Below are positions 1-64,000 of a stretch of DNA of 64,000 nt, one piece after another. Source of the DNA: Rhizophagus irregularis. Its lineage: Eukaryota > Glomeromycota > Glomeromycetes > Glomerales > Glomeraceae. How positions within the stretch are numbered: position 1 is the stretch's first letter; every line of letters starts with the position of its first letter. A model generated the notes under the pieces. It was not told the DNA's origin and made no database searches. It saw only the letters and a program-made list of their open reading frames with translations. The stretch is taken from assembly GCF_026210795.1 (NCBI RefSeq), contig NC_089438.1:2625501-2689500 (forward strand), read 5' to 3'. The position numbers and the translations under genes were made by a program.

Positions 1-1230
1 AATTAACCATACTGTAGTAAGATGTATCGATATTTTATGTTACATTGATATATATAATTCAGGCCAACACTATAAATTGGCCTGAGTTAACATACTATAT
101 AAAGGTTACCATTCAAATCACTGACATTTTATAAACTAATAAACTATATATCTGAAGTTTGCATAATGCTGGTAAGAATTGGATTTTGGCTCGCACTATG
201 GTTTATGTCATATTTAACTAAAACACATTCATCTGTAATAAGAAAAATTAATATATTATATAAACGAAATAAAAAAACCATGTATTTTGAAGTTAAAAAT
301 ATTAAAGTTTTCGTCTGGTTAAAATTTTACTTCAATTTATATAAATTCTAATACTACCTCCCATTCTCCAATAATAATTATTTATATTATCTGTTATGTA
401 TAAAATTAAAGAAACCGGAATTTCCTTTTTTTGAAATTTTGTGCAACACATCTTTTCAATTCTATCATCACAAATTTGCCGATCATTTATTGACATTGTC
501 ACAAAAGAAAAGGTGACTATTTTTATATAAATTCTACAGATTAACATTTACCGTTGAATCTGATCCATTTACGATTTATCGTCCAGATAGATACCTACAA
601 AATAAAAAAAAAAAGGCGGAACATCCCCTGTTGCTGAAAAACGACGTGCGACGATATTTCCTTTTTGGAAATTAATGTAACCAAACTTTCCTTAGGAATA
701 CTATTCCTTTTTTGTTTGTGTAACATAACTGTCGAGTAAGAGAAAAGCTACACAATTACACAATTTAAAGGAGTCTTAACGTGACACCACATGATTGCAA
801 TGATTTCAAATACAACAATATAAAAATAAAAATAAAAATAAAAATAATACAATAATATAATATTTTAGGACAATACTAATACGAATTTAAAAAATATTGT
901 TAACACACAAATATGGTGAAAATATTGTCTGTGTGAAAATTCTTTTGTATGTTGTGATGCTTCAGCTCCTAAAAAGTGTAACTAAAAATTTGACGTATTG
1001 TAGATCAATTACTAATTGTTTTTTCAAACACGGAGACATGCGTAAATGCACACAATATTAAACATTTTTCAATCCAAAAGTATGAAAAAAGTATAAATTA
1101 GCAAAAAATTTTCTTAAGAAGACAAAAAATTAAAATTCAATAAAAAAAAAAAGAAAAAAATACTTTGATAGTTTTTTTCGCATAATTCAAACTCTTAAAA
1201 TCAATTAAATTCTTTAAATTTCCTAACAAA
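1..1230. other. AT-rich stretch, no gene recognised
   Basis: This stretch is AT-rich with homopolymer runs. The only ORFs are short (166-351 on plus, 332-547 on minus), composition-driven and without recognisable motifs. The last 60 bases (about 1170-1230) are pyrimidine-rich and could be the promoter or leader of the micro-ORF that starts at 1231. Confidence 0.5.
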
Positions 1231-1332
1231 ATGAATCAGACTGAAGTTACCATTAAACTATCCATTCCATCTATCGCAACTGCTGAAGCCACTGAAAAAC
1301 CGGGTCAATCTGGTGGCTGTACAATTATGTAA
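1231..1332 (+). CDS. 33-aa peptide ending in a CaaX box (CTIM)
   Basis: A 33-codon ORF runs from an ATG in a favourable fungal context (AACAAAATGA) to a TAA that is immediately followed by an AATAAA-type signal. It begins MNQTEVTIKL and ends GQSGGCTIM. The C-terminal CTIM fits the CaaX signal that directs farnesylation, end-proteolysis and carboxymethylation of small secreted or membrane-tethered peptides. Short precursors with a C-terminal CaaX are the hallmark of fungal a-factor-type lipopeptide pheromones, but Ras-like GTPases and G-protein gamma subunits end the same way. A CTAAC box followed by CAG at 1238-1240 could instead be an intron end, making this the last exon of such a protein; I see no upstream exon in the preceding kilobase. 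The function is inference; the ORF and the CaaX are seen. Confidence 0.45.
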   Translation: MNQTEVTIKLSIPSIATAEATEKPGQSGGCTIM

Positions 1333-3000
1333 TAAAATAAAATTCTTTACATTTACGAATTTTATCGTCAGATCTGATTGGAAATTAAACATTTATGTAT
1401 TGTTAAATAATCATTTGTCTATAGTTTACAACTTTTAAATTCTATTTATTTGTAATAATACATTGTACTTTATATATATATATTTCGTTAGTTTACTTGT
1501 GTTATTATATTATCAAATTACTTAATATTTGAATCACTATTACATATTTTGTCTTATATCATTCTGTATTTAGGGACATGTTTTAAAACGATTTCAGCGT
1601 TTTAAAACATGTGTTAAAAAATGTTTTAAAGCACTTCGATATTGTAAATTTTAAATCTTAATTTTTGGTTAAAAAATCAATTTATACAGTATATAATAAA
1701 ACGAAAACTGTTTTAGAACATGTTGTTTTAAATTACGTGCCATACCTATCTGTATTTTATCGTTTGTGTATTCTAAAAATTACAAAAATAAAATCACATC
1801 TTTAAATTCATTATTTAAAATGTTCTAAATTCTAATAATTTTGGCAAGTTTGAGGTTGCCTTAAAAGTTGTCTAAACCATAATTAATTTTCTAATAGTGT
1901 ACACACAAAATTTTCTATGCTGATCACGTAATAAGAAAAAAAAATCTTTTTGATGCAAATACACAATATTTATTAGGACCAGTTGATCATCTTTATAAGT
2001 AACGAAAAATTAATATTTTTGTTAGAAGATATAATTCCTGTAAAAGATTTATCCGTAATTTCTATATTTACGGAAAAATAACTGAAAATCTATACATTTC
2101 GAGGCTATAAATTCCGTGAATATAATACATTTACGGAATAACAGAATAAAAAACACGAAATAAATTTATTATAGGGAATCCTATATTATTATTAAGTTAA
2201 ACACAAACTAAGTAATGATAATCAAAAACTCGATAAAATAGTATATATTATTGTAAGTGATCATCTAAACTCGAAAGTATAATTCTAGTTAAAACTAATA
2301 TGCTGTATTGCTTCTAGTGAAAGGTTTCATTCATGTAATATATCAATAGTAAAGAGTCCTTTTATTGAGTTGCGAAAAAAATAAAAGTTTATGGATGAAA
2401 AAAATTTATTGCTAGCTGCGAGTGAAACGTTAGGAAATGAGCCCGGCTGACGTTTGTTCTTTCTTGTTTAACGTATTTTTAAATATTTTACTTTTTCAGT
2501 TGAAACAGAACAATACTCAAAGGCAATAGTACATAAAATATGAAAGACATCGAATTTTCTTATCACTTGAGAAATTTAGCCGCCGTGAAAGTGACAAATT
2601 AATTGAATCATTGGTTGCTAGATTATTTCCTTTGAATTTTATTTTACTAGAATTAAAACCAACTTTGCTGTCAATGTATGTTTTTTTGACAACCATATAA
2701 CACCCATATAACAATCCTGTTATATTTATACAGTATTTTGTAATGATTTGCGATATGACTGCTATTATGATTCAATATATATTAAAACACCATGTCAGAA
2801 TTTGCATTATAACACTATTATAACATGTATTATCAGTTTATCACATAATTACAATAATATTGGTGCTTTATTTGTCAATATATACTATAACGTTATTGTA
2901 ACATTTGCACATAGTAATCATTATATAATAAACTCAATATTCTAATAACTACCTATGCGCACCCATTTCACATGCATCTCACACTATTGACAAGTACACA
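1333..3000. other. AT-rich non-coding stretch
   Basis: I see no recognisable gene, RNA or element ends here. The ORFs at 2517-2714 and 2748-2945 are short, rich in Tyr, Ile and Asn, and match codon-free AT composition. Confidence 0.45.
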
Positions 3001-3004
3001 ATAA

Positions 3005-3165
3005 AATTCGATAAACTGGATCTTCGATAAACCGGATTTGGGCCTAAACCGGACTTTTTTGCTGGAACCAAATCACGTATATTAAAATAGTTTTGATATA
3101 CCGGAATTTACTAGTTAACCAGCTATAGTAAAAATGATTCGATAAACCGGATCACGTGATAATTA
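3005..3165. repeat. Degenerate repeat with CGATAAACCGGAT motifs
   Basis: Several copies of a CGATAAACCGGAT-like motif occur within about 150 bp, interspersed with GGATTTGGGCC and CCGGAC words. Such motifs resemble subterminal or terminal repeats of Tc1/pogo-type miniature elements, but I could not find paired inverted ends or a target duplication. This is probably a decayed fragment. Confidence 0.3.
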
Positions 3166-3789
3166 ACCAATAAAATTTAAGTAACGTGATGCGGTAAATC
3201 TTAATTTTGGCTAGAATTATAAAAATCCTAATTCCGGCTGAAGTTATGTATTACTTATATCTTCAATTAATATTCATTTTCATGAACTCTATGACTTCAT
3301 TGCAGAAATTTCATATTTTTAAACAACGTTTACACTGCGCCAAAATCACGTGGTTCATCCGTTGTTTTGTGCGTCATTATTGAACGTCATACGACGCGTT
3401 GCAAAAGTGAAAAAATGCATCGTCACTACGCTTTTTTAATTTACTGTAAAAATGGTTTTACTATGCCTTTTACGTTATTGTAAATACATAACCAAAGCAC
3501 TGTTTACTATATTGCAATAATACATATACAACAAAGTCACAACACTGTATAAATTACTATTATGTTATGTATTTTATATTGCTACAACAAGGTGTATACG
3601 ATGTGTATTACATTGCTACAACAAGGTCACAGCACTGCACAAATTACTACTATATATAAAAATATCTTTAAAAAAAAAGCGAAAATAAAGATTAAATTTT
3701 GTTACTAATAAATTCCAAGTAACTCTAAATTCCAAGTAACTCCTCTTACGAAAAAATAAAGATGAACGTTAACGTTCATTAAATAAAAT

Positions 3790-6700
3790 TACTAATAAAA
3801 AAATAATACCGCCTAGTAGGAAACCACGAAACTTGTCCTGAAACCCAATTGAAGAGATGTTGGCATCCAAGTCAGAGCAGATTCGTCTACAAAACAAAAA
3901 AAAAATTAAATTAAATTAATTTTTTTTAATAAAGCTTCAAAATCTCTTTACCTTCAAATTGCTGTGTAAAAAAATTCGTTCTTGAAATATTGATTATTTA
4001 ACGCATCATGCAAATCTGATGTACATGTGGATCGACAATTATGTAAAAAATGAACTTTTGGATGGCTATCTATAGTAGTTATTGGATGAACCCGATACCA
4101 TCTCATATTTTCAGCACTAGTCGAACGATGTCAAATCGGGGACCAATCAGGTGACCGAATTCCATCTGATTGGTCCCTATTTTTTTAAAAATTTTCATCA
4201 ATCGGTAAACCTGATTGCTGCCAAAAGATGGCGCAAAAGGAGGATACTCAGGTACCAATCGGGATATTCAATAGAGTATAATCGGGTATTAATAGTTACC
4301 AATAGGATATTTACTGGATATTTACTATTTGACATATCAGTATACCGATTGATAACTTTTTGATAAATTTATAACTATAAGAAATCTACCGATTGTATAC
4401 ATTTTTATTTAAATTTATTTGATATTTTACAATAATTACATTTAATAATTTAAATTTATTAATTATTAAAAATACAAAATCAGAAATACTACTAATACTG
4501 AAATTTTATCTGGAATCCGGTATCCAGGTTGGAGCAAATTCCCTACAAAAGAAATAAAAAAAATTAAAGAAAGTTTTTTAAAAAAAGTTTCAAAAGTTAA
4601 AACTTACTTATGAAATTCCGGTATATACATCTATCAAAGCCGATTCCCTATAATAGAATAATAAAAAAATGTTTATTACCGTTTTTTTTAATAGTTTCAA
4701 AAAAATTTCCGAAACTTATTACTTATGGGATTCTATGGGATTCGTTATACTGATTCCCTATAATAGAACATTTAAAAAAAACTGTTAAAAACGTTTTTTT
4801 AATAGTTTCGAAAAAATATTTTTCGAAACTTACCTATGGGATTCGTTATACCGATTCCCTATAAAAGAATTAAAAAAAAAACGTTAACGTTTTTTTAATA
4901 GTTTCAAAAAAATATTTTTCGAAACTTACCTATGGGATTTGTTATACTGATTCCATATAAAAGAATTAAAAAAAAACATTAACGTTTTTTTAATAGTTTC
5001 GAAAAAATATTTTTCGAAACTTACTTATGGGATTTGTTATACCGATTTCCTATAATAGAATTAAAAAAAACGTTAGTTAACATTTTTTAAAAGTTTCGAA
5101 AAATATTTTCGAAACTTATCTATGGGATTCGTTATAACCGATTCCCTATAATAGAATAATAAAAAAATGTTAGTTAACATTTTTTTAATAGTTTCGAAAA
5201 ATAATTTTTGAAACTTACCTATGGGATTCGTTATAACCGATTCCCTATAATAGTGTATTAGAAAAAAAATGTTAAAAACGTTTTTTAATAGTTTCGAAAA
5301 ATTATTTTTCGAAACTTACCTATGGGATTTGTCCCTATAATTGATAATTGAATATTAAAAAAAACGTTTTAAAAAAATGTTAAAACATTTTTTAATAGTT
5401 TCAAAAAATTATTTTTCGAAACTAATCTATGGGATTCGTTATAACCGATGAGATCCCCCAATTCCCTCTGTCATCAATTTACAGAGTTGCCACATCGAAC
5501 GGGCATTCCCATGGTCGAACAAACGAATAAACGAATAAACGAACAATTAAACGAACAAATAAATAATCAATGACATAATTAACAAACAACATAATCAACG
5601 AACAACATACAACAACATATAGCAACAACATTCTTGGTTCACAACATAAATAGCGTCAGTAATATAAAACATCAAACGATATAAAATAAAATTAACTTCT
5701 CTAAATTTTCCCCAAATTATATCCACTTTTACCTTTAATTTCAAACTTCGATAGCTCTCGCTACGACTTATTACTTTCCAAAAGTGTATATTTAATTCAT
5801 CTTAAATTCCCATTTTATTCAATTAAAATTAATTAAGCGAACATTAATTAAAGTTTAGGGCGAACCTATTACCTTTAATTAATATTAAACTTCATTAACA
5901 AATAATTAAATTTAACTTATATTTTTATTGAGTTCTGTGGATGAGAACTATGGAATTACTTTGAATTCCGTTCCCTATTTATACAAATTTTATGCTACTT
6001 TCTATTCTATCTATATACTATCTTTTATGTTCTTTTTACATATTATCTTTGAACTATCTTTCTAATATACTATCTATATTTTAAATACGCTATCTTTTAA
6101 TATGCTATCTTTTATATATATATTATCTTTTATAATATCTTTGTATTATCTATATTTTAAATACGCTATCTTTTTATATATGTTCTTTTTAATATGTCAT
6201 CTTTTATGTTCCATCTTTATACCATCTTTTTATATTATCTTTTATATTATTTTATGTTCTTTAATCTTTCTGACATTATTTTATATGTTCTTTCAATCTG
6301 CTTTATGTGTTTTGCTTATAATCTATCTTTTGTGGCTTATAATTATTCTTTTTTATCGTTCTTATTGTTAAAGATTGCTAAGCCCCAATTGATCGACTCT
6401 ATTTATCCTATTGGTTCTTTGTCAATCATTTGATAAATATTACATCATGTAGATCATTACTCTTCCTAAATGTTTATCCTTCTCGGCTAATTATTTATCC
6501 ATCTACGCCAATTCATAACTAATTTGTTCGTTCTTAATATTTGGCAATTACATTTGGTGATTGAATTTTACCATCTTTTTATGCTTGATATTCGACCGTT
6601 TACACCGATTTCCTATAATTGTATATTAAAAAAAAGAGTTTCAAAAAATTTTTTCGAAACTCACCTATGGGATTCGTTGTAACCGATTCCCTATAATAGT

Positions 6701-7085
6701 GTATTAGAAAAAAAATGATAAAAACGTTTTTTAATAGTTTCGAAAAATTATTTTTCGAAACTTACCTATGGGATTCGTCCCTATAATTGAATATTTAAAA
6801 AAAACATTTTAAAAAAACGTTAAAACGTTTTTTAATAGTTTCGAAAAATTATTTTTTGAAACTAATCTATGGAATTCGTTATAACCGATTCCCTATAATT
6901 GTATATTAAAAAAAAAGAGTTTCGAAAAATTTTTTTGAAACTCACCTATGGGATTCGTTGTAACTGATTCCCTATAATAGTGTATTAGAAAAAAAATGTT
7001 AAAAACGTTTTTTAATAGTTTTGAAAAAGAATTTTTCGAAACTCACCTGGGATTCGTTATAACCGATTCCCTACAATTGAATGTC
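3790..7085 (-). repeat. Microexon/hairpin array 1, interrupted by a solo LTR
   Basis: About fifteen tandem units of roughly 95-125 bp. Read on the minus strand, a unit is a T-rich tract ending TATAG, a block of about 25 bp (for example starting GGAATCGGTATAACGAATCC), then GTAAGTTTCG, then a spacer with two palindromes: GTTTCGAAAA..TTTTCGAAAC and AAAACGTT..AACGTTTT. The first units (about 3835 and 4510) have longer blocks of 33-50 bp resembling those of the array at 41.6-44 kb. Blocks look like microexons and spacers like introns, but block lengths do not keep one reading frame, so coding is not shown. The array is split by the LTR at 5449-6604, whose 4-bp target duplication lies inside a unit. 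Confidence 0.6.
5449..6604. mobile_element. Solo LTR (about 1.16 kb)
   Basis: The segment begins TGAGATCCCCC and ends GTTTACA, obeying the TG..CA rule of LTRs. It is flanked by CCGA at 5445-5448 and again at 6605-6608, a 4-bp target duplication. Removing it rejoins a normal unit of the surrounding hairpin array (ataaCCGAtttccta), which supports both ends. There is no internal coding region. The interior is low-complexity, with CTATCTTTT-rich tracts from 6000 to 6350. It is most likely the product of LTR-LTR recombination of an LTR retrotransposon unrelated in sequence to the one at 12-26 kb. Confidence 0.65.
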
Positions 7086-7479
7086 ATTGGGCTGGTAGTG
7101 TGCCTCGCTACGCTCCTCCCACCTCGGCCTCACGGCCTTGCAGTACCTACATCCCCCCTTCGTGGGCAGGTTTACCTGCCACAGTACCATGGTCTGCCAC
7201 GGTATTTTTCCACTTATTTTTTTTTCTACATTTTTTCTTATATATAACTTACTATGACAACTATGGCAACTATGGCAGACTACTTAAAAACGGAATAAAA
7301 ATGCGAATAAAGCCAAAATCAGACAGAATCTCCTGCCATAGTACCTGCCTTAGTACGAAAAACCTTATAATAATACTATGGCAGCCTTAGTCAGCCCCTC
7401 AGATCCCAAAACCCGATTCACGCTATGATTACCCTTTATATACTCACCTAGACCCCCAAGTATGACCCCCCTATGTCCT
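7086..7479. other. Locally GC-rich fragment and flanking repeat
   Basis: Around 7090-7205 the base composition rises abruptly, with words such as CTCGCTACGCTCCTCCC and the palindrome ACCATGGT, unlike the neighbours. From about 7385 to 7430 a segment (TTAGTCAGCCCC..AAAACCCGATTCA) recurs at 9248-9290, so the two sides of the foldback element at 7634-9208 are related. No ORF with recognisable content is present. Confidence 0.35.
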
Positions 7480-7630
7480 GAACTATGGCAGCCGAACTAT
7501 GGCAGCCGAACTATGGCAGCCGAACTATGGCAGCCGAACTATAGCACCCGAACTATGGCAGCCGAACTATGGCACCCGAACTATGGCAGCCGAACTATGG
7601 CACCCGAACTATGGCAGCCGAACTATGACC
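7480..7630 (+). repeat. 14-bp minisatellite (CCGAACTATGGCAG)n
   Basis: About eleven head-to-tail copies of CCGAACTATGGCAG, alternating with a CCGAACTATGGCAC variant. Because 42 bp is three units, all three frames are open and give Pro-Asn-Tyr-Gly and Glu-Leu-Trp-Gln type repeats; these ORFs are a by-product of the repeat rather than genes. Two more copies lie at 9220-9243. Confidence 0.85.
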
Positions 7631-7633
7631 CCA

Positions 7634-9208
7634 AGTATAAGGATGGGTCCGCAAATGATTTTCAAATTCCGCAATATTGCGGATTTTGAAGTTGAATTGC
7701 GGTTAGTAGCCCGTAATTCCGCAATTCAGTTTTGGTGTTTTCTTACATACAAAAAACACCAGAACTAATAGGTTTTTTATATAAAAATGCTGGAACTATT
7801 GCTTCCGGCATATTTTTTAATTTTTTTTAATAAAAATGCCGGAACTATGGGTTCTGGCATTTTCTTTTAATTATTTTATATAAAAACGCCGGAACTATAG
7901 GTTCTGGCGTTTTCTTTTAATTTATTTATATAAAATGCCAGAACTATAGGTTCTGGCATTTTCTTTTGATTTTTTTATGTAAAAACGCTGGAACTATAAG
8001 TTCCGGCATTTTCTTTTGAATTTTTTTTATGTAAAAACGCCGGAACTATAGGTTCCGGCGTTATCTTTTGATTTTTTTTTATGTAAAAATGCCGGAACTA
8101 TAGGTTCCAGTGTTTTTTTTAATTTTTTTATGTAAAAACGCCGGAACTAAAATTCCGGCGTTTTCTTTTAATTTTTTTTTAATAAAAACACCGGAACTAA
8201 GGTTCCGGCATTTTCTTTTAATTTTTTTTTAATAAAAATGCCGGAACTAAGGTTCTGGCATTTTCTTTTAATTATTTTATATAAAAACGCCGGAACTATA
8301 GATTCCGGCGTTTTCTTTAATTTTTTTTATGTAAAAACGCCAGAACTATAAGTTCCGGCATTTTCTTTTGAATTTTTTTTATATAAAAACGCCAGAACTA
8401 TAGGTTCCGGCATTTTCTTTTAATTTTTTTATGTAAAAACACCGGAACTAAGGTTCCGGCATTTTCTTTTAGTTTTTTTTTAATAAAAACGCCAGAACTA
8501 AAGTTCCGGCATTTTCTTTTAATTTTTTTTTAATAAAAACGCTGGAACTAAGGTTCCGGCATTTTCTTTTAATTTTTTTTTAATAAAAATACTGGAACTA
8601 AGGTTCCGGCATTTTCTTTTAATTTATTATGTAAAAACGCCGGAACTATGAGTTCCAGCGTTTTCTTTAAATTTTTTTTAATAAAAACGCCAGAACTATA
8701 GGTTCTGGCATTTTCTTTTAATTTTTTTTAATTAAAACGCTGGAACTATAAGTTCCGGCGGTTTCTTTTAATTTTTTTTTATGTAAAAACGCCAGAACTA
8801 TAGGTTCCGGCGGTTTCTTTTAAATTTTTTTTAATTAAAACGTCAGAACTATAGGTTCCAGCATTTTTTTTTAATTTTTTTTTATGTAAAATAATTTCTT
8901 TTATTATTAATAATAAATAGAAATATTTTTTTTTTAGTAGTAATTATATTTTATTAAAAAAAAGAAAGTTTTTTTTGCGGACATTCCGCAAATCTGCAAA
9001 TATTCTGCAAATCCTCAAAGTACCGCAATTCAATTGCGGAATATTTGAGGTACTTTGTGATATTTGCGGATTTGCGGAATATTTGTAGGATTGCGGATAA
9101 TTGCGGATTTGCGGATTTGCGGATTTTTAGATTTAAAAATCCGCAATGTTCTGCAATACCGTAAATCACAATTATTCCGCAATTACATATTTGCGGCACC
9201 ATCCTTAC
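7634..9208. mobile_element. Foldback/MITE-like element with hairpin core
   Basis: The ends are inverted relative to each other: the left begins AAGGATGGGTCCGCAAAT and the right, reversed, begins AAGGATGGTGCCGCAAAT. Both subterminal zones are rich in GCGGAT/ATCCGC words (7640-7700 and 8975-9190). The middle is the 50-bp hairpin array described separately. No transposase is encoded. I could not identify a convincing target duplication, so the superfamily is open; a hAT-like miniature element is one possibility. Confidence 0.5.
7760..8885. repeat. About 23 tandem 50-bp hairpin units
   Basis: Each unit is a near-perfect inverted repeat, AACGCCGGAAC-TATAG-GTTCCGGCGTT or a variant, followed by a T-rich spacer (TTTCTTTTAATTTTTT). 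Several variants change both arms together: CGCCGGAAC/GTTCCGGCG versus TGCCAGAAC/GTTCTGGCA. Other units carry one-sided changes. The period is close to 50 bp through the whole stretch. There is no coding potential. The structure could form DNA cruciforms or RNA hairpins. Confidence 0.85.
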
Positions 9209-9383
9209 CACTCTATGTCCCGAACTATGGCAGCCGAACTATGGACACCTTAGTCAACCCCTTAGGCTCCAAAACCCGATTCAAGCTATGGACACCTGCC
9301 CCTCTATCTCACTCGAAAAAATACATTCGGCAATTGAAGATTAGGTAACTATAAATTAGTACTCGATTTGATAGAACGAAAAA

Positions 9384-11364
9384 ATGGCTGCTTAAGTTCC
9401 AGCAATCTTTAACCCTAACAACCGTTTCTTTTACGATGAACTTCTTAAAAAATGTGTAGGTACACACACAAAAGAAAGCGTCAATTCAGCAATCTCGACT
9501 TCTGTGGCTTTCATCACCACAAAATCTGGCATGTGGATTAGAAAAAAGAAGGCTTACAATAGAAGCATATACTTCAAGTTCACCGCAGATCTCAAGGGGA
9601 TTTCTACTAAGCATAAGTACTGGTAAAAAAATGATTTATCCTACACATATCTTACACATATTGGGTACTCAAAATGTAGAAAATCATACACAAATAATAC
9701 ACATATCATACACATATCGGGTACTAATATATATATCATACATATATCAGATATCTGATAGGTATACTATATATATAAGTATTCAATATGTATATGATAT
9801 GTGTATTATTTGTGTATGATTTTCTACATTTTGAGTACTCGATATATGTAAGATATGTGAAGAATATGTGTAGGACAGACCATTTTTTTACCAGTGAAGG
9901 TAATTATTCGGTCAGATACCGGAGAAGACAGTGACGCGACCACATCCACCAAATTAAAGGATCTTCTTCTCCAAGCCTCAATCGCAAAGATCTGTTATAT
10001 AGATGTAAACTTCATGCCTTATCCCCCAAACGCACCAAAGTATAATCCTGAATTCTTCAATCTCTTCCTAGGTTTCAGGGCCCAACCCGCTGAGCACATC
10101 AAATCAAACCTAGTTAATCCAATCATCCGACACGTTCATGAGGTATGGTGTGCAGAGGACAAGCAGTTAACCACATACATCCTCAACTGGCTCGCATTTC
10201 TGGTTCAAAATCCAGACAAAAAACCTGGTATAGCAATTATCATGCGCAGTCCCCCCAGATGTGGTAAGAATATCTTAACCGATTTTATCAGAGAACATAT
10301 TCTTGGCCGTGAAAACTTCTTCTCTACTACCAGTCTTGAAGATGTAATAGGAAGGTTCAATGCAGCTGTTCGTGCCAAAAAACTCATTATCCTCAACGAA
10401 TGTGACATGTCAGGCAAGGAATGGCATGGAGCAAATAACCGACTCAAAAGTTTAATCACCGAGCCTTACATCTGTATCGAGGAAAAGGAAATAGATGTGA
10501 AGGTCATTGATGACTTTGCTGGCTACATGATCCTCAGTAATCATGCCATGCCAATTCGTATAGAAATGGGAGATGAAAGATATGTAGCTCTCAACATCTC
10601 AGCCAAATATAAGGGCAATCGAGAATACTTCGGTTCTCTTATAAAAGTGTTAGAAAATCCAGATACAGTCGGCTCCTTTATGTCTTACTTACTTAGCCAG
10701 AATTTAACTAGCTTCAATCCCCGAACTATTCCAGATACTCAAATGAAACAGGAGTTAATCGAAGCAAGTATCCCAAATCCCCAGCGTTTTATACAATATT
10801 ACCTTGAAATGATGTGGCCCGACAATTGTGATACACTTGAAATCCCGTGTACAAATTTCTATAGTACTTACCAGAACTGGTGCAGTGAGAAGGGTGAAAA
10901 CAAAACACTAAGTGACAATAAATTCGGTATGGAGATTAAGCAATTCGCCCCTAAAATACGTGTAAGCTGCTCAGGTACCCGAATAAACTATTACATACTA
11001 GATAAAGCAAAAATCGTGGAGAATTTTAGTAAAGTAATCCAAGATGTACAAGACGTACAGGAAGCACCAGTAGAAGAAGAAGAGTTAGTTGCCGAGAAAT
11101 CCACTGAGAAAAAACCCGAACCTGTTATCGAAGAGCAACTGGTTTCCAAAAGGGCTCCTCCACCGCTTCCACCCAAGCCTGATTACTTAAAAGAATGTCT
11201 ACAAGAGTTAAGGGAAGAAAAACCATCTGCCTGAACCAGATGACTATGACGTCTTAGACGACTTGTTATCAGACTCAGATTCTACAACCGCAGACCCAGT
11301 TCCTGAAAAACCGTCTGCCAGTAGTATGAAAACCCCAATTCTGGCTCACCTACTTATCTTATAA
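9384..11364 (+). pseudogene. SF3-type helicase of the virus-like element, damaged
   Basis: The main ORF (9894-11234) carries the motifs of a superfamily-3 / primase-associated helicase: a Walker A-like RSPPRCGKNIL near 10240-10270, a Walker B-like KLIILNECD near 10376-10405 and a motif C-like GYMILSNH near 10520. These enzymes unwind DNA for replication in DNA viruses and virus-like transposons. An in-frame upstream part begins at ATG 9384 but has a TAA at codon 4, and a palindromic insertion (9621-9893) separates it from the motor domain. The acidic, Pro/Glu-rich tail continues in another frame past the stop at 11234 to 11364, implying a small indel. The gene lies just upstream of P2 on the same strand. 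The family call is firm; activity is unlikely. Confidence 0.75.
9621..9893. mobile_element. Palindromic miniature insertion in helicase gene
   Basis: The segment begins TGGTAAAAAAATG and ends CATTTTTTTACCA. Most of it is self-complementary, with matching CCTACACATAT words inside each end and a central AT-rich region. It interrupts the helicase reading frame between a His-Lys-Tyr codon run and the next conserved segment. The size (about 273 bp) is a multiple of three, but it introduces a stop. The exact target duplication is not clear. Confidence 0.6.
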
Positions 11365-11640
11365 TCTAAACCGTTTATTAATATTTTCACCTACTTATAT
11401 GCTACATATTTTATAACTAAATCACCTTTTTTATATTTTTACCTACTTATATCTTACTTATCTCATAATTTAATTCACTTATATCCTACTTATTTCATAA
11501 TCTAAATTGTTTATTAATATTTTCACCTACTTACCCCCAACCAAACAAGAAATAGGATTTCAAAGCCAACAGAGCCAAAAAAGGTAAGGAAATATTAACC
11601 CATCCAGAAAACCAGCCATGAAGTCAATAGAGCGGAATAG
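11365..11640. other. Intergenic region with direct repeats
   Basis: Between helicase and P2 there is an AT-rich spacer with a segment repeated about 134 bp apart (ATAATCTAAA..TTATTAATATTTTCACC at 11363-11399 and 11497-11534) and several CACCTACTTATAT words. No ORF of interest is present. Confidence 0.5.
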
Positions 11641-11663
11641 CAAGGCAAGTAATTACCTTTATA

Positions 11664-11691
11664 CCGAGAAAAAATGTAATTGAATAAAAGA
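11664..11691 (+). promoter_or_regulatory. Shared upstream motif of virus-like genes (P2 copy)
   Basis: The core GAAAAAATGTAATTGAATAA lies 24-50 bp before the P2 start codon. The same block, together with about 30 further upstream bases (AGCAAGGCAAG..TATACCGAG), precedes the polymerase gene at 63947-63979 in opposite orientation, and a weaker copy precedes the F-box pseudogene at 46321-46345. A promoter role is inference from this recurrence. Confidence 0.5.
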
Positions 11692-11714
11692 TTCATATAT
11701 AAAAGGTTTACAAG

Positions 11715-11976
11715 ATGTCACAATACAGACCATCATTAAGACGTATACTAGGCCAGTTTGAACTCAACATAGAAGAATGGGTAAAGGAAATAATGTGGTA
11801 TTTAGATATAGCATATTTAAAAGCTTTAGATTCCGAATTTAGCAAAGAAAGTATATTAGTATCTGGATTAGAAGAGCTAGTAGAAATATTTGATGAGATG
11901 TTAGAAGGTGATGATATATGGATACATCCATCACTTTTATCACGAATAAGATATTCTATTCTACCAGATGAGATGG
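11715..11976 (+). pseudogene. P2, unknown gene of the virus-like element, part 1 of 3
   Basis: This is the first 87 codons of a gene I do not recognise. It starts MSQYRPSLRRILGQ and is rich in acidic and hydrophobic helix-forming residues (EEWVKEIMWYLDIAYL). The reading frame ends at a 4-bp target site (ATGG, 11973-11976) where the gypsy element is inserted. It resumes without loss at 25964 and again at 45349 after a CACTA insertion. The three parts, counting each duplication once, total 684 bp, exactly 228 codons including the stop, with no other lesion. This was therefore probably intact when the transposons landed. No function can be assigned; the position next to a helicase suggests a replication or regulatory accessory protein. 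Confidence 0.65.
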
Positions 11977-12616
11977 TGTTACCGAATAATGACGGTAATT
12001 AAGGGACGAATGGCGGATAACTTATATCGTATAACTACACGAATACCAACAAAATTCTTACTCAATACTACCTATCCAAGGTACTTCCGGTATTGTTCGT
12101 TAAGAATCGTCAAGGTAAACACTATAAAATACGATAAATGGAAATACGCAATGGTTATAACAACAACTGTTATATGACTGTTAGAAACAACGTGTAATAT
12201 TGACCAAATATAACGATTTTATTAAACAGGTGTAAATTCGGATCTTTACAGCAAAGCGATAAAAAGTGACAGAAAGGGATGGAAAATATATTTTAAAGAT
12301 ATTTAGCGACAAATAACTACAGAAAAATAGCTATATCGTAACTATTCTATCAAAGAGTTGGCAGAAGGTATATTTATATCTTATTTTATCTAGCTGTCAT
12401 CTCTTTTTCCTGTCATCAAGGCAAAATCTAATCTATAGATGTCTATTGATGAGTTATTGATTTCGTAATATATCAATACGATTACAATACGATTATAAGC
12501 CACTTTTAATAAAGTACAAATGATAATTTTAGACAGTTAATTACTATTGAGCTAATTTCCCCACAATAGCTTCTAATTAAATTCAATAAAATTGTTTACA
12601 TATAAATAGTACAAAT
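11977..12616 (-). repeat. Gypsy 3' LTR, first segment
   Basis: This matches 25084-25722 almost base for base. It begins TGTTACCGAATAATG and stops at the AAAT target site of the DNA transposon inserted at 12617. The remainder of the same LTR is 15761-16001. Confidence 0.9.
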
Positions 12617-12779
12617 GGGTTCTGTGCTAGGAAAATCGAGGTACGAAAGGCGCAGTATAATTTGAGATAAACAATGATAAACAATAGCATTACACAATCC
12701 AGGCATTTTTTGCCAATAAAAAATGGTTCTAATTTTAGGTATGATGATCTACATCACATGATTTAGTTTTGTATTACAG

Positions 12780-13534
12780 AGAATTTTGCTATCAATTTAA
12801 CCTTCTGAAACATTGTTACACTAATTTTTTTTTCTTTAATGGCTTGGACGACTTGAACCTAAACCAAAAAATTTTTGGTAGGTGTTGCGTCGTTTTTTGT
12901 GTTTGTTCATTTATTTTTTTGCTTTCTTTCGTTATTATTAACTATTATTTCTTTTTTTTATAGGTTTATAGACTTTCAGAGCTTTTCAAATGGCCTCCTT
13001 TTTTATTGGAACGGTATATTTCTTTTTTTTTTTTGTTTTTTTTTTTATTATAGAAATGGTACTAACATTCTACTTTTTTTATAGGCTGGACCTCTAAAAG
13101 TCTAAACTTTCCAGAATAGGTTATTGTGGGAACGGTGCTGGCGTTCCACTTCAGAAGTTTTTTATAAAAAGAGGAAAGAAATACAGGTACATCTTTACTT
13201 ATGGGAGTATAATATTCCGTATAATAAAACATCATTACTTTTTATTTTTTGGGGGGGGTTTATTTTAATGAAAATTTGTTTATCTCATGAAACAGCCCGT
13301 GAAAAAGGAAAGGAAATACTTTATGAAGCATAATACTCCGAATCCTTATGGAAATTCTTTCTTTTTTAAGCTCTTTCTATTTTTTTTAATAAAAAGGATT
13401 ACTTTTTTTTATTTTTTTGTTTTTACTTTTACTTTTAGAGTTTATTTTAATAAAAATATTTATTTTACAGATATTTTTTATTTTTTAACGAAATTTTTTT
13501 GGTTTCTTTTTTAATAAAATTTATCACAATTTCA
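12780..13534 (+). other. T-rich leader of the DNA transposon with exon-like blocks
   Basis: Upstream of the transposase there are alternating poly-T tracts ending in TAG and short non-T blocks (for example after 12962 and after 13085). They resemble the microexon arrays elsewhere in the window. They could be 5' exons or untranslated leader. The ORFs here are Phe-rich composition artefacts. Confidence 0.35.
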
Positions 13535-15304
13535 ATGAGTTCCGCAACGCCTGTTTATAATTTTATCAAGTTAGGATTAGAAGAATATGAGGAAAATGAA
13601 ATGGTACTTGATGTGGTACATGATTTAATGACATTTTTTAAAGATTCTACAAACTGTACTTGCCGAAATTCTTCTAATAAAAAAGATCTAAGAACCTGTT
13701 TTGAAAAAGTAGGATTTAAGCGTTTTTTTGAAAGACACTTGGAATTAAAAGCATTAGAAAAACATGAATTTGAACTTCATATAAAAAGCCAATTAATGGT
13801 CTTTGAAATTTCAAATGAAAAAGATGAAAAAAACGAAAAAGATAAAAAATCACGTCATTCATACCGATATAGCTTTAATATATCTTTACCACTTTGTAAA
13901 CCTGCCTATATGAAATTATGCAATTTAAATGATTATAAACTTTTAACTTTACAAACTCATCTTCAAGAAAATGGATTAATTGAGCGTACTCATGGCAATA
14001 CTGGACGTGTTTCAAGGCGAAATTCTAAAGTCTTTGTTGATTTCAATATAACATCTTCTGTTAAAGAATATTTAGTACAATATGGAACTATTTATGGTTT
14101 ACCATCTCCTATGAGACATCGTAATGATTCTGGAAATTTTATATATCTTCCAACTGGTGAAAATTATACTTCAATATATAAGAAATACAAAGAAGATTTT
14201 TATCTTGAACATGATGAAAGTGAAACTATCATTTCTTATTCTACATTTCGTAGACTTTGGCACGAATTAATACCTAATCTCAAATTCCAACCTTCTGCAT
14301 CTGATCTTTGTGAAAAGTGTGTAGAATTCAAAGCAAAAATGCAAGCAGCGAAAAGTGATATTGATAAATACAATATTATAAAAGATCAATATGAAGAACA
14401 CCATAAAGCAGCAGATCTTGAACGAAAACATTATAATGATAATATCGAAAAAAGCAAACAGGATTTATCTATAGCACATATTTGTTATGATTGGGCACAA
14501 AATGTATCAATTCCATATTCACCACAGCAAGTTGGATCAATTTTTTTTAAAACAGCCTATGCTGTTCATTTATTTGGTGTTTGCAAAACCGAAGGTGGAG
14601 AAAATAGACAAATAAATTTTGTTATTACGGAAGATGAATTTCCTAAAGGTGTGTCAAAAGGGGCTAATACAACATTAAATATGGTTTATCAAGCAATTAA
14701 AACATTTGCTAAAGATGGAAAAAAAGATTTACATATTACATGTGATAATTGTATCGCACAAAATAAAAACAATTTATCACTTTTTTTTTGGTCTTGGTTG
14801 AGTATGTTAGGTTGGTATAATAATATAACAATTAACTTTATGATACCAGGTCATACAAAATTCATTTGTGATTCATTTTTTGGACATATAAAAAAAACTT
14901 ATCGAAATCAAAAAGTTAATACTGTAGATGATATTGAAGATATTGTAAATAATTCATCAAAAGGTAATGAAGGACTTAGGTATAATGGTGGAATTGGATG
15001 GAAGTGGTTTGATTTTCAAAATTTTTTTTCAAAAAATAATTTTATAAATTTACCCCATATAACAAAATATCATCATTTTCGTTTTAGTAATTTATCAGAA
15101 GATTTAGGAAAAGTTTATTGTTCTGAAAATTCTGGTGGTGTTGAAATTTGCCATAAGCTTTTACGTGATGATAATAATTTTAATATAAATGAAAAATTAG
15201 ATATTTTGGATGTTATGCATATATCTGAAGAAAGAAAAAAATATTTATATCAAAAAATTCGTCAACATATAGAAGATCCATACAAAGATGTTTATTATCT
15301 TTGA
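13535..15304 (+). CDS. DDE/DDD-type transposase, 589 aa
   Basis: One uninterrupted ORF; I chose ATG 13535 (MSSATPVYNF) because the preceding codons are poly-T derived. The N-terminal half contains a putative Zn-binding Cys pair (NCTCRNSSNKKDLRTC near residues 44-60), a charged linker and a winged-helix-like segment, and then a second Cys pair (DLCEKCVEFK). The C-terminal half has the spaced acidic motifs of an RNase H-fold transposase: ICYDWAQ, ITCDNCIAQNKNN and PGHTKFICDSFFGHIKK. Proteins with the CDNC..QNKN signature are abundant transposon products in fungi and invertebrates and are usually annotated only as uncharacterised. It would catalyse cut-and-paste of its own TIRs. It is the only long intact transposase in the window. 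The superfamily name is uncertain. Confidence 0.75.
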   Translation: MSSATPVYNFIKLGLEEYEENEMVLDVVHDLMTFFKDSTNCTCRNSSNKKDLRTCFEKVGFKRFFERHLELKALEKHEFELHIKSQLMVFEISNEKDEKNEKDKKSRHSYRYSFNISLPLCKPAYMKLCNLNDYKLLTLQTHLQENGLIERTHGNTGRVSRRNSKVFVDFNITSSVKEYLVQYGTIYGLPSPMRHRNDSGNFIYLPTGENYTSIYKKYKEDFYLEHDESETIISYSTFRRLWHELIPNLKFQPSASDLCEKCVEFKAKMQAAKSDIDKYNIIKDQYEEHHKAADLERKHYNDNIEKSKQDLSIAHICYDWAQNVSIPYSPQQVGSIFFKTAYAVHLFGVCKTEGGENRQINFVITEDEFPKGVSKGANTTLNMVYQAIKTFAKDGKKDLHITCDNCIAQNKNNLSLFFWSWLSMLGWYNNITINFMIPGHTKFICDSFFGHIKKTYRNQKVNTVDDIEDIVNNSSKGNEGLRYNGGIGWKWFDFQNFFSKNNFINLPHITKYHHFRFSNLSEDLGKVYCSENSGGVEICHKLLRDDNNFNINEKLDILDVMHISEERKKYLYQKIRQHIEDPYKDVYYL

Positions 15305-15760
15305 TATATTTGTATTTTTTATTATTTTTCTTAAATAAAAAAAGAAATTACTAATTTAAAGTTATAAATTCCTTAAAAAATTAATTTACTACCTATTGAT
15401 CAATTGAAATAACTACCTATCAATGCTGAATTGATTAATATTAGATGTATTATGATGAGATAAGTCTAATAAGCTATTATCTGTCTTTGTATGATCGATA
15501 GGTAATGAATTACGGTACTTCGATTTTTCAAAAAAAATGTATGTCGATCATTTCCAAATCTATTTTTAGATTTTATGGCTGATTGTTACACAAAAAATTG
15601 ATGATTTTTAAACTTCGATTTACTAATTTTGATAATAAGATAATATGCTATAAAATTTGCACCAAATGATTCTCATATGTCACAGATTCAGATGCACAAA
15701 AAATCTCAATTTTGGTAAAAAATATCTCTAACCCTTATTTTCCTAGCACAAAACCCAAAT

Positions 15761-16001
15761 AAAGAAAATAAATAATAATAAATAAATAAATTAAAATAAC
15801 TATAAAAACGATATATAAGTAAATCTTTCAAATAAAATCAATATCTTTAATATAGTTAACCGATATACACAAATCAACAATTATCATACATCGGCGTAAA
15901 TCGTCTTATAACACCGGAAATCGACATGTACACAAATGTACCGAATTTCATCGGATCACCATATAATATCAGAAATCACATGTGCAAAATTTCGTGTAAC
16001 A
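15761..16001 (-). repeat. Gypsy 3' LTR, second segment
   Basis: This continues the LTR after the DNA transposon and ends GTGTAACA at 16001. It matches 25727-25963. Immediately inside it, on the minus strand, lies a purine-rich TTCAAGAGGGATGA (16002-16015), the expected polypurine tract priming plus-strand synthesis. Confidence 0.85.
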
Positions 16002-16065
16002 TCATCCCTCTTGAAACGTGAGCTCCCGCGAACGAGAACACCATCGAATATTATCCGATATCCGA

Positions 16066-17343
16066 CATCTCCAATGATCTACTGATATAAGGACGAAGTT
16101 GGTTGGCATGCACCCGCTTCTTACGAATTTTCCCATTGATTGTTCGTAATTGATAATTTCCATTGTTATGACGATCATGTATATAATACGGTCCATTCCA
16201 TTTCGTGTCCATCTTCTTTGGTCGGAAATTCTTCAACAATACTTGTTCTCCAATAGCATATTGTCTAGGATGAATTTGAGCATCATATCGTTGTTTTTGT
16301 TTCTCTTGACTAGTATGCACATTACTTCTAGCTAACTGACGATTGTCCTCTAAGGGTCCTATCAACATCCGAATCCTTTGGTAAAACTGTTCCTGAAAAT
16401 CTTCAACTTGTTGATTTTGTTGAACATCTGATCTGATAACCGTAGGATCACTAGGCAATTTCAATTCAATCGACAAAGTTGCTTCCCTTCCGTAAGTAAG
16501 GTAGAAAGGTTCAAATCGGGTGGTTTGTTGTCGGATGGTTCTATATGCAAACAACGCAGAAGGCAGATATAGGTCCCAATTCGATTGATCCTCCATAGAA
16601 TATTTTGCCAAAGTCTCACATAATGTTCGATTGAATCGTTCGGTCAACCCGTTAGTTTGTGGTCGATATGCGGTTGACAAGTGATGTTTAATACCTAGTC
16701 GAGTACATAACGAATCTAAAAGTTCGTTTACGAAATGTGTCCCTTGGTTGGTCAAAAGAACTTTCAGACATCCATGTCTACAAATAACGTCCTCATAAAA
16801 GAAAGAAACAACAGACGCGGCCTTGGCATCTGATAATGCTCGAGCTTCAGGCCACTTCGTTAAGTATTCGGTTAATACAACAATATACTTATTTCTACGA
16901 GTGGTAATAGGTAACGGGCCAACAATATCCATCCCAACATGGTCGAAGGGTTGTCCGATCTTTATAGGGTGAAGAGGTTCATTTCTTAATAGTCTTTTTC
17001 GTCGTTGACATATATCACACGATTGGACATAACTTCTAATATCGTTTCCCATCTGTGGCCAAAAATATCGTAAACTAATAGCACGATAGGTTTCGGAAAA
17101 TCCAAAATGTCCTGCAAGTGGATCTTCGTGAAAATTATATAACACAGTGGCCAGTTCACTTTTCTTTAATACACGTAAAGGTCGAATAGGGTTTTCCTTA
17201 TTCTTTTTATACAATAAGCCATCTATCGAAACATAATAATGGGCCTTTCGTTTAAAAGCGCGGCGTTGGGCAGCATCATTATTATCAGGCAATTCTAAAG
17301 ATTCCAAATAGCGTAAAATGTTAAAATATGTGGTGAAATCCAT
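16066..17343 (-). pseudogene. Gypsy integrase with catalytic Asp-to-Asn change
   Basis: The ORF covers the HHCC zinc-binding domain (LAGHFGFSETYR.., CDICQRRKR), the catalytic core and a C-terminal domain (GEQVLLKNF.., WNGPYYI). Core motifs are MDIVGPLP with the first Asp and NGLTERFNRTL with the Glu, but the second catalytic position reads LLTNQGTHF where the family has an Asp before QG or RG. The codon is AAC in place of GAC, a G-to-A transition. The reading frame is otherwise open. It joins cDNA ends to target DNA in active elements; this copy should be inactive. Confidence 0.85.
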
Positions 17344-17433
17344 AGGTTGGGTTGAAATCAAAAAAAAAAATATAATCCAAAAATCGGCGTCGGTAATAAT
17401 GGGGAATGGTAAAAAGATGATTTAGGTATATAT

Positions 17434-18660
17434 CTAGATTCTTATCCTAGATAGGCTATCAACGTTGAGGTGCTTCCTTCCGAAGCGATGTGTAGTTTCA
17501 AAATCATACATTTGGAGCTTCATGACCCAATGGGCCAATCTTCCGATAGGGGTAGCCATATTAAATAAATGACATAACGCTTCATGGTCAGTGACCAATT
17601 TGAATCGTTGCCCATAGATATATGCATGGAAATGTTTTACTGCCCATATTACGGCAAGGCATTCCAATTCGGTTGCCGAGTAATTACTTTCTGCCTTATT
17701 ACAGGTACGACTAGCGTACGCAATCACACGATCGTTTCCATCTTCATCCAATTGGGATAATATCACGCCCAACCCAAAGGTCGAAGCATCCGTTAATAAT
17801 ATGAACTGTTTGTTAAAATCGGGAAAGACAAGGATAGGTGAGGTGATCAAGGTCTGTTTCAACTGTTCGAACGCAACTTGCTGTTTTTCACCCCAATTAT
17901 ATGCAACTCCTTTCTTCAACAGCTTATTTAAAGGTGTTGCAATACGAGAAAATCCAGGCACAAATCGTCGGTAATAAGAAGCGAGCCCAAAGAATCCTCG
18001 TAGTTGAGTAACATTCAATGGAGTAGGGAAGTCCTTCACTTTTTGTATTTTAGCAGGATCGGTTCGGATTCCTCTATTACTAACAATATGTCCTAAAAAC
18101 TCCAGTTCTTCCTTCACGAATGAACACTTATCGGGATTTAACTTCAAGCCAGCATCTTCCAATCGATCAAAAATAACTCGAAGATGTTCCAGGTGTTGTT
18201 CAAAGGTATCCGAATAGATGATGACATCATCTAAATACACCATCACGAATTTCCAAAGGTAACCTCGTAAGACTTCATCCATCAGATGCTAAAATGTAGC
18301 CGGAGCGTTACATAAGCCGAATGGCATTACTTTGAACTGGTAAGTGCCGAATTGTATAATAAAAGCGGTTTTGGGTCTATCTGCTGGGTCCATCTCTACT
18401 TGCCAATATTCACTGGCCAAATTGAGAGACGTAAACCACTGTGCTTTTCCAAACGAATTGAGCATATCATCGATCCGAGGAAGAGGATAAGCATCCTTCA
18501 TAGTAATACTATTCAACTCTCGATAGTCAACGCAAAAACGCAGCTTTCTGTTTTTCTTCCGAACTAAGACTACCGGAGCGGCCCATGGACCTGTTGATCT
18601 TTCAATTAGTCCCTCTTGTAACATACGTTGAATTTCTTCCTCAATGAAATTCCGCTCATT
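17434..18660 (-). pseudogene. Gypsy reverse transcriptase and RNase H, inactivated
   Basis: The upstream part (18624-18289) covers RT fingers and palm motif A, and the downstream part (18282-17434) has the YLDD box (MVYLDDVIIYS), the thumb and connection (FLGHIVSNRGI, LRGFFGLASYYRRF) and an RNase H domain (LLTDASTFGLG). A TAG between NAPATF and HLMDEV breaks the frame; the family has Gln there, so CAG to TAG fits. Motif A reads SLNLASEYWQV, in which the catalytic Asp is Asn and the following Gly is Glu, both G-to-A. The enzyme made cDNA from the element RNA; this copy cannot. Confidence 0.88.
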
Positions 18661-19638
18661 TTTGGACGTGCGATACCAATGTTTTCGTACCGCCTTATTG
18701 TTACCAGTATCGATGGAATGTCAGATTAATTTAGTTCGACCTAACTCAGAAGAACTCCACGCAAAATTACCATGACGTTGAACAAGAAATCGAAGTAATG
18801 GTAATTCTAAATCAGTAGGGAGGACTCCGATTTTCATCTTAACGGTAGTAGGAGTAGTTTCCACTTCAGATCCTATTTCCGTATGATAATATTCGACTTC
18901 TTTGGTAATTTGCTCATACTCCAGATGCGTCTTCTGCCTACAGTGATAGCATAACTGTCAGTCATTTTCAGCGGCAACCTTCTCCATGATTAGTTAATTG
19001 TAAGGTTGATTGGTTAATGCAAATTCTCATTGTTCCTCGGAAGGTACAACTCCATCATCACATCGTTCTCTACTCAATTCTTTTAGGATGGTTGGTGAGA
19101 GTCGGCATACTGATTGATAGGTTATCAAATCATCTTGACAGAAATAACAGGCGTCTTCCGGGGAGTATAATGAATTTCAACACCAACATTTAGCTTTCGG
19201 TCCCTTCCAATCATATACCCAAGTTGCTTTCTTAGGAGGCGTCGTCTTGAACTTTTGATTCAAATGTTGAAGATGTCCCCACGTATGGAAACATTTACCA
19301 AGGTAAATTCCTTCATTGGTTAATACAAAATCTTCACATGGATATATGGCGTCTATAACAACGTTAGCGAACTTGCAGTCTAATAATACTGAAGATTCCG
19401 GAAGTGGATCTCGCTTCCGAACTTCAGCTTTCTTTTTACTATTACGATACCGAATACGCATCGGACGTCTAGGTTTTTCAAACTGCATAGTGAAGAACAC
19501 TCGTTCTTCTGGTTCATCGTCTTCGAACTCCTCCTCTTCTTCTTTAATGGAGTCATCATCAGTTTCCTCTTCGTCGGTATCTTCTTTTTCCGATCCATCA
19601 TCATCTTCTTTCGGTTGACTACTTGAATCAATAAGGCC
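18661..19638 (-). pseudogene. Degenerate gypsy pol linker
   Basis: Between protease and RT the minus strand keeps fragments of a coding region in changing frames: an acidic Glu/Asp stretch (about 19500-19630), a Cys/His-bearing segment (GIYLGKCFHTWGHLQHLNQ) near 19280, and CYFCQDD and CYHCRQK segments near 19130 and 18940 that could bind zinc. Stops at 19177 and others interrupt it. This is probably the original pol linker, not a separate gene. Confidence 0.55.
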
Positions 19639-20241
19639 TTATAGCTTCTTTTTCTTCTGAGGCATGAGCCGATATTCAACTGGCACTCTGATGGTCTGCT
19701 TATTCCAAGTGAGGTTCATGGTAGACGATTCATAGTCGATATTAGCCCTGACTTTGCTTAACCAATCATTTCCAACAATTGCAGCATAAGATTCAGCTTC
19801 AGTAACTACTACGTTAATTCGAACAGTAATATTTTGAATGGTGATGGGGAAATTCAACACTTCTCCTAACGGTCGTTTTCGTTCACCATTCACATTAATC
19901 ATCATGGTGGTCGATGGTCTATCGATAGGGATCTTAAGGTCTTTTAATAATTGACATGACACAATACTTCCGGCGGCACCACTATCGATAATCAACGGAA
20001 TCTCAGTGCCTTTCACCGTTGCATCACAGTACAACGCGGTGGCCGTATCTTCTGTTTCCTGTTCACCGAGATTCATCTTTCGAACCGTGGGTTTTCGTAT
20101 TCCTCGTATTAGTTCTGAATGACACTTTGGCGCAACTTCCAATAATTGTCCGAAGGTGATACGAGCTTGTTGATTCTTGATGTCGTCTACCATCGAATAA
20201 GGTGGTACATGTAGTGATATCAAGGGCTGAAGATTCACTTT
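19639..20241 (-). pseudogene. Gypsy aspartic protease
   Basis: A retropepsin-like domain carries the active-site motif LIIDSGAAGSIV, a flap-region VNGERKRPLGEV and a downstream hydrophobic-Gly box (AAIVGNDWLSK). It would mature gag and pol products. It is fused in frame downstream of the -1 pol frame that starts at the gag stop; the insertion at 20242-23040 now separates them. The protease segment itself has no stop until 19639. Confidence 0.82.
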
Positions 20242-23040
20242 CATCAGGAAGTTACGGGAAAATTGTTCATCAAATGTATATCGGTCACTTGATGTACATT
20301 ATAAAGAAACGCTGAACATCGGACCCTGCAATGTACTACCGATGTCACAATATTCGATGTGCATCACCTAATTTTAATGTCCATTAATAATGTACATTAT
20401 TTTAAAGATAATAAACATCATATCGAATTTATATAAATTATGTTAATGATATGACAATACTAAATATTACTGAATTTATTTTATTAAAATACACTATAAC
20501 AATCTATTCTATTATAACCGTAAAAGAAAACAAAAAAAAAGACAGTAGGCCTCGTTAAATTAACCAAATACTCCGGGAGACCTACAAAAAAAGTTTCGAA
20601 GTTATTCTTCGAAACTTTGTCCAGAAGTACAACTTAACAATAAAAAGTTAAAAAGAGTATTAATAAAAAATTAATTTAAAAAAAAATTTTAAAAAAGTTT
20701 CGAAGTGAAGTGAAACTTCGAAACTTACCAATCTGTTCCGTTAAGATTCGTACTTACGAATCTTGTTCTTCTTTTTTCACTCTTCGGAAATCCACCCGAG
20801 ACCTAAAAAAAAGAAAAAGAACGGTTAGTAACCGTTCCATAATATTAAAAAAAAAATAATAATAATAAATAAACCAAGATTCGTACTCACGAATCTTGGT
20901 TCCGCTTTATCCAAAGATTGGAGGCCCACCCGAAACCTATAAAATAAAATATAAAGAACGGTTAGAACCGTTCATAGTATTAAAAAAATAAATCTAAGGT
21001 TCGTAATATAATACTTACGAACCTTAGTTTCTCCTTTTTCTGTTCTTCGGAAATCCACCCGATCCTCTAAAAAAAAGAAAGAACGGTTAATAAACCGTTC
21101 GTAATATTAAAAAAAATCTAAGGTTCGTAGTAAAATACTTACGATACCTCAGTTTATTGTTTTCCGTTCTTTGGAAGACCACCGAACCTATAAAAAATAA
21201 AAGAAAAAGAACGGTTAGTAACCGTTCGTAATATTAAAAAATATAAAAAAAAACCCAAAAGATTCGTACTCGTACTTACGAATCTTTAGGTTTTTCCATT
21301 CTTCGGAAGCCCTCCCGAGACACCGAACCTATAAAAAAAAGAAAGGAATGGTTAGTAAACCGTTCCATAAAATAAAAAATAAAAAATAAAAAAAGATTCG
21401 TACTTACGAATCTTTGGGTTTCCGTTCTTCGGAACTCGGAAGCCCACCCGAACCTAAACAAAAAAAAAAGAACAGTTATTAGTAACCGTTTCAAAATAAT
21501 AAAAATAGATAAATAAAACCAAGATTCTTACGAATCTTGGTTCCTCTTTGCAAAATCCCTTCTTCCATCCTTCCATCCCCCTTTCCCAGTTTTTTACCTT
21601 AAAATCCAATGTATTATTTCCTTATCGATATTTTACGATGCAATCACTCTATCTTGTGTAAAAATACTACGCCAATTAATAATAAAAAGGGCCTGAAATT
21701 TTTTTTTAAAAGCCTTTTGTTGTTTATTTAACCTATATTAATTAAAGCCAGCGTTCTACAAAAAAAAAATGAAAAAGAAACGTTAGATCGTTTCTTAACT
21801 TCAAAATATTAAAAATTCCCTTTCACCATTTTTTACCTTAAACAAGTCCAGTTTCGTGAACAAGCCAGCATCCTCTTAGTAAGCGTCCTACGAAAAAAAA
21901 ACAATGAAAAGAAACGTTAGTTCGTTTCTTAAATTTAAAATCACCCTTCTCCCGTTTCTTACCTTAAAGTACAGTTTCGTATTCAAGCCAGCATTTTCCT
22001 ACGTGTCCTACAAAATAAAATAATGAAAAGAAACGTTAGTTCGTTTCTTAAATTAGTAAAAATAACAAAAATCCTGTTTCTCACTACCTTAAAGTCCGGT
22101 TTCGTAGTATTCAAGCCGGCGTCCTCCGTCCTACAAAAAAAAACAATGAAAAGAAATGTTAGTTCATTTCTTAAATTTAAAATCACCCTTCCCCCGTTTC
22201 TTACCTTAAAGTCCGGTTTCGTATTCAAGCCAGCATTTTCCTACGCGTCCTACAAAATAAAATAATGAAAAGAAACGTTAGTTTATTTCTTAAATTAGTA
22301 AAAATAACAAAAATCCCGTTTCTCACTACCTTAAAGTCCGGTTTCGTAGTATTCAAGCCGGCGTCCTCCTAGTCCTACAAAAAATAAAATAACAAAAAGA
22401 AACGTTAGTTCGTTTCTTAAATTTAAAATATCCCCTTTCCAGTTTCTTACTACCTTAAAGTCCGGTTTCGTAGTATTCAAGCCGGCGTCCTCCTAGTAAA
22501 CGTCCTATAAAAAATAAAATAATGAAAAGAAACAAAAAAAAAAGATAAAATTAAAAAAAAATAAATAAATAAAAAAAATAAATTAAAAAAAAATAAATTA
22601 AAAAAAAAGTAACGAAACTTACAGATGTGAGAAAAGGGGAGAACGAAAAGGAAGGGAAGGACGAAAGGAAAGGGAAGGATATAGGAGAAGGACGAAAGGA
22701 TAAGGGGATGAAGGGAAGTGAAAGAAAGGGAAAGAAAGAAGTTTAAAGTTTTTTATTAAACTTTTTTTTATCAAAAAAAAAAAGATCGATCGGCAAACTG
22801 ATCACGTAATACCGATCAATACTAACTGTAGTTAACTGAAATTTACTTGTTAGTAATATTATAGCAAAGATATGTACATTGAATATTTATTATTAAATGC
22901 TGCACATCATGATAAAAATCTCATTGATGATGTTCATTAATGTTAAATATTACATGTACATTTAAAATAATGAAAATTGCAATGTAAATGATTTGCAAAA
23001 ATATACATGTAATGAACATTTTTCCCGTGACTTCCTGATG
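20242..23040. mobile_element. Microexon-array element nested in gypsy pol
   Basis: Both ends carry the same inverted sequence, beginning CATCAGGAAGTYACGGGAAA and continuing for about 38 bp (Y marks the one difference early in the repeat). The element splits gypsy pol between a Lys-rich stretch and the protease. Reading frames on the two sides are compatible after removal if 2 bp are duplicated, but the target duplication is not certain because the site is A/T-rich. It has no transposase ORF. Its content is the microexon array described next, plus AT-rich subterminal zones with TGTACATT words (20280-20560 and 22780-23030). The superfamily is unknown. Confidence 0.6.
20570..22760 (-). repeat. 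Microexon/hairpin array 2 (about 15 blocks plus a CT-rich first block)
   Basis: On the minus strand the array opens with a pyrimidine-rich block (about 22760-22625) that ends directly in GTAAGTTTCG. About seven blocks of roughly 43-50 bp follow (21800-22510; ending CCGGACTTTAAG, then GTAAG or GTAGT). Then come about eight blocks of 45-49 bp (20725-21540; beginning GTTCGGGTGGGCTTCCG, ending GATTC, then GTAAGT). Each block is preceded by a T-rich tract ending TATAG or TGTAG. Spacers hold hairpins GAACGG..CCGTTC or GAAACG..CGTTTC. In the second group the 5' splice site is within a palindrome, AAGATTCGTAAGTACGAATC. Block lengths of 43, 45, 46 and 49 bp are not multiples of three, so no single frame persists. 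It could be a spliced non-coding RNA, a decayed repeat protein gene or a satellite. Confidence 0.65.
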
Positions 23041-23360
23041 TTCTTTTTCTTTTTAACTACTGGAACTTTCTTTTTCTTGGCGGCTATGTTAACAGTAGTC
23101 CGTTCAATGGCTTTGGATGATGTTTCCGCTGTTTCGGTAACTATCATTGGTTCAACTGTTTTAGGTATATCAAGTGGAGCAGTCGGAATATCAATAGGTT
23201 GTAACAGTTCCTCTTCTTCCGAAACGACTGGTCTAGGATATGGTTTGACTCTTCTCGTTTGACTCCTTCGTTGGGCAGGATAAGCTTCGAATAAGGTATT
23301 TAATGATATAGAGGATTTATCAGGTTTTGCATCTATACCTCCGGTAGATGCACCATTTAG
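23041..23360 (-). pseudogene. Gypsy pol N-terminus in the -1 frame
   Basis: From the gag stop the -1 frame is open for about 105 codons. It encodes a Pro/Glu-rich then Lys-rich linker (KPYPRPVVSEEEELLQ.., AAKKKKVPVVKKKK) up to the nested element at 23040, beyond which protease follows. The ORF has no start of its own, consistent with expression by ribosomal frameshifting. Confidence 0.65.
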
Positions 23361-24994
23361 TTTAAAGATGGCTGTTGACCATTACCAATGGTCGTATTAC
23401 TCGCAGAGTTTAACTGCTTCAGCAATTCTTGTACTAAACTTTGGGTATCGTTGGTAGTTGAAGTCGAAGTAGGAGGAGCAGTTACAACAGGCGCGACGGC
23501 AGCATTGGTATTATTGACGTTCATTGAATTAATTGGGCACCGGTGGCTTACATGTCCAGGTTCGCCACAAGCATAGCAAACGATTGGTCGATTTGATCCC
23601 GAAGGAGCGTTCGGATTTCTACTATCACTTCGTGGTGGTGGTCGATTTCCTGTAACCTTTTTTCCGATCTCTGTGATTTGCTCAGTTAGAGCTGCAACCA
23701 ATTTAGTGAGCTTGGTAATTTCAGACGTAGTTTGACTGGCATAGTTCAATAACTTCGTCTTTCCTGATCGTAAGGTAAGTTCACAACCTTTGGCTCTTCC
23801 TATCGCATCTGCTAATGTTTGATCCCCAAAGGGTTTTACCGCCATATAGAGCTCAGGTTGCAATCCAGAAACAAATTTCCGAGCTTGTAAATTATCGGGA
23901 TAGGCGAACGCTGCATCGTTAACTCGCTGATAGAGTTCTTGAATGGACGAGGCGTATTCATCTACGCTTTCATTCGGTTGTTGCTGCCTCTGATCTAACT
24001 CAGTCGCCCACATCTCTACCATAGCCGCAGTCTGAAACCGGGTAAGGAAAGCATGTTCAAAGTTATTAGCGTTGGCTGCTGCTGCCCAGGTGTTAATAGG
24101 TGCTTGTACCGCTGTTTGATACCAAACGGCAGCTGGTCCTTTAAGATAAGCAGGGACTATTTGTAATTTCCGCGCGATATTCCATCTATTAGCCATCGCG
24201 GTTGCATTAAATTCGTTCAACCAGGTGATGGGATCTTGGTTTCCGCCACTAAACGTTGGCACCTGCGCAACGTTATGGTTCCGATTTTGTAAAGCATTGT
24301 TATTCGTGGCTACCATAGCGTTTAGTGTGTTCATGGCATTTCCGAGATTGTTTGGAGCTAACATTTGTCCTGTTAAGGCTTGCACGGCTGCTGTCAAGGC
24401 TTGAATATCTGCTTGGTTGACTTGAGGGGCTTGGTTGAATCGGTTAGGAGATTGTCCTTGACCTTGATTATTTTGAAGATTTGACATATTTTCGTCTTCA
24501 AACAGGTATTCTAGATATAACGGTTCGTTAATAAAAAGAAGATTTCTAGGATATCGTAATATCGGAGAAGTTGGTGGTGTTATAAAAGACAGTTCATAAC
24601 CTAACGGTTCGTCTTCGTGCTGATAATGAACGAAAGGGTCAAGGTTAAAATTCTGAAACCTTTCACGAGCTGTATATATCTTGATAGCTAATTTATCATA
24701 AGAAAACGAGGCGTTTTGGTATCTAATACTTGATATCAATTTCCGAATAAGATATTGTTGCCTTAATATCGTTCTTTGACTATATTCGTAAAAATATTGA
24801 ACGGTTTTTGCAGAATAAGACAATGTGAGAGTTTCTAGTGAATACCAGTTCCAAAATCGTAGAAAATATCGGTCTGGTATTGTGAGAACAGGATGACAAA
24901 TACGACAAGAATCGTCTGCTAATTCAAATAGAGGAATATTAGGATATGTCCAGTGTAACTGATCGTGGCGTTTCAGGAGATTTCTATTGTTCAT
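23357..24994 (-). CDS. Gypsy gag, about 545 aa
   Basis: The ORF is open without lesions. I take ATG 24994 (MNNRNLL) as the start because the codons upstream are not methionine; an internal Met at about 24488 (MSNLQNNQG) could start a shorter product. Order of parts: an unusual N-terminal domain of about 170 residues with a CRICH motif, a Gln/Asn-rich linker, the gag capsid-like domain (DPITWLNEFN.., AYLKGPAAVWYQ.., SVDEYASSIQELYQRV..), a basic linker and one zinc knuckle, CYACGEPGHVSHRC. Gag forms the virus-like particle and packages RNA through the knuckle. The stop codon is preceded by a slippery site. Confidence 0.85.
   Translation of the reverse strand: MNNRNLLKRHDQLHWTYPNIPLFELADDSCRICHPVLTIPDRYFLRFWNWYSLETLTLSYSAKTVQYFYEYSQRTILRQQYLIRKLISSIRYQNASFSYDKLAIKIYTARERFQNFNLDPFVHYQHEDEPLGYELSFITPPTSPILRYPRNLLFINEPLYLEYLFEDENMSNLQNNQGQGQSPNRFNQAPQVNQADIQALTAAVQALTGQMLAPNNLGNAMNTLNAMVATNNNALQNRNHNVAQVPTFSGGNQDPITWLNEFNATAMANRWNIARKLQIVPAYLKGPAAVWYQTAVQAPINTWAAAANANNFEHAFLTRFQTAAMVEMWATELDQRQQQPNESVDEYASSIQELYQRVNDAAFAYPDNLQARKFVSGLQPELYMAVKPFGDQTLADAIGRAKGCELTLRSGKTKLLNYASQTTSEITKLTKLVAALTEQITEIGKKVTGNRPPPRSDSRNPNAPSGSNRPIVCYACGEPGHVSHRCPINSMNVNNTNAAVAPVVTAPPTSTSTTNDTQSLVQELLKQLNSASNTTIGNGQQPSLN
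23360..23366 (-). promoter_or_regulatory. -1 ribosomal frameshift slippery site TTTAAAC
   Basis: In the gag frame the last codons are TCT TTA AAC followed by TAA, so the heptamer T TTA AAC sits directly before the stop. It fits the X XXY YYZ rule for -1 slippage and is one of the strongest known slippery heptamers. Slipping back one base enters the open pol frame. A downstream RNA structure was not assessed. Confidence 0.65.
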
Positions 24995-25065
24995 ACAATA
25001 GGAAAGATTATCCTTTGTTGTCAAGTCAATTCAGGGGTAATCGTACGGTCAGTTTTTGTTTGTTT

Positions 25066-25081
25066 CTGGCAGAAGGCACCA
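25066..25081 (-). promoter_or_regulatory. Gypsy primer-binding site
   Basis: Two bases inside the 5' LTR the minus strand reads TGGTGCCTTCTGCCAG. Starting with TGG, it is complementary to a tRNA 3' CCA end, as expected of a minus-strand primer site. I cannot name the tRNA. Confidence 0.6.
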
Positions 25082-25083
25082 AT

Positions 25084-25963
25084 TGTTACCGAATAATGAC
25101 GGTAATTAAGGGACGAATGGCGGATGACTTATATCGTATAACTACACGAATACCAACAAAATTCTTACTCAATACTACCTATCCAAGGTACTTCCGGTAT
25201 TGTTCGTTAAGAATCGTCAAGGTAAACACTATAAAATATGATAAATGGAAATACGCAATGGTTATAACAACAACTGTTATATGACTGTTAGAAACAACGT
25301 GTAATATTGACCAAATATAACGATTTTATTAAACAGGTGTAAATTCGGATCTTTACAGCAAAGCGATAAAAGTGACAGAAAGGGATGGGAAATATATTTT
25401 AAAGATATTTAGCGACAAATAACTACAGAAAAATAGCTATATCGTAACTATTCTATCAAAGAGTTGGCAGAAGGTATATTTATATCTTATTTTATCTAGC
25501 TGTCATCTCTTTTTCCTGTCATCAAGGCAAAATCTAATCTATAGATGTCTATTGATGAGTTATTGATTTCGTAATATATCAATACGATTACAATACGATT
25601 ATAAGCCACTTTTAATAAAGTACAAATGATAATTTTAGACAGTTAATTACTATTGAGCTAATTTTCCCACAATAGCTTCTAATTAAATTCAATAAAATTG
25701 TTTACATATAAATAGTACAAATAAAGAAAATAAATAATAATAAATAAATAAATTAAAATAACTATAAAAACGATATATAAGTAAATCTTTCAAATAAAAT
25801 CAATATCTTTAATATAGTTAACCGATATACACAAATCAACAATTATCATACATCGGCGTGAATCGTCTCATAACACCGGAAATCGACATGTACACAAATG
25901 TACCGAATTTCATCAGATCACCATATAATATCGGAAATCACATGCGCAAAATTTCACGTAACA
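25084..25963 (-). repeat. Gypsy 5' LTR
   Basis: Complete LTR of about 880 bp, starting TGTTACCG and ending CGTAACA. It is the uninterrupted counterpart of 11977-12616 plus 15761-16001, differing at only scattered positions. Confidence 0.9.
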
Positions 25964-26282
25964 ATGGCAATATATGAAAGATTTTCAGATATCATTAAGA
26001 ACTTCTCAAAGGATAAAGAATTAGCATATGCATTATTAGACTTAGTAGAAATATTATCAAAAAAGAAACCTACAACATTCAACATTATAGATTACAATAT
26101 ACAAAGAATATTCACATATCCTAATGATGAATATAGAAATGAATTCAGCATCTACCATATTAAAGGAGATGGGGATATGGATGAAGACACAGATGAAGAC
26201 ATAGATGAAGACATAAATGAAAAAGAGCAGAATGAATTCAATGAATACTACCAGAATCTTGCACCGACTACTGAGAGCCAAC
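25964..26282 (+). pseudogene. P2, part 2 of 3
   Basis: Continues the reading frame of 11715-11976. After the second ATGG copy (25964-25967) come a helical segment (RFSDIIKNFSKDKELAYALL), a mixed region and a highly acidic repeat (MDEDTDEDIDEDINEKEQ). It ends at the AAC target site of the CACTA element (26280-26282). The ATG at 25964 is an internal Met of the original gene, not a start. Confidence 0.65.
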
Positions 26283-26468
26283 CACTGGTCGAAATCAAAA
26301 CTTTCGGTCATGTGACAAATCGGCAAAAGTTTGGCAGATTTTGGCTCAATTTCGGAAGCTATTAAAAATCGGTCAATTATATTCCAAATTTTGACATAGT
26401 CGATTTATAAAAATCGGTAGAATATCGATAATGTAAATAATTGAATAAATATTATTAACAATTTTTAT

Positions 26469-26600
26469 ATGAACAATGTTTATTGTATAACCGATTTTTG
26501 TACGAATGCTGTATGAACAATGTTTATTGTATAACCGATTTTTGTACGAATGCTGTATGAATGATGTTTATTGTATAACCGATTTTGTACGAATGCTGTT
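26469..26600 (+). repeat. 44-bp tandem repeat, three copies
   Basis: Three near-identical units containing ATGTTTATTGTATAACCGAT and TTGTACGAATGCTGT lie in the left subterminal region of CACTA A. They may be transposase-binding subterminal repeats, as is common in CACTA elements; that role is inferred. Confidence 0.65.
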
Positions 26601-26769
26601 AATTATAAATTATTTACAGTCAACTCTCTTTATAGTCACACATTTGGGACAGTCCATATTTGGTGATTATAAAGAGATGTGACTATATAAAAAATTTCTT
26701 ATATTAGTATATCATAATTCCGGCCAAAAATTAACATAATTTTAGCCAAAATTATACTCAAAACTTTAT

Positions 26770-27335
26770 TGTATCGTAACTCTGCCAATATTAATCGTAG
26801 AGAGATGATCTTACCGCCATTCGATTCGTCTTGATGAGACGGTTCTAATGGTATAAAATACATCGAAATCCAATCACTAGATTAATTTCCGAAATTAAAA
26901 AAATATTAATGGTTTTTGTGTAATAACTCTGCCAATATTGATCCTAGAGAGACGATCTTACCGCCATTCGATTCGTCTTGATGAGAAGGTTCTAATGGTA
27001 TAAAATACATCGAAATCCAATCACTAAATTAATTTCCGAAATTAAAAAATATTAATGGTTTTTGTGTAATAACTCTGCTAATATTGATCCTAGAGAGACA
27101 ATCTTACTACCATTCGATTCGTCTTAATGCGACGAATCTAATGGTATAAAATACATCGAAATCCAATCACTAGATCATTTTCCGAAATTAAAAAATATTA
27201 AATGGTTTTTAAGTAGTAACTCCGTCAATATTGATCACAGAGAGATGAGCTTACCACCATTCGATTCGTCTTGATGAGGCGATTCCAACGAGCTATTAAT
27301 CGTCTTTTTACAATCACTAGGTACTGAGAAATTTA
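26770..27335 (+). repeat. Subterminal direct repeats, about 136-157 bp, four copies
   Basis: Each copy contains AACTCTGCCAATATTGATC, CCGCCATTCGATTCGTCTTG and ATCGAAATCCAATCAC words. A fifth partial copy lies at 30745-30830 in the same orientation, on the other side of the coding region. They are likely part of the element's replication or transposition signals. Confidence 0.7.
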
Positions 27336-27579
27336 GCAAAATGTTAAATGGCGCAGTAAACGTAAATCAAGAAATATAATAATGCCGATGCTTAACATTT
27401 TGTTGAATAACTCATCAGCCAGTGGTCACAAAAGGATAAAACTGATAAAACAAAAAACTAAAAACTAACTCTCTCCCGTTGCCCTCACGACAATATTTAC
27501 ATAAAAATAAAATAATTTTTTTCAAAATTTTTTATTATTTTTTCTTTTATTTTTATCCTTCCTATTTTTATTCTGGCCT

Positions 27580-29913
27580 ATGGCCTTTTCTCACGACTTC
27601 TCAACTTTGAGTTGGGATGAAGTTCTTTCTAAACTTCGCGAAGTTGAGGACCTTTGCGCTAAGTGCGCCCTTAAACAAGAAACTCTTTTTGCTCGTTTCA
27701 ACTCTCTTCCTGACGGTTCTTCTGCCAAGTCACGTGCTTACCTCGCTTTTGGCCCCTCCGCCTACTAGACAACTCTCTTTCTGAACAAAAACGCCTTTTA
27801 CACTTGCGTTTGGACTTTCTTTCGTCTACTGCGGATTCAGAAAAGGATTTCGCTATCCCCCCTGTTGACGATCATCCATCACATGATGATCTAATGAATG
27901 ATGATCTACCTCCTCTTCCATTAGCTATTTGGGCTTCTAAACACGAGGCTGATCCCAATATCATCTTAGATTTATGTACCCCTTCTACACGACGTACCAA
28001 TCATTTACGCCCTTCACAGCGTATTCCTAAATTTCTTTGTAAACGCGTATCCTCTATGATTTCCCCTGCATCCTTTAAACGCGCACAGAAAATTAAGACA
28101 AAATTGTCTTTTACGCGTTTGGTTTTATCTCCTTCTACAATACGTTTATTGGTTTCACCTTTATCATGTCCCTCCGAACCTAAAAGTCCCTTCCAAAATA
28201 AACTCCCAGACTCCGCTTTCATTACTCCCCAAATTTCAGCTTTAGTGGATACCGTTGAGTATGACAATAACGTTCCTCCTCCGGTCCTTTCTTTAAATAG
28301 TATACCTGTGGGAATTTTACCCGCAACTTCTGCTTCAGCCCTCCTTCATGATAATGTACAGTGTTCATCTTACACTTTCACAATACGTACCATCCTGGAT
28401 GGATGGATACGTCCTGCTCGAAATATTGGCTCTAACCGTTTATATTCTATTCGCCGAGGCAACTGTTACTTTATTTCTTTTGGACCCCACTCCTGATTCG
28501 GATAATTGTTATTTGATTTATACCAATTCTCCTTTCCTTTCAACTACTGATCCATTTCAATTTACATCTGACCGCCCTTCTCCTAATTTGAAATTTATTT
28601 TATCAAAATTTTTAACCTTTTTCTTTTGCTGACAAAACCGTATTCCCTCCCGTGCTCAGCGTAAATATTTTAATAGATTATGCCAGCTTTTATTAACACA
28701 ACGTGTTACCTCTCTTGCCCGTTGGTCATCTTCTCATCGTAATAATAGATGTACTCGTACCTTTATCCAATTTCGATATCATCAATCTTGCTTTTACCTT
28801 GGCCTTTATTTTGGTTGCCCATTTTGCAAGACTCCTGCTGCCTATGTTATGTCTCAATTTCGTCATGCTTGTCATATTCATGACAAAAAACTTGTTCATA
28901 CTCCTCCTCCTCCTCCTTCTTCTCCTTTCACTTTACCTTGTAACCATGTGTCTAAAAGACACGCTGATGGTTTTTATAAAGATGTAACCTGCCGACGCTT
29001 AGGACTTTCCTATCGCAAATCTTATGCTTTTCATCATGTTCTTAAGGATGACAGTGGTTCACTTTTAGCACGAACTCTTATCTCATACTCCGCTCACAAA
29101 TCCATTTCCCACCCTACGAAGAAACAACTTGCCCGTCAAGCACGCCATAAAGACCTTTTATCAGTCCGGAGCAAATTTTTACGACATGTTGTTCACCCCG
29201 ATCTTCTTAACTCTTCTATGTGGATGGCTACTAAGGATTCTGCTATAGTCATTCCTCCTACCTCCTATTATTTGACTATGTCTACTACTGATTACTCAAT
29301 TGTCCAGAATATACGTAATCTTGTATCGTCGCGTCCTGATGTTTCTTTCTGTTTGAAAGAACGTTCACCTCATTCTTCTGTCACGTTCGTGTCTTCTCAA
29401 TTTACAGGTTCTATCCAAAAAGTGGTTTTGAATCCCTCTTCTGTAGTTGGAAGTCATTTTATTATTGACAAACCCACCTCTGGTCCCTTTGTTGGTCTGA
29501 ACTGCCCTGTTATTGATTATCAAGATTTTAAAACTCTTGGCTTTAGTCGTTCCATTATTGATATGGTCCGAAGGATACTCTCGAATAGTGCTTCCGTTTA
29601 TGTACCTTCTCATAATTTTCTCTGGTTAGTAATTTCCAAGCACAACACTTCTTCGGTATCAAAGAAATATCTTCAAGATGCCATCCAATCTGTCATCACC
29701 AAATCGGCCTCCTCTTCGACATTTTCACATCTTTGGAATAGTGATACACGGTTTTCTTTCAAACTTGGTCGTGTTAAACCTTGTGATATCTTGATGTTAT
29801 TGGATGTTTGTGCACCTTGGTTTGATTCGCATCCTTACCCTGCTCCTTTTGATTTCCAAACACCGTGGGATTTACCCGCTGATTTTGTTCATCCTGTTTT
29901 TTTAATGCGCTAA
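27580..29913 (+). pseudogene. Unrecognised Zn-finger protein of the 4.4-kb element, frame-broken
   Basis: Coding character is clear from higher GC, pyrimidine-rich third positions and non-repetitive composition, but the frame changes at about 27765, at about 28490 (a C run) and near 28600-28635 (a TGA plus shifts). The segments are: an N-terminal helical part (SWDEVLSKLREVEDLCAKCA), a Ser/Pro-rich middle, a Cys/His cluster near 28815-28870 (GCPFCKTPAAYVMSQFRHAC followed by HIH), a basic segment, and a 300-residue C-terminal domain ending PADFVHPVFLMR. I see no DDE triad, polymerase, helicase or recombinase motif. It sits alone between inverted ends with TA duplications, so it is the element's own product or cargo. 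I do not recognise the family. Confidence 0.55.
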
Positions 29914-30199
29914 TTGCACTGGTTTCTTATTAATTAATTAATTAATTACTTTCCTTTAATTATTCTCCTTTTTTTTTCTCTCTCTCTTTCTTTTTCACTT
30001 CTCTCATGCTTATTTTAAGCTTTCCTATTTCCCTTCCTCTCTTTTTATGAATCCAAATTTTATCATTCTGTATCGGAAATTTATATACAGCGCTTTAGCG
30101 ATTGATGAATTTACTCTATTGAATTACAAAATTTTACAACATTTTATGTCAGCCAGAATTTACACATAAAACTTCGGTTAAAGATTAATTCGACTAGCT

Positions 30200-30487
30200 T
30201 GCTAGTGAAAAATTATATGGTGAATTTGGCTATGCCGGAATGTTCTTTTCCATGCTTGGGAAGAGTCGCAGGGTATCTCGGCTGCTTCCAAATTACGTGG
30301 CCCATCTATAAATTCTCTTCCTCATGTCACTTCTTCACAAATCAACAACTCTTCTTTGGCGACAGTTTCTCAGGATTCCTGGATTTCTTGGATATCCTCT
30401 TCTATAATTCGGGGTGGATCGTGGATCTCGCACCTGGATTTTCTGCGCCGCTTAACAGTTCAACCTCTTAGGGTCTCTTTCTGGTAA
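30200..30487 (+). pseudogene. Possible coding remnant downstream
   Basis: A short frame ending at TAA 30485-30487 is Ser-rich and coding-like (SSLATVSQDSWISWISSSII, then LRRLTVQPLRVSFW). A second overlapping frame is also open. It could be a last exon or a remnant of the same element gene; the evidence is composition only. Confidence 0.25.
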
Positions 30488-31028
30488 CGGACTGGATTTT
30501 TGGATGTTGGATAGTTGACTCACACTGGCCTTCGGGTAAAGTTGAGGTATGCGATTCTGTAATAATTTAGTTTTTCTTTGCTTTAATTTATTTTAGTTTA
30601 GCTTGTATGAGTCGTGAAGCTACTCTTTATATTTTTTATTAGTTTATTTTCTTATTTTTGTAATATTGTTCGACTATTTTTTCGAAACCAAAATATAAAT
30701 AAAAGATAAAGTCAAAAGACTGTTTGCACAGCAAAAGGATAAAACTACCACCATTCGATTTATCTCAGTGAGACGATTCTAACAAGCTATGATACATCTT
30801 TGTACGATTATTAGATGCCAAGTTATTTAATATATTCTTTATATAACTGTGATTATAAACAGTTCTTTTTAATATAAGATTTTTGAGGATAGGTGTGATA
30901 GTGACTATAGATAGATTGTGACTATATAGGATAGTTTTTAATAATAAAGTGTTTTGAACATTCAACTGGTGTGACTATATAGTAGAATGTGACTATAACG
31001 GGAGTGACTATAGAGGGAGTTGACTGTA

Positions 31029-34000
31029 TTTAATATGATACTTTCTATTAATATGATTAATTGCTAAATATTCTACTGCATTTCGCCGGTCTGAAATTTT
31101 ATATTTTACTGGAATAAACCAACCTAAAATATGATGTACCGGAATAATGCAGTCACGGCTCTCATGATAAAATTCAGATCTCCATAGTTCAACGGTACAA
31201 GTTTCGTGTTCATTGTCACTACTAAAATAATATCAAACATCGCTGGAAGCTACATGTTGATTCTACCGAACATAGGCTAGGAAATGTTTGGCAGATTGAT
31301 TTTGCAAATTAATTGTATGTTTAAAAAAAATATTATATCTGGCCAGGATAACAATCGACTTCGCCATCCGATGTCACAAATTTGGCCAGAATAAACGAAC
31401 TATTTACATGTCGAGACAACATCAAAGAGCTGAATATTTCAGAACCAATTTGACATCTCCTGAATTTGTTCATTTTGACATTAATAACTATTGAACCTTC
31501 TGGCCCTTCTCCAAACGGCTTTTGAAAATTGTACATTTCGTAGGTTGCATTGTAATATTCTACAATCCGGTCAAGCATATCATCTGATAATACAATATTT
31601 TCAGTAGATGGTCTTAACATTTCGCCTGGAAATGGTTCTTGTCCAGTAATCGGCAATTGTCGGATATCTTGCGAATATAATAAATATCTTCTCATTTCAT
31701 CTAAAGAAAATTCGTCAGTTTCCGAAAGTGAACCAACTACAGTTGTATTATTAAGTAAATCGAGACCCTTTGTCTCAATCCCGGAGCTTATTAAATTAGC
31801 AATTTGATTATCGTTCATTAATCGCCGCATAATTTCAGGTTCAATTTTTCGATGACTGTTCAGAAAAGAACCTAAAAATAACAAATATTATAATCGGCCT
31901 TTTTAAATTGTGAATTATAAAATATTAAATTCGAACTCACCTAACATACCGTTCATACGCTCAAATGAAAAACACCAGAAAGTGTAAAGGGGACCGAAGT
32001 CATGTGCACATTCACATAAGTGAAGAGAAAGATGTAGGTTTGGCGTTATCATATCTCGACCGTAATGGGTTTCTATTAATTTTATGACTTCAACTAGTCT
32101 TTGGTGAGCTTCATTCATGAAAGCGGTTTCCACAATTCGACTTACTAATATCGAGCATATTCTTACATAATGTGTAAGAATCTTCCTATCTACAACCGAA
32201 AGATGATCCCAAAGTGCTACAGTGGCGTAAATATTAAAAAACAATCGCCATTGGTCTGCGGTAAAATTAGCAAAACCTTCACCAGAATAGATTTTGCCTG
32301 GAATTCGACCTAAATCAGAGGGTATTTGGAATTCATTCATCTTTTTCTGAATTATTTTTAGAGTTTCTTGTGATAATACGCCCGTCTCTATCCAAAGTCG
32401 TTTAACTATCCATCTTGCAATGCCTAAGAATAGACAATGCATTGGATCCACAATCGTGAACATAATTGGGTCAAAGTATGGTAAACGAAGTAATTCGGAC
32501 CATCTGACTCCAGTCTGTTTCGCAAACCGATTTTGTGAAGCGTCCAAATTACAACGTCTCCATCCTAGAGCGTTTTGACGATGTTCGTTCGAATTCTGAG
32601 TAATGAACCAGTCATCCATATTCTCCATACCTGCAAAATTATTTTTTCTGTTTTCATAATTTGCGTGTTTCATACACCGATGACAAGAGGCGAGTGCCGA
32701 AACATGACCGCAAATTTTTCTTGCGGCAGGTATGTCACATGACACTAGGATTAGAGCTGCACGAATCCTCTTTCTATTTTTGCATTCGTATGTCCGATTT
32801 AGAGTTACACCACTCCAAAGTGATTCTAAATCATCAACAATCAGAGCTAAATAGTGATTAATTCTATGTAAACTCACTTCATTTGGGCCAGGTAAAAGCC
32901 CAAGAATCAACATATTTTCTTGCTTAAATTGGATGTCTCTCGGAAGATTGCATATTGCAGCATATATGACTCCAGTGCTATGTATCGTTCTGTCAAACGG
33001 CTGAAACCAGTCAAGGTTCAGCATCAATCCGAGATGTGAATCGGCAACATCGGGACGAAAGAAATTACTTGAATTATCATTATCTTTTAGGGTTCGCCAC
33101 ACTTTCCCATCATAAATGTCCGTTAAAATGTCATCATGATTTGGACGATTTGCCCAGTGTCGAAAGGATTTTTCAAATTCTGGTCGATTGTACATTTTCC
33201 TCAATTGTTGACAAATATTAATTTAGGTTTCAAACTTAGTTTTTCGTTTGTTAATAAGATTCGGTCATATAATGGAGTTTGACACCGCTTTAATCTACGA
33301 CTTGTTGAATTTGGAAATTCAATATGTTGACATTTCGTTACAGTAAGGTCTTCATCTTGATTAAAATTTTCCAATTCTTGTTTATTATATAATTTATGAC
33401 ACTTTTGACACGGCACAAAGCTATGAAATAGGTCTTTAAGACCAAGCGCATTTTTTGCAAGAAACAAAGTGCCAGGAAATGTATCAAAATTGGAACCTCC
33501 GATTTCTCTTAACACCAGTTTCATGAATTTTATTAATGATTCTGTTCCTGTTTCTGGAAGGTTAAACCTTGTCCGAAATCTCATAATCCAGATTAAAATC
33601 CATAATATTCGGTTATCATTTGCCACCTCTGTATTAATTGATGGTTCAAATGGAGGACATGAATAATTCTCAAAAATTTTAGAATATTCATTATTTGCCG
33701 AATCATCATTATCATCAATGCCAGTATCAGATTCGGTAGCTTCTGATTGTTCGAAGTCGTTAATAAAAAGTTCAGTGAAAGTTGTTAAAAGTTTAGTATA
33801 TCTTGATACACGTTCCCGAGGTAAATAATTGAAATCAGAATCGTCGGTTTCTTGATTTTCTTCTTCTATATCTTCTATATCAACAGTATCTTGTGAAACT
33901 TCAATTTGTTGCCTACTAAACCTAGCTGACTGATATAACTCATCGTTTGTATTTTGTTGAGACGATTCAGCTTCAATATCTTTCTGAATTGACATTTGGC

Positions 34001-34163
34001 TTGATGAACTTGCATGTTTTCTCTGTGTGCGAGGATCGACCAATTTTCCTTCACATTTGTCACAAAAACAGTTAACTTTTGTCCTTGTGCTGAACCTAAT
34101 TGGTTTAGCAATTGGTCAAGAATCGTCTTTGAGTACACTTGATATTGACCTTTTTCTTGTCAT
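31029..34163 (-). pseudogene. CACTA A transposase (Tnp2 / Transposase_21 type)
   Basis: The start is ATG 34163, with a TGA about 16 codons in (CGA to TGA fits) followed by a CFCDKCEGKLV zinc-binding motif. Next come an acidic region, CQKCHKLYN, and the conserved transposase core with DWFQPFD, GHVSALASCHRCMKHANYE, FTIVDPMHCLFLGIARWI and FWCFSFERMNGMLG. An intron (31872-31940, GTGAGT..TTTTTAG) follows GMLG, and the gene ends at HIK-stop where the 4.4-kb element inserted. There are frameshifts near 33203 and in the last exon. Tnp2 cuts at the CACTG ends. It is close along its length to the copy at 56853-60075, with the same intron position. Confidence 0.85.
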
Positions 34164-35706
34164 GTGATTATTTTATGAAAAATTGATATAATTGACTGTA
34201 AAAGTCAATTTTAACATTATTTCAAATCAATCTCGACTTATAGGGGAATAAATCTAATAAGAAAAAATTCAATCATCATAATCACAATAAGGAAAATTAA
34301 GAGATAAATCAACAGTAAGAACAATAAGGGAAATTCGTAAGAATTAGGATAAATTAAATAATAAGGAAAATAAGATCATAATAAGTAAATTTAATCAATT
34401 GTTCGTCACAGTGTCAAAAGTCAATTTTGAGTCTATAAAAGAGATCATTTCTGCTTGAATTTTCACCAATTTTTATTTTTTTTAAAAAATACAAATTTAA
34501 ACTTTTGAATAAAAATATGAAAAAACAAGAAAAACAAACCGACAAACGAAGACAAAGTTCAGACTCTCAAAGTTCAAGAGGCCCATTTGTTCTTTCAGTT
34601 GATGGGGAAATCAGATAAACTCCTTCAAATCGTCAAACTGAACAAACTTCTTCCATTACTCCTTCAAATCGTCAAACTACATCAACTCCTTCAAATCGTC
34701 AAACCGAACAAACTTCTTCAATTACTCCAACAAGTCGGCAAACTAATTCCATTGTTACTTCAAGTTTAAAGATTAAAATTCCAAAAATTCGTCTGCCGAC
34801 CAGCATGTTGCTCGCTCCTCCTGCTCCACGCCAGCTGGAGCCTGCTTTAACATGTGAACAAGAATCAAGTGACGGTGATTTTTTTTTTTTATTATTATAA
34901 TTCATTAAACTTATTTTATACTGCCTACATTAACATTTATACGATTGTTAGATTTAAAATCAGAAAATGCGATTTTAAGAGCTCAAAACGAACAACTGCG
35001 CCAACAAGTGAATGAGATTACCGAACAATTGCAGACAGTCACCTTAAAATTCAATAGTTCACAAGAAGAGAATCAAACGTTATTAATGATCAATAACGAA
35101 TTCGGTCTTGAAAATGACAAACTTTACAAAAGCCTTGAACGATATCGGTCAGTCAAACTTCCAAGAAGCTTATAAACGGCCATCCGAAAAGATCCCGAAC
35201 TTGAGTCAGATGAAGAATTTCGTCCACATAAGCGTCAAAAATCTGAAAAAAAACAAAAGCATAAACAAAAAAAAGGAAAACGACTGACTAAACGTAGCTA
35301 TGACAATGAAAGCAGTTCGGAAGACGAAAGTAGTTCAGATGAAAGTGAAATGGATGAAAAAAAAGCAAGGGTTTGTACAATTTTATTTGTCAGATAGCTT
35401 TGTGCCAACATTTATTGAGTTTTCTTTTTTTTTGTGAATAATTTAGGCGGAAATGAAAACGATATTAAAGACAGTACTAAAAATGTTAGATATGAATTAT
35501 AACGAAACCTTTACAAGCGGCGCTAATGTGGAGATCTGCCGAAAATTGGTACCAGAGTTACTCAACTCTTTAAAACCAAAGTACCACCCCACATATGAAC
35601 AACTAACCTAATGGCTCAAGTCCCTACATAAAACTAGAAGAAGCAGGAATATTTACAGAAATAAAGGCCAACTTGACGCTGATAATCGTCGTTTACATGC
35701 AAACAA

Positions 35707-38405
35707 TTTTTTTTTTTTTTTTTTTAAACTGTAATGCATCTTTATTAGGATTTATAGTCAAGTAACTTATCCTAAATTACAGGATACTTAGAGCCGATCG
35801 TGCTAAACACATGACAACCCTATAACAGAGTAATCGAACAAAACAAAAAGAAACATTACAGAAAATTAATAAAATAAATATACTACCTGAAAATAAAATG
35901 CCTAAAACTAGCAAACTATACTATTTGTGAAACCTAACTATTTGAATTCTAAATTTTAAAGTGTAGGATTAAAGATAAAATGTGTAATGACGTTCAGGTC
36001 TGCCATGTGCAGCTTCAAAAGATGAGTCCCAACGGTCCCACACCCAAACAGTTCATTCCACCAAATCCCCCTTATACCTACAAAAAAATAAAAGTTAGTA
36101 TTCTAAACTAAATTGAACTAGTTGAAATAAAATACATTTTTGTTGTGAATTTTTGTTATCGGAATCTTTTTTACGTGAATCACGTGACTTCGATAAAAAT
36201 ATAATTCATTTCTCCTCGTAAGTCTCTTCCTTCTCTCTTCACTTCTTGTTATTCTTCTTTTTCTTTTTCTTTCCACTTTTCTTCTTTGATGGTGATGCTT
36301 CAGGTTCAACCTCTTTTTCCTCTATCTCTTCCTCTTCTGTATCTTCTTCAATTCCGTAAATTGCTGATGGTGAAAAAGAAATCAATTGCTCTCTTTGCCT
36401 CTTCTCCTTATACATTTCATTGAAAGCTTTGCTTCTTTCTTCTTCATCTTCTATCTCGCTCCATTTGCTCGGCGATTCCAGAATTGGTCTCTTTTCTCCG
36501 ATTTTCTTTTCGTCTTGGTATCGATTTTCATTCTCCAATCTTTGTTTAAAATTATCGTTCATGGTTGTATATTCCTGGAATATTTTCGTTTGTTCCGCTA
36601 AACTGATAATTCTTTGTCCTAAATGGAAGAAATTGTTTTTCTCCATTGCCCAATCTCTAGCTTTCTCCATTGAATCAATCTTATTCTCCTTGCTCACTAA
36701 ACGCAGGGCCTCTGTATTGATTCTTTCCCATTCCATTGCGTTGGACAGTTGATCGAAGACATCTTTCACTTCCATTAATTTGTCGACTAGACTACCATTG
36801 TGGGTTGATTCTTGATACTGAACATATTTGATTTTATTCGTTGTTCTGTAATCTTTTATAATATCAACCACTTCTTCAGGCGCTACGTTATCTTTCTTCA
36901 GTTGTTGCCCTTTTTTTCTGAAGTGTCATTATGATCTGGAGTATTCTCTTCTCCTACTCTCCAGTTTTTGATCATCTCGACAACTTCATTTTCGTCTGGC
37001 GTCTTGCTTATCCTTAGTGGCTTTTCCGCTTTTGATGGATGTAAAAAGCTTTCTTTTCGTAAAGCGAAGTTCCCTAATTCTCTATAAATTCTCTCCGGTG
37101 GTGTGATAGGTGTCTTCGGTTCACTTGCCAGCCGTATAGGAGAGCTCGTCCTGTTTTCCATAGCTATAACCTTATCTTGGACTATCTTCTCTTGTGCTTT
37201 CGTCGCCCTTGTCTTTGCATCACCGTCTTATATATCGTCTTCTTGTTTCTTACAAGCCAAACTCTATTGATATCTCCTTGTGTGCATGAATCCTCCACTG
37301 CTTCTTCCATTTCTTTGAGGTTTTTAAAATATTCAATCACTTTCCAATTTTTTTTGATTTTGATAATTTTGATGAACGCCGTCTTGGAGGTTTGTTGCAG
37401 TTTTTTCGTGAAATCATATGTATTTCCCTTCTTTATAGATTCCATTTCCTCATTAGTTAGGTCTCTCACAGTCTGCCATTGATCCCGCTCTTGTCGTCCT
37501 TTCAAACCTAGTTTTGCGTCATACTATCTGATAAAATTTTTGCTAATACAAATACCGAAATGTCCATCCAAGAACATTTTTTCAAAGTTTTCGTTCAAAG
37601 CGATTTTTGCCTTAACGGTTTTGTATTTGTATTGTCCTCGAATTTGCAGTCTGTAAACCGTTCCTATCTTTGTCAGATTTGTTCTTACATCGTCCTCGCT
37701 CCAATATTTTGGTATATCGTAGAAAAATATGTCACATGCCTCCTTGACCTGCTGATCATTACTGGTATTTTCGGGTAAAACTGGTATCTCTAAGATTTCT
37801 TCCTGTTTTCTCCTATTTGATGTCGATCTGCCTTTATTGGATTTCTTCAGCTGATCAGTTTCTTTGTTGATATTAGTCTTAACCTTTTTTAGCTCTGATC
37901 TCGTTTTCTCTACTTCTTGTGAAATTTTCCTTATTTGCTCATTTTTCTGTGATATTATTCGTTCCTGTGTTTTCTCCAACTTGCCTTTCTTGTATCTTTT
38001 CTCCGCAGTTCTTCTCGCAGCTTTGAATTTTCCTATGAAAGTCTTTTTATTTTGTCTGTATAGACGTCGAAAGACGTTGCTGAACACTTTAAAACTATTT
38101 CTTGTATAGTCTCTTTTCTGCGTACAGCGTTATTCTGTATTGATTCCAGGAAGTTCTGTTCTGTTTTACTGAGACTAAAGTCTCTTCGTGCTCTTTCTTG
38201 GCCTTTTACCATAGTTCGTGAGTCTGCACTAGAAAAATTTCTTGTTTCTTTTAGAAACCTATATCTATATTCTGTAAATTTGTATGCTGACTCCATTTTT
38301 GAGGTTTTTTATTTGGGTTTTATTAATAAAAATACTCGTAAAAGACGTTTTTCCTTCTGCTAAAATTTGGGCAGAATGATCGTCAGAAAGAGTCCCTCCT
38401 CCGTC
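35707..38405 (-). mobile_element. LINE-type retrotransposon fragment carrying ORF1 only
   Basis: The segment is flanked by a perfect 14-bp duplication, TTACATGCAAACAA (35693-35706 and 38406-38419). It begins on plus with about 20 T, which is a poly-A tail on the minus strand, the hallmark of target-primed reverse transcription. Removing it rejoins the accessory gene in frame (..HANNRLNE), matching the element B copy. It contains an ORF1-like gene and a 3' region but no reverse transcriptase, so it is either an internally deleted copy or a non-autonomous LINE derivative. Confidence 0.82.
36239..38296 (-). pseudogene. LINE ORF1-like protein, frame-broken
   Basis: It starts at ATG 38296 (MESAYKFTEYRYRF) and proceeds through a basic coiled coil (KNEQIRKISQEVEKTRSELK) and an RNA-binding RRM-like segment (IFFYDIPKYWSEDDVRTNL.., YKYKTVKAKIAL..). 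A TAG follows in a position where Trp is expected (FIR-stop-YDAKLG), then further charged helical parts in other frames, ending in a Lys-rich tail (KKKSGKKKKKKNN). At least two frame changes and one stop are present. Such ORF1 proteins bind element RNA. The assignment rests on domain layout and the poly-A/TSD context. Confidence 0.65.
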
Positions 38406-39219
38406 TTACATGCAAACAATAGGTTAAATGAAGTATGGATTTTTTTGCTTTTTATATATATATATATATGTATATACGTTTACAATAACAGATTTCACAT
38501 ACAATTCAGAAAAAGATTCGGCAGATGAAAAGTGCAAAGTCACTTTACGCAAATAATAATTCGGAAATATCAAAGTACAATAAAGAAGAACTATTAAAAA
38601 TACTAAAAAATAGAAAGTACCATTTACCGAAAATAAGTGAATCGGATGATGATCCTGTTAATCAAAATAAACGTATTATTTGCGTATACGATCTGTCTTG
38701 GCATTCAGATGAGGTTCGATGCCAATTTTTTTTTATTTTTATAGAAATTTTATACTTATATTAATTATTATTTATTTTAGCTAAAAACGCTACTTCGAGA
38801 TATCCTTGATCCTCATTCATTCACAATACAAATCGCTCGTTTGACAAGAGAACGCAATTATGATGACGAATTGCAATCTTACGACCACCCCCATCCTCCG
38901 AATGCTCCTGAATGGTCTTACATAGAACAAATTGACCAAGTTTATGACACAGAAATTGAAGGTGAATTTTATCAAGAATTATCATCATGTGTCAAATTAT
39001 TAAACAGATGTAAATTTAGGTAGTAAAACACCAGTTTACGGCGATAATGAAGATTCGATTGTGGGTAATATGCCAGTTTACGGTGATAACGAAGATTCGA
39101 TTATGTATAACACCGATGAAGAATATGCTCATGGCGAATCTTCAACTACTGGGATGATTCGTGAAGCTATTTTGGAAGCCGATTCGCAACAAAAAGACAA
39201 AAATAAGAAAATTGAGTAA

Positions 39220-39779
39220 AACCACCAATATTTTTTGGACGCAATTTGGTTTTTTTTTACTAATTTTATATTACTTTATTATCTTAGAGACAATTTTAGT
39301 CGAAATTTAGAAAATTACAAATTTGTTCCTTTTTTTCTTCTAAAATCTAAATAAAAATTCATCTATTTAGTAATAAACGATTTGTTCATATAAATTGACG
39401 ATTATTGCTAACCGAAACTTTGGAATGTTTGTTTGTGGTTTTTTTTTTCTTAACGAAGTCTTTCTTTTTTTTAGACAATTCATTTTGGACATGGGATTTC
39501 GGTGATTTTTTTTTTCTATTTTAATTTTTATTTCAACGAACTGTTATTAACGGTTCTTTTTATAGGCTTTTTTTTCTTATTTAAAGAATTCAAAATAGAT
39601 TTACCGATTTACAATCTATATTTAAACTTTTAATACACAAGTCTAAATTTAGGTAGATTTTTTTTTCCTTATTTAAAATCGACTCGGACTTTCTATCAAC
39701 TTCGGACTGGAATTTTTTTTTCTTCTTTTTGCGGTTTTTATAAACCATTAAAAAAAAAAATCTTTTTTTTAAAAAATTT
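39220..39779 (+). other. T-rich region after the accessory gene
   Basis: Poly-T tracts alternate with short non-T blocks (for example after 39471 and 39566). It is a degraded start of the microexon array that follows. No ORF is present. Confidence 0.4.
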
Positions 39780-40920
39780 TTTTTTTAGGGACACGTTGAC
39801 CTTAGCCTCTTGGATATCGGACTTTGGAATTGTATAATGGGAGGAGTGGCTTTATTTTTGAGTTGAAACGTAACTAACGTTCCTTTTTTTTCTTAGGACG
39901 CATCCTGGACTTGGACTTCGGCTTTTTGGATACCACGGCCTCTTTGATACCGAACTTTGGTCTTTTGGCTTTATTTTGGCTTCGGAAGGTAAGTGTTTTT
40001 TTTAAAGAAAAAAGTCACTTTATAAAAACATTTTACTACTTTTTTTTTTATAGGAATTTCCAGCTAGAACGAACCGGACTTTAAGGTAAAAGTTGGTTTT
40101 TTTTTCTTATTTTTCTTTAATTTAAGAAACGTTTTAACATTTATTTTCGTTATTTTTTTTGTAGAGTGCCAGATTGGACACGAAATCGGGCTTTAAGATA
40201 AGAAACAGGAAATGTGAGGTGTTTTTTAATTATAATTAATTAAAAAAGTTCTTTTGCATTATTTTGCAGGAAACACATATGATTAACCGAAAGCAGTTTT
40301 GAACGTCAAAACGTTTCTCAATGTTTCGTCTATCGGTTAGTTTCAAACTAAACTCAATTTTTTGACCGAAACTTTATCATATTATTAACTTTCGTCTTTT
40401 TTTTTGTAGGTATTTCGCCCAAATCTTGAATCTACAGGTGAGTTTCGTTGGAAATTTTTTTGTTAATTTTTTATCGAAACGTTATCATATTAACTTTCGT
40501 CTTTTTTTTGTAGGTATTTCGCCCGGATATTGGATCTACAGGTGAGTTTCGTTGGAAATTTTTTTGTTAATTTTTTATCGAAACTTTATCATATTATTAA
40601 CTTTCGTCTTTTTACGGGTGAGTTTCAACTGAAACTCTTTTTTTTTCTTTTTTAGGTGAGTATCGGCTTCGATTTTGCGCTTTAGTTTGATTAGGTATGC
40701 ATCAGCTTCAACATTATGCTTTGGATCATTAAGTTCGAAGCTTATTTTTTTTTGTCTAGCTTTTTTTTTAGGTACGTATCGGCTTTGATCTTAGGCTTTG
40801 GCAAGTTTCAAAAGTCTTTTCTTTCGAAACTTATTGTTTTCGGTTTTTTTTTTAAAAACTTGCTTTAACTTTTTTTTTCTTTTTTAGATACCGGCTTCCT
40901 TTCTTTGGTTTTGGATGGAT
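39780..40920 (+). repeat. Microexon array 3 of CACTA A, left portion
   Basis: On the plus strand, blocks are preceded by T tracts ending TAG and followed by GTAAG or GTGAG. Clear examples are a 32-bp block at about 40053-40084 and two near-identical 28-bp blocks beginning GTATTTCGCCC and ending CTACAG at about 40411-40438 and 40515-40542, both followed by GTGAGTTTCG. A longer block (about 92 bp) lies at 39896-39988. The array continues after the nested element at 44700-44960. It runs in the same direction as the accessory gene and towards the accessory-side terminus. Confidence 0.55.
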
Positions 40921-41334
40921 AATAACACTGGTCAGAATAGTCCATTTCGTCCAAATTTCAAATTGATGAATGTTGGACGAAAGTTGGTCTAATTTTGGCC
41001 GATCATTGCCAAAAAAATTGTCAAAATTAAAATGGACGATTTGCACAGTTCGCCTGCCACTTGGCAATCACAAATTGGCAAAAATTTATTGAAAAATCGG
41101 AAATAAACTATTCGTCAACCTTTATTAGACATTCGTCCAAATTTCAAATTGCCGAATGTTAGACGAAATTAAGTCTAATTTTGTCTAATTGTTAATGATT
41201 TTTATGTATTTAGCTTATATTTAATTTTGTAATAACAATCAATTGATTATATTTTATTATTTCGCTTTATTAAAATTACACATTAAAAATTATCATATTA
41301 AATATCTAATATCTACAGTATCTGTCTATTTACA

Positions 41335-41505
41335 CCTACCATCCACCATCCACTATCTACCATTCACCATTCACCATTCACCATTCACCATTCACCATCC
41401 ATTGTCAACCATCGTCAACCACCATAAACCATCATCCACATCATCCACATCTCCATCGTCCACCATCATCCACCATCATCCACTCATCCAAAGTTATTCA
41501 CGTAC
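41335..41505 (+). repeat. CCATTCAC/CCATCCAC minisatellite
   Basis: Short 7-10 bp units (CCATTCA, CCATCCA, CATCCACAT) are tandemly repeated over about 170 bp. The Thr/Ile/His/Pro ORF across it is a product of the repeat. Confidence 0.75.
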
Positions 41506-41579
41506 ATCCAAACCCAAGAACCGAAAGCCAAAATCTACAAAATTGAAGATAAAAAATTTAAAAATATTAAAAAAAATAC

Positions 41580-43995
41580 TTTTTTAAAAGAAAGTTTCGA
41601 AGCTTTAACTTTAAAACTTACCCATATATTCAACGCCCAAGAACCGAAAGCCGAAATCTACAAAATTGAAGATAAAAAATTTAAAAATATTAAAAAAAAT
41701 AATTTTTTTTAAAAAAAGTTTCGAAGTTTTTACTTCGAAACTTACCCATATATCCAAAGCCCAATAACCGAAAGAACCTACAAAATAGAAGAAAGAAAAA
41801 ATTAAAAAAAATTATTTTTTTTAAAAAAAGTTTCGAAGTGTGAAGTATTTCACTTCGAAACTCACCTATATATCCAACACCTAAGAACCGAAAGCCGAAA
41901 TCTACAAAATAGAAAAAAGAAAAAATTAAAAAAAATTTTTTTTTTTATAAAAAGTTTCGAAGTGTGAAGTATTTCACTTCAAAACCTACCTATATATCCA
42001 ACGCCTAAGAACTGAAAGAAACCTACAAAATAGAAAAAAGAAACAATTAAAAAAAACAATTTTTTTTAAAGTTTCGAAGTTTAACTTCAAAACTTACCCA
42101 TATATCCAAAGCCCAAGAACCGAAAGCCGAAATCTACAAAATAGAAAAAAAAAAATTAAAATAAAATTAAAAAAATTAATTTTTTTTAAAAAAAGTTTCG
42201 AAGTTTAACTTCAAAACTTACCATATATCCAAAGCCCAAGAACCGAAAGCCGAAATCTACAAAATAGAAAAAAAAAATTAAAATAAAATTAAAAAATTAA
42301 TTTTTTTTAAAAAAAGTTTTGAAATTTTACTTCGAAACTTACCCATATCCAATGCCCAAGAACCAAAGGCCGAACCTACAAAATGGAAGAAAAAAAGTTA
42401 AAAATAATTTTTTTCAAAAAAAGTTTCGAAGTCTTACTTCGAAACTTACCCATATATCCAACGCTTAAAGAACCGAAAGCCGAAACCTACAAAATAGAAG
42501 AAAAAAAATAAAAAAAAATTTAAAAAAAATAATTTATTTAAAGAGTTTTGATTCCTTCGCTTCGAAACTTACCTATATATCTAACGCGAAGCCAAAACCT
42601 ACAAAATAGAAGAAAAAAAAATCAAAAAAATATAATAAATAAAAAAAAATTAAAGATTCGTACTTACGAATCTTTGGGTTTTCATTCTTCGGAAGCCCAC
42701 CCGAACCTATAAAAAATGAAAAGAACGGTTATTAGTAACCGTTCATTAATATTAAAAAAAACAAAAAAAAAAACAAAATCAAAGATTCGTATATACTTAC
42801 GAATCTTGGTTTTTTCCGTACCTACAAAAAAAAGAAAGAAACGATTAGTAAATCGTTCCTTTAAAAAAAAAGATAGTTTCGAAATCTCTTCGAAACTTAC
42901 CTTTAGGATTTCGGTATTCACGCTAGAACCGATCCCTACAAAAAAAAAAAAACGTTAAAAATTAACGTTTTTTTATTATAGTTTCGAAATTTTTCGAAAC
43001 TAATCTTGGGGTTCGGTATCCAAGCTGGAACCGATAGCCCTACAATTAAATATAAAAAAAAATGTTAAAAATGTTTTTTTTTAAAGAAGTTTCGAAAATC
43101 GTTCGAAACTTATCTGGAATATCGGCGTCCACGTTGGAGCCGATTTCCTATACAATAAAATAAAAAAATAACGTTTTTTAATATAAAAAACGTTTTTAAA
43201 GAAGTTTCGAAACATTTGTTTCGAAACTTACCTGGAATATCGGTATCCATGCCGGAACCGAATTCCTAAATAAAAATAAAAAAAAAACATTTTTTTTTAT
43301 TAAAAAACGTTTTATTGAAGTTTCGAAACTTTAGTTTCGAAACTTAACTGGAATATTGGCGTCCACGCTGAAGCCGATTTCCTATACAAAAATAAAAAAA
43401 ACGTTTTATTAAAAATGTTTTATTAAAGAAGTTTCGAAAAATTTTTTTCGAAACTTTACCTGGAATATCGGTATCCACACCGGAACCGAATTCCTAAATA
43501 AAAATAAAAAAAAACGTTTTTTTTATTAAAAAACGTTTTTTAAGAAAGTTTCAAAACTTTAGTTTCAAAACTTAACTGGAATATCGGCGTCCACGCTGAA
43601 GCCGATTTCCTATATAAAAAAAATAAAAAAAAACATTTTTTTTTATTAAAAAACGTTTTAAAGAAGTTTCGAAACATTTTGTTTCAAAACTTACCTGGAA
43701 TATCAGCGTCCACGCTGGAGCCGATTTCCTATACAAAAATAAAAAAACGTTTTATTAAAACGTTTTATTAAAGAAAGTTTCGAAAATTTTTTTCGAAACT
43801 TTACCTGGAATATCAGTATTCACGCCGGAACCGATTTTCTACACAAAAAATATAATAAAAAAAACGTTTTTTAGTATAAAACGTTTTTTTTTAAAGAAAG
43901 TTTCGAAAATCTTTCGAAACTTTACCTGGAAAACAGTATCCACGCTGGAACTGATTTCCTATATAAAAGTATAAAAAAAACGTTAGAAACGTTTT
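41580..43995 (-). repeat. Microexon/hairpin array 4 (about 20 blocks, three subfamilies)
   Basis: On the minus strand, entering from the right: about ten blocks of 33-34 bp (42890-43960), such as GAATTCGGTTCCGGCGTGGA.., ending TTCCAG and then GTAAGTTTCG; two blocks at 42655-42830 of the GTTCGG..GATTC|GTAAGTACG type that also forms array 2; then about nine blocks of 32-36 bp (41620-42640), such as ATTTCGGCTTTCGGTTC.., ending ATATGG. Each is preceded by T-rich DNA ending TGTAG or TATAG. Spacers contain AAGTTTCGAAG..CTTCGAAACTT and AAAACGTT..AACGTTTT palindromes. Some blocks have lost the GT (43111, 43348, 43577). Shared block families link this CACTA-borne array to the one inside the gypsy element. 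Confidence 0.65.
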
Positions 43996-44668
43996 CTTTA
44001 AAATAACAGTTTTGTAAAAAAAATTAAAAAATCGGAACGTTAACTGACGTTCTGATTGAAAATGTAAAAAAAAATCAAATGAAATGTTAAAGAACGTTTC
44101 GCGAAAAAATATTAAAAAAATGGAGTGTTGATTAACATTCCAATAGAAAAAATTTAACGAAATGTTTCGTAAAAAAATAAAAATATTAAAAATCGGAACA
44201 TTAACTAACTAATGGTCCGATAAAAAATTGAACAAAAAAAAAATTTTTGAAACGTTTAAAACCATTTTGTTTAGAAAAAGAAAAAATTTTTTTTCGAAAT
44301 AGTTTAAACTATTATTTAATAGTCTAAATTCGGTAATAGATCAACTAATTACTGTAACTGCGGCTTAGTACAGTGATCTGCCGTTATTGATATTAAATTA
44401 ATTATAAAAAATTGGTTAAAAATCGTCAAAAAAGTTTTTAAGTTGATTGTTGTTGTTAATAAAAATTAATAAAAAAATAGTATTGGTCGATTTATGGATT
44501 TTTTTATGTTACAACTCAATCAAAAATCGACCAAAAATCGACCAGTTGATTTATGCTAAATTTTTTTTCGATTTTTGTAATTGGCCGAATGTTTGACGAA
44601 TCACGTGATGACAATGATGAACTTTTGACGAAAGGTATTAATGCCGAAAGAAATGATTTCGACCAGTG

Positions 44669-45344
44669 TAATCGAAACTTACATATTTTTTTTTCTTTTT
44701 TCTTCTTTTTGTAGGTATTGTACCTTCGGCTTTGGGTCTTGGAATTGGTAAGTTTCAAGGTATCAGTTCGGACATTGGCGACTTTTCAGTAGGATTTTTT
44801 GATTGAAATAAATTGGTAAGTTTTGAAGCAATTCATTTCAAACTTTTTTTTAAGTTTTTTTTAATTTTGTTTCTTTTTTTGTCTATTATGTAGGTATCAT
44901 TGTAAGTATCATCGGTTTTTAGGTTGACTTTATTTTTCAGATAGCATTCGGATGGTAAATACTATAGTAATAAATTAGCAATAGATGTATATATATTATG
45001 TACAATTTGTATAATTGAAATAATTTAAATTAAATTAAATTACATTTAAAAGAATAAAATATAAATTCAGAATTTAAATAATTAAAAATCGGCTAAAATT
45101 AGAACAAAATTCCTTCAACATTTGGCAATTCGAAATTTGGATGAAATGCATTATTATTTACATCCAAACTTGACCGAAAGTTATTTCGAATGCTAACCGA
45201 ACTTTGGTCGAAATTCTAAGCCAAACTTTAGGCGAGTGGCAGCGAACTGCAGCCAAAAAATCGGCTAAAGTTCGTCTAGCTTTAGACTAAAATTCAGCCT
45301 AAAATCGGCTGGCCAAATTTTGGCCGATTTGGACTATTTTGACC
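44669..45344 (+). other. Right subterminal region of CACTA A
   Basis: It holds the last plus-strand microexon-like blocks, for example after TTTTTGTAG at 44714 (starting GTATTGTACCTTCGGC, followed by GTAAGTTTC at about 44748). From 45050 there are repeated short words (AAAATCGGCTAAA, GGCCAAATTTTGGCC) typical of subterminal transposase-binding repeats. Confidence 0.45.
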
Positions 45345-45348
45345 AGTT

Positions 45349-45458
45349 AACTGGATAGGCTAAAAAATGAGTTGGCTATAACTCTATGTGACGAATGTCT
45401 TATGCCAACAAGAAGTCAGGAATGTGATTGCTGGATTTTACAAATAGAGGGTTTTTAG
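45349..45458 (+). pseudogene. P2, part 3 of 3, with Cys cluster
   Basis: The last 36 codons of P2, read after the second AAC copy, end at TAG 45456-45458. They contain a Cys cluster (LCDECLMPTRSQECDCW) that could bind a metal ion. The frame connects exactly to 26282. The right neighbour, 20 bp away, is the convergent TBP-like gene. Confidence 0.65.
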
Positions 45459-45478
45459 TTCTCAGTGAAACCATTTTT

Positions 45479-46270
45479 TTACCTCTCACAATCTGGAATA
45501 GGTGCATCACAAATAAAATCCCCAAAATCATATGGATTAGAGAATAACTTCTGTAAGAACTTATAAATCATATCAGCATCCAATTCAGTCTTAGTGCCAA
45601 ATATATTAACCTTACCAGATTTAGGCTAAATATGTACCAGAATCTTTGAAGTAAATATTATAGCAATTTTAGAATGAATATCACCTGCATCATTCTTAAT
45701 ATACTTTATCGGAAAGGGAAGAATCTCATGAATACCATCTATAGACTCTAAAGCATATGCTAAGGTAGAAAGATTAATAAACTTATCACCCCCAATATTA
45801 ATCACAAATTTATAATTGCGCAGGAGAGCCTTATTTTCACCCACAAGTTCTACAAAAGAAAATTCAGGTAGGGAACATTCAGAAAGGTAACGTAAGAAGA
45901 TAGCAACAGGATCAAAAGACCCGAAAACTTGTATACTACCAGATTTAGGAAAATAACGAATAGTATGTACAGTATCAGCTAAGATGATAACAAACTCAAT
46001 GCATGCATTAAAAGTGCTACCATCTCCTGTACGTCGCCGTCTATTTAACGGATTGTCAGGTGTACTTCGTCTGCAACGCCTCTCACCTTTTGGTTTAGAC
46101 AAGTACTGCTCATAACCCTCAAAAGCTTTATGAATAAAGTTGCTATTAATGGCAATAACATCCTTAGTAGGTTCAAGCTTATTACCAAGCATGGCGTAAT
46201 CAAGTCCTTCAACATTGATCTTAAATTCAGTAACAGTAAGAGATGAAGTAAGTTCACTAAAAGTAATCAT
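45479..46270 (-). pseudogene. TBP-like fold protein of the virus-like element
   Basis: It starts MITFSELTSSLTVTEF at 46270. The protein appears to be two related halves, each ending in a strand-turn-strand-helix pattern: IRYFPKSGSIQVFG..FLRYLSE in the first and LVHI-stop-PKSGKVNIFG..IYKFLQKLF in the second. This hydrophobic-PKSG-hydrophobic-FG pattern resembles the repeats of TATA-binding protein and the TBP-like proteins of large DNA viruses. A TAG (45626-45628) interrupts the second repeat, but the frame continues to TAA 45479-45481. A Cys-bearing tail (FICDAPIPDCER) follows. A transcription initiation role is inferred from fold pattern only. It is convergent with P2 and divergent from the F-box pseudogene. 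Confidence 0.45.
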
Positions 46271-46320
46271 ATCTAGTTTTTTCTATTGAAAGAAAAGAAA
46301 TATTCAAATTATCTTATCCT

Positions 46321-46345
46321 AAGAAAAAATCTAATTAAATAAAAC
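46321..46345 (+). promoter_or_regulatory. Shared upstream motif (F-box copy)
   Basis: AGAAAAAATCTAATTAAATA, about 30 bp upstream of ATG 46375, matches the block before P2 and the polymerase gene at most positions. This suggests the F-box gene is expressed with, or belongs to, the virus-like element. Confidence 0.4.
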
Positions 46346-46374
46346 TTCTTCATCAATATCTTATACAAGATACC

Positions 46375-46860
46375 ATGACAAATAATAGCTTACCTACTGA
46401 ACTTTTAGAAAAGATATTCAAAACTACATATGAAGGCACTTACTACCGTTGATATTATCTTCAAAGATATGCATTAGTGTGTCGAAAATGGGCTGTAGTA
46501 GCAAACTCTCTCCTATGGGGTGAAGTAGACCTTTATAACCGCTATAATGTGAAGGAGTTCTAAATGTATAAACATCTTACAAAACTAATTATGGCCCATT
46601 TGTATTGTAAAAATGCTACAAACTTGTCCCAATATCCAGGAACTTAGCATAATAGATTATCAATACTATGGTGGAAAAGGTGACGTTAGAGATTTGCTAA
46701 GTGAAATCCTGCATATATTACCAAACCTTCAAAAGCTAGATATCAGATGTAGTCAGAGATATTTTGACAAGGGAAATGCCATTGATAAACTCATAGAAAC
46801 CCGTAAAGACCTAGAAATCAGAGTAACACGTAAATGTAATATTTGCAAAGAGCCAAAGAC
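46375..46860 (+). pseudogene. F-box/LRR-type protein, broken
   Basis: It begins with a good F-box-like motif: LPTELLEKIF.., then YALVCRKWAVVANSLLW. A TGA separates the halves, consistent with CGA to TGA. A TAA follows at about 46561, then a frame change leads to an LRR-like part (TCPNIQELSIIDYQYYGG, LPNLQKLDIRCS) that ends near 46855. F-box proteins recruit substrates to SCF ubiquitin ligases and are greatly expanded in arbuscular mycorrhizal fungi. Here it lies within the virus-like element and has the element's upstream motif, so it may be captured cargo. Confidence 0.65.
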
Positions 46861-46861
46861 T

Positions 46862-47015
46862 AGTAACTGCCAAAAATTTGGGCACTGCCTTGTTACTGCC
46901 CGTTACTGTCAAAAAAATTTGGGCACTGCCCTGTTACTACCCGTCACTGCCGAAAAAATTTGGGCACTGCCTGTTACTGCCCATCACTGCCCACTACTGC
47001 CACAGAAATTTGGGA
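46862..47015. repeat. Imperfect tandem repeat with TTTGGGCACTGCC
   Basis: Three to four units of about 50 bp contain AAATTTGGGCACTGCC followed by TGTTACTGCCC and CATCACTGCC variants. It separates the F-box pseudogene from the zinc-finger remnant. Confidence 0.6.
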
Positions 47016-47104
47016 AATACATGGACTTTTTCTAGCAAGATGACGCTTTAACTTAGAGGGAAAATCAAAATTTGCTCCACATAGATGACAGGTTAATCTT
47101 CCTC
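46974..47104 (-). pseudogene. C2H2-like zinc-finger fragment
   Basis: A minus-strand frame reads LTCHLCGANFDFPSKLKRHL followed by ARKSPC. This is a C2H2-type finger with the LKRH..RKxPC tail common at the start of giant-virus and transposon proteins. It lacks a start and runs into the tandem repeat, so it is a truncated remnant. It overlaps the 3' end of the gag/protease gene in another frame. Confidence 0.45.
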
Positions 47105-50100
47105 GAGAGTGTGAATTTTTTTTAAGTCAATAGTATCCATTTGCAAGGAAGTCACATTAGTTTTCCGTTTATGTAGAGAAATTGGAATGGTAATTTTCTT
47201 ACGTGATGATAGAGGGATGGTCAGTTGCCGATTTTGAAAATCTAGAATGACATTAGCACGATCAATCCAAGGTACACCTAGCAATAAAAAGTCCTTATCA
47301 CTCTTAACAACCATGAAGTCATCTTCGATTTTTTTAGAGTTCTTCCCATCATACACAAGAATACCAAGACCATATACTGTCCCAATAGTATCAGATTTTT
47401 TTGCAACACCACTAAGGTCAGGAGCATTACTTCTATCAACATCAAGATTTAGGCGTTTCACGATATTGTTAGATATTAGAGAACTATCAGAACCAGTATT
47501 GAAAATTGTTGTAGGAATAACTAAAGATTTTTCACTCTCAGGTGCGACTACTTTGGTCTTAATAGTGACTACATCACTAGCAGACTTGCGGTTAACAATT
47601 CCAATACCTGCTATAGAAGACCATAAGTCATTATTACATATAACATCATCATTTTCACGGATTAAATTTGCAGCCATACTATTAGTTACAACCGAAATCA
47701 TAGGATGAAGGATAGATGTGAAAAGGTCCTTAACATTATCCCAAACTTTTTCACATGTTTTTATTGAGGGTTCTCCTTTAAGCTGACTGAGTACTGGTTC
47801 TTTATAATTAATAAATTCAGCATTCAGAGCATTGTAAGTGGATATAATAGTCTTTTTTGGTACAGCATTAACAAAGGATTGAACCAGAAGCTTTAAGAGT
47901 TGTATAAAAACCTCAAAGATAATACGTTGCCTTTCAAGTTGTGATTTTTTCTTATCAGTAGGCTTTTTATCAACACGTTTCCTTTCTGTAGGCTTTTTTT
48001 TTAATCCATAGCAGGCATGTCCAGAGTCTGAATCACTATCAGAGAAGTCAGAGGAGTCAGAGGCATCAGAAGAGTTAGAGGAATCAGAGGAGTCATGTGC
48101 ATAATTTGTTTTCCTCTTCCCCTTCTTAGATTTTGGACAGGAACTCTTAGTATGACCAGATTTTCCACAACTTGAGCATTTCTTTGATTTCTTTGGTTTG
48201 CGTGTACCTGAGCTCATACCAAATACCTGATTACCATGGTAAATATGGTCAGGTGGTAATTTTTTATTAAGTTCTGTATCAATGAATATTTCAAGATCAC
48301 TAAGGGTTACTTTGCTTATATCGACATCTCTTGGAAGACCTAATTTATATGCTAAAGCAAGTAATCTCTGAAATGATGTATCATTTTGAGGACTTGAAAG
48401 TGGACTAGAAGATGGTACTGGTACTGCAGATGATCTAGCCGTAGTTATAGGAATTTTAGAATTTATAAGATTCTCAATATCTGCTAAAGTTGGACCCAGG
48501 TATGTAACTATAGGAGTATGTGTAGAGATAGAAGCAAGTGCTATATCTGTCTTATATCTCTCAATTTCTTCCAATTTATTCAGGATAGATGCAACAGAAT
48601 TTTCCAAACCAATACGTCGTGCTTCCATCTGATTTTCACGGGAAAGACCATTTAAGAACTGTTGTCATACTAATTCATTCTGGTTTGCCTCTGGAAGAGT
48701 TGGATATGCAAGTCTAACCATTCTTCGTAATTTAGAATAGAATCGGCTTACAGTATCACTACCCTGAACAATAGCATTAAATGCAAGCTTAGACTTTTCA
48801 GATGTTATAGTAGGGAAGTAATGCTTAAAACGATATATTAATTGTCCAATACGTATCCCAGGAGCTACAATTGTACCCCCATTATTAGCATTAGGATTAT
48901 TAACAGCTAAATCAGTAGGACGACCCTTGGCTATTGACCAATCTTTATCCCATACAGTATGATTAGGTATAAAATTAGCACTAGTAATAGTATTAACTGC
49001 AGCTGCTTGTCCATGTAATGCACCAGCCCCTCCACGAAATTGATTTGCAGCTACACCTGCTATAGCACCATTATTCATACTATTAACAGCACCAAGGTTA
49101 GCTACACCAATATTATCCAGAAGATTTACACATTCCCAATTTTTTCCTTTGATATGTGTTTCATACCAATCTCTAGCATCATCTTCAAATAAAGTTTCAA
49201 AGACCCCATGAATTCTAACACGAGTTCTAGTATTAGCAGCAGGATCAAGTCCAGCAGACTCACACCATTGCCTGAATTCTTGAAGCCAAAGTTCTGGATC
49301 TTCACCAGATGCTCCTCTAAATTTTTTAGGTGCATATCCTGCCATTATCGGTTGTTGTATTATCGGAGGGTTATTTTGTAATGCTAGAATCTGTTGATTC
49401 AAATTATTGACCTGATTTTGCAAATTTTGTCCATGATTGCGACAGTTTAAAAATTGCCCTTTCCATGCTCGAGCTTGCTGAATGATACCATTAGTCCGCC
49501 TTCTACTTCGCTCTGTTTCAGTATTATAGCGCTGTAATAATCTATGAGCATTTCTTCTACTCTCATCACGTTCTCTCTGGACATTAGCTAGTTGGATTTG
49601 ACTGTTAGCAAATTGAGCCTGAATGTTAGCCAATTGGATCTGAGTATTTTGTGCAAGGACTTCCCAATGTTGGCGATGACGCACTTCATTTGCATATGCA
49701 TCCTCATAGGTACGTCTTGTTCTCAGTATAGTAGCACGTGTATTATTAAGTTCTTGTCTAAAATATTCTTCATGGTTATGTGCATCATCTAACAAACCTT
49801 CAAGTCTATCCTCCATATTATCTTGATCTTCTATAATATTTCGCAACTCATTAGCATATCGGATAATGGCATCAAGACTATCATTTGCAGTGTTAAATAA
49901 ATGATTTATATGAGGGTGTGCTGCTATAGTTGTACGATCAAGGTGAATACGAATACCAGCTACACTATTTGCTATAGTTGTCCGATTATTTAAGATTTCT
50001 GTAATAGAGTCAGGAGGAATTGCTGCCATGTTTTTCCGTTGTCTATTAGCAAGTTCTTTTATTCGATCTTTGAGTTGAATATTTAGAGTATCAACTTTAA

Positions 50101-50320
50101 TCAGCTGACGTTCTAATGCTTGAAGCCCTTTCTCCTTTAGTGATGCCGTTTTTAATGCTTTCTTAAGCTTTGCACGCAACTCAGCATTTTTTTGCCTAAG
50201 TTCTTCTATCTCATATTCATTACCCTCGATTACACCATACAGGTATTTTATATATTGCTCTTGTGATTGCAATGTATGTGCAAGCTTTGTAATCTGTGTC
50301 TTTAACGATGTATCTTCCAT
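47093..50320 (-). pseudogene. Gag plus retropepsin protein, about 1075 codons, one stop
   Basis: Start ATG 50320 (MEDTSLK). Order: a long N-terminal coiled coil (about residues 1-330), a gag capsid-like domain (GASGEDPELWLQEFRQWC.., TVSRFYSKLRRMVRLAYP..), an in-frame TGA at 48665-48667 (CGA to TGA fits), a Ser/Pro-rich linker, a zinc knuckle CSSCGKSGHTKSSCP, a Ser/Asp-rich repeat, and a retropepsin-like domain whose active site reads FNTGSDSSLIS (Asn in place of Asp) followed by GVPWIDRANVIL. No LTRs flank it and no reverse transcriptase follows. Its start overlaps that of the integrase on the other strand by 13 bp. It looks like the structural protein of the virus-like element, borrowed from a retroelement. 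Confidence 0.65.
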
Positions 50321-51365
50321 TGCCAGTTCCACAGATTTTTATAGACCCTACATTTAATAAACAAATCGAACAAAATTATATCCTTCAACAAATCTATTAC
50401 CATCCATGTGGATATTATCGTACTCCTGAAAACTTTGGGCTAAAGTGCAAGCTGAAGGCCATAATTTTAACATATCTGATATTACAGAGTGGTTGCATAA
50501 ACAGGCTATATGGCAAATACACTCACCTATACCCAAGTATGTTCCACAGGTTTCTTTTAATAAGATTACTCGACCAAATATGTATCATCAAGCAGATATC
50601 TTATATATGCCCTATGATACTGTAGATAGAAAGCTGCATAAATACTGTCTGAATATTGTAGATGTTGCTAGCCGATATAAAGCTTCAGTACCTCTAGAAG
50701 ATTGCAGCTCTGCACGTGTTGCTAAGGCATTTAAAAAGATTTATAGTAAAGCAGACTACCCGCTTATTTGGCCAAGAGTTTTACAAGTAGATGGAGGATC
50801 AGAATTTAAGTATGAAGTTATCCGATTAATGGATGAAAAAGGTGTGCGTATTCGGGTGGGTACTACTCATAAGAGTCAGGCTATTGTTGAACGGTATAAT
50901 CGAACTTTAGCAGAGAGGCTATTTAAAATACAGGATGTAAAGGAACTCCTTACAGAAGGTGTGAATACTGCCTGGGTTAAGAACCTTTCTGATATTGTGA
51001 ATGAGCTAAATAATTCTAATACTCGTCTGCTAGGTATGTCTCCAGTTGAGGCAATCCAGAAAGATCAAATGTATGCACTACCTTCAAAAATTCGGAAGGA
51101 TAGACCTGTAGGTGCAGAAGAAATACGTTTACCAGCTGGTTCTCTTGTGAGATACTTACTTGATAACTCAGATTACCAAGGTAGGAGACATGCAACTGAT
51201 CCAATATGGTCTACTAAAGTTTATACAATTGAATCTTCCACAGTTGTTAATGGGCAGCCGGTTATATATAGGTTATCTGATGGACCTAAAAAAATCTTTA
51301 CTCGAGAAGAATTATTAGTTGTGCCATCTGATACTATGCTGCCTCCTACTCATATATTATATTAA
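50308..51365 (+). pseudogene. DDE integrase of the virus-like element, one frameshift
   Basis: ATG 50308 opens an N-terminal segment (YYHPCGYYRTPEN) that switches frame near 50430; the main ORF (50445-51365) continues with ISDITEWLHKQAIWQIHSP. The catalytic core has an intact D-D-E set: CLNIVDVASRYK, LQVDGGSEFK and QAIVERYNRTLAERL. A C-terminal SH3/chromo-like part (GSLVRYLLDNSDYQG.., WSTKVYTIES) follows. Enzymes of this type integrate Maverick/Polinton and retroviral DNA. The stop (51363-51365) overlaps the stop of the convergent polymerase gene, which ties the two to one element. Confidence 0.78.
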
Positions 51366-51936
51366 TTTTCAAGTTGTGGTATCCTATAATCTCCATGTGC
51401 ATATATTGTGATATTATCTTGTGCAATCCATTTTTTATCATCCATAGGAGCGGGATAACCCCACCTTCGACATTTCTATAACATTTATGGCATGTCTATC
51501 AGATCGGATTGCTCTAAAGGTGACTGTATCATTATGTTTAGGATCAAAGAGTGCCTTATTATACCGCTCATGGTGGAACTCTTTTTAACTACCTTTGAGG
51601 GGACACCTTTAGCCTTACGGATACCATGTTTCGGATTGGTGGTCTCATCCCCTACCTTGAGAATGGAGTACATTTTGGGACAGAGGCCAATAAATTCTGC
51701 TATAACTGCTCCATTACATTCATCCTTAAATTTCCCTGGGATTTTCATATTTATGTCAGTTTTATCACCTAATGCTTTTCGTACAGGATGATCTTTAGGA
51801 TAATCACTAAAGTCAAATTGGTCTGCCATATCTATGAGGTCTGCATTAATATCCTCAGTTTGGATTTGTATGAGAAGTGAATCTGTATCTGTATAATATA
51901 ACTGGATTTTTTCACCATATCGTACTTTAAGAGTAT
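51362..51936 (-). pseudogene. Family-B DNA polymerase, C-terminal part
   Basis: This is the part of the polymerase left of CACTA B. It begins within DTLKVRYGEK and contains palm motif C, YYTDTDSLL (near 51880-51905), the thumb-side segment IAEFIGLCPKMYSIL, and a broken C-terminus (KKWIAQDNITIYAHGDYRI) ending at 51362 after frame changes around 51440-51485. It continues the gene at 60604-63925; removing CACTA B with one TAT copy gives an uninterrupted frame across the join. Confidence 0.8.
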
Positions 51937-52139
51937 CACTGGTCAGAATAGTCCATTTCGGCAAAATTTTAAATTGCCGAATGTTGGACAAAATTCGGTC
52001 TGACATTAGCCGATCAGTACCAAAAAAATCGGCAACTAATTTTATGGACGATTTGCACCGTAACACCTGCCACTCGCAATTAGAAATTGGCAAAGTTTCG
52101 GAATTAGTTAAAAAAATCGGCTGTACATATCAATAAAAT

Positions 52140-52820
52140 TTGAACCTGCCATGCAAATGAAATTCGTCATAAACAATCGACTATTCGTTTAAAAATCGAT
52201 ATTGATTTAATTTGCCGATTTGCAAAAATAAATAAAATCGACCATAATAATTTTGACGAAATTTAGCAAATTTAAGTTTTAAAACCGATTTTATTTCGAT
52301 TGATTTACCAATTATTTTAATTAAATCAATTAAATCGCAAAAATTTCCTACAAAAATAGTAAAAATTTCCTACGAAAATAATACTAAAATAATACGAAAA
52401 TAATAAAAATTTCCTACAACAATAATACTAAAATAATACGAAAATAATACTAAAATAATACGAAATAATACTAAAATAATAAAAATTTCCTACGAAAATA
52501 ATACAAAAATAATATGAAAATAATACGAAAATAATACTAAAATAATAAAAATTTCCTACGAAAATAATACTAAAATAATACGAAAATAATAAAAATTTCC
52601 TACAACAATAATACAAAAATAATACGTAAATAATACGTAAACAATACGAAAATAATACGAAATAATACTAAATTAATAAAAATTTCCTACGAAAATAAAA
52701 AAAAATTCAATCCACAATTCCACAAAAAATCCCATAATTTTCAAAAAAAAATCCAAAAAAAACCGACGAATTCACAATCTAAAATTCGAAAAAAAAGTTA
52801 GTATAATAAAAACTCAAACA
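52140..52820 (-). repeat. A-rich tandem array on the accessory side of CACTA B
   Basis: Irregular repeats of AAAATTTCCTACGAAAATAA and TACTAAAATAATACG words fill 52320-52700. On the minus strand they read TTTTCGTAG|GAAATTTTTA and TTTTAG|TATTATTTTCG, an impoverished version of the T-tract/TAG pattern of the microexon arrays, in the same position (between accessory gene and terminus). No GTAAGT sites survive. Confidence 0.5.
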
Positions 52821-52824
52821 AAAA

Positions 52825-55186
52825 TTAAAGTACAAATTTATACCATTTGTCTGTTTCATCTTCCGTTTCCGGCGATTCTTCCACTCCCATTGGTTCCGAT
52901 TCTTCCACTCCCGTTGGTTCCAATTCTTCCATTTCCGTTGGTTCCAATTCTTCCATTCCCGTTGGTTCCGAATCTTCTATTACCACTATTTCGTGCATCT
53001 CCGCCGACACTTCCGCATCTTCCGCCATTATTAGATTCTCCATCGTTTGAATCGGCGTCTCCGGCTCAGAAAAGTCGGTATCGGCCGGCGTATTCTGCTC
53101 CACATAGGTCCAATTTGGAGCACCTCGTGGATGACGAGAGACGATATTATATATCTCATCGTCATAATTTCGCGTTCGTATCAATTGTGCAGATTGAAGA
53201 GAGAAAGCGTGTTGGTCCAAGACATTTCGTAATAAATCTATTAACTATTATTAGAAAAAAAATCAATCCTATTACGAAAAAAATAATACAAATAAAAAAT
53301 AAAAAATAAAAAATGCGAAAATAAGTTATCGAACCTCTTCAGATTTCCAAGACGGATTATAAACATTGATATGTCTTTTACCGTCTGGTTGCTCCTCATC
53401 CAATTCAGAATACTCTGGAGAGTGATATCGGTTATCACTTAAAACATTCAAAAGTTCTTTTCGATCATAATTCTCCAGTTTTTCGTCATTTTTGTCGAAA
53501 AGCGATTTTGCGCCTTTAACTCGACGTGCCTTTTTCTATATTTAAAGTTTCGACGAATGATGAGATTTTTTTTTTTTGAAATAATAAAGAAATTATTTAC
53601 CTCATTTAACCGATTGTTTCGATGTAGACGGCGATTAACTTTGTCTAAAGTGCCGCGTTGTTTATATAACAAGCGCACTCTGCGATGTTTATGTAAAGCG
53701 GAAAGCCAAGACTTGACTTGCCTGTATCGTGGAGTATACCTTGGCTTCATCGCTTCAATTAGTCGAGGTATAACCTGTCGAAGAATTTCATCATTCGACT
53801 CACTGGTAAACTTTTCATCGTATTTTAATTCTAGTTCAATCGGAAAAGTTTTTAGAATCGTCTTCATCTCGGCCTAAATTGTACAAAATATCGGTTTAGC
53901 GAGCGTTAAAAGCATACATTGAAAGAGGATTTTTGGACGAACCCTAGCTTCTTCTTCATCTACTTCCATTTCATCTTCAAAATCGCGCACAAGATTTTTT
54001 CCTTTCCTACGCTTTGTTGGTCGTTGATCCTCTTCAAATTCGATATCTTGAAGGTCAGATGAATGTCGGTGACGCAAGCCGTCGTTTTCCTGACTAAGTA
54101 TATTGTTATACGATTGTAATTGGCCAACGTCTAGCCGTAGGTCATGCAACTCGCCATTTGCATTATCGAGTTACCGATTTAATTCGTCGATTCTTCCCCG
54201 TAAGTAGGCATTTTCTTCTCAGAGATCATACGTTTCTAAAAAAACGTTAAAGTCGACCAGAACTCTAAAATGAATACAAAAGTCAATTGTAGCTCACCAT
54301 TTACATCTCTAGTCCAATTACTACTATAAGGTTCACGTATAATTGGCGTTAATTCTCTCCTATATGGTTCGGCGGTGCGTACATTGCTCCTATACGGTTC
54401 GGCGATGCGTACATTGCTCCTATACGGTTCGGTGGTGCGTGTAATGGGCGTTAATTCCCTATGTACATTGCTCCTATATGGTTGGCTGATAGTGTAATGG
54501 GCGTTAATTCCCTATGTACGGTTACATTACGAATTGGTGGTACCATCCTGCTTTGTTGCGAGTACAAGCTGGATGGTACCACTAAGCGAAATGGCCCATT
54601 ATCTTCCGAAGCTTCTGGTATCGACGTTTGTTTTTGAGTTTTGATAGAACCGGTACCGGAAGCTGCGGATTGTTGTTTCGACGTTTGTTTTTGAGTTTTG
54701 ATAGAACCAGAACCGGAAGCTGCGGATTCCTGTTTCGACGTTTGTTTTTGAGTTTTGGTAGAACCGGAACCGGAAGCTGCGGATTTCTGTTTTGATGTTT
54801 GTTTTTGAGTTTTGGTAGAACCGGAACCGGAAGCTGCAGATTTCTGTTTCGACGTTTGTTTTTGAGTTTTGGTAGAACCGGAACCGGAAGCTGCGGATTC
54901 CTGTTTCAACGTTTGTTTTTGAGTTTTGATAGAACCGGAACCGGAAGCTGCGGATTCCTGTTTCACACTTGTTTTTGAGTTTTGGTAGAACCGGAACTGG
55001 AAGCTGCGGATTCCTGTTTCGACGCTTGTTTTTGAGTTTTGATAGAACCGGATCCGAAGCTGCGGATTGTTATTTCGATATCGACGTTTGTTTGGGAGAA
55101 TCGGAACTTACAAATTCCTGTGAAGAAGTTTGTTTGTGAGACTCTTGACGACTTTTTTCGACACTTTTTTTTCCAGATCGTTTCAT
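52825..55186 (-). pseudogene. CACTA B accessory protein gene
   Basis: Start ATG 55186 (MKRSGKKSVEKSRQ). Exon 1 holds about nine copies of a 19-residue repeat (SGSGSTKTQKQTSKQESAA, 54560-55080) with frame shifts at about 55070 and 54965, and then an AEPYRSNVR-type repeat. Later exons encode a coiled coil (LHDLRLDVGQLQSYNNILSQ), a basic patch (RPTKRRKGKN) and acidic stretch, the MKTILKTFPI..MKPRYTPRYRQV domain (53610-53867), the AKSLF..DRKELLNVLSDNRYHS domain (about 53340-53535), and a terminal exon with RNYDDEIYNIVSRHPRGAPN and EPTGMEELEPT repeats ending at 52825. Introns have GTGAGC, GTAAAT and GTTCG donors. It is divergent from tnp2, as in CACTA A. I infer a DNA-binding TnpA-like role. Confidence 0.65.
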
Positions 55187-55499
55187 TCTTTATAGAGATT
55201 TTAATAAACAGAAGAATAGTAAAATTAGTAAATAAAGTAGAACTTTCTTTCAAAATGACAAAAAATATTGTTCGATTTATATAAAAGTTACGTTTGACAA
55301 TCAATATAAAAATGTATTGCAGATTTTATAAAAATTTTATAAAAATTACGAGAATTGTTTATCGAAAAAATAAAATTATTTTTGCGAAAAAAATTCGATT
55401 GATGGAGCTTTATAAATTCAAAATTCAAAATAAGCTTTCCTGGGAAAAAGTCTATTTGATAAAAATAAAACCGAAATTTGATTTAAAAGTTAATTAATC

Positions 55500-56745
55500 G
55501 TTAAAAAAAGTTTAATCGAAATTAGACTTTTATTACTTTTATCAAATCAATTACTAACGGATCAAATTTAACCGAAATTTTTAAATTAAAAAAAATTCTC
55601 ATGATTGAAAATTTAATTAATCGAAATCTCGAAATTAAACTTTTATCAAATCAATTACTAACGGATTAAATTTAACCGAAATTTTCAAACTAAAAAAAAT
55701 TCTCATGATTGAAAATTTAATTAATCGAAATCTCGAAATTAAACTTTTATTAAATCAATTACTAACGGATTAAATTTAACCGAAATTTTCAAATTAAAAA
55801 AAATTCTCATGATTGAAAATTTAATTAATCGAAATCTCGAAATTAAACTTTTATTAAATCAATTACTAACAGATCAAATTTAACCAAAATTTTCAAATTA
55901 AAAAAAATTCTCATGATTGAAAATTTAATTAATCGAAATCTCGAAATTAAACTTTTATTAAATCAATTACTAACAGATCAAATTTAACCAAAATTTTCAA
56001 ATTAAAAAAATTCTCATGATTGAAAATTTAATTAATCGAAATCTCGAAATTAAACTTTTATTAAATCAATTACTAACAGATCAAATTTAACCGAAATTTT
56101 CAAATTAAAAAAAAATTTCTCATGATTGAAAATTTAATTAATCGAAATCTCGAAATTAAACTTTTATTAAATCAATTACTAACGGATTAAATTTAACCGA
56201 AATTTTCAAATTAAAAAAAATTTCATGATTGAAAATTTAATTAATCGAAATCTCGAAATTAAACTTTTATTAAATCAATTACTAACAGATCAAATTTAAC
56301 CAAAATTTTCAAATTAAAAAAAATTCTCATGATTGAAAATTTAATTAATCGAAATCTCGAAATTAAACTTTTATTAAATCAATTACTAACGGATTAAATT
56401 TAACTGAAATTTTCAAATTAAAAAAAATTCTCATGATTGAAAATTTAATTAATCGAAATCTCGAAATTAAACTTTTATTAAATCAATTACTAACAGATCA
56501 AATTTAACCGAAATTTTCAAATTAAAAAAAATTCTCATGATTGAAAATTTAATTAATCGAAATCTCGAAATTAAACTTTTATTAAATCAATTACTAACAA
56601 ATCAAATTTAACCGAAATTTTCAAATTAAAAAAAATTCTCATGATTGAAAATTTAATTAATCGAAATCTCGAAATTAAACTTTTATTAAATCAATTACTA
56701 ACGGATTAAATTTAACCGAAATTTTCAAACTAAAAAAAAAATTTC
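55500..56745 (+). repeat. 104-bp satellite, about 12 copies
   Basis: Tandem units of about 104 bp contain AATTTAATTAATCGAAATCT, AATCAATTACTAACGGAT and TCTCATGATTGAAA. Copies are very similar (CGGATTAAA alternates with CAGATCAAA), implying recent amplification. They fill the space between the divergent accessory and tnp2 genes. CACTA A has only 354 bp there and no such repeat. Confidence 0.9.
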
Positions 56746-56852
56746 ATAAAATTTTAATTTTCAAGAGAAAAATTGACTTCATTTGTCAAAGTTTCGTTAA
56801 ATTTTAAAGTACATATTAATTATAACCGATTCTTTATCAAATTTTATAAAAC

Positions 56853-59800
56853 ATGATGAGAAGAAGATCGATTAATCAAATTATGGGTTCGGAAAGGATA
56901 GCAAACCGACTATCTTCTAGAAGGTTTAGCAAAAAAAGAACCAAAGTCCCTTGTTATTGTGACAAATGTAATGGAAAACTGGTTATAACACGAACCAAAA
57001 TGCTTCATGAAGCAGCAGAAAACACAACTGACTCGAATCTTAATAGTGGTTTGGCTTCATTGTTACTAATTAATCAAGAAGAGGATTCAACAATAACTTC
57101 GTTAGAAGAAAATCCGATAAATGAAGATATTTTGGTACCTCCATTAAATGAAGAGATTTCGGTAATAACTCCTTTAGAAGAAGATTCGACAACAATTCCA
57201 TTAAATGAAAAAGATAATTTGACAACTCCAGAATATAACAAAAATGAATATATTTTTTTACCTCGAAGACGTACAAGAAGCTACGCAAATCGCCCACAAA
57301 CTATGCTCAAACATTCAGGAACAGAAGATTTGAGCAATTCTGATTATAAACAACATACTGATACTTCTTCTTCTGATGGCAATGAGTCAGATGATGAAAC
57401 TTTTGCCGATACTTTTGAAAATTATTCACCACCAGATTTTAAATCATATCAAGAGGAAGAAAAAACGACAATGATGATAAATTTTCATGGATTTTATTGT
57501 GGATAATGACCTTTCGAAAAAAGTTCAATCTCCCTGAAACAGCGACCGAATCTCAACTAAAATTCATGAAAATAGTGTTAAAAGAAATCGGTGGAGACAT
57601 TTACGATAGCTTTCCTGACTCTCTATATCTGGCAAGAATTCAACTTGGCCTGAAAGATCGTTTCCATAGTTTCGTGCCATGTCCGAAATGTCATAAATTA
57701 TATAATAAGACAGACATGGACGAAATTCAAAAAAATGACAGTATCGGTATCATAAGATGCAGTCACGTCGAATTTCCAAATTCTGCGTCTCGAAGGACGA
57801 AATCGTGTCAAACGGTCTTGGCTGAGAGAGAGGTTAAAAAGCCAGAATTAATATATCCGTTTGTACCAATTCATCAACAATTGGAAACTCTATATCGTCG
57901 GCCTCACTTTGAACGGTTACTTCGACATTGGTCAAATCGTCGACAATTCGATAACATACTGACCGATATATATGACGGTCAAATCTGGAAAACATTAAGA
58001 GAAACTGACGATGAAAATTCAGCCAAATTTTTCCGACCAGAAGTAGCCAATTCACATCTAGGACTAATGATAAACCTTGATTGGTTCCAACCCTACAATG
58101 GTACATTTTATAGGCATCGGGGGGGTATTTCACGCGGCTGTCTGTAATTTACCCCATGACATTCGGTTCAAGCGCGAAAATTTGCTGGTTCTCAGTCTAC
58201 TACCAGGACCGAACGAAGTAAGCTTGCACAAGATTAATCATTATATTGCGCCTATTGTCAATGAATTAGAGTTACTATGGAGTGGAATAACTTTAAATCG
58301 AACATTTGAGTGCCAAAACGGGAAAAATATTCGTGCGGCTTTAGTACTAATTTCGTGCGATATCCCTGCTGCTCAAAAAATATGCGGGCATATTTCAGCT
58401 TTGGTTTCTTGCCATCGGTGTATGAAACGAGCAAATTATGAAGACCACCAACATAATTTTGCAGGTATGGAGGATATGGAGAATTGGTTCATTACTCGTG
58501 ATTCGACCAAACATCGTCGGAATGCTCTTGCATGGCGAAGTTGCAATTCCACCAATTCAAGAAAGAATTTTGTTAGTGAAAAAGGGGTTAGGTGGTCGGA
58601 GTTACTTCGATTGCCGTACTTTGACCCAATTCGTTTTATTATTGTAGATCCAATGCACTGCTTATTCTTAGGAATTGCGAGGTGGATAATGAAGAGGATT
58701 TAGATCGACGAGGGTGTTTTAACCCCGAACGATCTAAAGAAGATTCAAGAAAAAATGAATCAATTCAAAATACCGGCTGATTTGGGACGAATTCCCGGGA
58801 ATATTGAACGCGGAGAAGGGTTTTCGAACTATACAGCCGATCAGTGGCGAATTTTCTTTATGATCTATGCAACTACCTCATTGTGGGAACATTTACCGTC
58901 AAAAGATCGAAAAATCTTGACACATTTCGTTAGAGTTTGTTCTATTTTAGTAAGCCGAATTTTAGAAATTGAATTAATGGAAGAAGCTCATGAGAGGCTA
59001 ATTAAAATAATTAAGCTTATTGAAGTACACTATGGAAGAGTAAAAATTACGCCTAATCTTCACCTTTCGCTCCATTTGTGCGATTGTTCGAATGATTTTG
59101 GTCCATTGTATGCATTTTGGTGTTTTTCATTTGAGCGTATGAATGGAATACTCGGTAAGATATTCTTTTTTTACTTTTTTTACTTTATTCGGATGTTTAC
59201 ATTGTTAGTCTTATTTTTAATAATTTTTAAGGCTCGTTGCCAACAAGTAATAGACAAATTGAACCGGAAATAATGCGTCGGATAATGAATGATAATCGAA
59301 TTGGAGATATCATTAGTTCTGACATTCAAACGAAAGGCTTAGAATTGCTTGAAGATCGACCCACAACTGGTTCAATATCGGCTGCAGACCAATTTTCTTC
59401 AGATGAACTAGAGCGGTTTTGGCTAAATGCTAAAAACATACAGGAATCGACTATTACTGGATGCGAGCCGTTTCCTGGAGAAATGCTGAAGCCTAGTTCC
59501 GAAGCAATAATGACCGAATCAATGCTCGAACTGATGTTGCTTTTTATAATGCTTCTTATATCGAAATGTACAAGTTTCGCAAACCAGCAGATGAAATTAT
59601 CCAAGATTCTATAACAATTCGAGTAAAGATAAATCAATTTGGAAGATGCTGAATTGGTTCTGAAGTATTTGGCTCCGCAATGTCAGTTTGACATACAAAA
59701 AGCTCGTGTGTCCTAGCCAAATTTATAACTAGTGATGGGGAAGTCGACAGTTATCCTGGACAAATTCAATACTTCTTCAAACATACAGTCGACTTGCCAA

Positions 59801-60075
59801 ATGGACAAATGGAACATAATTTGGCATATATTCGTTGGTATCGACCAGCTAGTACGAGTGAAAGTCGATATTATTTTCATATTGATGATGAAGACGAGAG
59901 CTGTAACGTCGAGTTGTGGAAATCTGAATTTTATGATGAAAGCCGCGATTGTATTATTCCCGTACATAATATCCTTTGTCGATTTATACCATCAAAATAT
60001 CGAATTTCTACTCGGAGTAATGCTATTGAATATTTGGCGATTAATCCAATTAATCGCAAACTTCAAATTCGTTAA
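56853..60075 (+). pseudogene. CACTA B transposase (Tnp2 / Transposase_21 type)
   Basis: It starts MMRRRSINQIMGSERI with the CYCDKCNGKLV zinc-binding motif, then an acidic region. The frame shifts near 57470 into WIMTFRKKFNLPET, CPKCHKLYN and DWFQPYN, shifts again near 58100, then reads GHISALVSCHRCMKRANYE and IIVDPMHCLFLGIARWI. A TAG occurs at 58700 (Trp expected). FWCFSFERMNGILG precedes an intron at 59155-59231 (GTAAGA..TTTAAG). The last exon is shifted near 59530 and ends INRKLQIR-stop at 60075. Intron position and domain order equal CACTA A. It would recognise CACTG ends; this copy is inactive. Confidence 0.85.
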
Positions 60076-60595
60076 TAATTAAGTGTTTTGGTAAAAATTG
60101 GCCAAATTATTTTTTTTATTTTTTTAATTTTTATAATTACTTGACGAGAGACACGTTTATTAGACGAAATTTCATTTTACGAAAAGATTCTTTTGTAGTA
60201 TTTTTATTATAATTACTTGACGAAAAACAAGACGAAATTCATTTTACAATAAAAATTTTTGTTAATGATTATGCACTGAATATAAACAATGTAAACAAAG
60301 TATAAAATTCGAATTAAAAAATAATGTTTTTTACTATTTGGCAAAATTGTGTCGATTTATGTGACCAATCGGCAAAATTTACTGAATGACCTTAAAGGAA
60401 CAAGTTTTCATATAACAATCGGTATAAGTCGATTTTTCACCAAAAGACTGAACAAGTTTTCGTTTAACAATCAGTATCAGTCGATTTGTGATTGATTTTA
60501 CCGATTTTTGCCGTTGGTCAAAAAATGTGACGAATCACATGACCAATCGGCAAAAATTATGCCGAAAGCTCTTAATGGTCAAAAGTTTTGATTTC
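60076..60595. other. tnp2-side subterminal region of CACTA B
   Basis: AT-rich sequence with recurring words GACCAATCGGCAAAA, TTGACGA and CGATTTTTC in both orientations, up to the terminus. They are likely subterminal repeats of the transposon; no gene is present. Confidence 0.5.
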
Positions 60596-60603
60596 GACCA
60601 GTA

Positions 60604-63600
60604 TATCATAGTAGAATTGATACATACAGAGCTTCGAGAGGTCAAGCACACTCATACCCACATATGTTGGATGGTTAAGCATTACCCCTACTTTTCGTCA
60701 GTGGATTGCAACAAGATTTTCTGAGAATATTTTACAACCCTTGAATGCAGGATCTGAGGTAAGCTTTTTATATTTCTTGGGATGGGTTTGGGGTTGTACT
60801 ACTGAGACACGTATACGTTTCCTGAGATTTTCCATAGTTTTACCAAATACACTATTATTCATGAGTTTATAGAAGTCCTTCTCAAAATCATTCTTAGCCT
60901 TAGCACGTTCGGCGGTGTTAAATTCTATATATGGTTTCATCCATGGAGCCTGCTCAAATTTTATAGCTTCATAGACCTTCTTGATTACTAAGCCCTGGCT
61001 AACATAATACTGGAGATTTCTGTAATGAACTACATATTCATCCTTATCAAATAGGTTAGGAATGAGCTTATCTGTGGGTGTATATCGTTGTCCTGAGCAT
61101 GCTATTATTTCCTGCTGCTTTTTACTAAGCCATTCCTTCTTAACCTTCATTCGTTCTGGTGCAAGGGGGTAATCTGTATGTTGTGAATGTAGGGCTTGGG
61201 GGTACTCCAGTTTGACTTTAAGGATATATCCCTCAGAAGAATTATCTGGTATTTCATTACTTTCTATTTGCTTTTGAATGTTAGATAACTCGTTTTCCTC
61301 CTTTACCAGTGGAAGTTACCTGTAGGTAAGTATTGCAACATGGCCCGTTATTTGCATCTAAGTATAGGATAGATGACTTGGGCTTTTCTGCAGTCCATTT
61401 ACCTTCTCCCATATCTGGGTTATTTGCACGAGCATATCGTTTACTTACCATAGAGATTCCACCACGTAATCCTTGTTCTACCATCATGTACATATTTTGG
61501 TCAGTTATAAGATCCAATATTTGCCCTGTCATGAAGAATAGTGCATCCCATGCAAAGTCTGGTATTGAGTAATACCAGAGAGGATCTAACCCATATTTTT
61601 TCAAGGCCATTTCTCGGAAATTCTGAAATATATCGGCTAGTAGGAAGACGTCAGTTTTGAGATAAATGTCATGATAATCTTGCATTGTTTTATATCCTGC
61701 TTTTTCCCATACATACTGTGCATATTCGTATTCTTTATCACTAATGATGGTTTCATTAAATTTGCTATAGAATGCTCTTTTAGGTGGTAAACTAGTTTTC
61801 TCGAACTTTTTCCAGTCATCCATGTATTCATACGGGTAGACACCTTTCTTAAGATAAATCTCGAGTAATTCAGGTAGTATTTGACTTCATGTTATCTTAA
61901 AGTTTTCAGGATGTGCAAAGCATCTACCTGCATCAATTCGCCATAAGTGTTGTGGATTACTACATTCTTGTGCTCTACATTTTTCTGCGCCTAGGTTGGA
62001 TGCTAATTTGTTGAGACTTGATTTCATGAATTGTAAGCTGTCTATAAATCGGAGGGAACCTAACTTGAATGCCATATACTTTTCCATGTTATAAGGGATA
62101 GGATCGATATCATCCTCACATTCCATTGCACCAATTCCTTGCATAATTATATGTCCATTATATCCTGATAAATTGTAAAAGATTACTGGGATATGCATTT
62201 CACGAGGTTTTATGGATAAGTCAAGATTACATCCTCTATGTGCTGCACCTTGATACCTTCCTGTAATATGGCAGTGATCTCTTACTTTATTTTCATCTAA
62301 GGGGTTACGACATATCCAGCAGTTTATTGCATTATCATAACTTACTTGCTCTTGGGTTGTTAACGGCATCATTTCCATTGGGTTTCTGAATTCATTACGG
62401 ATTGCTTCAGCCTCATTTAGCATTTTGATTACAAATTTCTGTACTGCATTTTCTCCTGTAAATATCTTCTGTGATTTACTTACACCATCATATCTTACCT
62501 TAATATACGAGTATAAGCAGGGAATTTGCTCTTGTACTTTCTTGGTTTTCTTATCTTTGTCTTCATCTGTGGGTGGTATGTCCATTACTAGGGCTTCAAA
62601 GTCTGCAACAAAGTAATATGGGACTTGCATGCGGCGTTTCCAGTTCTTGAATTCATATATATCATTTCCTTTCTTTACTGATGGCATTTGGTCTGCTTGT
62701 GGGGTTTTCTTTAATTCTCGACATATTGCTACATGTTTGTCATGGATTTCTTGTTTAATGTGTGAAGTGGGAGATACACTATCGGCAGACAAATGTTGCA
62801 TGTCCATTTTTTGTACGTTTATTTACTAAGCGGCTCATATTCTTAATCCAGCAATAGTGCTGCTTTTCCCCATTACTAATAAGTACTAAATCTATTATTT
62901 TACGGTTCTCTGCATCATCCCTATCGGTAACATATATTGGGCATAGGCAGTGGTCACGCCATTCACAGATGCAGAGGGCAATAGTTGGATTCTGTCGCTC
63001 AAATCTTCTTAGAATTACCTCATCAGCTTGTACTGGGAACTCAATACCTTCAAAGTTTAACTCGTTTACATACACCTTATACTTGGAAATTCTTTCTGCA
63101 TTCTTTTCTACTGGATGTAATGCTGCTAGAATTGTCCACTGAAAGCATTTGTCATCATCATTAGCTGGATTTACTACTCCCTTTTTCGTGGCAAGATCTT
63201 TTGGGAGTGGTATGTGTTCTGCTCCTGTAGGTGGTTGGAATTGCGAGATTTCTATGAATATTTTTTCTACACGATAGAATTCCCAACCTGATCCGTAATT
63301 TACATAGTCTTCTACTTTCTGCATGATTCTTGCTAATGCAAAGTTAAATGTACCATTAATATCTGTTGATGGTAGGATTGGCATATTGCGAGTTTTAAAT
63401 GGTATATTATATCTGTAGATATACTCTACTCCATCATCTTTACTAAAGTTACCATCTCCGAATAATCCCTCAAGGTAAGAATCTAAATGTATTATTGTGG
63501 CAAATATTCCAATTCTTACTGACCTTTATTGATCCTAATCGATCTCGTTCATCCCGAAGAATATTCTGGATTGTTTGACTGTGTGCTGTGAGAAATGAAG

Positions 63601-63925
63601 CATAGTCATGCTCTCCAGGTGTTCCTATAGCAATATCAGCCGTAAAATTTGAGTCTGTTAACTCCTTTCCTATACGTACCTGATCACGACGTTCAAAGAC
63701 TACCTCATAATGTGGGTCTGGGTCGATTTGCATCATGCGGGTTATCTCTTCATTGGTTACCGCCGCTTGTGCTTCACGAATTTGGCGGATCTCATCCTCA
63801 TATTCCTGCAATTTTGCATTTGAGCGGGGATATAGGATGGATTTGACAGGTACCTGCATAAATTTAGCTAAAACTGATCGGACGACTTGTCTGTGTTGGG
63901 CACTTCTTGCTTGATGTGTTGACAT
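60604..63925 (-). pseudogene. Family-B DNA polymerase of the virus-like element, N-terminal and central part
   Basis: It starts MSTHQARSAQHRQVV at 63925. Order: an N-terminal region (FERRDQVRIGKEL), a break near 63480-63520, the NDDDKCFQWTILAALHPV domain, a break near 62790, the exonuclease motif YYFVADFEALV (about 62600), an endonuclease VII-like DHCHITGRYQGAAHRGCN (about 62260), a TGA at about 61880, LKTDVFLLADIF and motif A region SILYLDANN (frame-broken at about 61330), and motif B LMNNSVFGKTMENLRKR (about 60830). Such polymerases replicate Maverick/Polinton-like elements, often protein-primed. At least four lesions plus CACTA B show that the gene is dead. The upstream region shares a motif with P2. 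Confidence 0.85.
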
Positions 63926-63946
63926 TTTGTATACTTTTTAGGTCCC

Positions 63947-63979
63947 TCTTTTATTCAATTACATTTTTTCTCGGTATAA
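63947..63979 (-). promoter_or_regulatory. Shared upstream motif (polymerase copy)
   Basis: On the minus strand this reads TATACCGAGAAAAAATGTAA followed by TTGAATAAAAGA, 22 bp before ATG 63925. It equals the P2 upstream block at 11660-11691, and similarity extends to the window edge (AGCAAGGCAAG at 63990-64000 versus 11640-11650). It is the best candidate for a common promoter of the element. Confidence 0.55.
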
Positions 63980-64000
63980 GGGAAATTGCTTGCCTTGCTA

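Follow-up and report, generated by a model that had tools for sequence, protein, structure and literature searches.

Mobile microexon arrays with hairpin-framed introns in the genome of Rhizophagus irregularis

Results and Discussion

A mobile microexon array, whose introns are framed by hairpins, lies in the 64,000-nucleotide stretch of the Rhizophagus irregularis genome analyzed here (hereafter the window, part of a 146.7-Mb, 32-contig assembly), and it belongs to a genome-wide class of such arrays. The data show directly where the element that carries it ends and where it was inserted, that it has a family of copies, that several splice-signal positions are constrained, that donors and branch sites lie in covarying hairpins, and that gene models use these sites. 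With a probability of about 0.45, we interpret the array as a mobile, mostly non-coding multi-intron gene borne by a non-autonomous transposon with terminal inverted repeats (TIRs), in which the hairpins gate splicing and the units multiply. A literature search for such arrays of microexons and hairpin-bearing introns returned no description among the matches listed.

Architecture of the array

The array extends on the minus strand from about 22.7 to 20.5 kb of the window and fills a 2,799-bp TIR element (Table 1). Its typical unit comprises a 45-54-nt exon and a 74-92-nt intron, the latter range covering the 12 middle introns, with a first intron of 118 nt and a last one of 147 nt. Nearly all array introns show a donor, a CTAAC-like branch site, a T-tract and a YAG, and display the U2-type layout of GT donor, branch consensus, pyrimidine tract and YAG at the proper spacing. 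The initial annotation had recognized an array at this minus-strand site, beginning with a CT-rich block that closes with GTAAGT; both observations hold, the array being larger than first described and the GTAAGT lying at 22622. The roughly fifteen blocks of 43-50 bp reported there are genuine, while their number and size need revision: there are 13 internal blocks, of which 11 measure 45-54 nt and the remaining two 74 and 224 nt. Similarly, the donors read as GTAGT are donors, with the better site, GTAAGA or GTGAGA, situated 3 nt further on. The claim that block lengths keep no reading frame is upheld by 209 internal exons, whose lengths modulo 3 are distributed 89/67/53 without a consistent frame.

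Table 1. Array, host element and same-design arrays, in window positions
Feature	Position	Strand	Remarks
Whole TIR element, 2,799 bp, without transposase-size ORF	20242..23040	-	Interrupts Ty3-like retrotransposon; longest M-to-stop ORF 80 aa
TIR, 5' (leader) side	23001..23040	-	
CT-rich leader (putative exon 1), with putative start region directly upstream	22623..22760	-	From sequence and layout shared with other copies; putative transcription start
First intron, GTAAGT ... TAG, 118 nt	22505..22622	-	
Subfamily 1 units	21756..22504	-	Exons 22504-22451, 22374-22327, 22249-22205, 22130-22085, 22007-21963, 21887-21837, introns between
Branch-site hairpin GAAACG-AACTAA-CGTTTC	22030..22047	-	
Covarying branch-site hairpin GAAATG-AACTAA-CATTTC	22153..22170	-	
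Long spacer block, 224 nt	21532..21755	-	A longer intron, from donor 21597 to acceptor 21453, is a possible alternative
Subfamily 2 units	20803..21531	-	Exons 21453-21408, 21328-21280, 21187-21143, 21066-21019, 20936-20891, introns between
Donor hairpin AAGATTC/GTAAGTACGAATCTT, perfect form	21393..21414	-	Perfect form again at 20743-20764
Covarying donor hairpin CTAAGGTTC/GTAAGTATTATATTACGAACCTTAG	20994..21027	-	
Donor hairpin CCAAGATTC/GTGAGTACGAATCTTGG	20874..20899	-	
Subfamily 2 branch-site hairpin GAACGGTTACTAACCGTTC (GAACGG-TTACTAA-CCGTTC)	20819..20837	-	
74-nt block (45 nt if inner donor 20757 used)	20729..20802	-	
Last intron, donor hairpin GTAAGTTTCGAAG...CTTCGAAACTT	20582..20728	-	
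Putative last exon, bearing an AATAAA-like end signal	20478..20581	-	From sequence; putative end site
TIR, 3' side of array	20242..20281	+	Family end CATCAGGAAGTCACGGG
Gag ORF of host retrotransposon (Retrotrans_gag, zf-CCHC)	23357..25030	-	Among named hits, nearest to R. irregularis proteins
Protease, RT/RNase H and integrase ORFs of host retrotransposon	16051..20298	-	
Same-design array, other exons	42980..43980	-	By eye and hairpin scan
Same-design array	41506..42539	-	
Short same-design array	40356..40613	+	
Same-design array, exons about 26 nt	4733..5449	-	By eye and hairpin scan
Further units of the 4733-5449 type	6637..6996	-	

The element and its copies

The readings that flank the element (left, ...KKVPVVKKKK; right, KVNLQPLISL...) have an uninterrupted homologue in the public protein P0005 (RhiirA5_403357), which runs ...KKVPVVKKKKKVNLQPLISL... 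without a break. Given that the flank frames match this protein, the element has split the gag-pol reading frame of the retrotransposon, and a 2-bp target duplication (AA) accounts for the junction; 2-bp duplications were also seen by eye at other copies. The inverted repeats measure 40 nt and are 90% complementary. With up to 3 mismatches the TIR end occurs 92 times in the genome, as against 0 in the reversed control, and 26 convergent TIR pairs lie within 12 kb, 16 of them spanning 2.3-3.3 kb; neighbouring ends lie on the same strand in 3 further pairs and diverge in 1. In 10 whole copies examined from among these 16, M-to-stop ORFs reach at most 99 aa. Over the array, four copies, that of the window among them, have about 98% identity or more. 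Among four copies compared, those whose leader end was available show the same order, in which a TIR and a subterminal part precede the CT-rich leader and the array is followed by an end signal and the second TIR, with differing sets of exons.

No autonomous partner was found among three longer copies examined: C30:6022-15546 contains unrelated ORFs, a BAH match below the cut-off and no transposase; C27:2784450-2788987 does encode a Tc1 transposase, but this sits in a nested element that has inverted repeats of its own and is flanked by TA; and C16:1940576-1944691 lacks ORFs of at least 100 aa. In its TIRs, 2-bp target duplications, many copies and, for the 10 short copies, the want of an ORF large enough for a transposase, the family resembles MITE-like non-autonomous DNA transposons; unlike them, it carries what looks like a complete transcription unit with many introns.

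Hairpins at donor, branch site and exon

Beside the donor hairpin stands a second hairpin, in both subfamilies, with the branch site in its loop, and the exons of subfamily 2 contain a third, TTCCG-AAGAA-CGGAA or TTCTG-AAGAA-CAGAA. The donor hairpins at 20874-20899 and 20994-21027 had been correctly described before, save that the 3' arm of the first was given from the plus strand. The AAGATTC palindrome is likewise real in form and was misplaced, since 21254-21288 holds a longer-looped form and the perfect one is found at 21393-21414 and 20743-20764. What had been called a spacer stem, GAAACG/CGTTTC changing to GAAATG/CATTTC, does exist in both versions (22030-22047 and 22153-22170), but these are branch-site hairpins with the loop AACTAA; nor is such a stem confined to that subfamily, as subfamily 2 has a branch hairpin of its own (e.g. 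20819-20837).

A strict chain detector recovered 313 introns in chains of at least 4 over 248 kb and 0 in the same sequences read backwards. Perfect 8-bp donor stems are present in 144/265 unique introns versus 5/265 shuffled ones, and perfect 7-bp branch stems in 143/265 versus 8/265; at a laxer score the array introns pass in 233/265 (donor) and 248/265 (branch), and shuffled sequences in 106/265 and 103/265. Tubulin genes of this genome served as a control: of 12 junctions sought, 11 were located, and among these introns a perfect donor hairpin occurs in 0/11 and a perfect branch hairpin in 0/9, the other 2 of the 11 having no branch motif by the pattern used; at the laxer score 1/11 donors and 5/9 branch sites pass. 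Over 282 introns, local pairing around the donor, and to either side of the branch site, exceeds that of shuffled sequence, and pairing on the antisense strand is likewise raised, as expected of a DNA palindrome. The detector returned no chain for the loci L071, L073 and L074 or for the window arrays starting at 4733, 6637 and 42980; in arrays of this sort the design was read by eye and from the hairpin scan.

Across the genome the donor hairpin GTAAGTTTCGAA..TTCGAAAC (type 1) has 305 exact occurrences (control 0), rising to 607 when its CpG positions are relaxed to C/T and 564 when relaxed to G/A (controls 0 and 2), or 866 together. The other type, AAGATTCGTAAG..GAATCTT, occurs 770 times, with one-letter variants adding 110 and 78 (controls 0), so that the two types together account for about 1,800 pattern hits, self-symmetrical sites being counted on both strands. 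The apices of the hairpins vary between and within arrays and yet stay complementary, e.g. GCG/CGC, GCA/TGC, GCAAC/GTTGC and GCAATG/CATTGC (loci L069, L070 and L072). Individual arrays have 4-14 called introns. Ten representative exons from different arrays share matches of at most 8 letters (best E 0.11), and by that test the exon families are unrelated. In 21 of 88 hairpins scanned the donor lacks GTA, GTG or GTAA; 6 of these offer GTTA or GTTAG, and 2 look like chance matches. At 7773-8882 the window also contains a palindromic satellite without splice signals. A search of the window against Rfam gave no family at the gathering threshold, and one branch hairpin had no exact match in viral contigs.

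Evidence for splicing

To judge constraint we compared copies outside CpG sites, these being left out because CpG decay confounds the comparison of exon and intron rates, in four bands of pair identity. The donor GT and the branch T fall below both intron and exon rates in all four bands. For the donor GT the differences, set against those of intron and exon, are 0.0201, 0.1360 and 0.1772 in pairs less than 80% alike; 0.0109, 0.0608 and 0.0818 at 80-88%; 0.0070, 0.0343 and 0.0542 at 88-95%; and 0, 0.0077 and 0.0106 above 95%. Since signals were annotated in one member of each pair, splice-site rates may be lowered up to about two-fold, and the pairs are not independent. The acceptor pyrimidine also lies below the intron and exon rates, least clearly under 80% identity (0.054 versus 0.136). 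The acceptor AG is unprotected between close copies (0.0071 versus 0.0077 for introns above 95%; 0.0295 versus 0.0343 at 88-95%) and clearly lower only below 88% (0.0115 versus 0.0608 at 80-88%). Within CpG, the donor GT decays almost like any other CpG (0.151 versus 0.248 at 80-88%; 0.144 versus 0.177 at 88-95%). Overall, the pattern looks like selection on active lineages combined with decay in dead copies.

Several public gene models use the predicted sites. OCT59_024931, on an array of contig C5, is matched over 199/199 residues with 13 introns, 11 having exactly the predicted borders. On the window array itself, GLOIN_2v1769123 is matched over 80/89 residues with 4 introns, 7/8 splice sites lying at predicted borders in the subfamily 2 region; it fits three sister copies over 76, 66 and 47 residues. 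RIR_jg10454.t1, on a sister element, is matched over 153/153 residues with 13 introns, 7 exactly as predicted and the first exon outside the element, while RIR_jg10454.t2 is matched over 120/138 residues and RIR_jg29739 is represented by the isoforms t3, t4 and t6. The locus tags of these models probably belong to the annotations of PMC6123716 and PMC10234402, whose methods, in the relevant passages, include RNA-Seq; those of PMC6123716 describe AUGUSTUS as given RNA-Seq intron hints, and standard genes as models with expression, homology or motif support. Because predictors are biased towards open frames and GLOIN_2v1769123 leaves units out, the models support splicing in general and not every junction. 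Taken with the splice-site constraint, they make it likely that the array is spliced.

Covariation and the origin of the hairpins

The arms of the stems covary, as the initial annotation had proposed, with compensatory changes beyond those of permuted copies, although the permutations leave the relatedness of the copies in. At the apex of type 1 donor hairpins, two positions outside the selection form Watson-Crick pairs in 53/62 and 47/62 cases against permuted means of 28.6 and 18.8. In type 2, the outward positions 1, 3 and 4 pair in 42, 39 and 38 of 55 against 22.7, 27.2 and 28.4, values reached by 0/2000 permutations; position 2 is weaker (34 against 26.8, 25/2000 permutations), and positions 5 and 6 are within chance. 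Around the branch site, outward positions 2 and 3 pair in 36/37 and 31/37 against 18.6 and 18.5 (0 and 1 of 2000 permutations), position 1 is almost invariant, and positions 4-6 lack covariation.

Such covariation could arise in RNA or in DNA, and single changes that leave G-U rather than A-C bear on this choice. Genome-wide, the two sets of donor stems gave G-U versus A-C ratios of 302:259 (p 0.076) and 110:78 (p 0.024), or 412:337 when pooled (p 0.007); smaller local counts gave 39:39 and 44:36, branch stems 23:28, and donor stems picked without anchoring, in a T-rich context, 54:23. However, polarized CpG changes on the sense strand are themselves biased, C>T outnumbering G>A by 1679 to 1058 in exons and by 1960 to 1519 elsewhere, which by itself predicts G-U to A-C ratios of 1.3-1.6. 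We therefore reject the mild donor-stem excess as a sign of RNA selection, as it is no larger than the strand bias from CpG decay, and in donor stems there is no preference for G-U intermediates on the transcribed strand beyond this bias. The sense-strand C>T excess is what transcription of that strand could leave behind. The exon stem offers two testable pairs, an unpredicted, post hoc comparison: across 53 unique contexts, C-G stands at its central pair in 31, T-G in 16, T-A in 4 and C-A in 2, giving G-U 16 versus A-C 2 there and 6:7 at the other pair. Thus, the earlier suggestion of selection or mechanism acting on structured introns stands as regards splice-signal constraint and stem covariation, and loses the part that would have required a donor-stem preference for G-U beyond mutation bias.

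This outcome leaves room for a DNA-level origin of the palindromes. Near-palindromic donor (GTAAGTAC) and branch (GTTACTAAC) sequences could have served as seeds lengthened by template switching in a fast-recombining tandem array, which would copy changes from arm to arm; splicing would be real and keep the seeds, with the stems useless for it. The seed argument follows from the near-palindromic nature of these sequences, and the raised antisense pairing, the want of a donor-stem G-U excess over mutational expectation, the intron-free palindromic satellite, the palindromes in exons and the stems that outlive lost GT donors all agree with it. On the other hand, tubulin introns with the same kinds of signals have no such stems (11 introns only), branch covariation ends at a fixed stem length, and one of the two testable exon-stem pairs, unpredicted and from 53 unique contexts, shows the 16:2 ratio, with the other at 6:7. 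We consider this origin a serious contender that falls somewhat short of an even chance.

A role for the hairpins in RNA is suggested by their fixed place on both splice signals beside unrelated exons, their covariation, their absence from tubulin introns and the G-U excess at the one exon pair. It is weakened by the want of a G-U excess over bias in donor stems, the antisense pairing, the donor-less hairpins and the intron-free satellite. The reading as a mobile spliced gene has against it, in addition, an acceptor AG unprotected between close copies and the decay of CpG donors. Weighing RNA gating against palindrome growth in DNA, we find them close to even; the tubulin control and the sharply defined length of the branch stem tip the balance slightly towards gating.

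Coding capacity and other alternatives

The public annotation as hypothetical proteins implies a gene in which every microexon encodes a short repeat. At least 55 R. irregularis proteins among the matches listed resemble the two spliced readings searched (47 and 8), several 45-nt exons share one frame in some arrays, exon lengths lean towards multiples of three (89/209, p 0.009 if related exons are treated as independent), and in several of 38 spliced arrays the longest ORF surpasses all 50 shuffles. Against this, in most of the 38 it lies within the shuffled range, rows of 49- and 50-nt exons shift the frame, and exons are the fastest-changing part in every identity band, diverging faster than introns even outside CpG. 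Neither exon lengths modulo 3 nor the exon and intron rates point to frame-preserving exons under protein constraint, and a repeat-protein gene appears improbable. Non-coding exons that evolve faster than introns are a feature of snoRNA host genes, which the array resembles in its fast exons and from which it differs in that the window has no Rfam family at the gathering threshold.

Slightly less probable still is the insertion of single structured introns in the manner of introners, which would create exons between them. The recurrence of the donor hairpin GTAAGTTTCGAA..TTCGAAACTT beside unrelated exons would fit, but exon and intron repeat jointly in tandem, the TIRs enclose the whole array and not a lone intron, and an unsystematic look noticed no isolated insertion with a target duplication. 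The introner-like elements and stwintrons of Hypoxylaceae, in the passages of PMC9024468 concerned with them, share with the array repeated fungal spliceosomal introns, internal symmetry and predicted hairpins; there a lone intron repeats and is symmetrical end to end, whereas here exon and intron repeat with separate donor and branch hairpins inside a TIR element.

In Cryptococcus, poorly spliced introns are known to stall spliceosomes and to feed small-RNA silencing, and although sequestered splice sites would suit a comparable bait or shield that feeds or evades such genome defence, we regard this as the most improbable of the explanations.

A proposed mobile multi-intron gene

In the favoured reading, that of a mobile, mostly non-coding gene, a non-autonomous R. 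irregularis TIR transposon with 2-bp target duplications would carry its own transcription unit, consisting of a CT-rich leader, tandemly multiplied microexon/mini-intron units and a last exon with an end signal. This unit would be transcribed, its introns would be removed by the ordinary U2 spliceosome, and the exon sequence itself would probably matter hardly at all. The hairpins would make donor and branch site hard to reach, leading to intermediate usage of the introns and hence to many isoforms, and the units would multiply via unequal recombination. As a working mode, hairpin gating together with unit multiplication has about even odds. The broader proposition, namely a new class of mobile non-coding genes with several independent families and about two thousand intron copies, in which microexon arrays have introns whose donor and branch each lie in a gating hairpin, the pair being selected in RNA to set splicing, is at present rather unlikely. 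Structures near splice signals in pre-mRNA are also described for yeast introns, in the part of PMC12350175 devoted to them; the R. irregularis case differs in being a genome-wide class of tandem arrays.

Behind these findings is the open question of how structured introns are born and multiply. Hundreds of introns of the same design beside unrelated exons, some of them in elements so recently mobile that they are 98% alike, offer a direct test between RNA hairpins that are selected and DNA palindromes that are by-products. They also carry a warning that, among the R. irregularis entries annotated as 'hypothetical proteins', some may in fact represent transposon arrays after splicing.

Copies of the transposon and their flanks

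In five copies of the non-autonomous TIR element, in the genomic stretches L033-L037 (respectively from contigs C1, C31, C14, C9 and C8), the TIR is flanked by one and the same 8-bp sequence, cataatta. It is therefore probable that these copies were carried along when a larger unit moved. Another copy, on contig C27, contains a Tc1-like element with HTH_Tnp_Tc3_2 and DDE_3 domains (stretch L080, local positions 3235-4540).

Donor hairpins and satellites

The symmetry of some donor hairpins (C1:4310020-4310050 and C1:5156498-5156528) goes so far that a GTAAGTA donor can be read on either strand. Judged by eye, the 147-bp satellite of the window also seems to be present in stretch L073 (approximately positions 1-330), where it lies next to a hairpin-intron array on contig C1.

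Other ORFs and satellites in the window
Feature	Position	Strand	Details
ORF	9861-11234	+	457 aa; DUF5906 and Pox_D5 domains
Transposase_21 ORF	31915-33222	-	
Palindromic satellite	7773-8882		50-bp unit, ~22 copies
147-bp satellite	26777-27285		
104-bp satellite	55535-56739		11.6 copies, 96% matches

The 50-bp satellite has the palindrome arms GCCGGAAC..GTTCCGGC and, as recognized by eye, also GCCAGAAC..GTTCTGGC, and splice signals are absent from the part of this satellite that was inspected. It is a useful control for the growth of palindromes at the DNA level.
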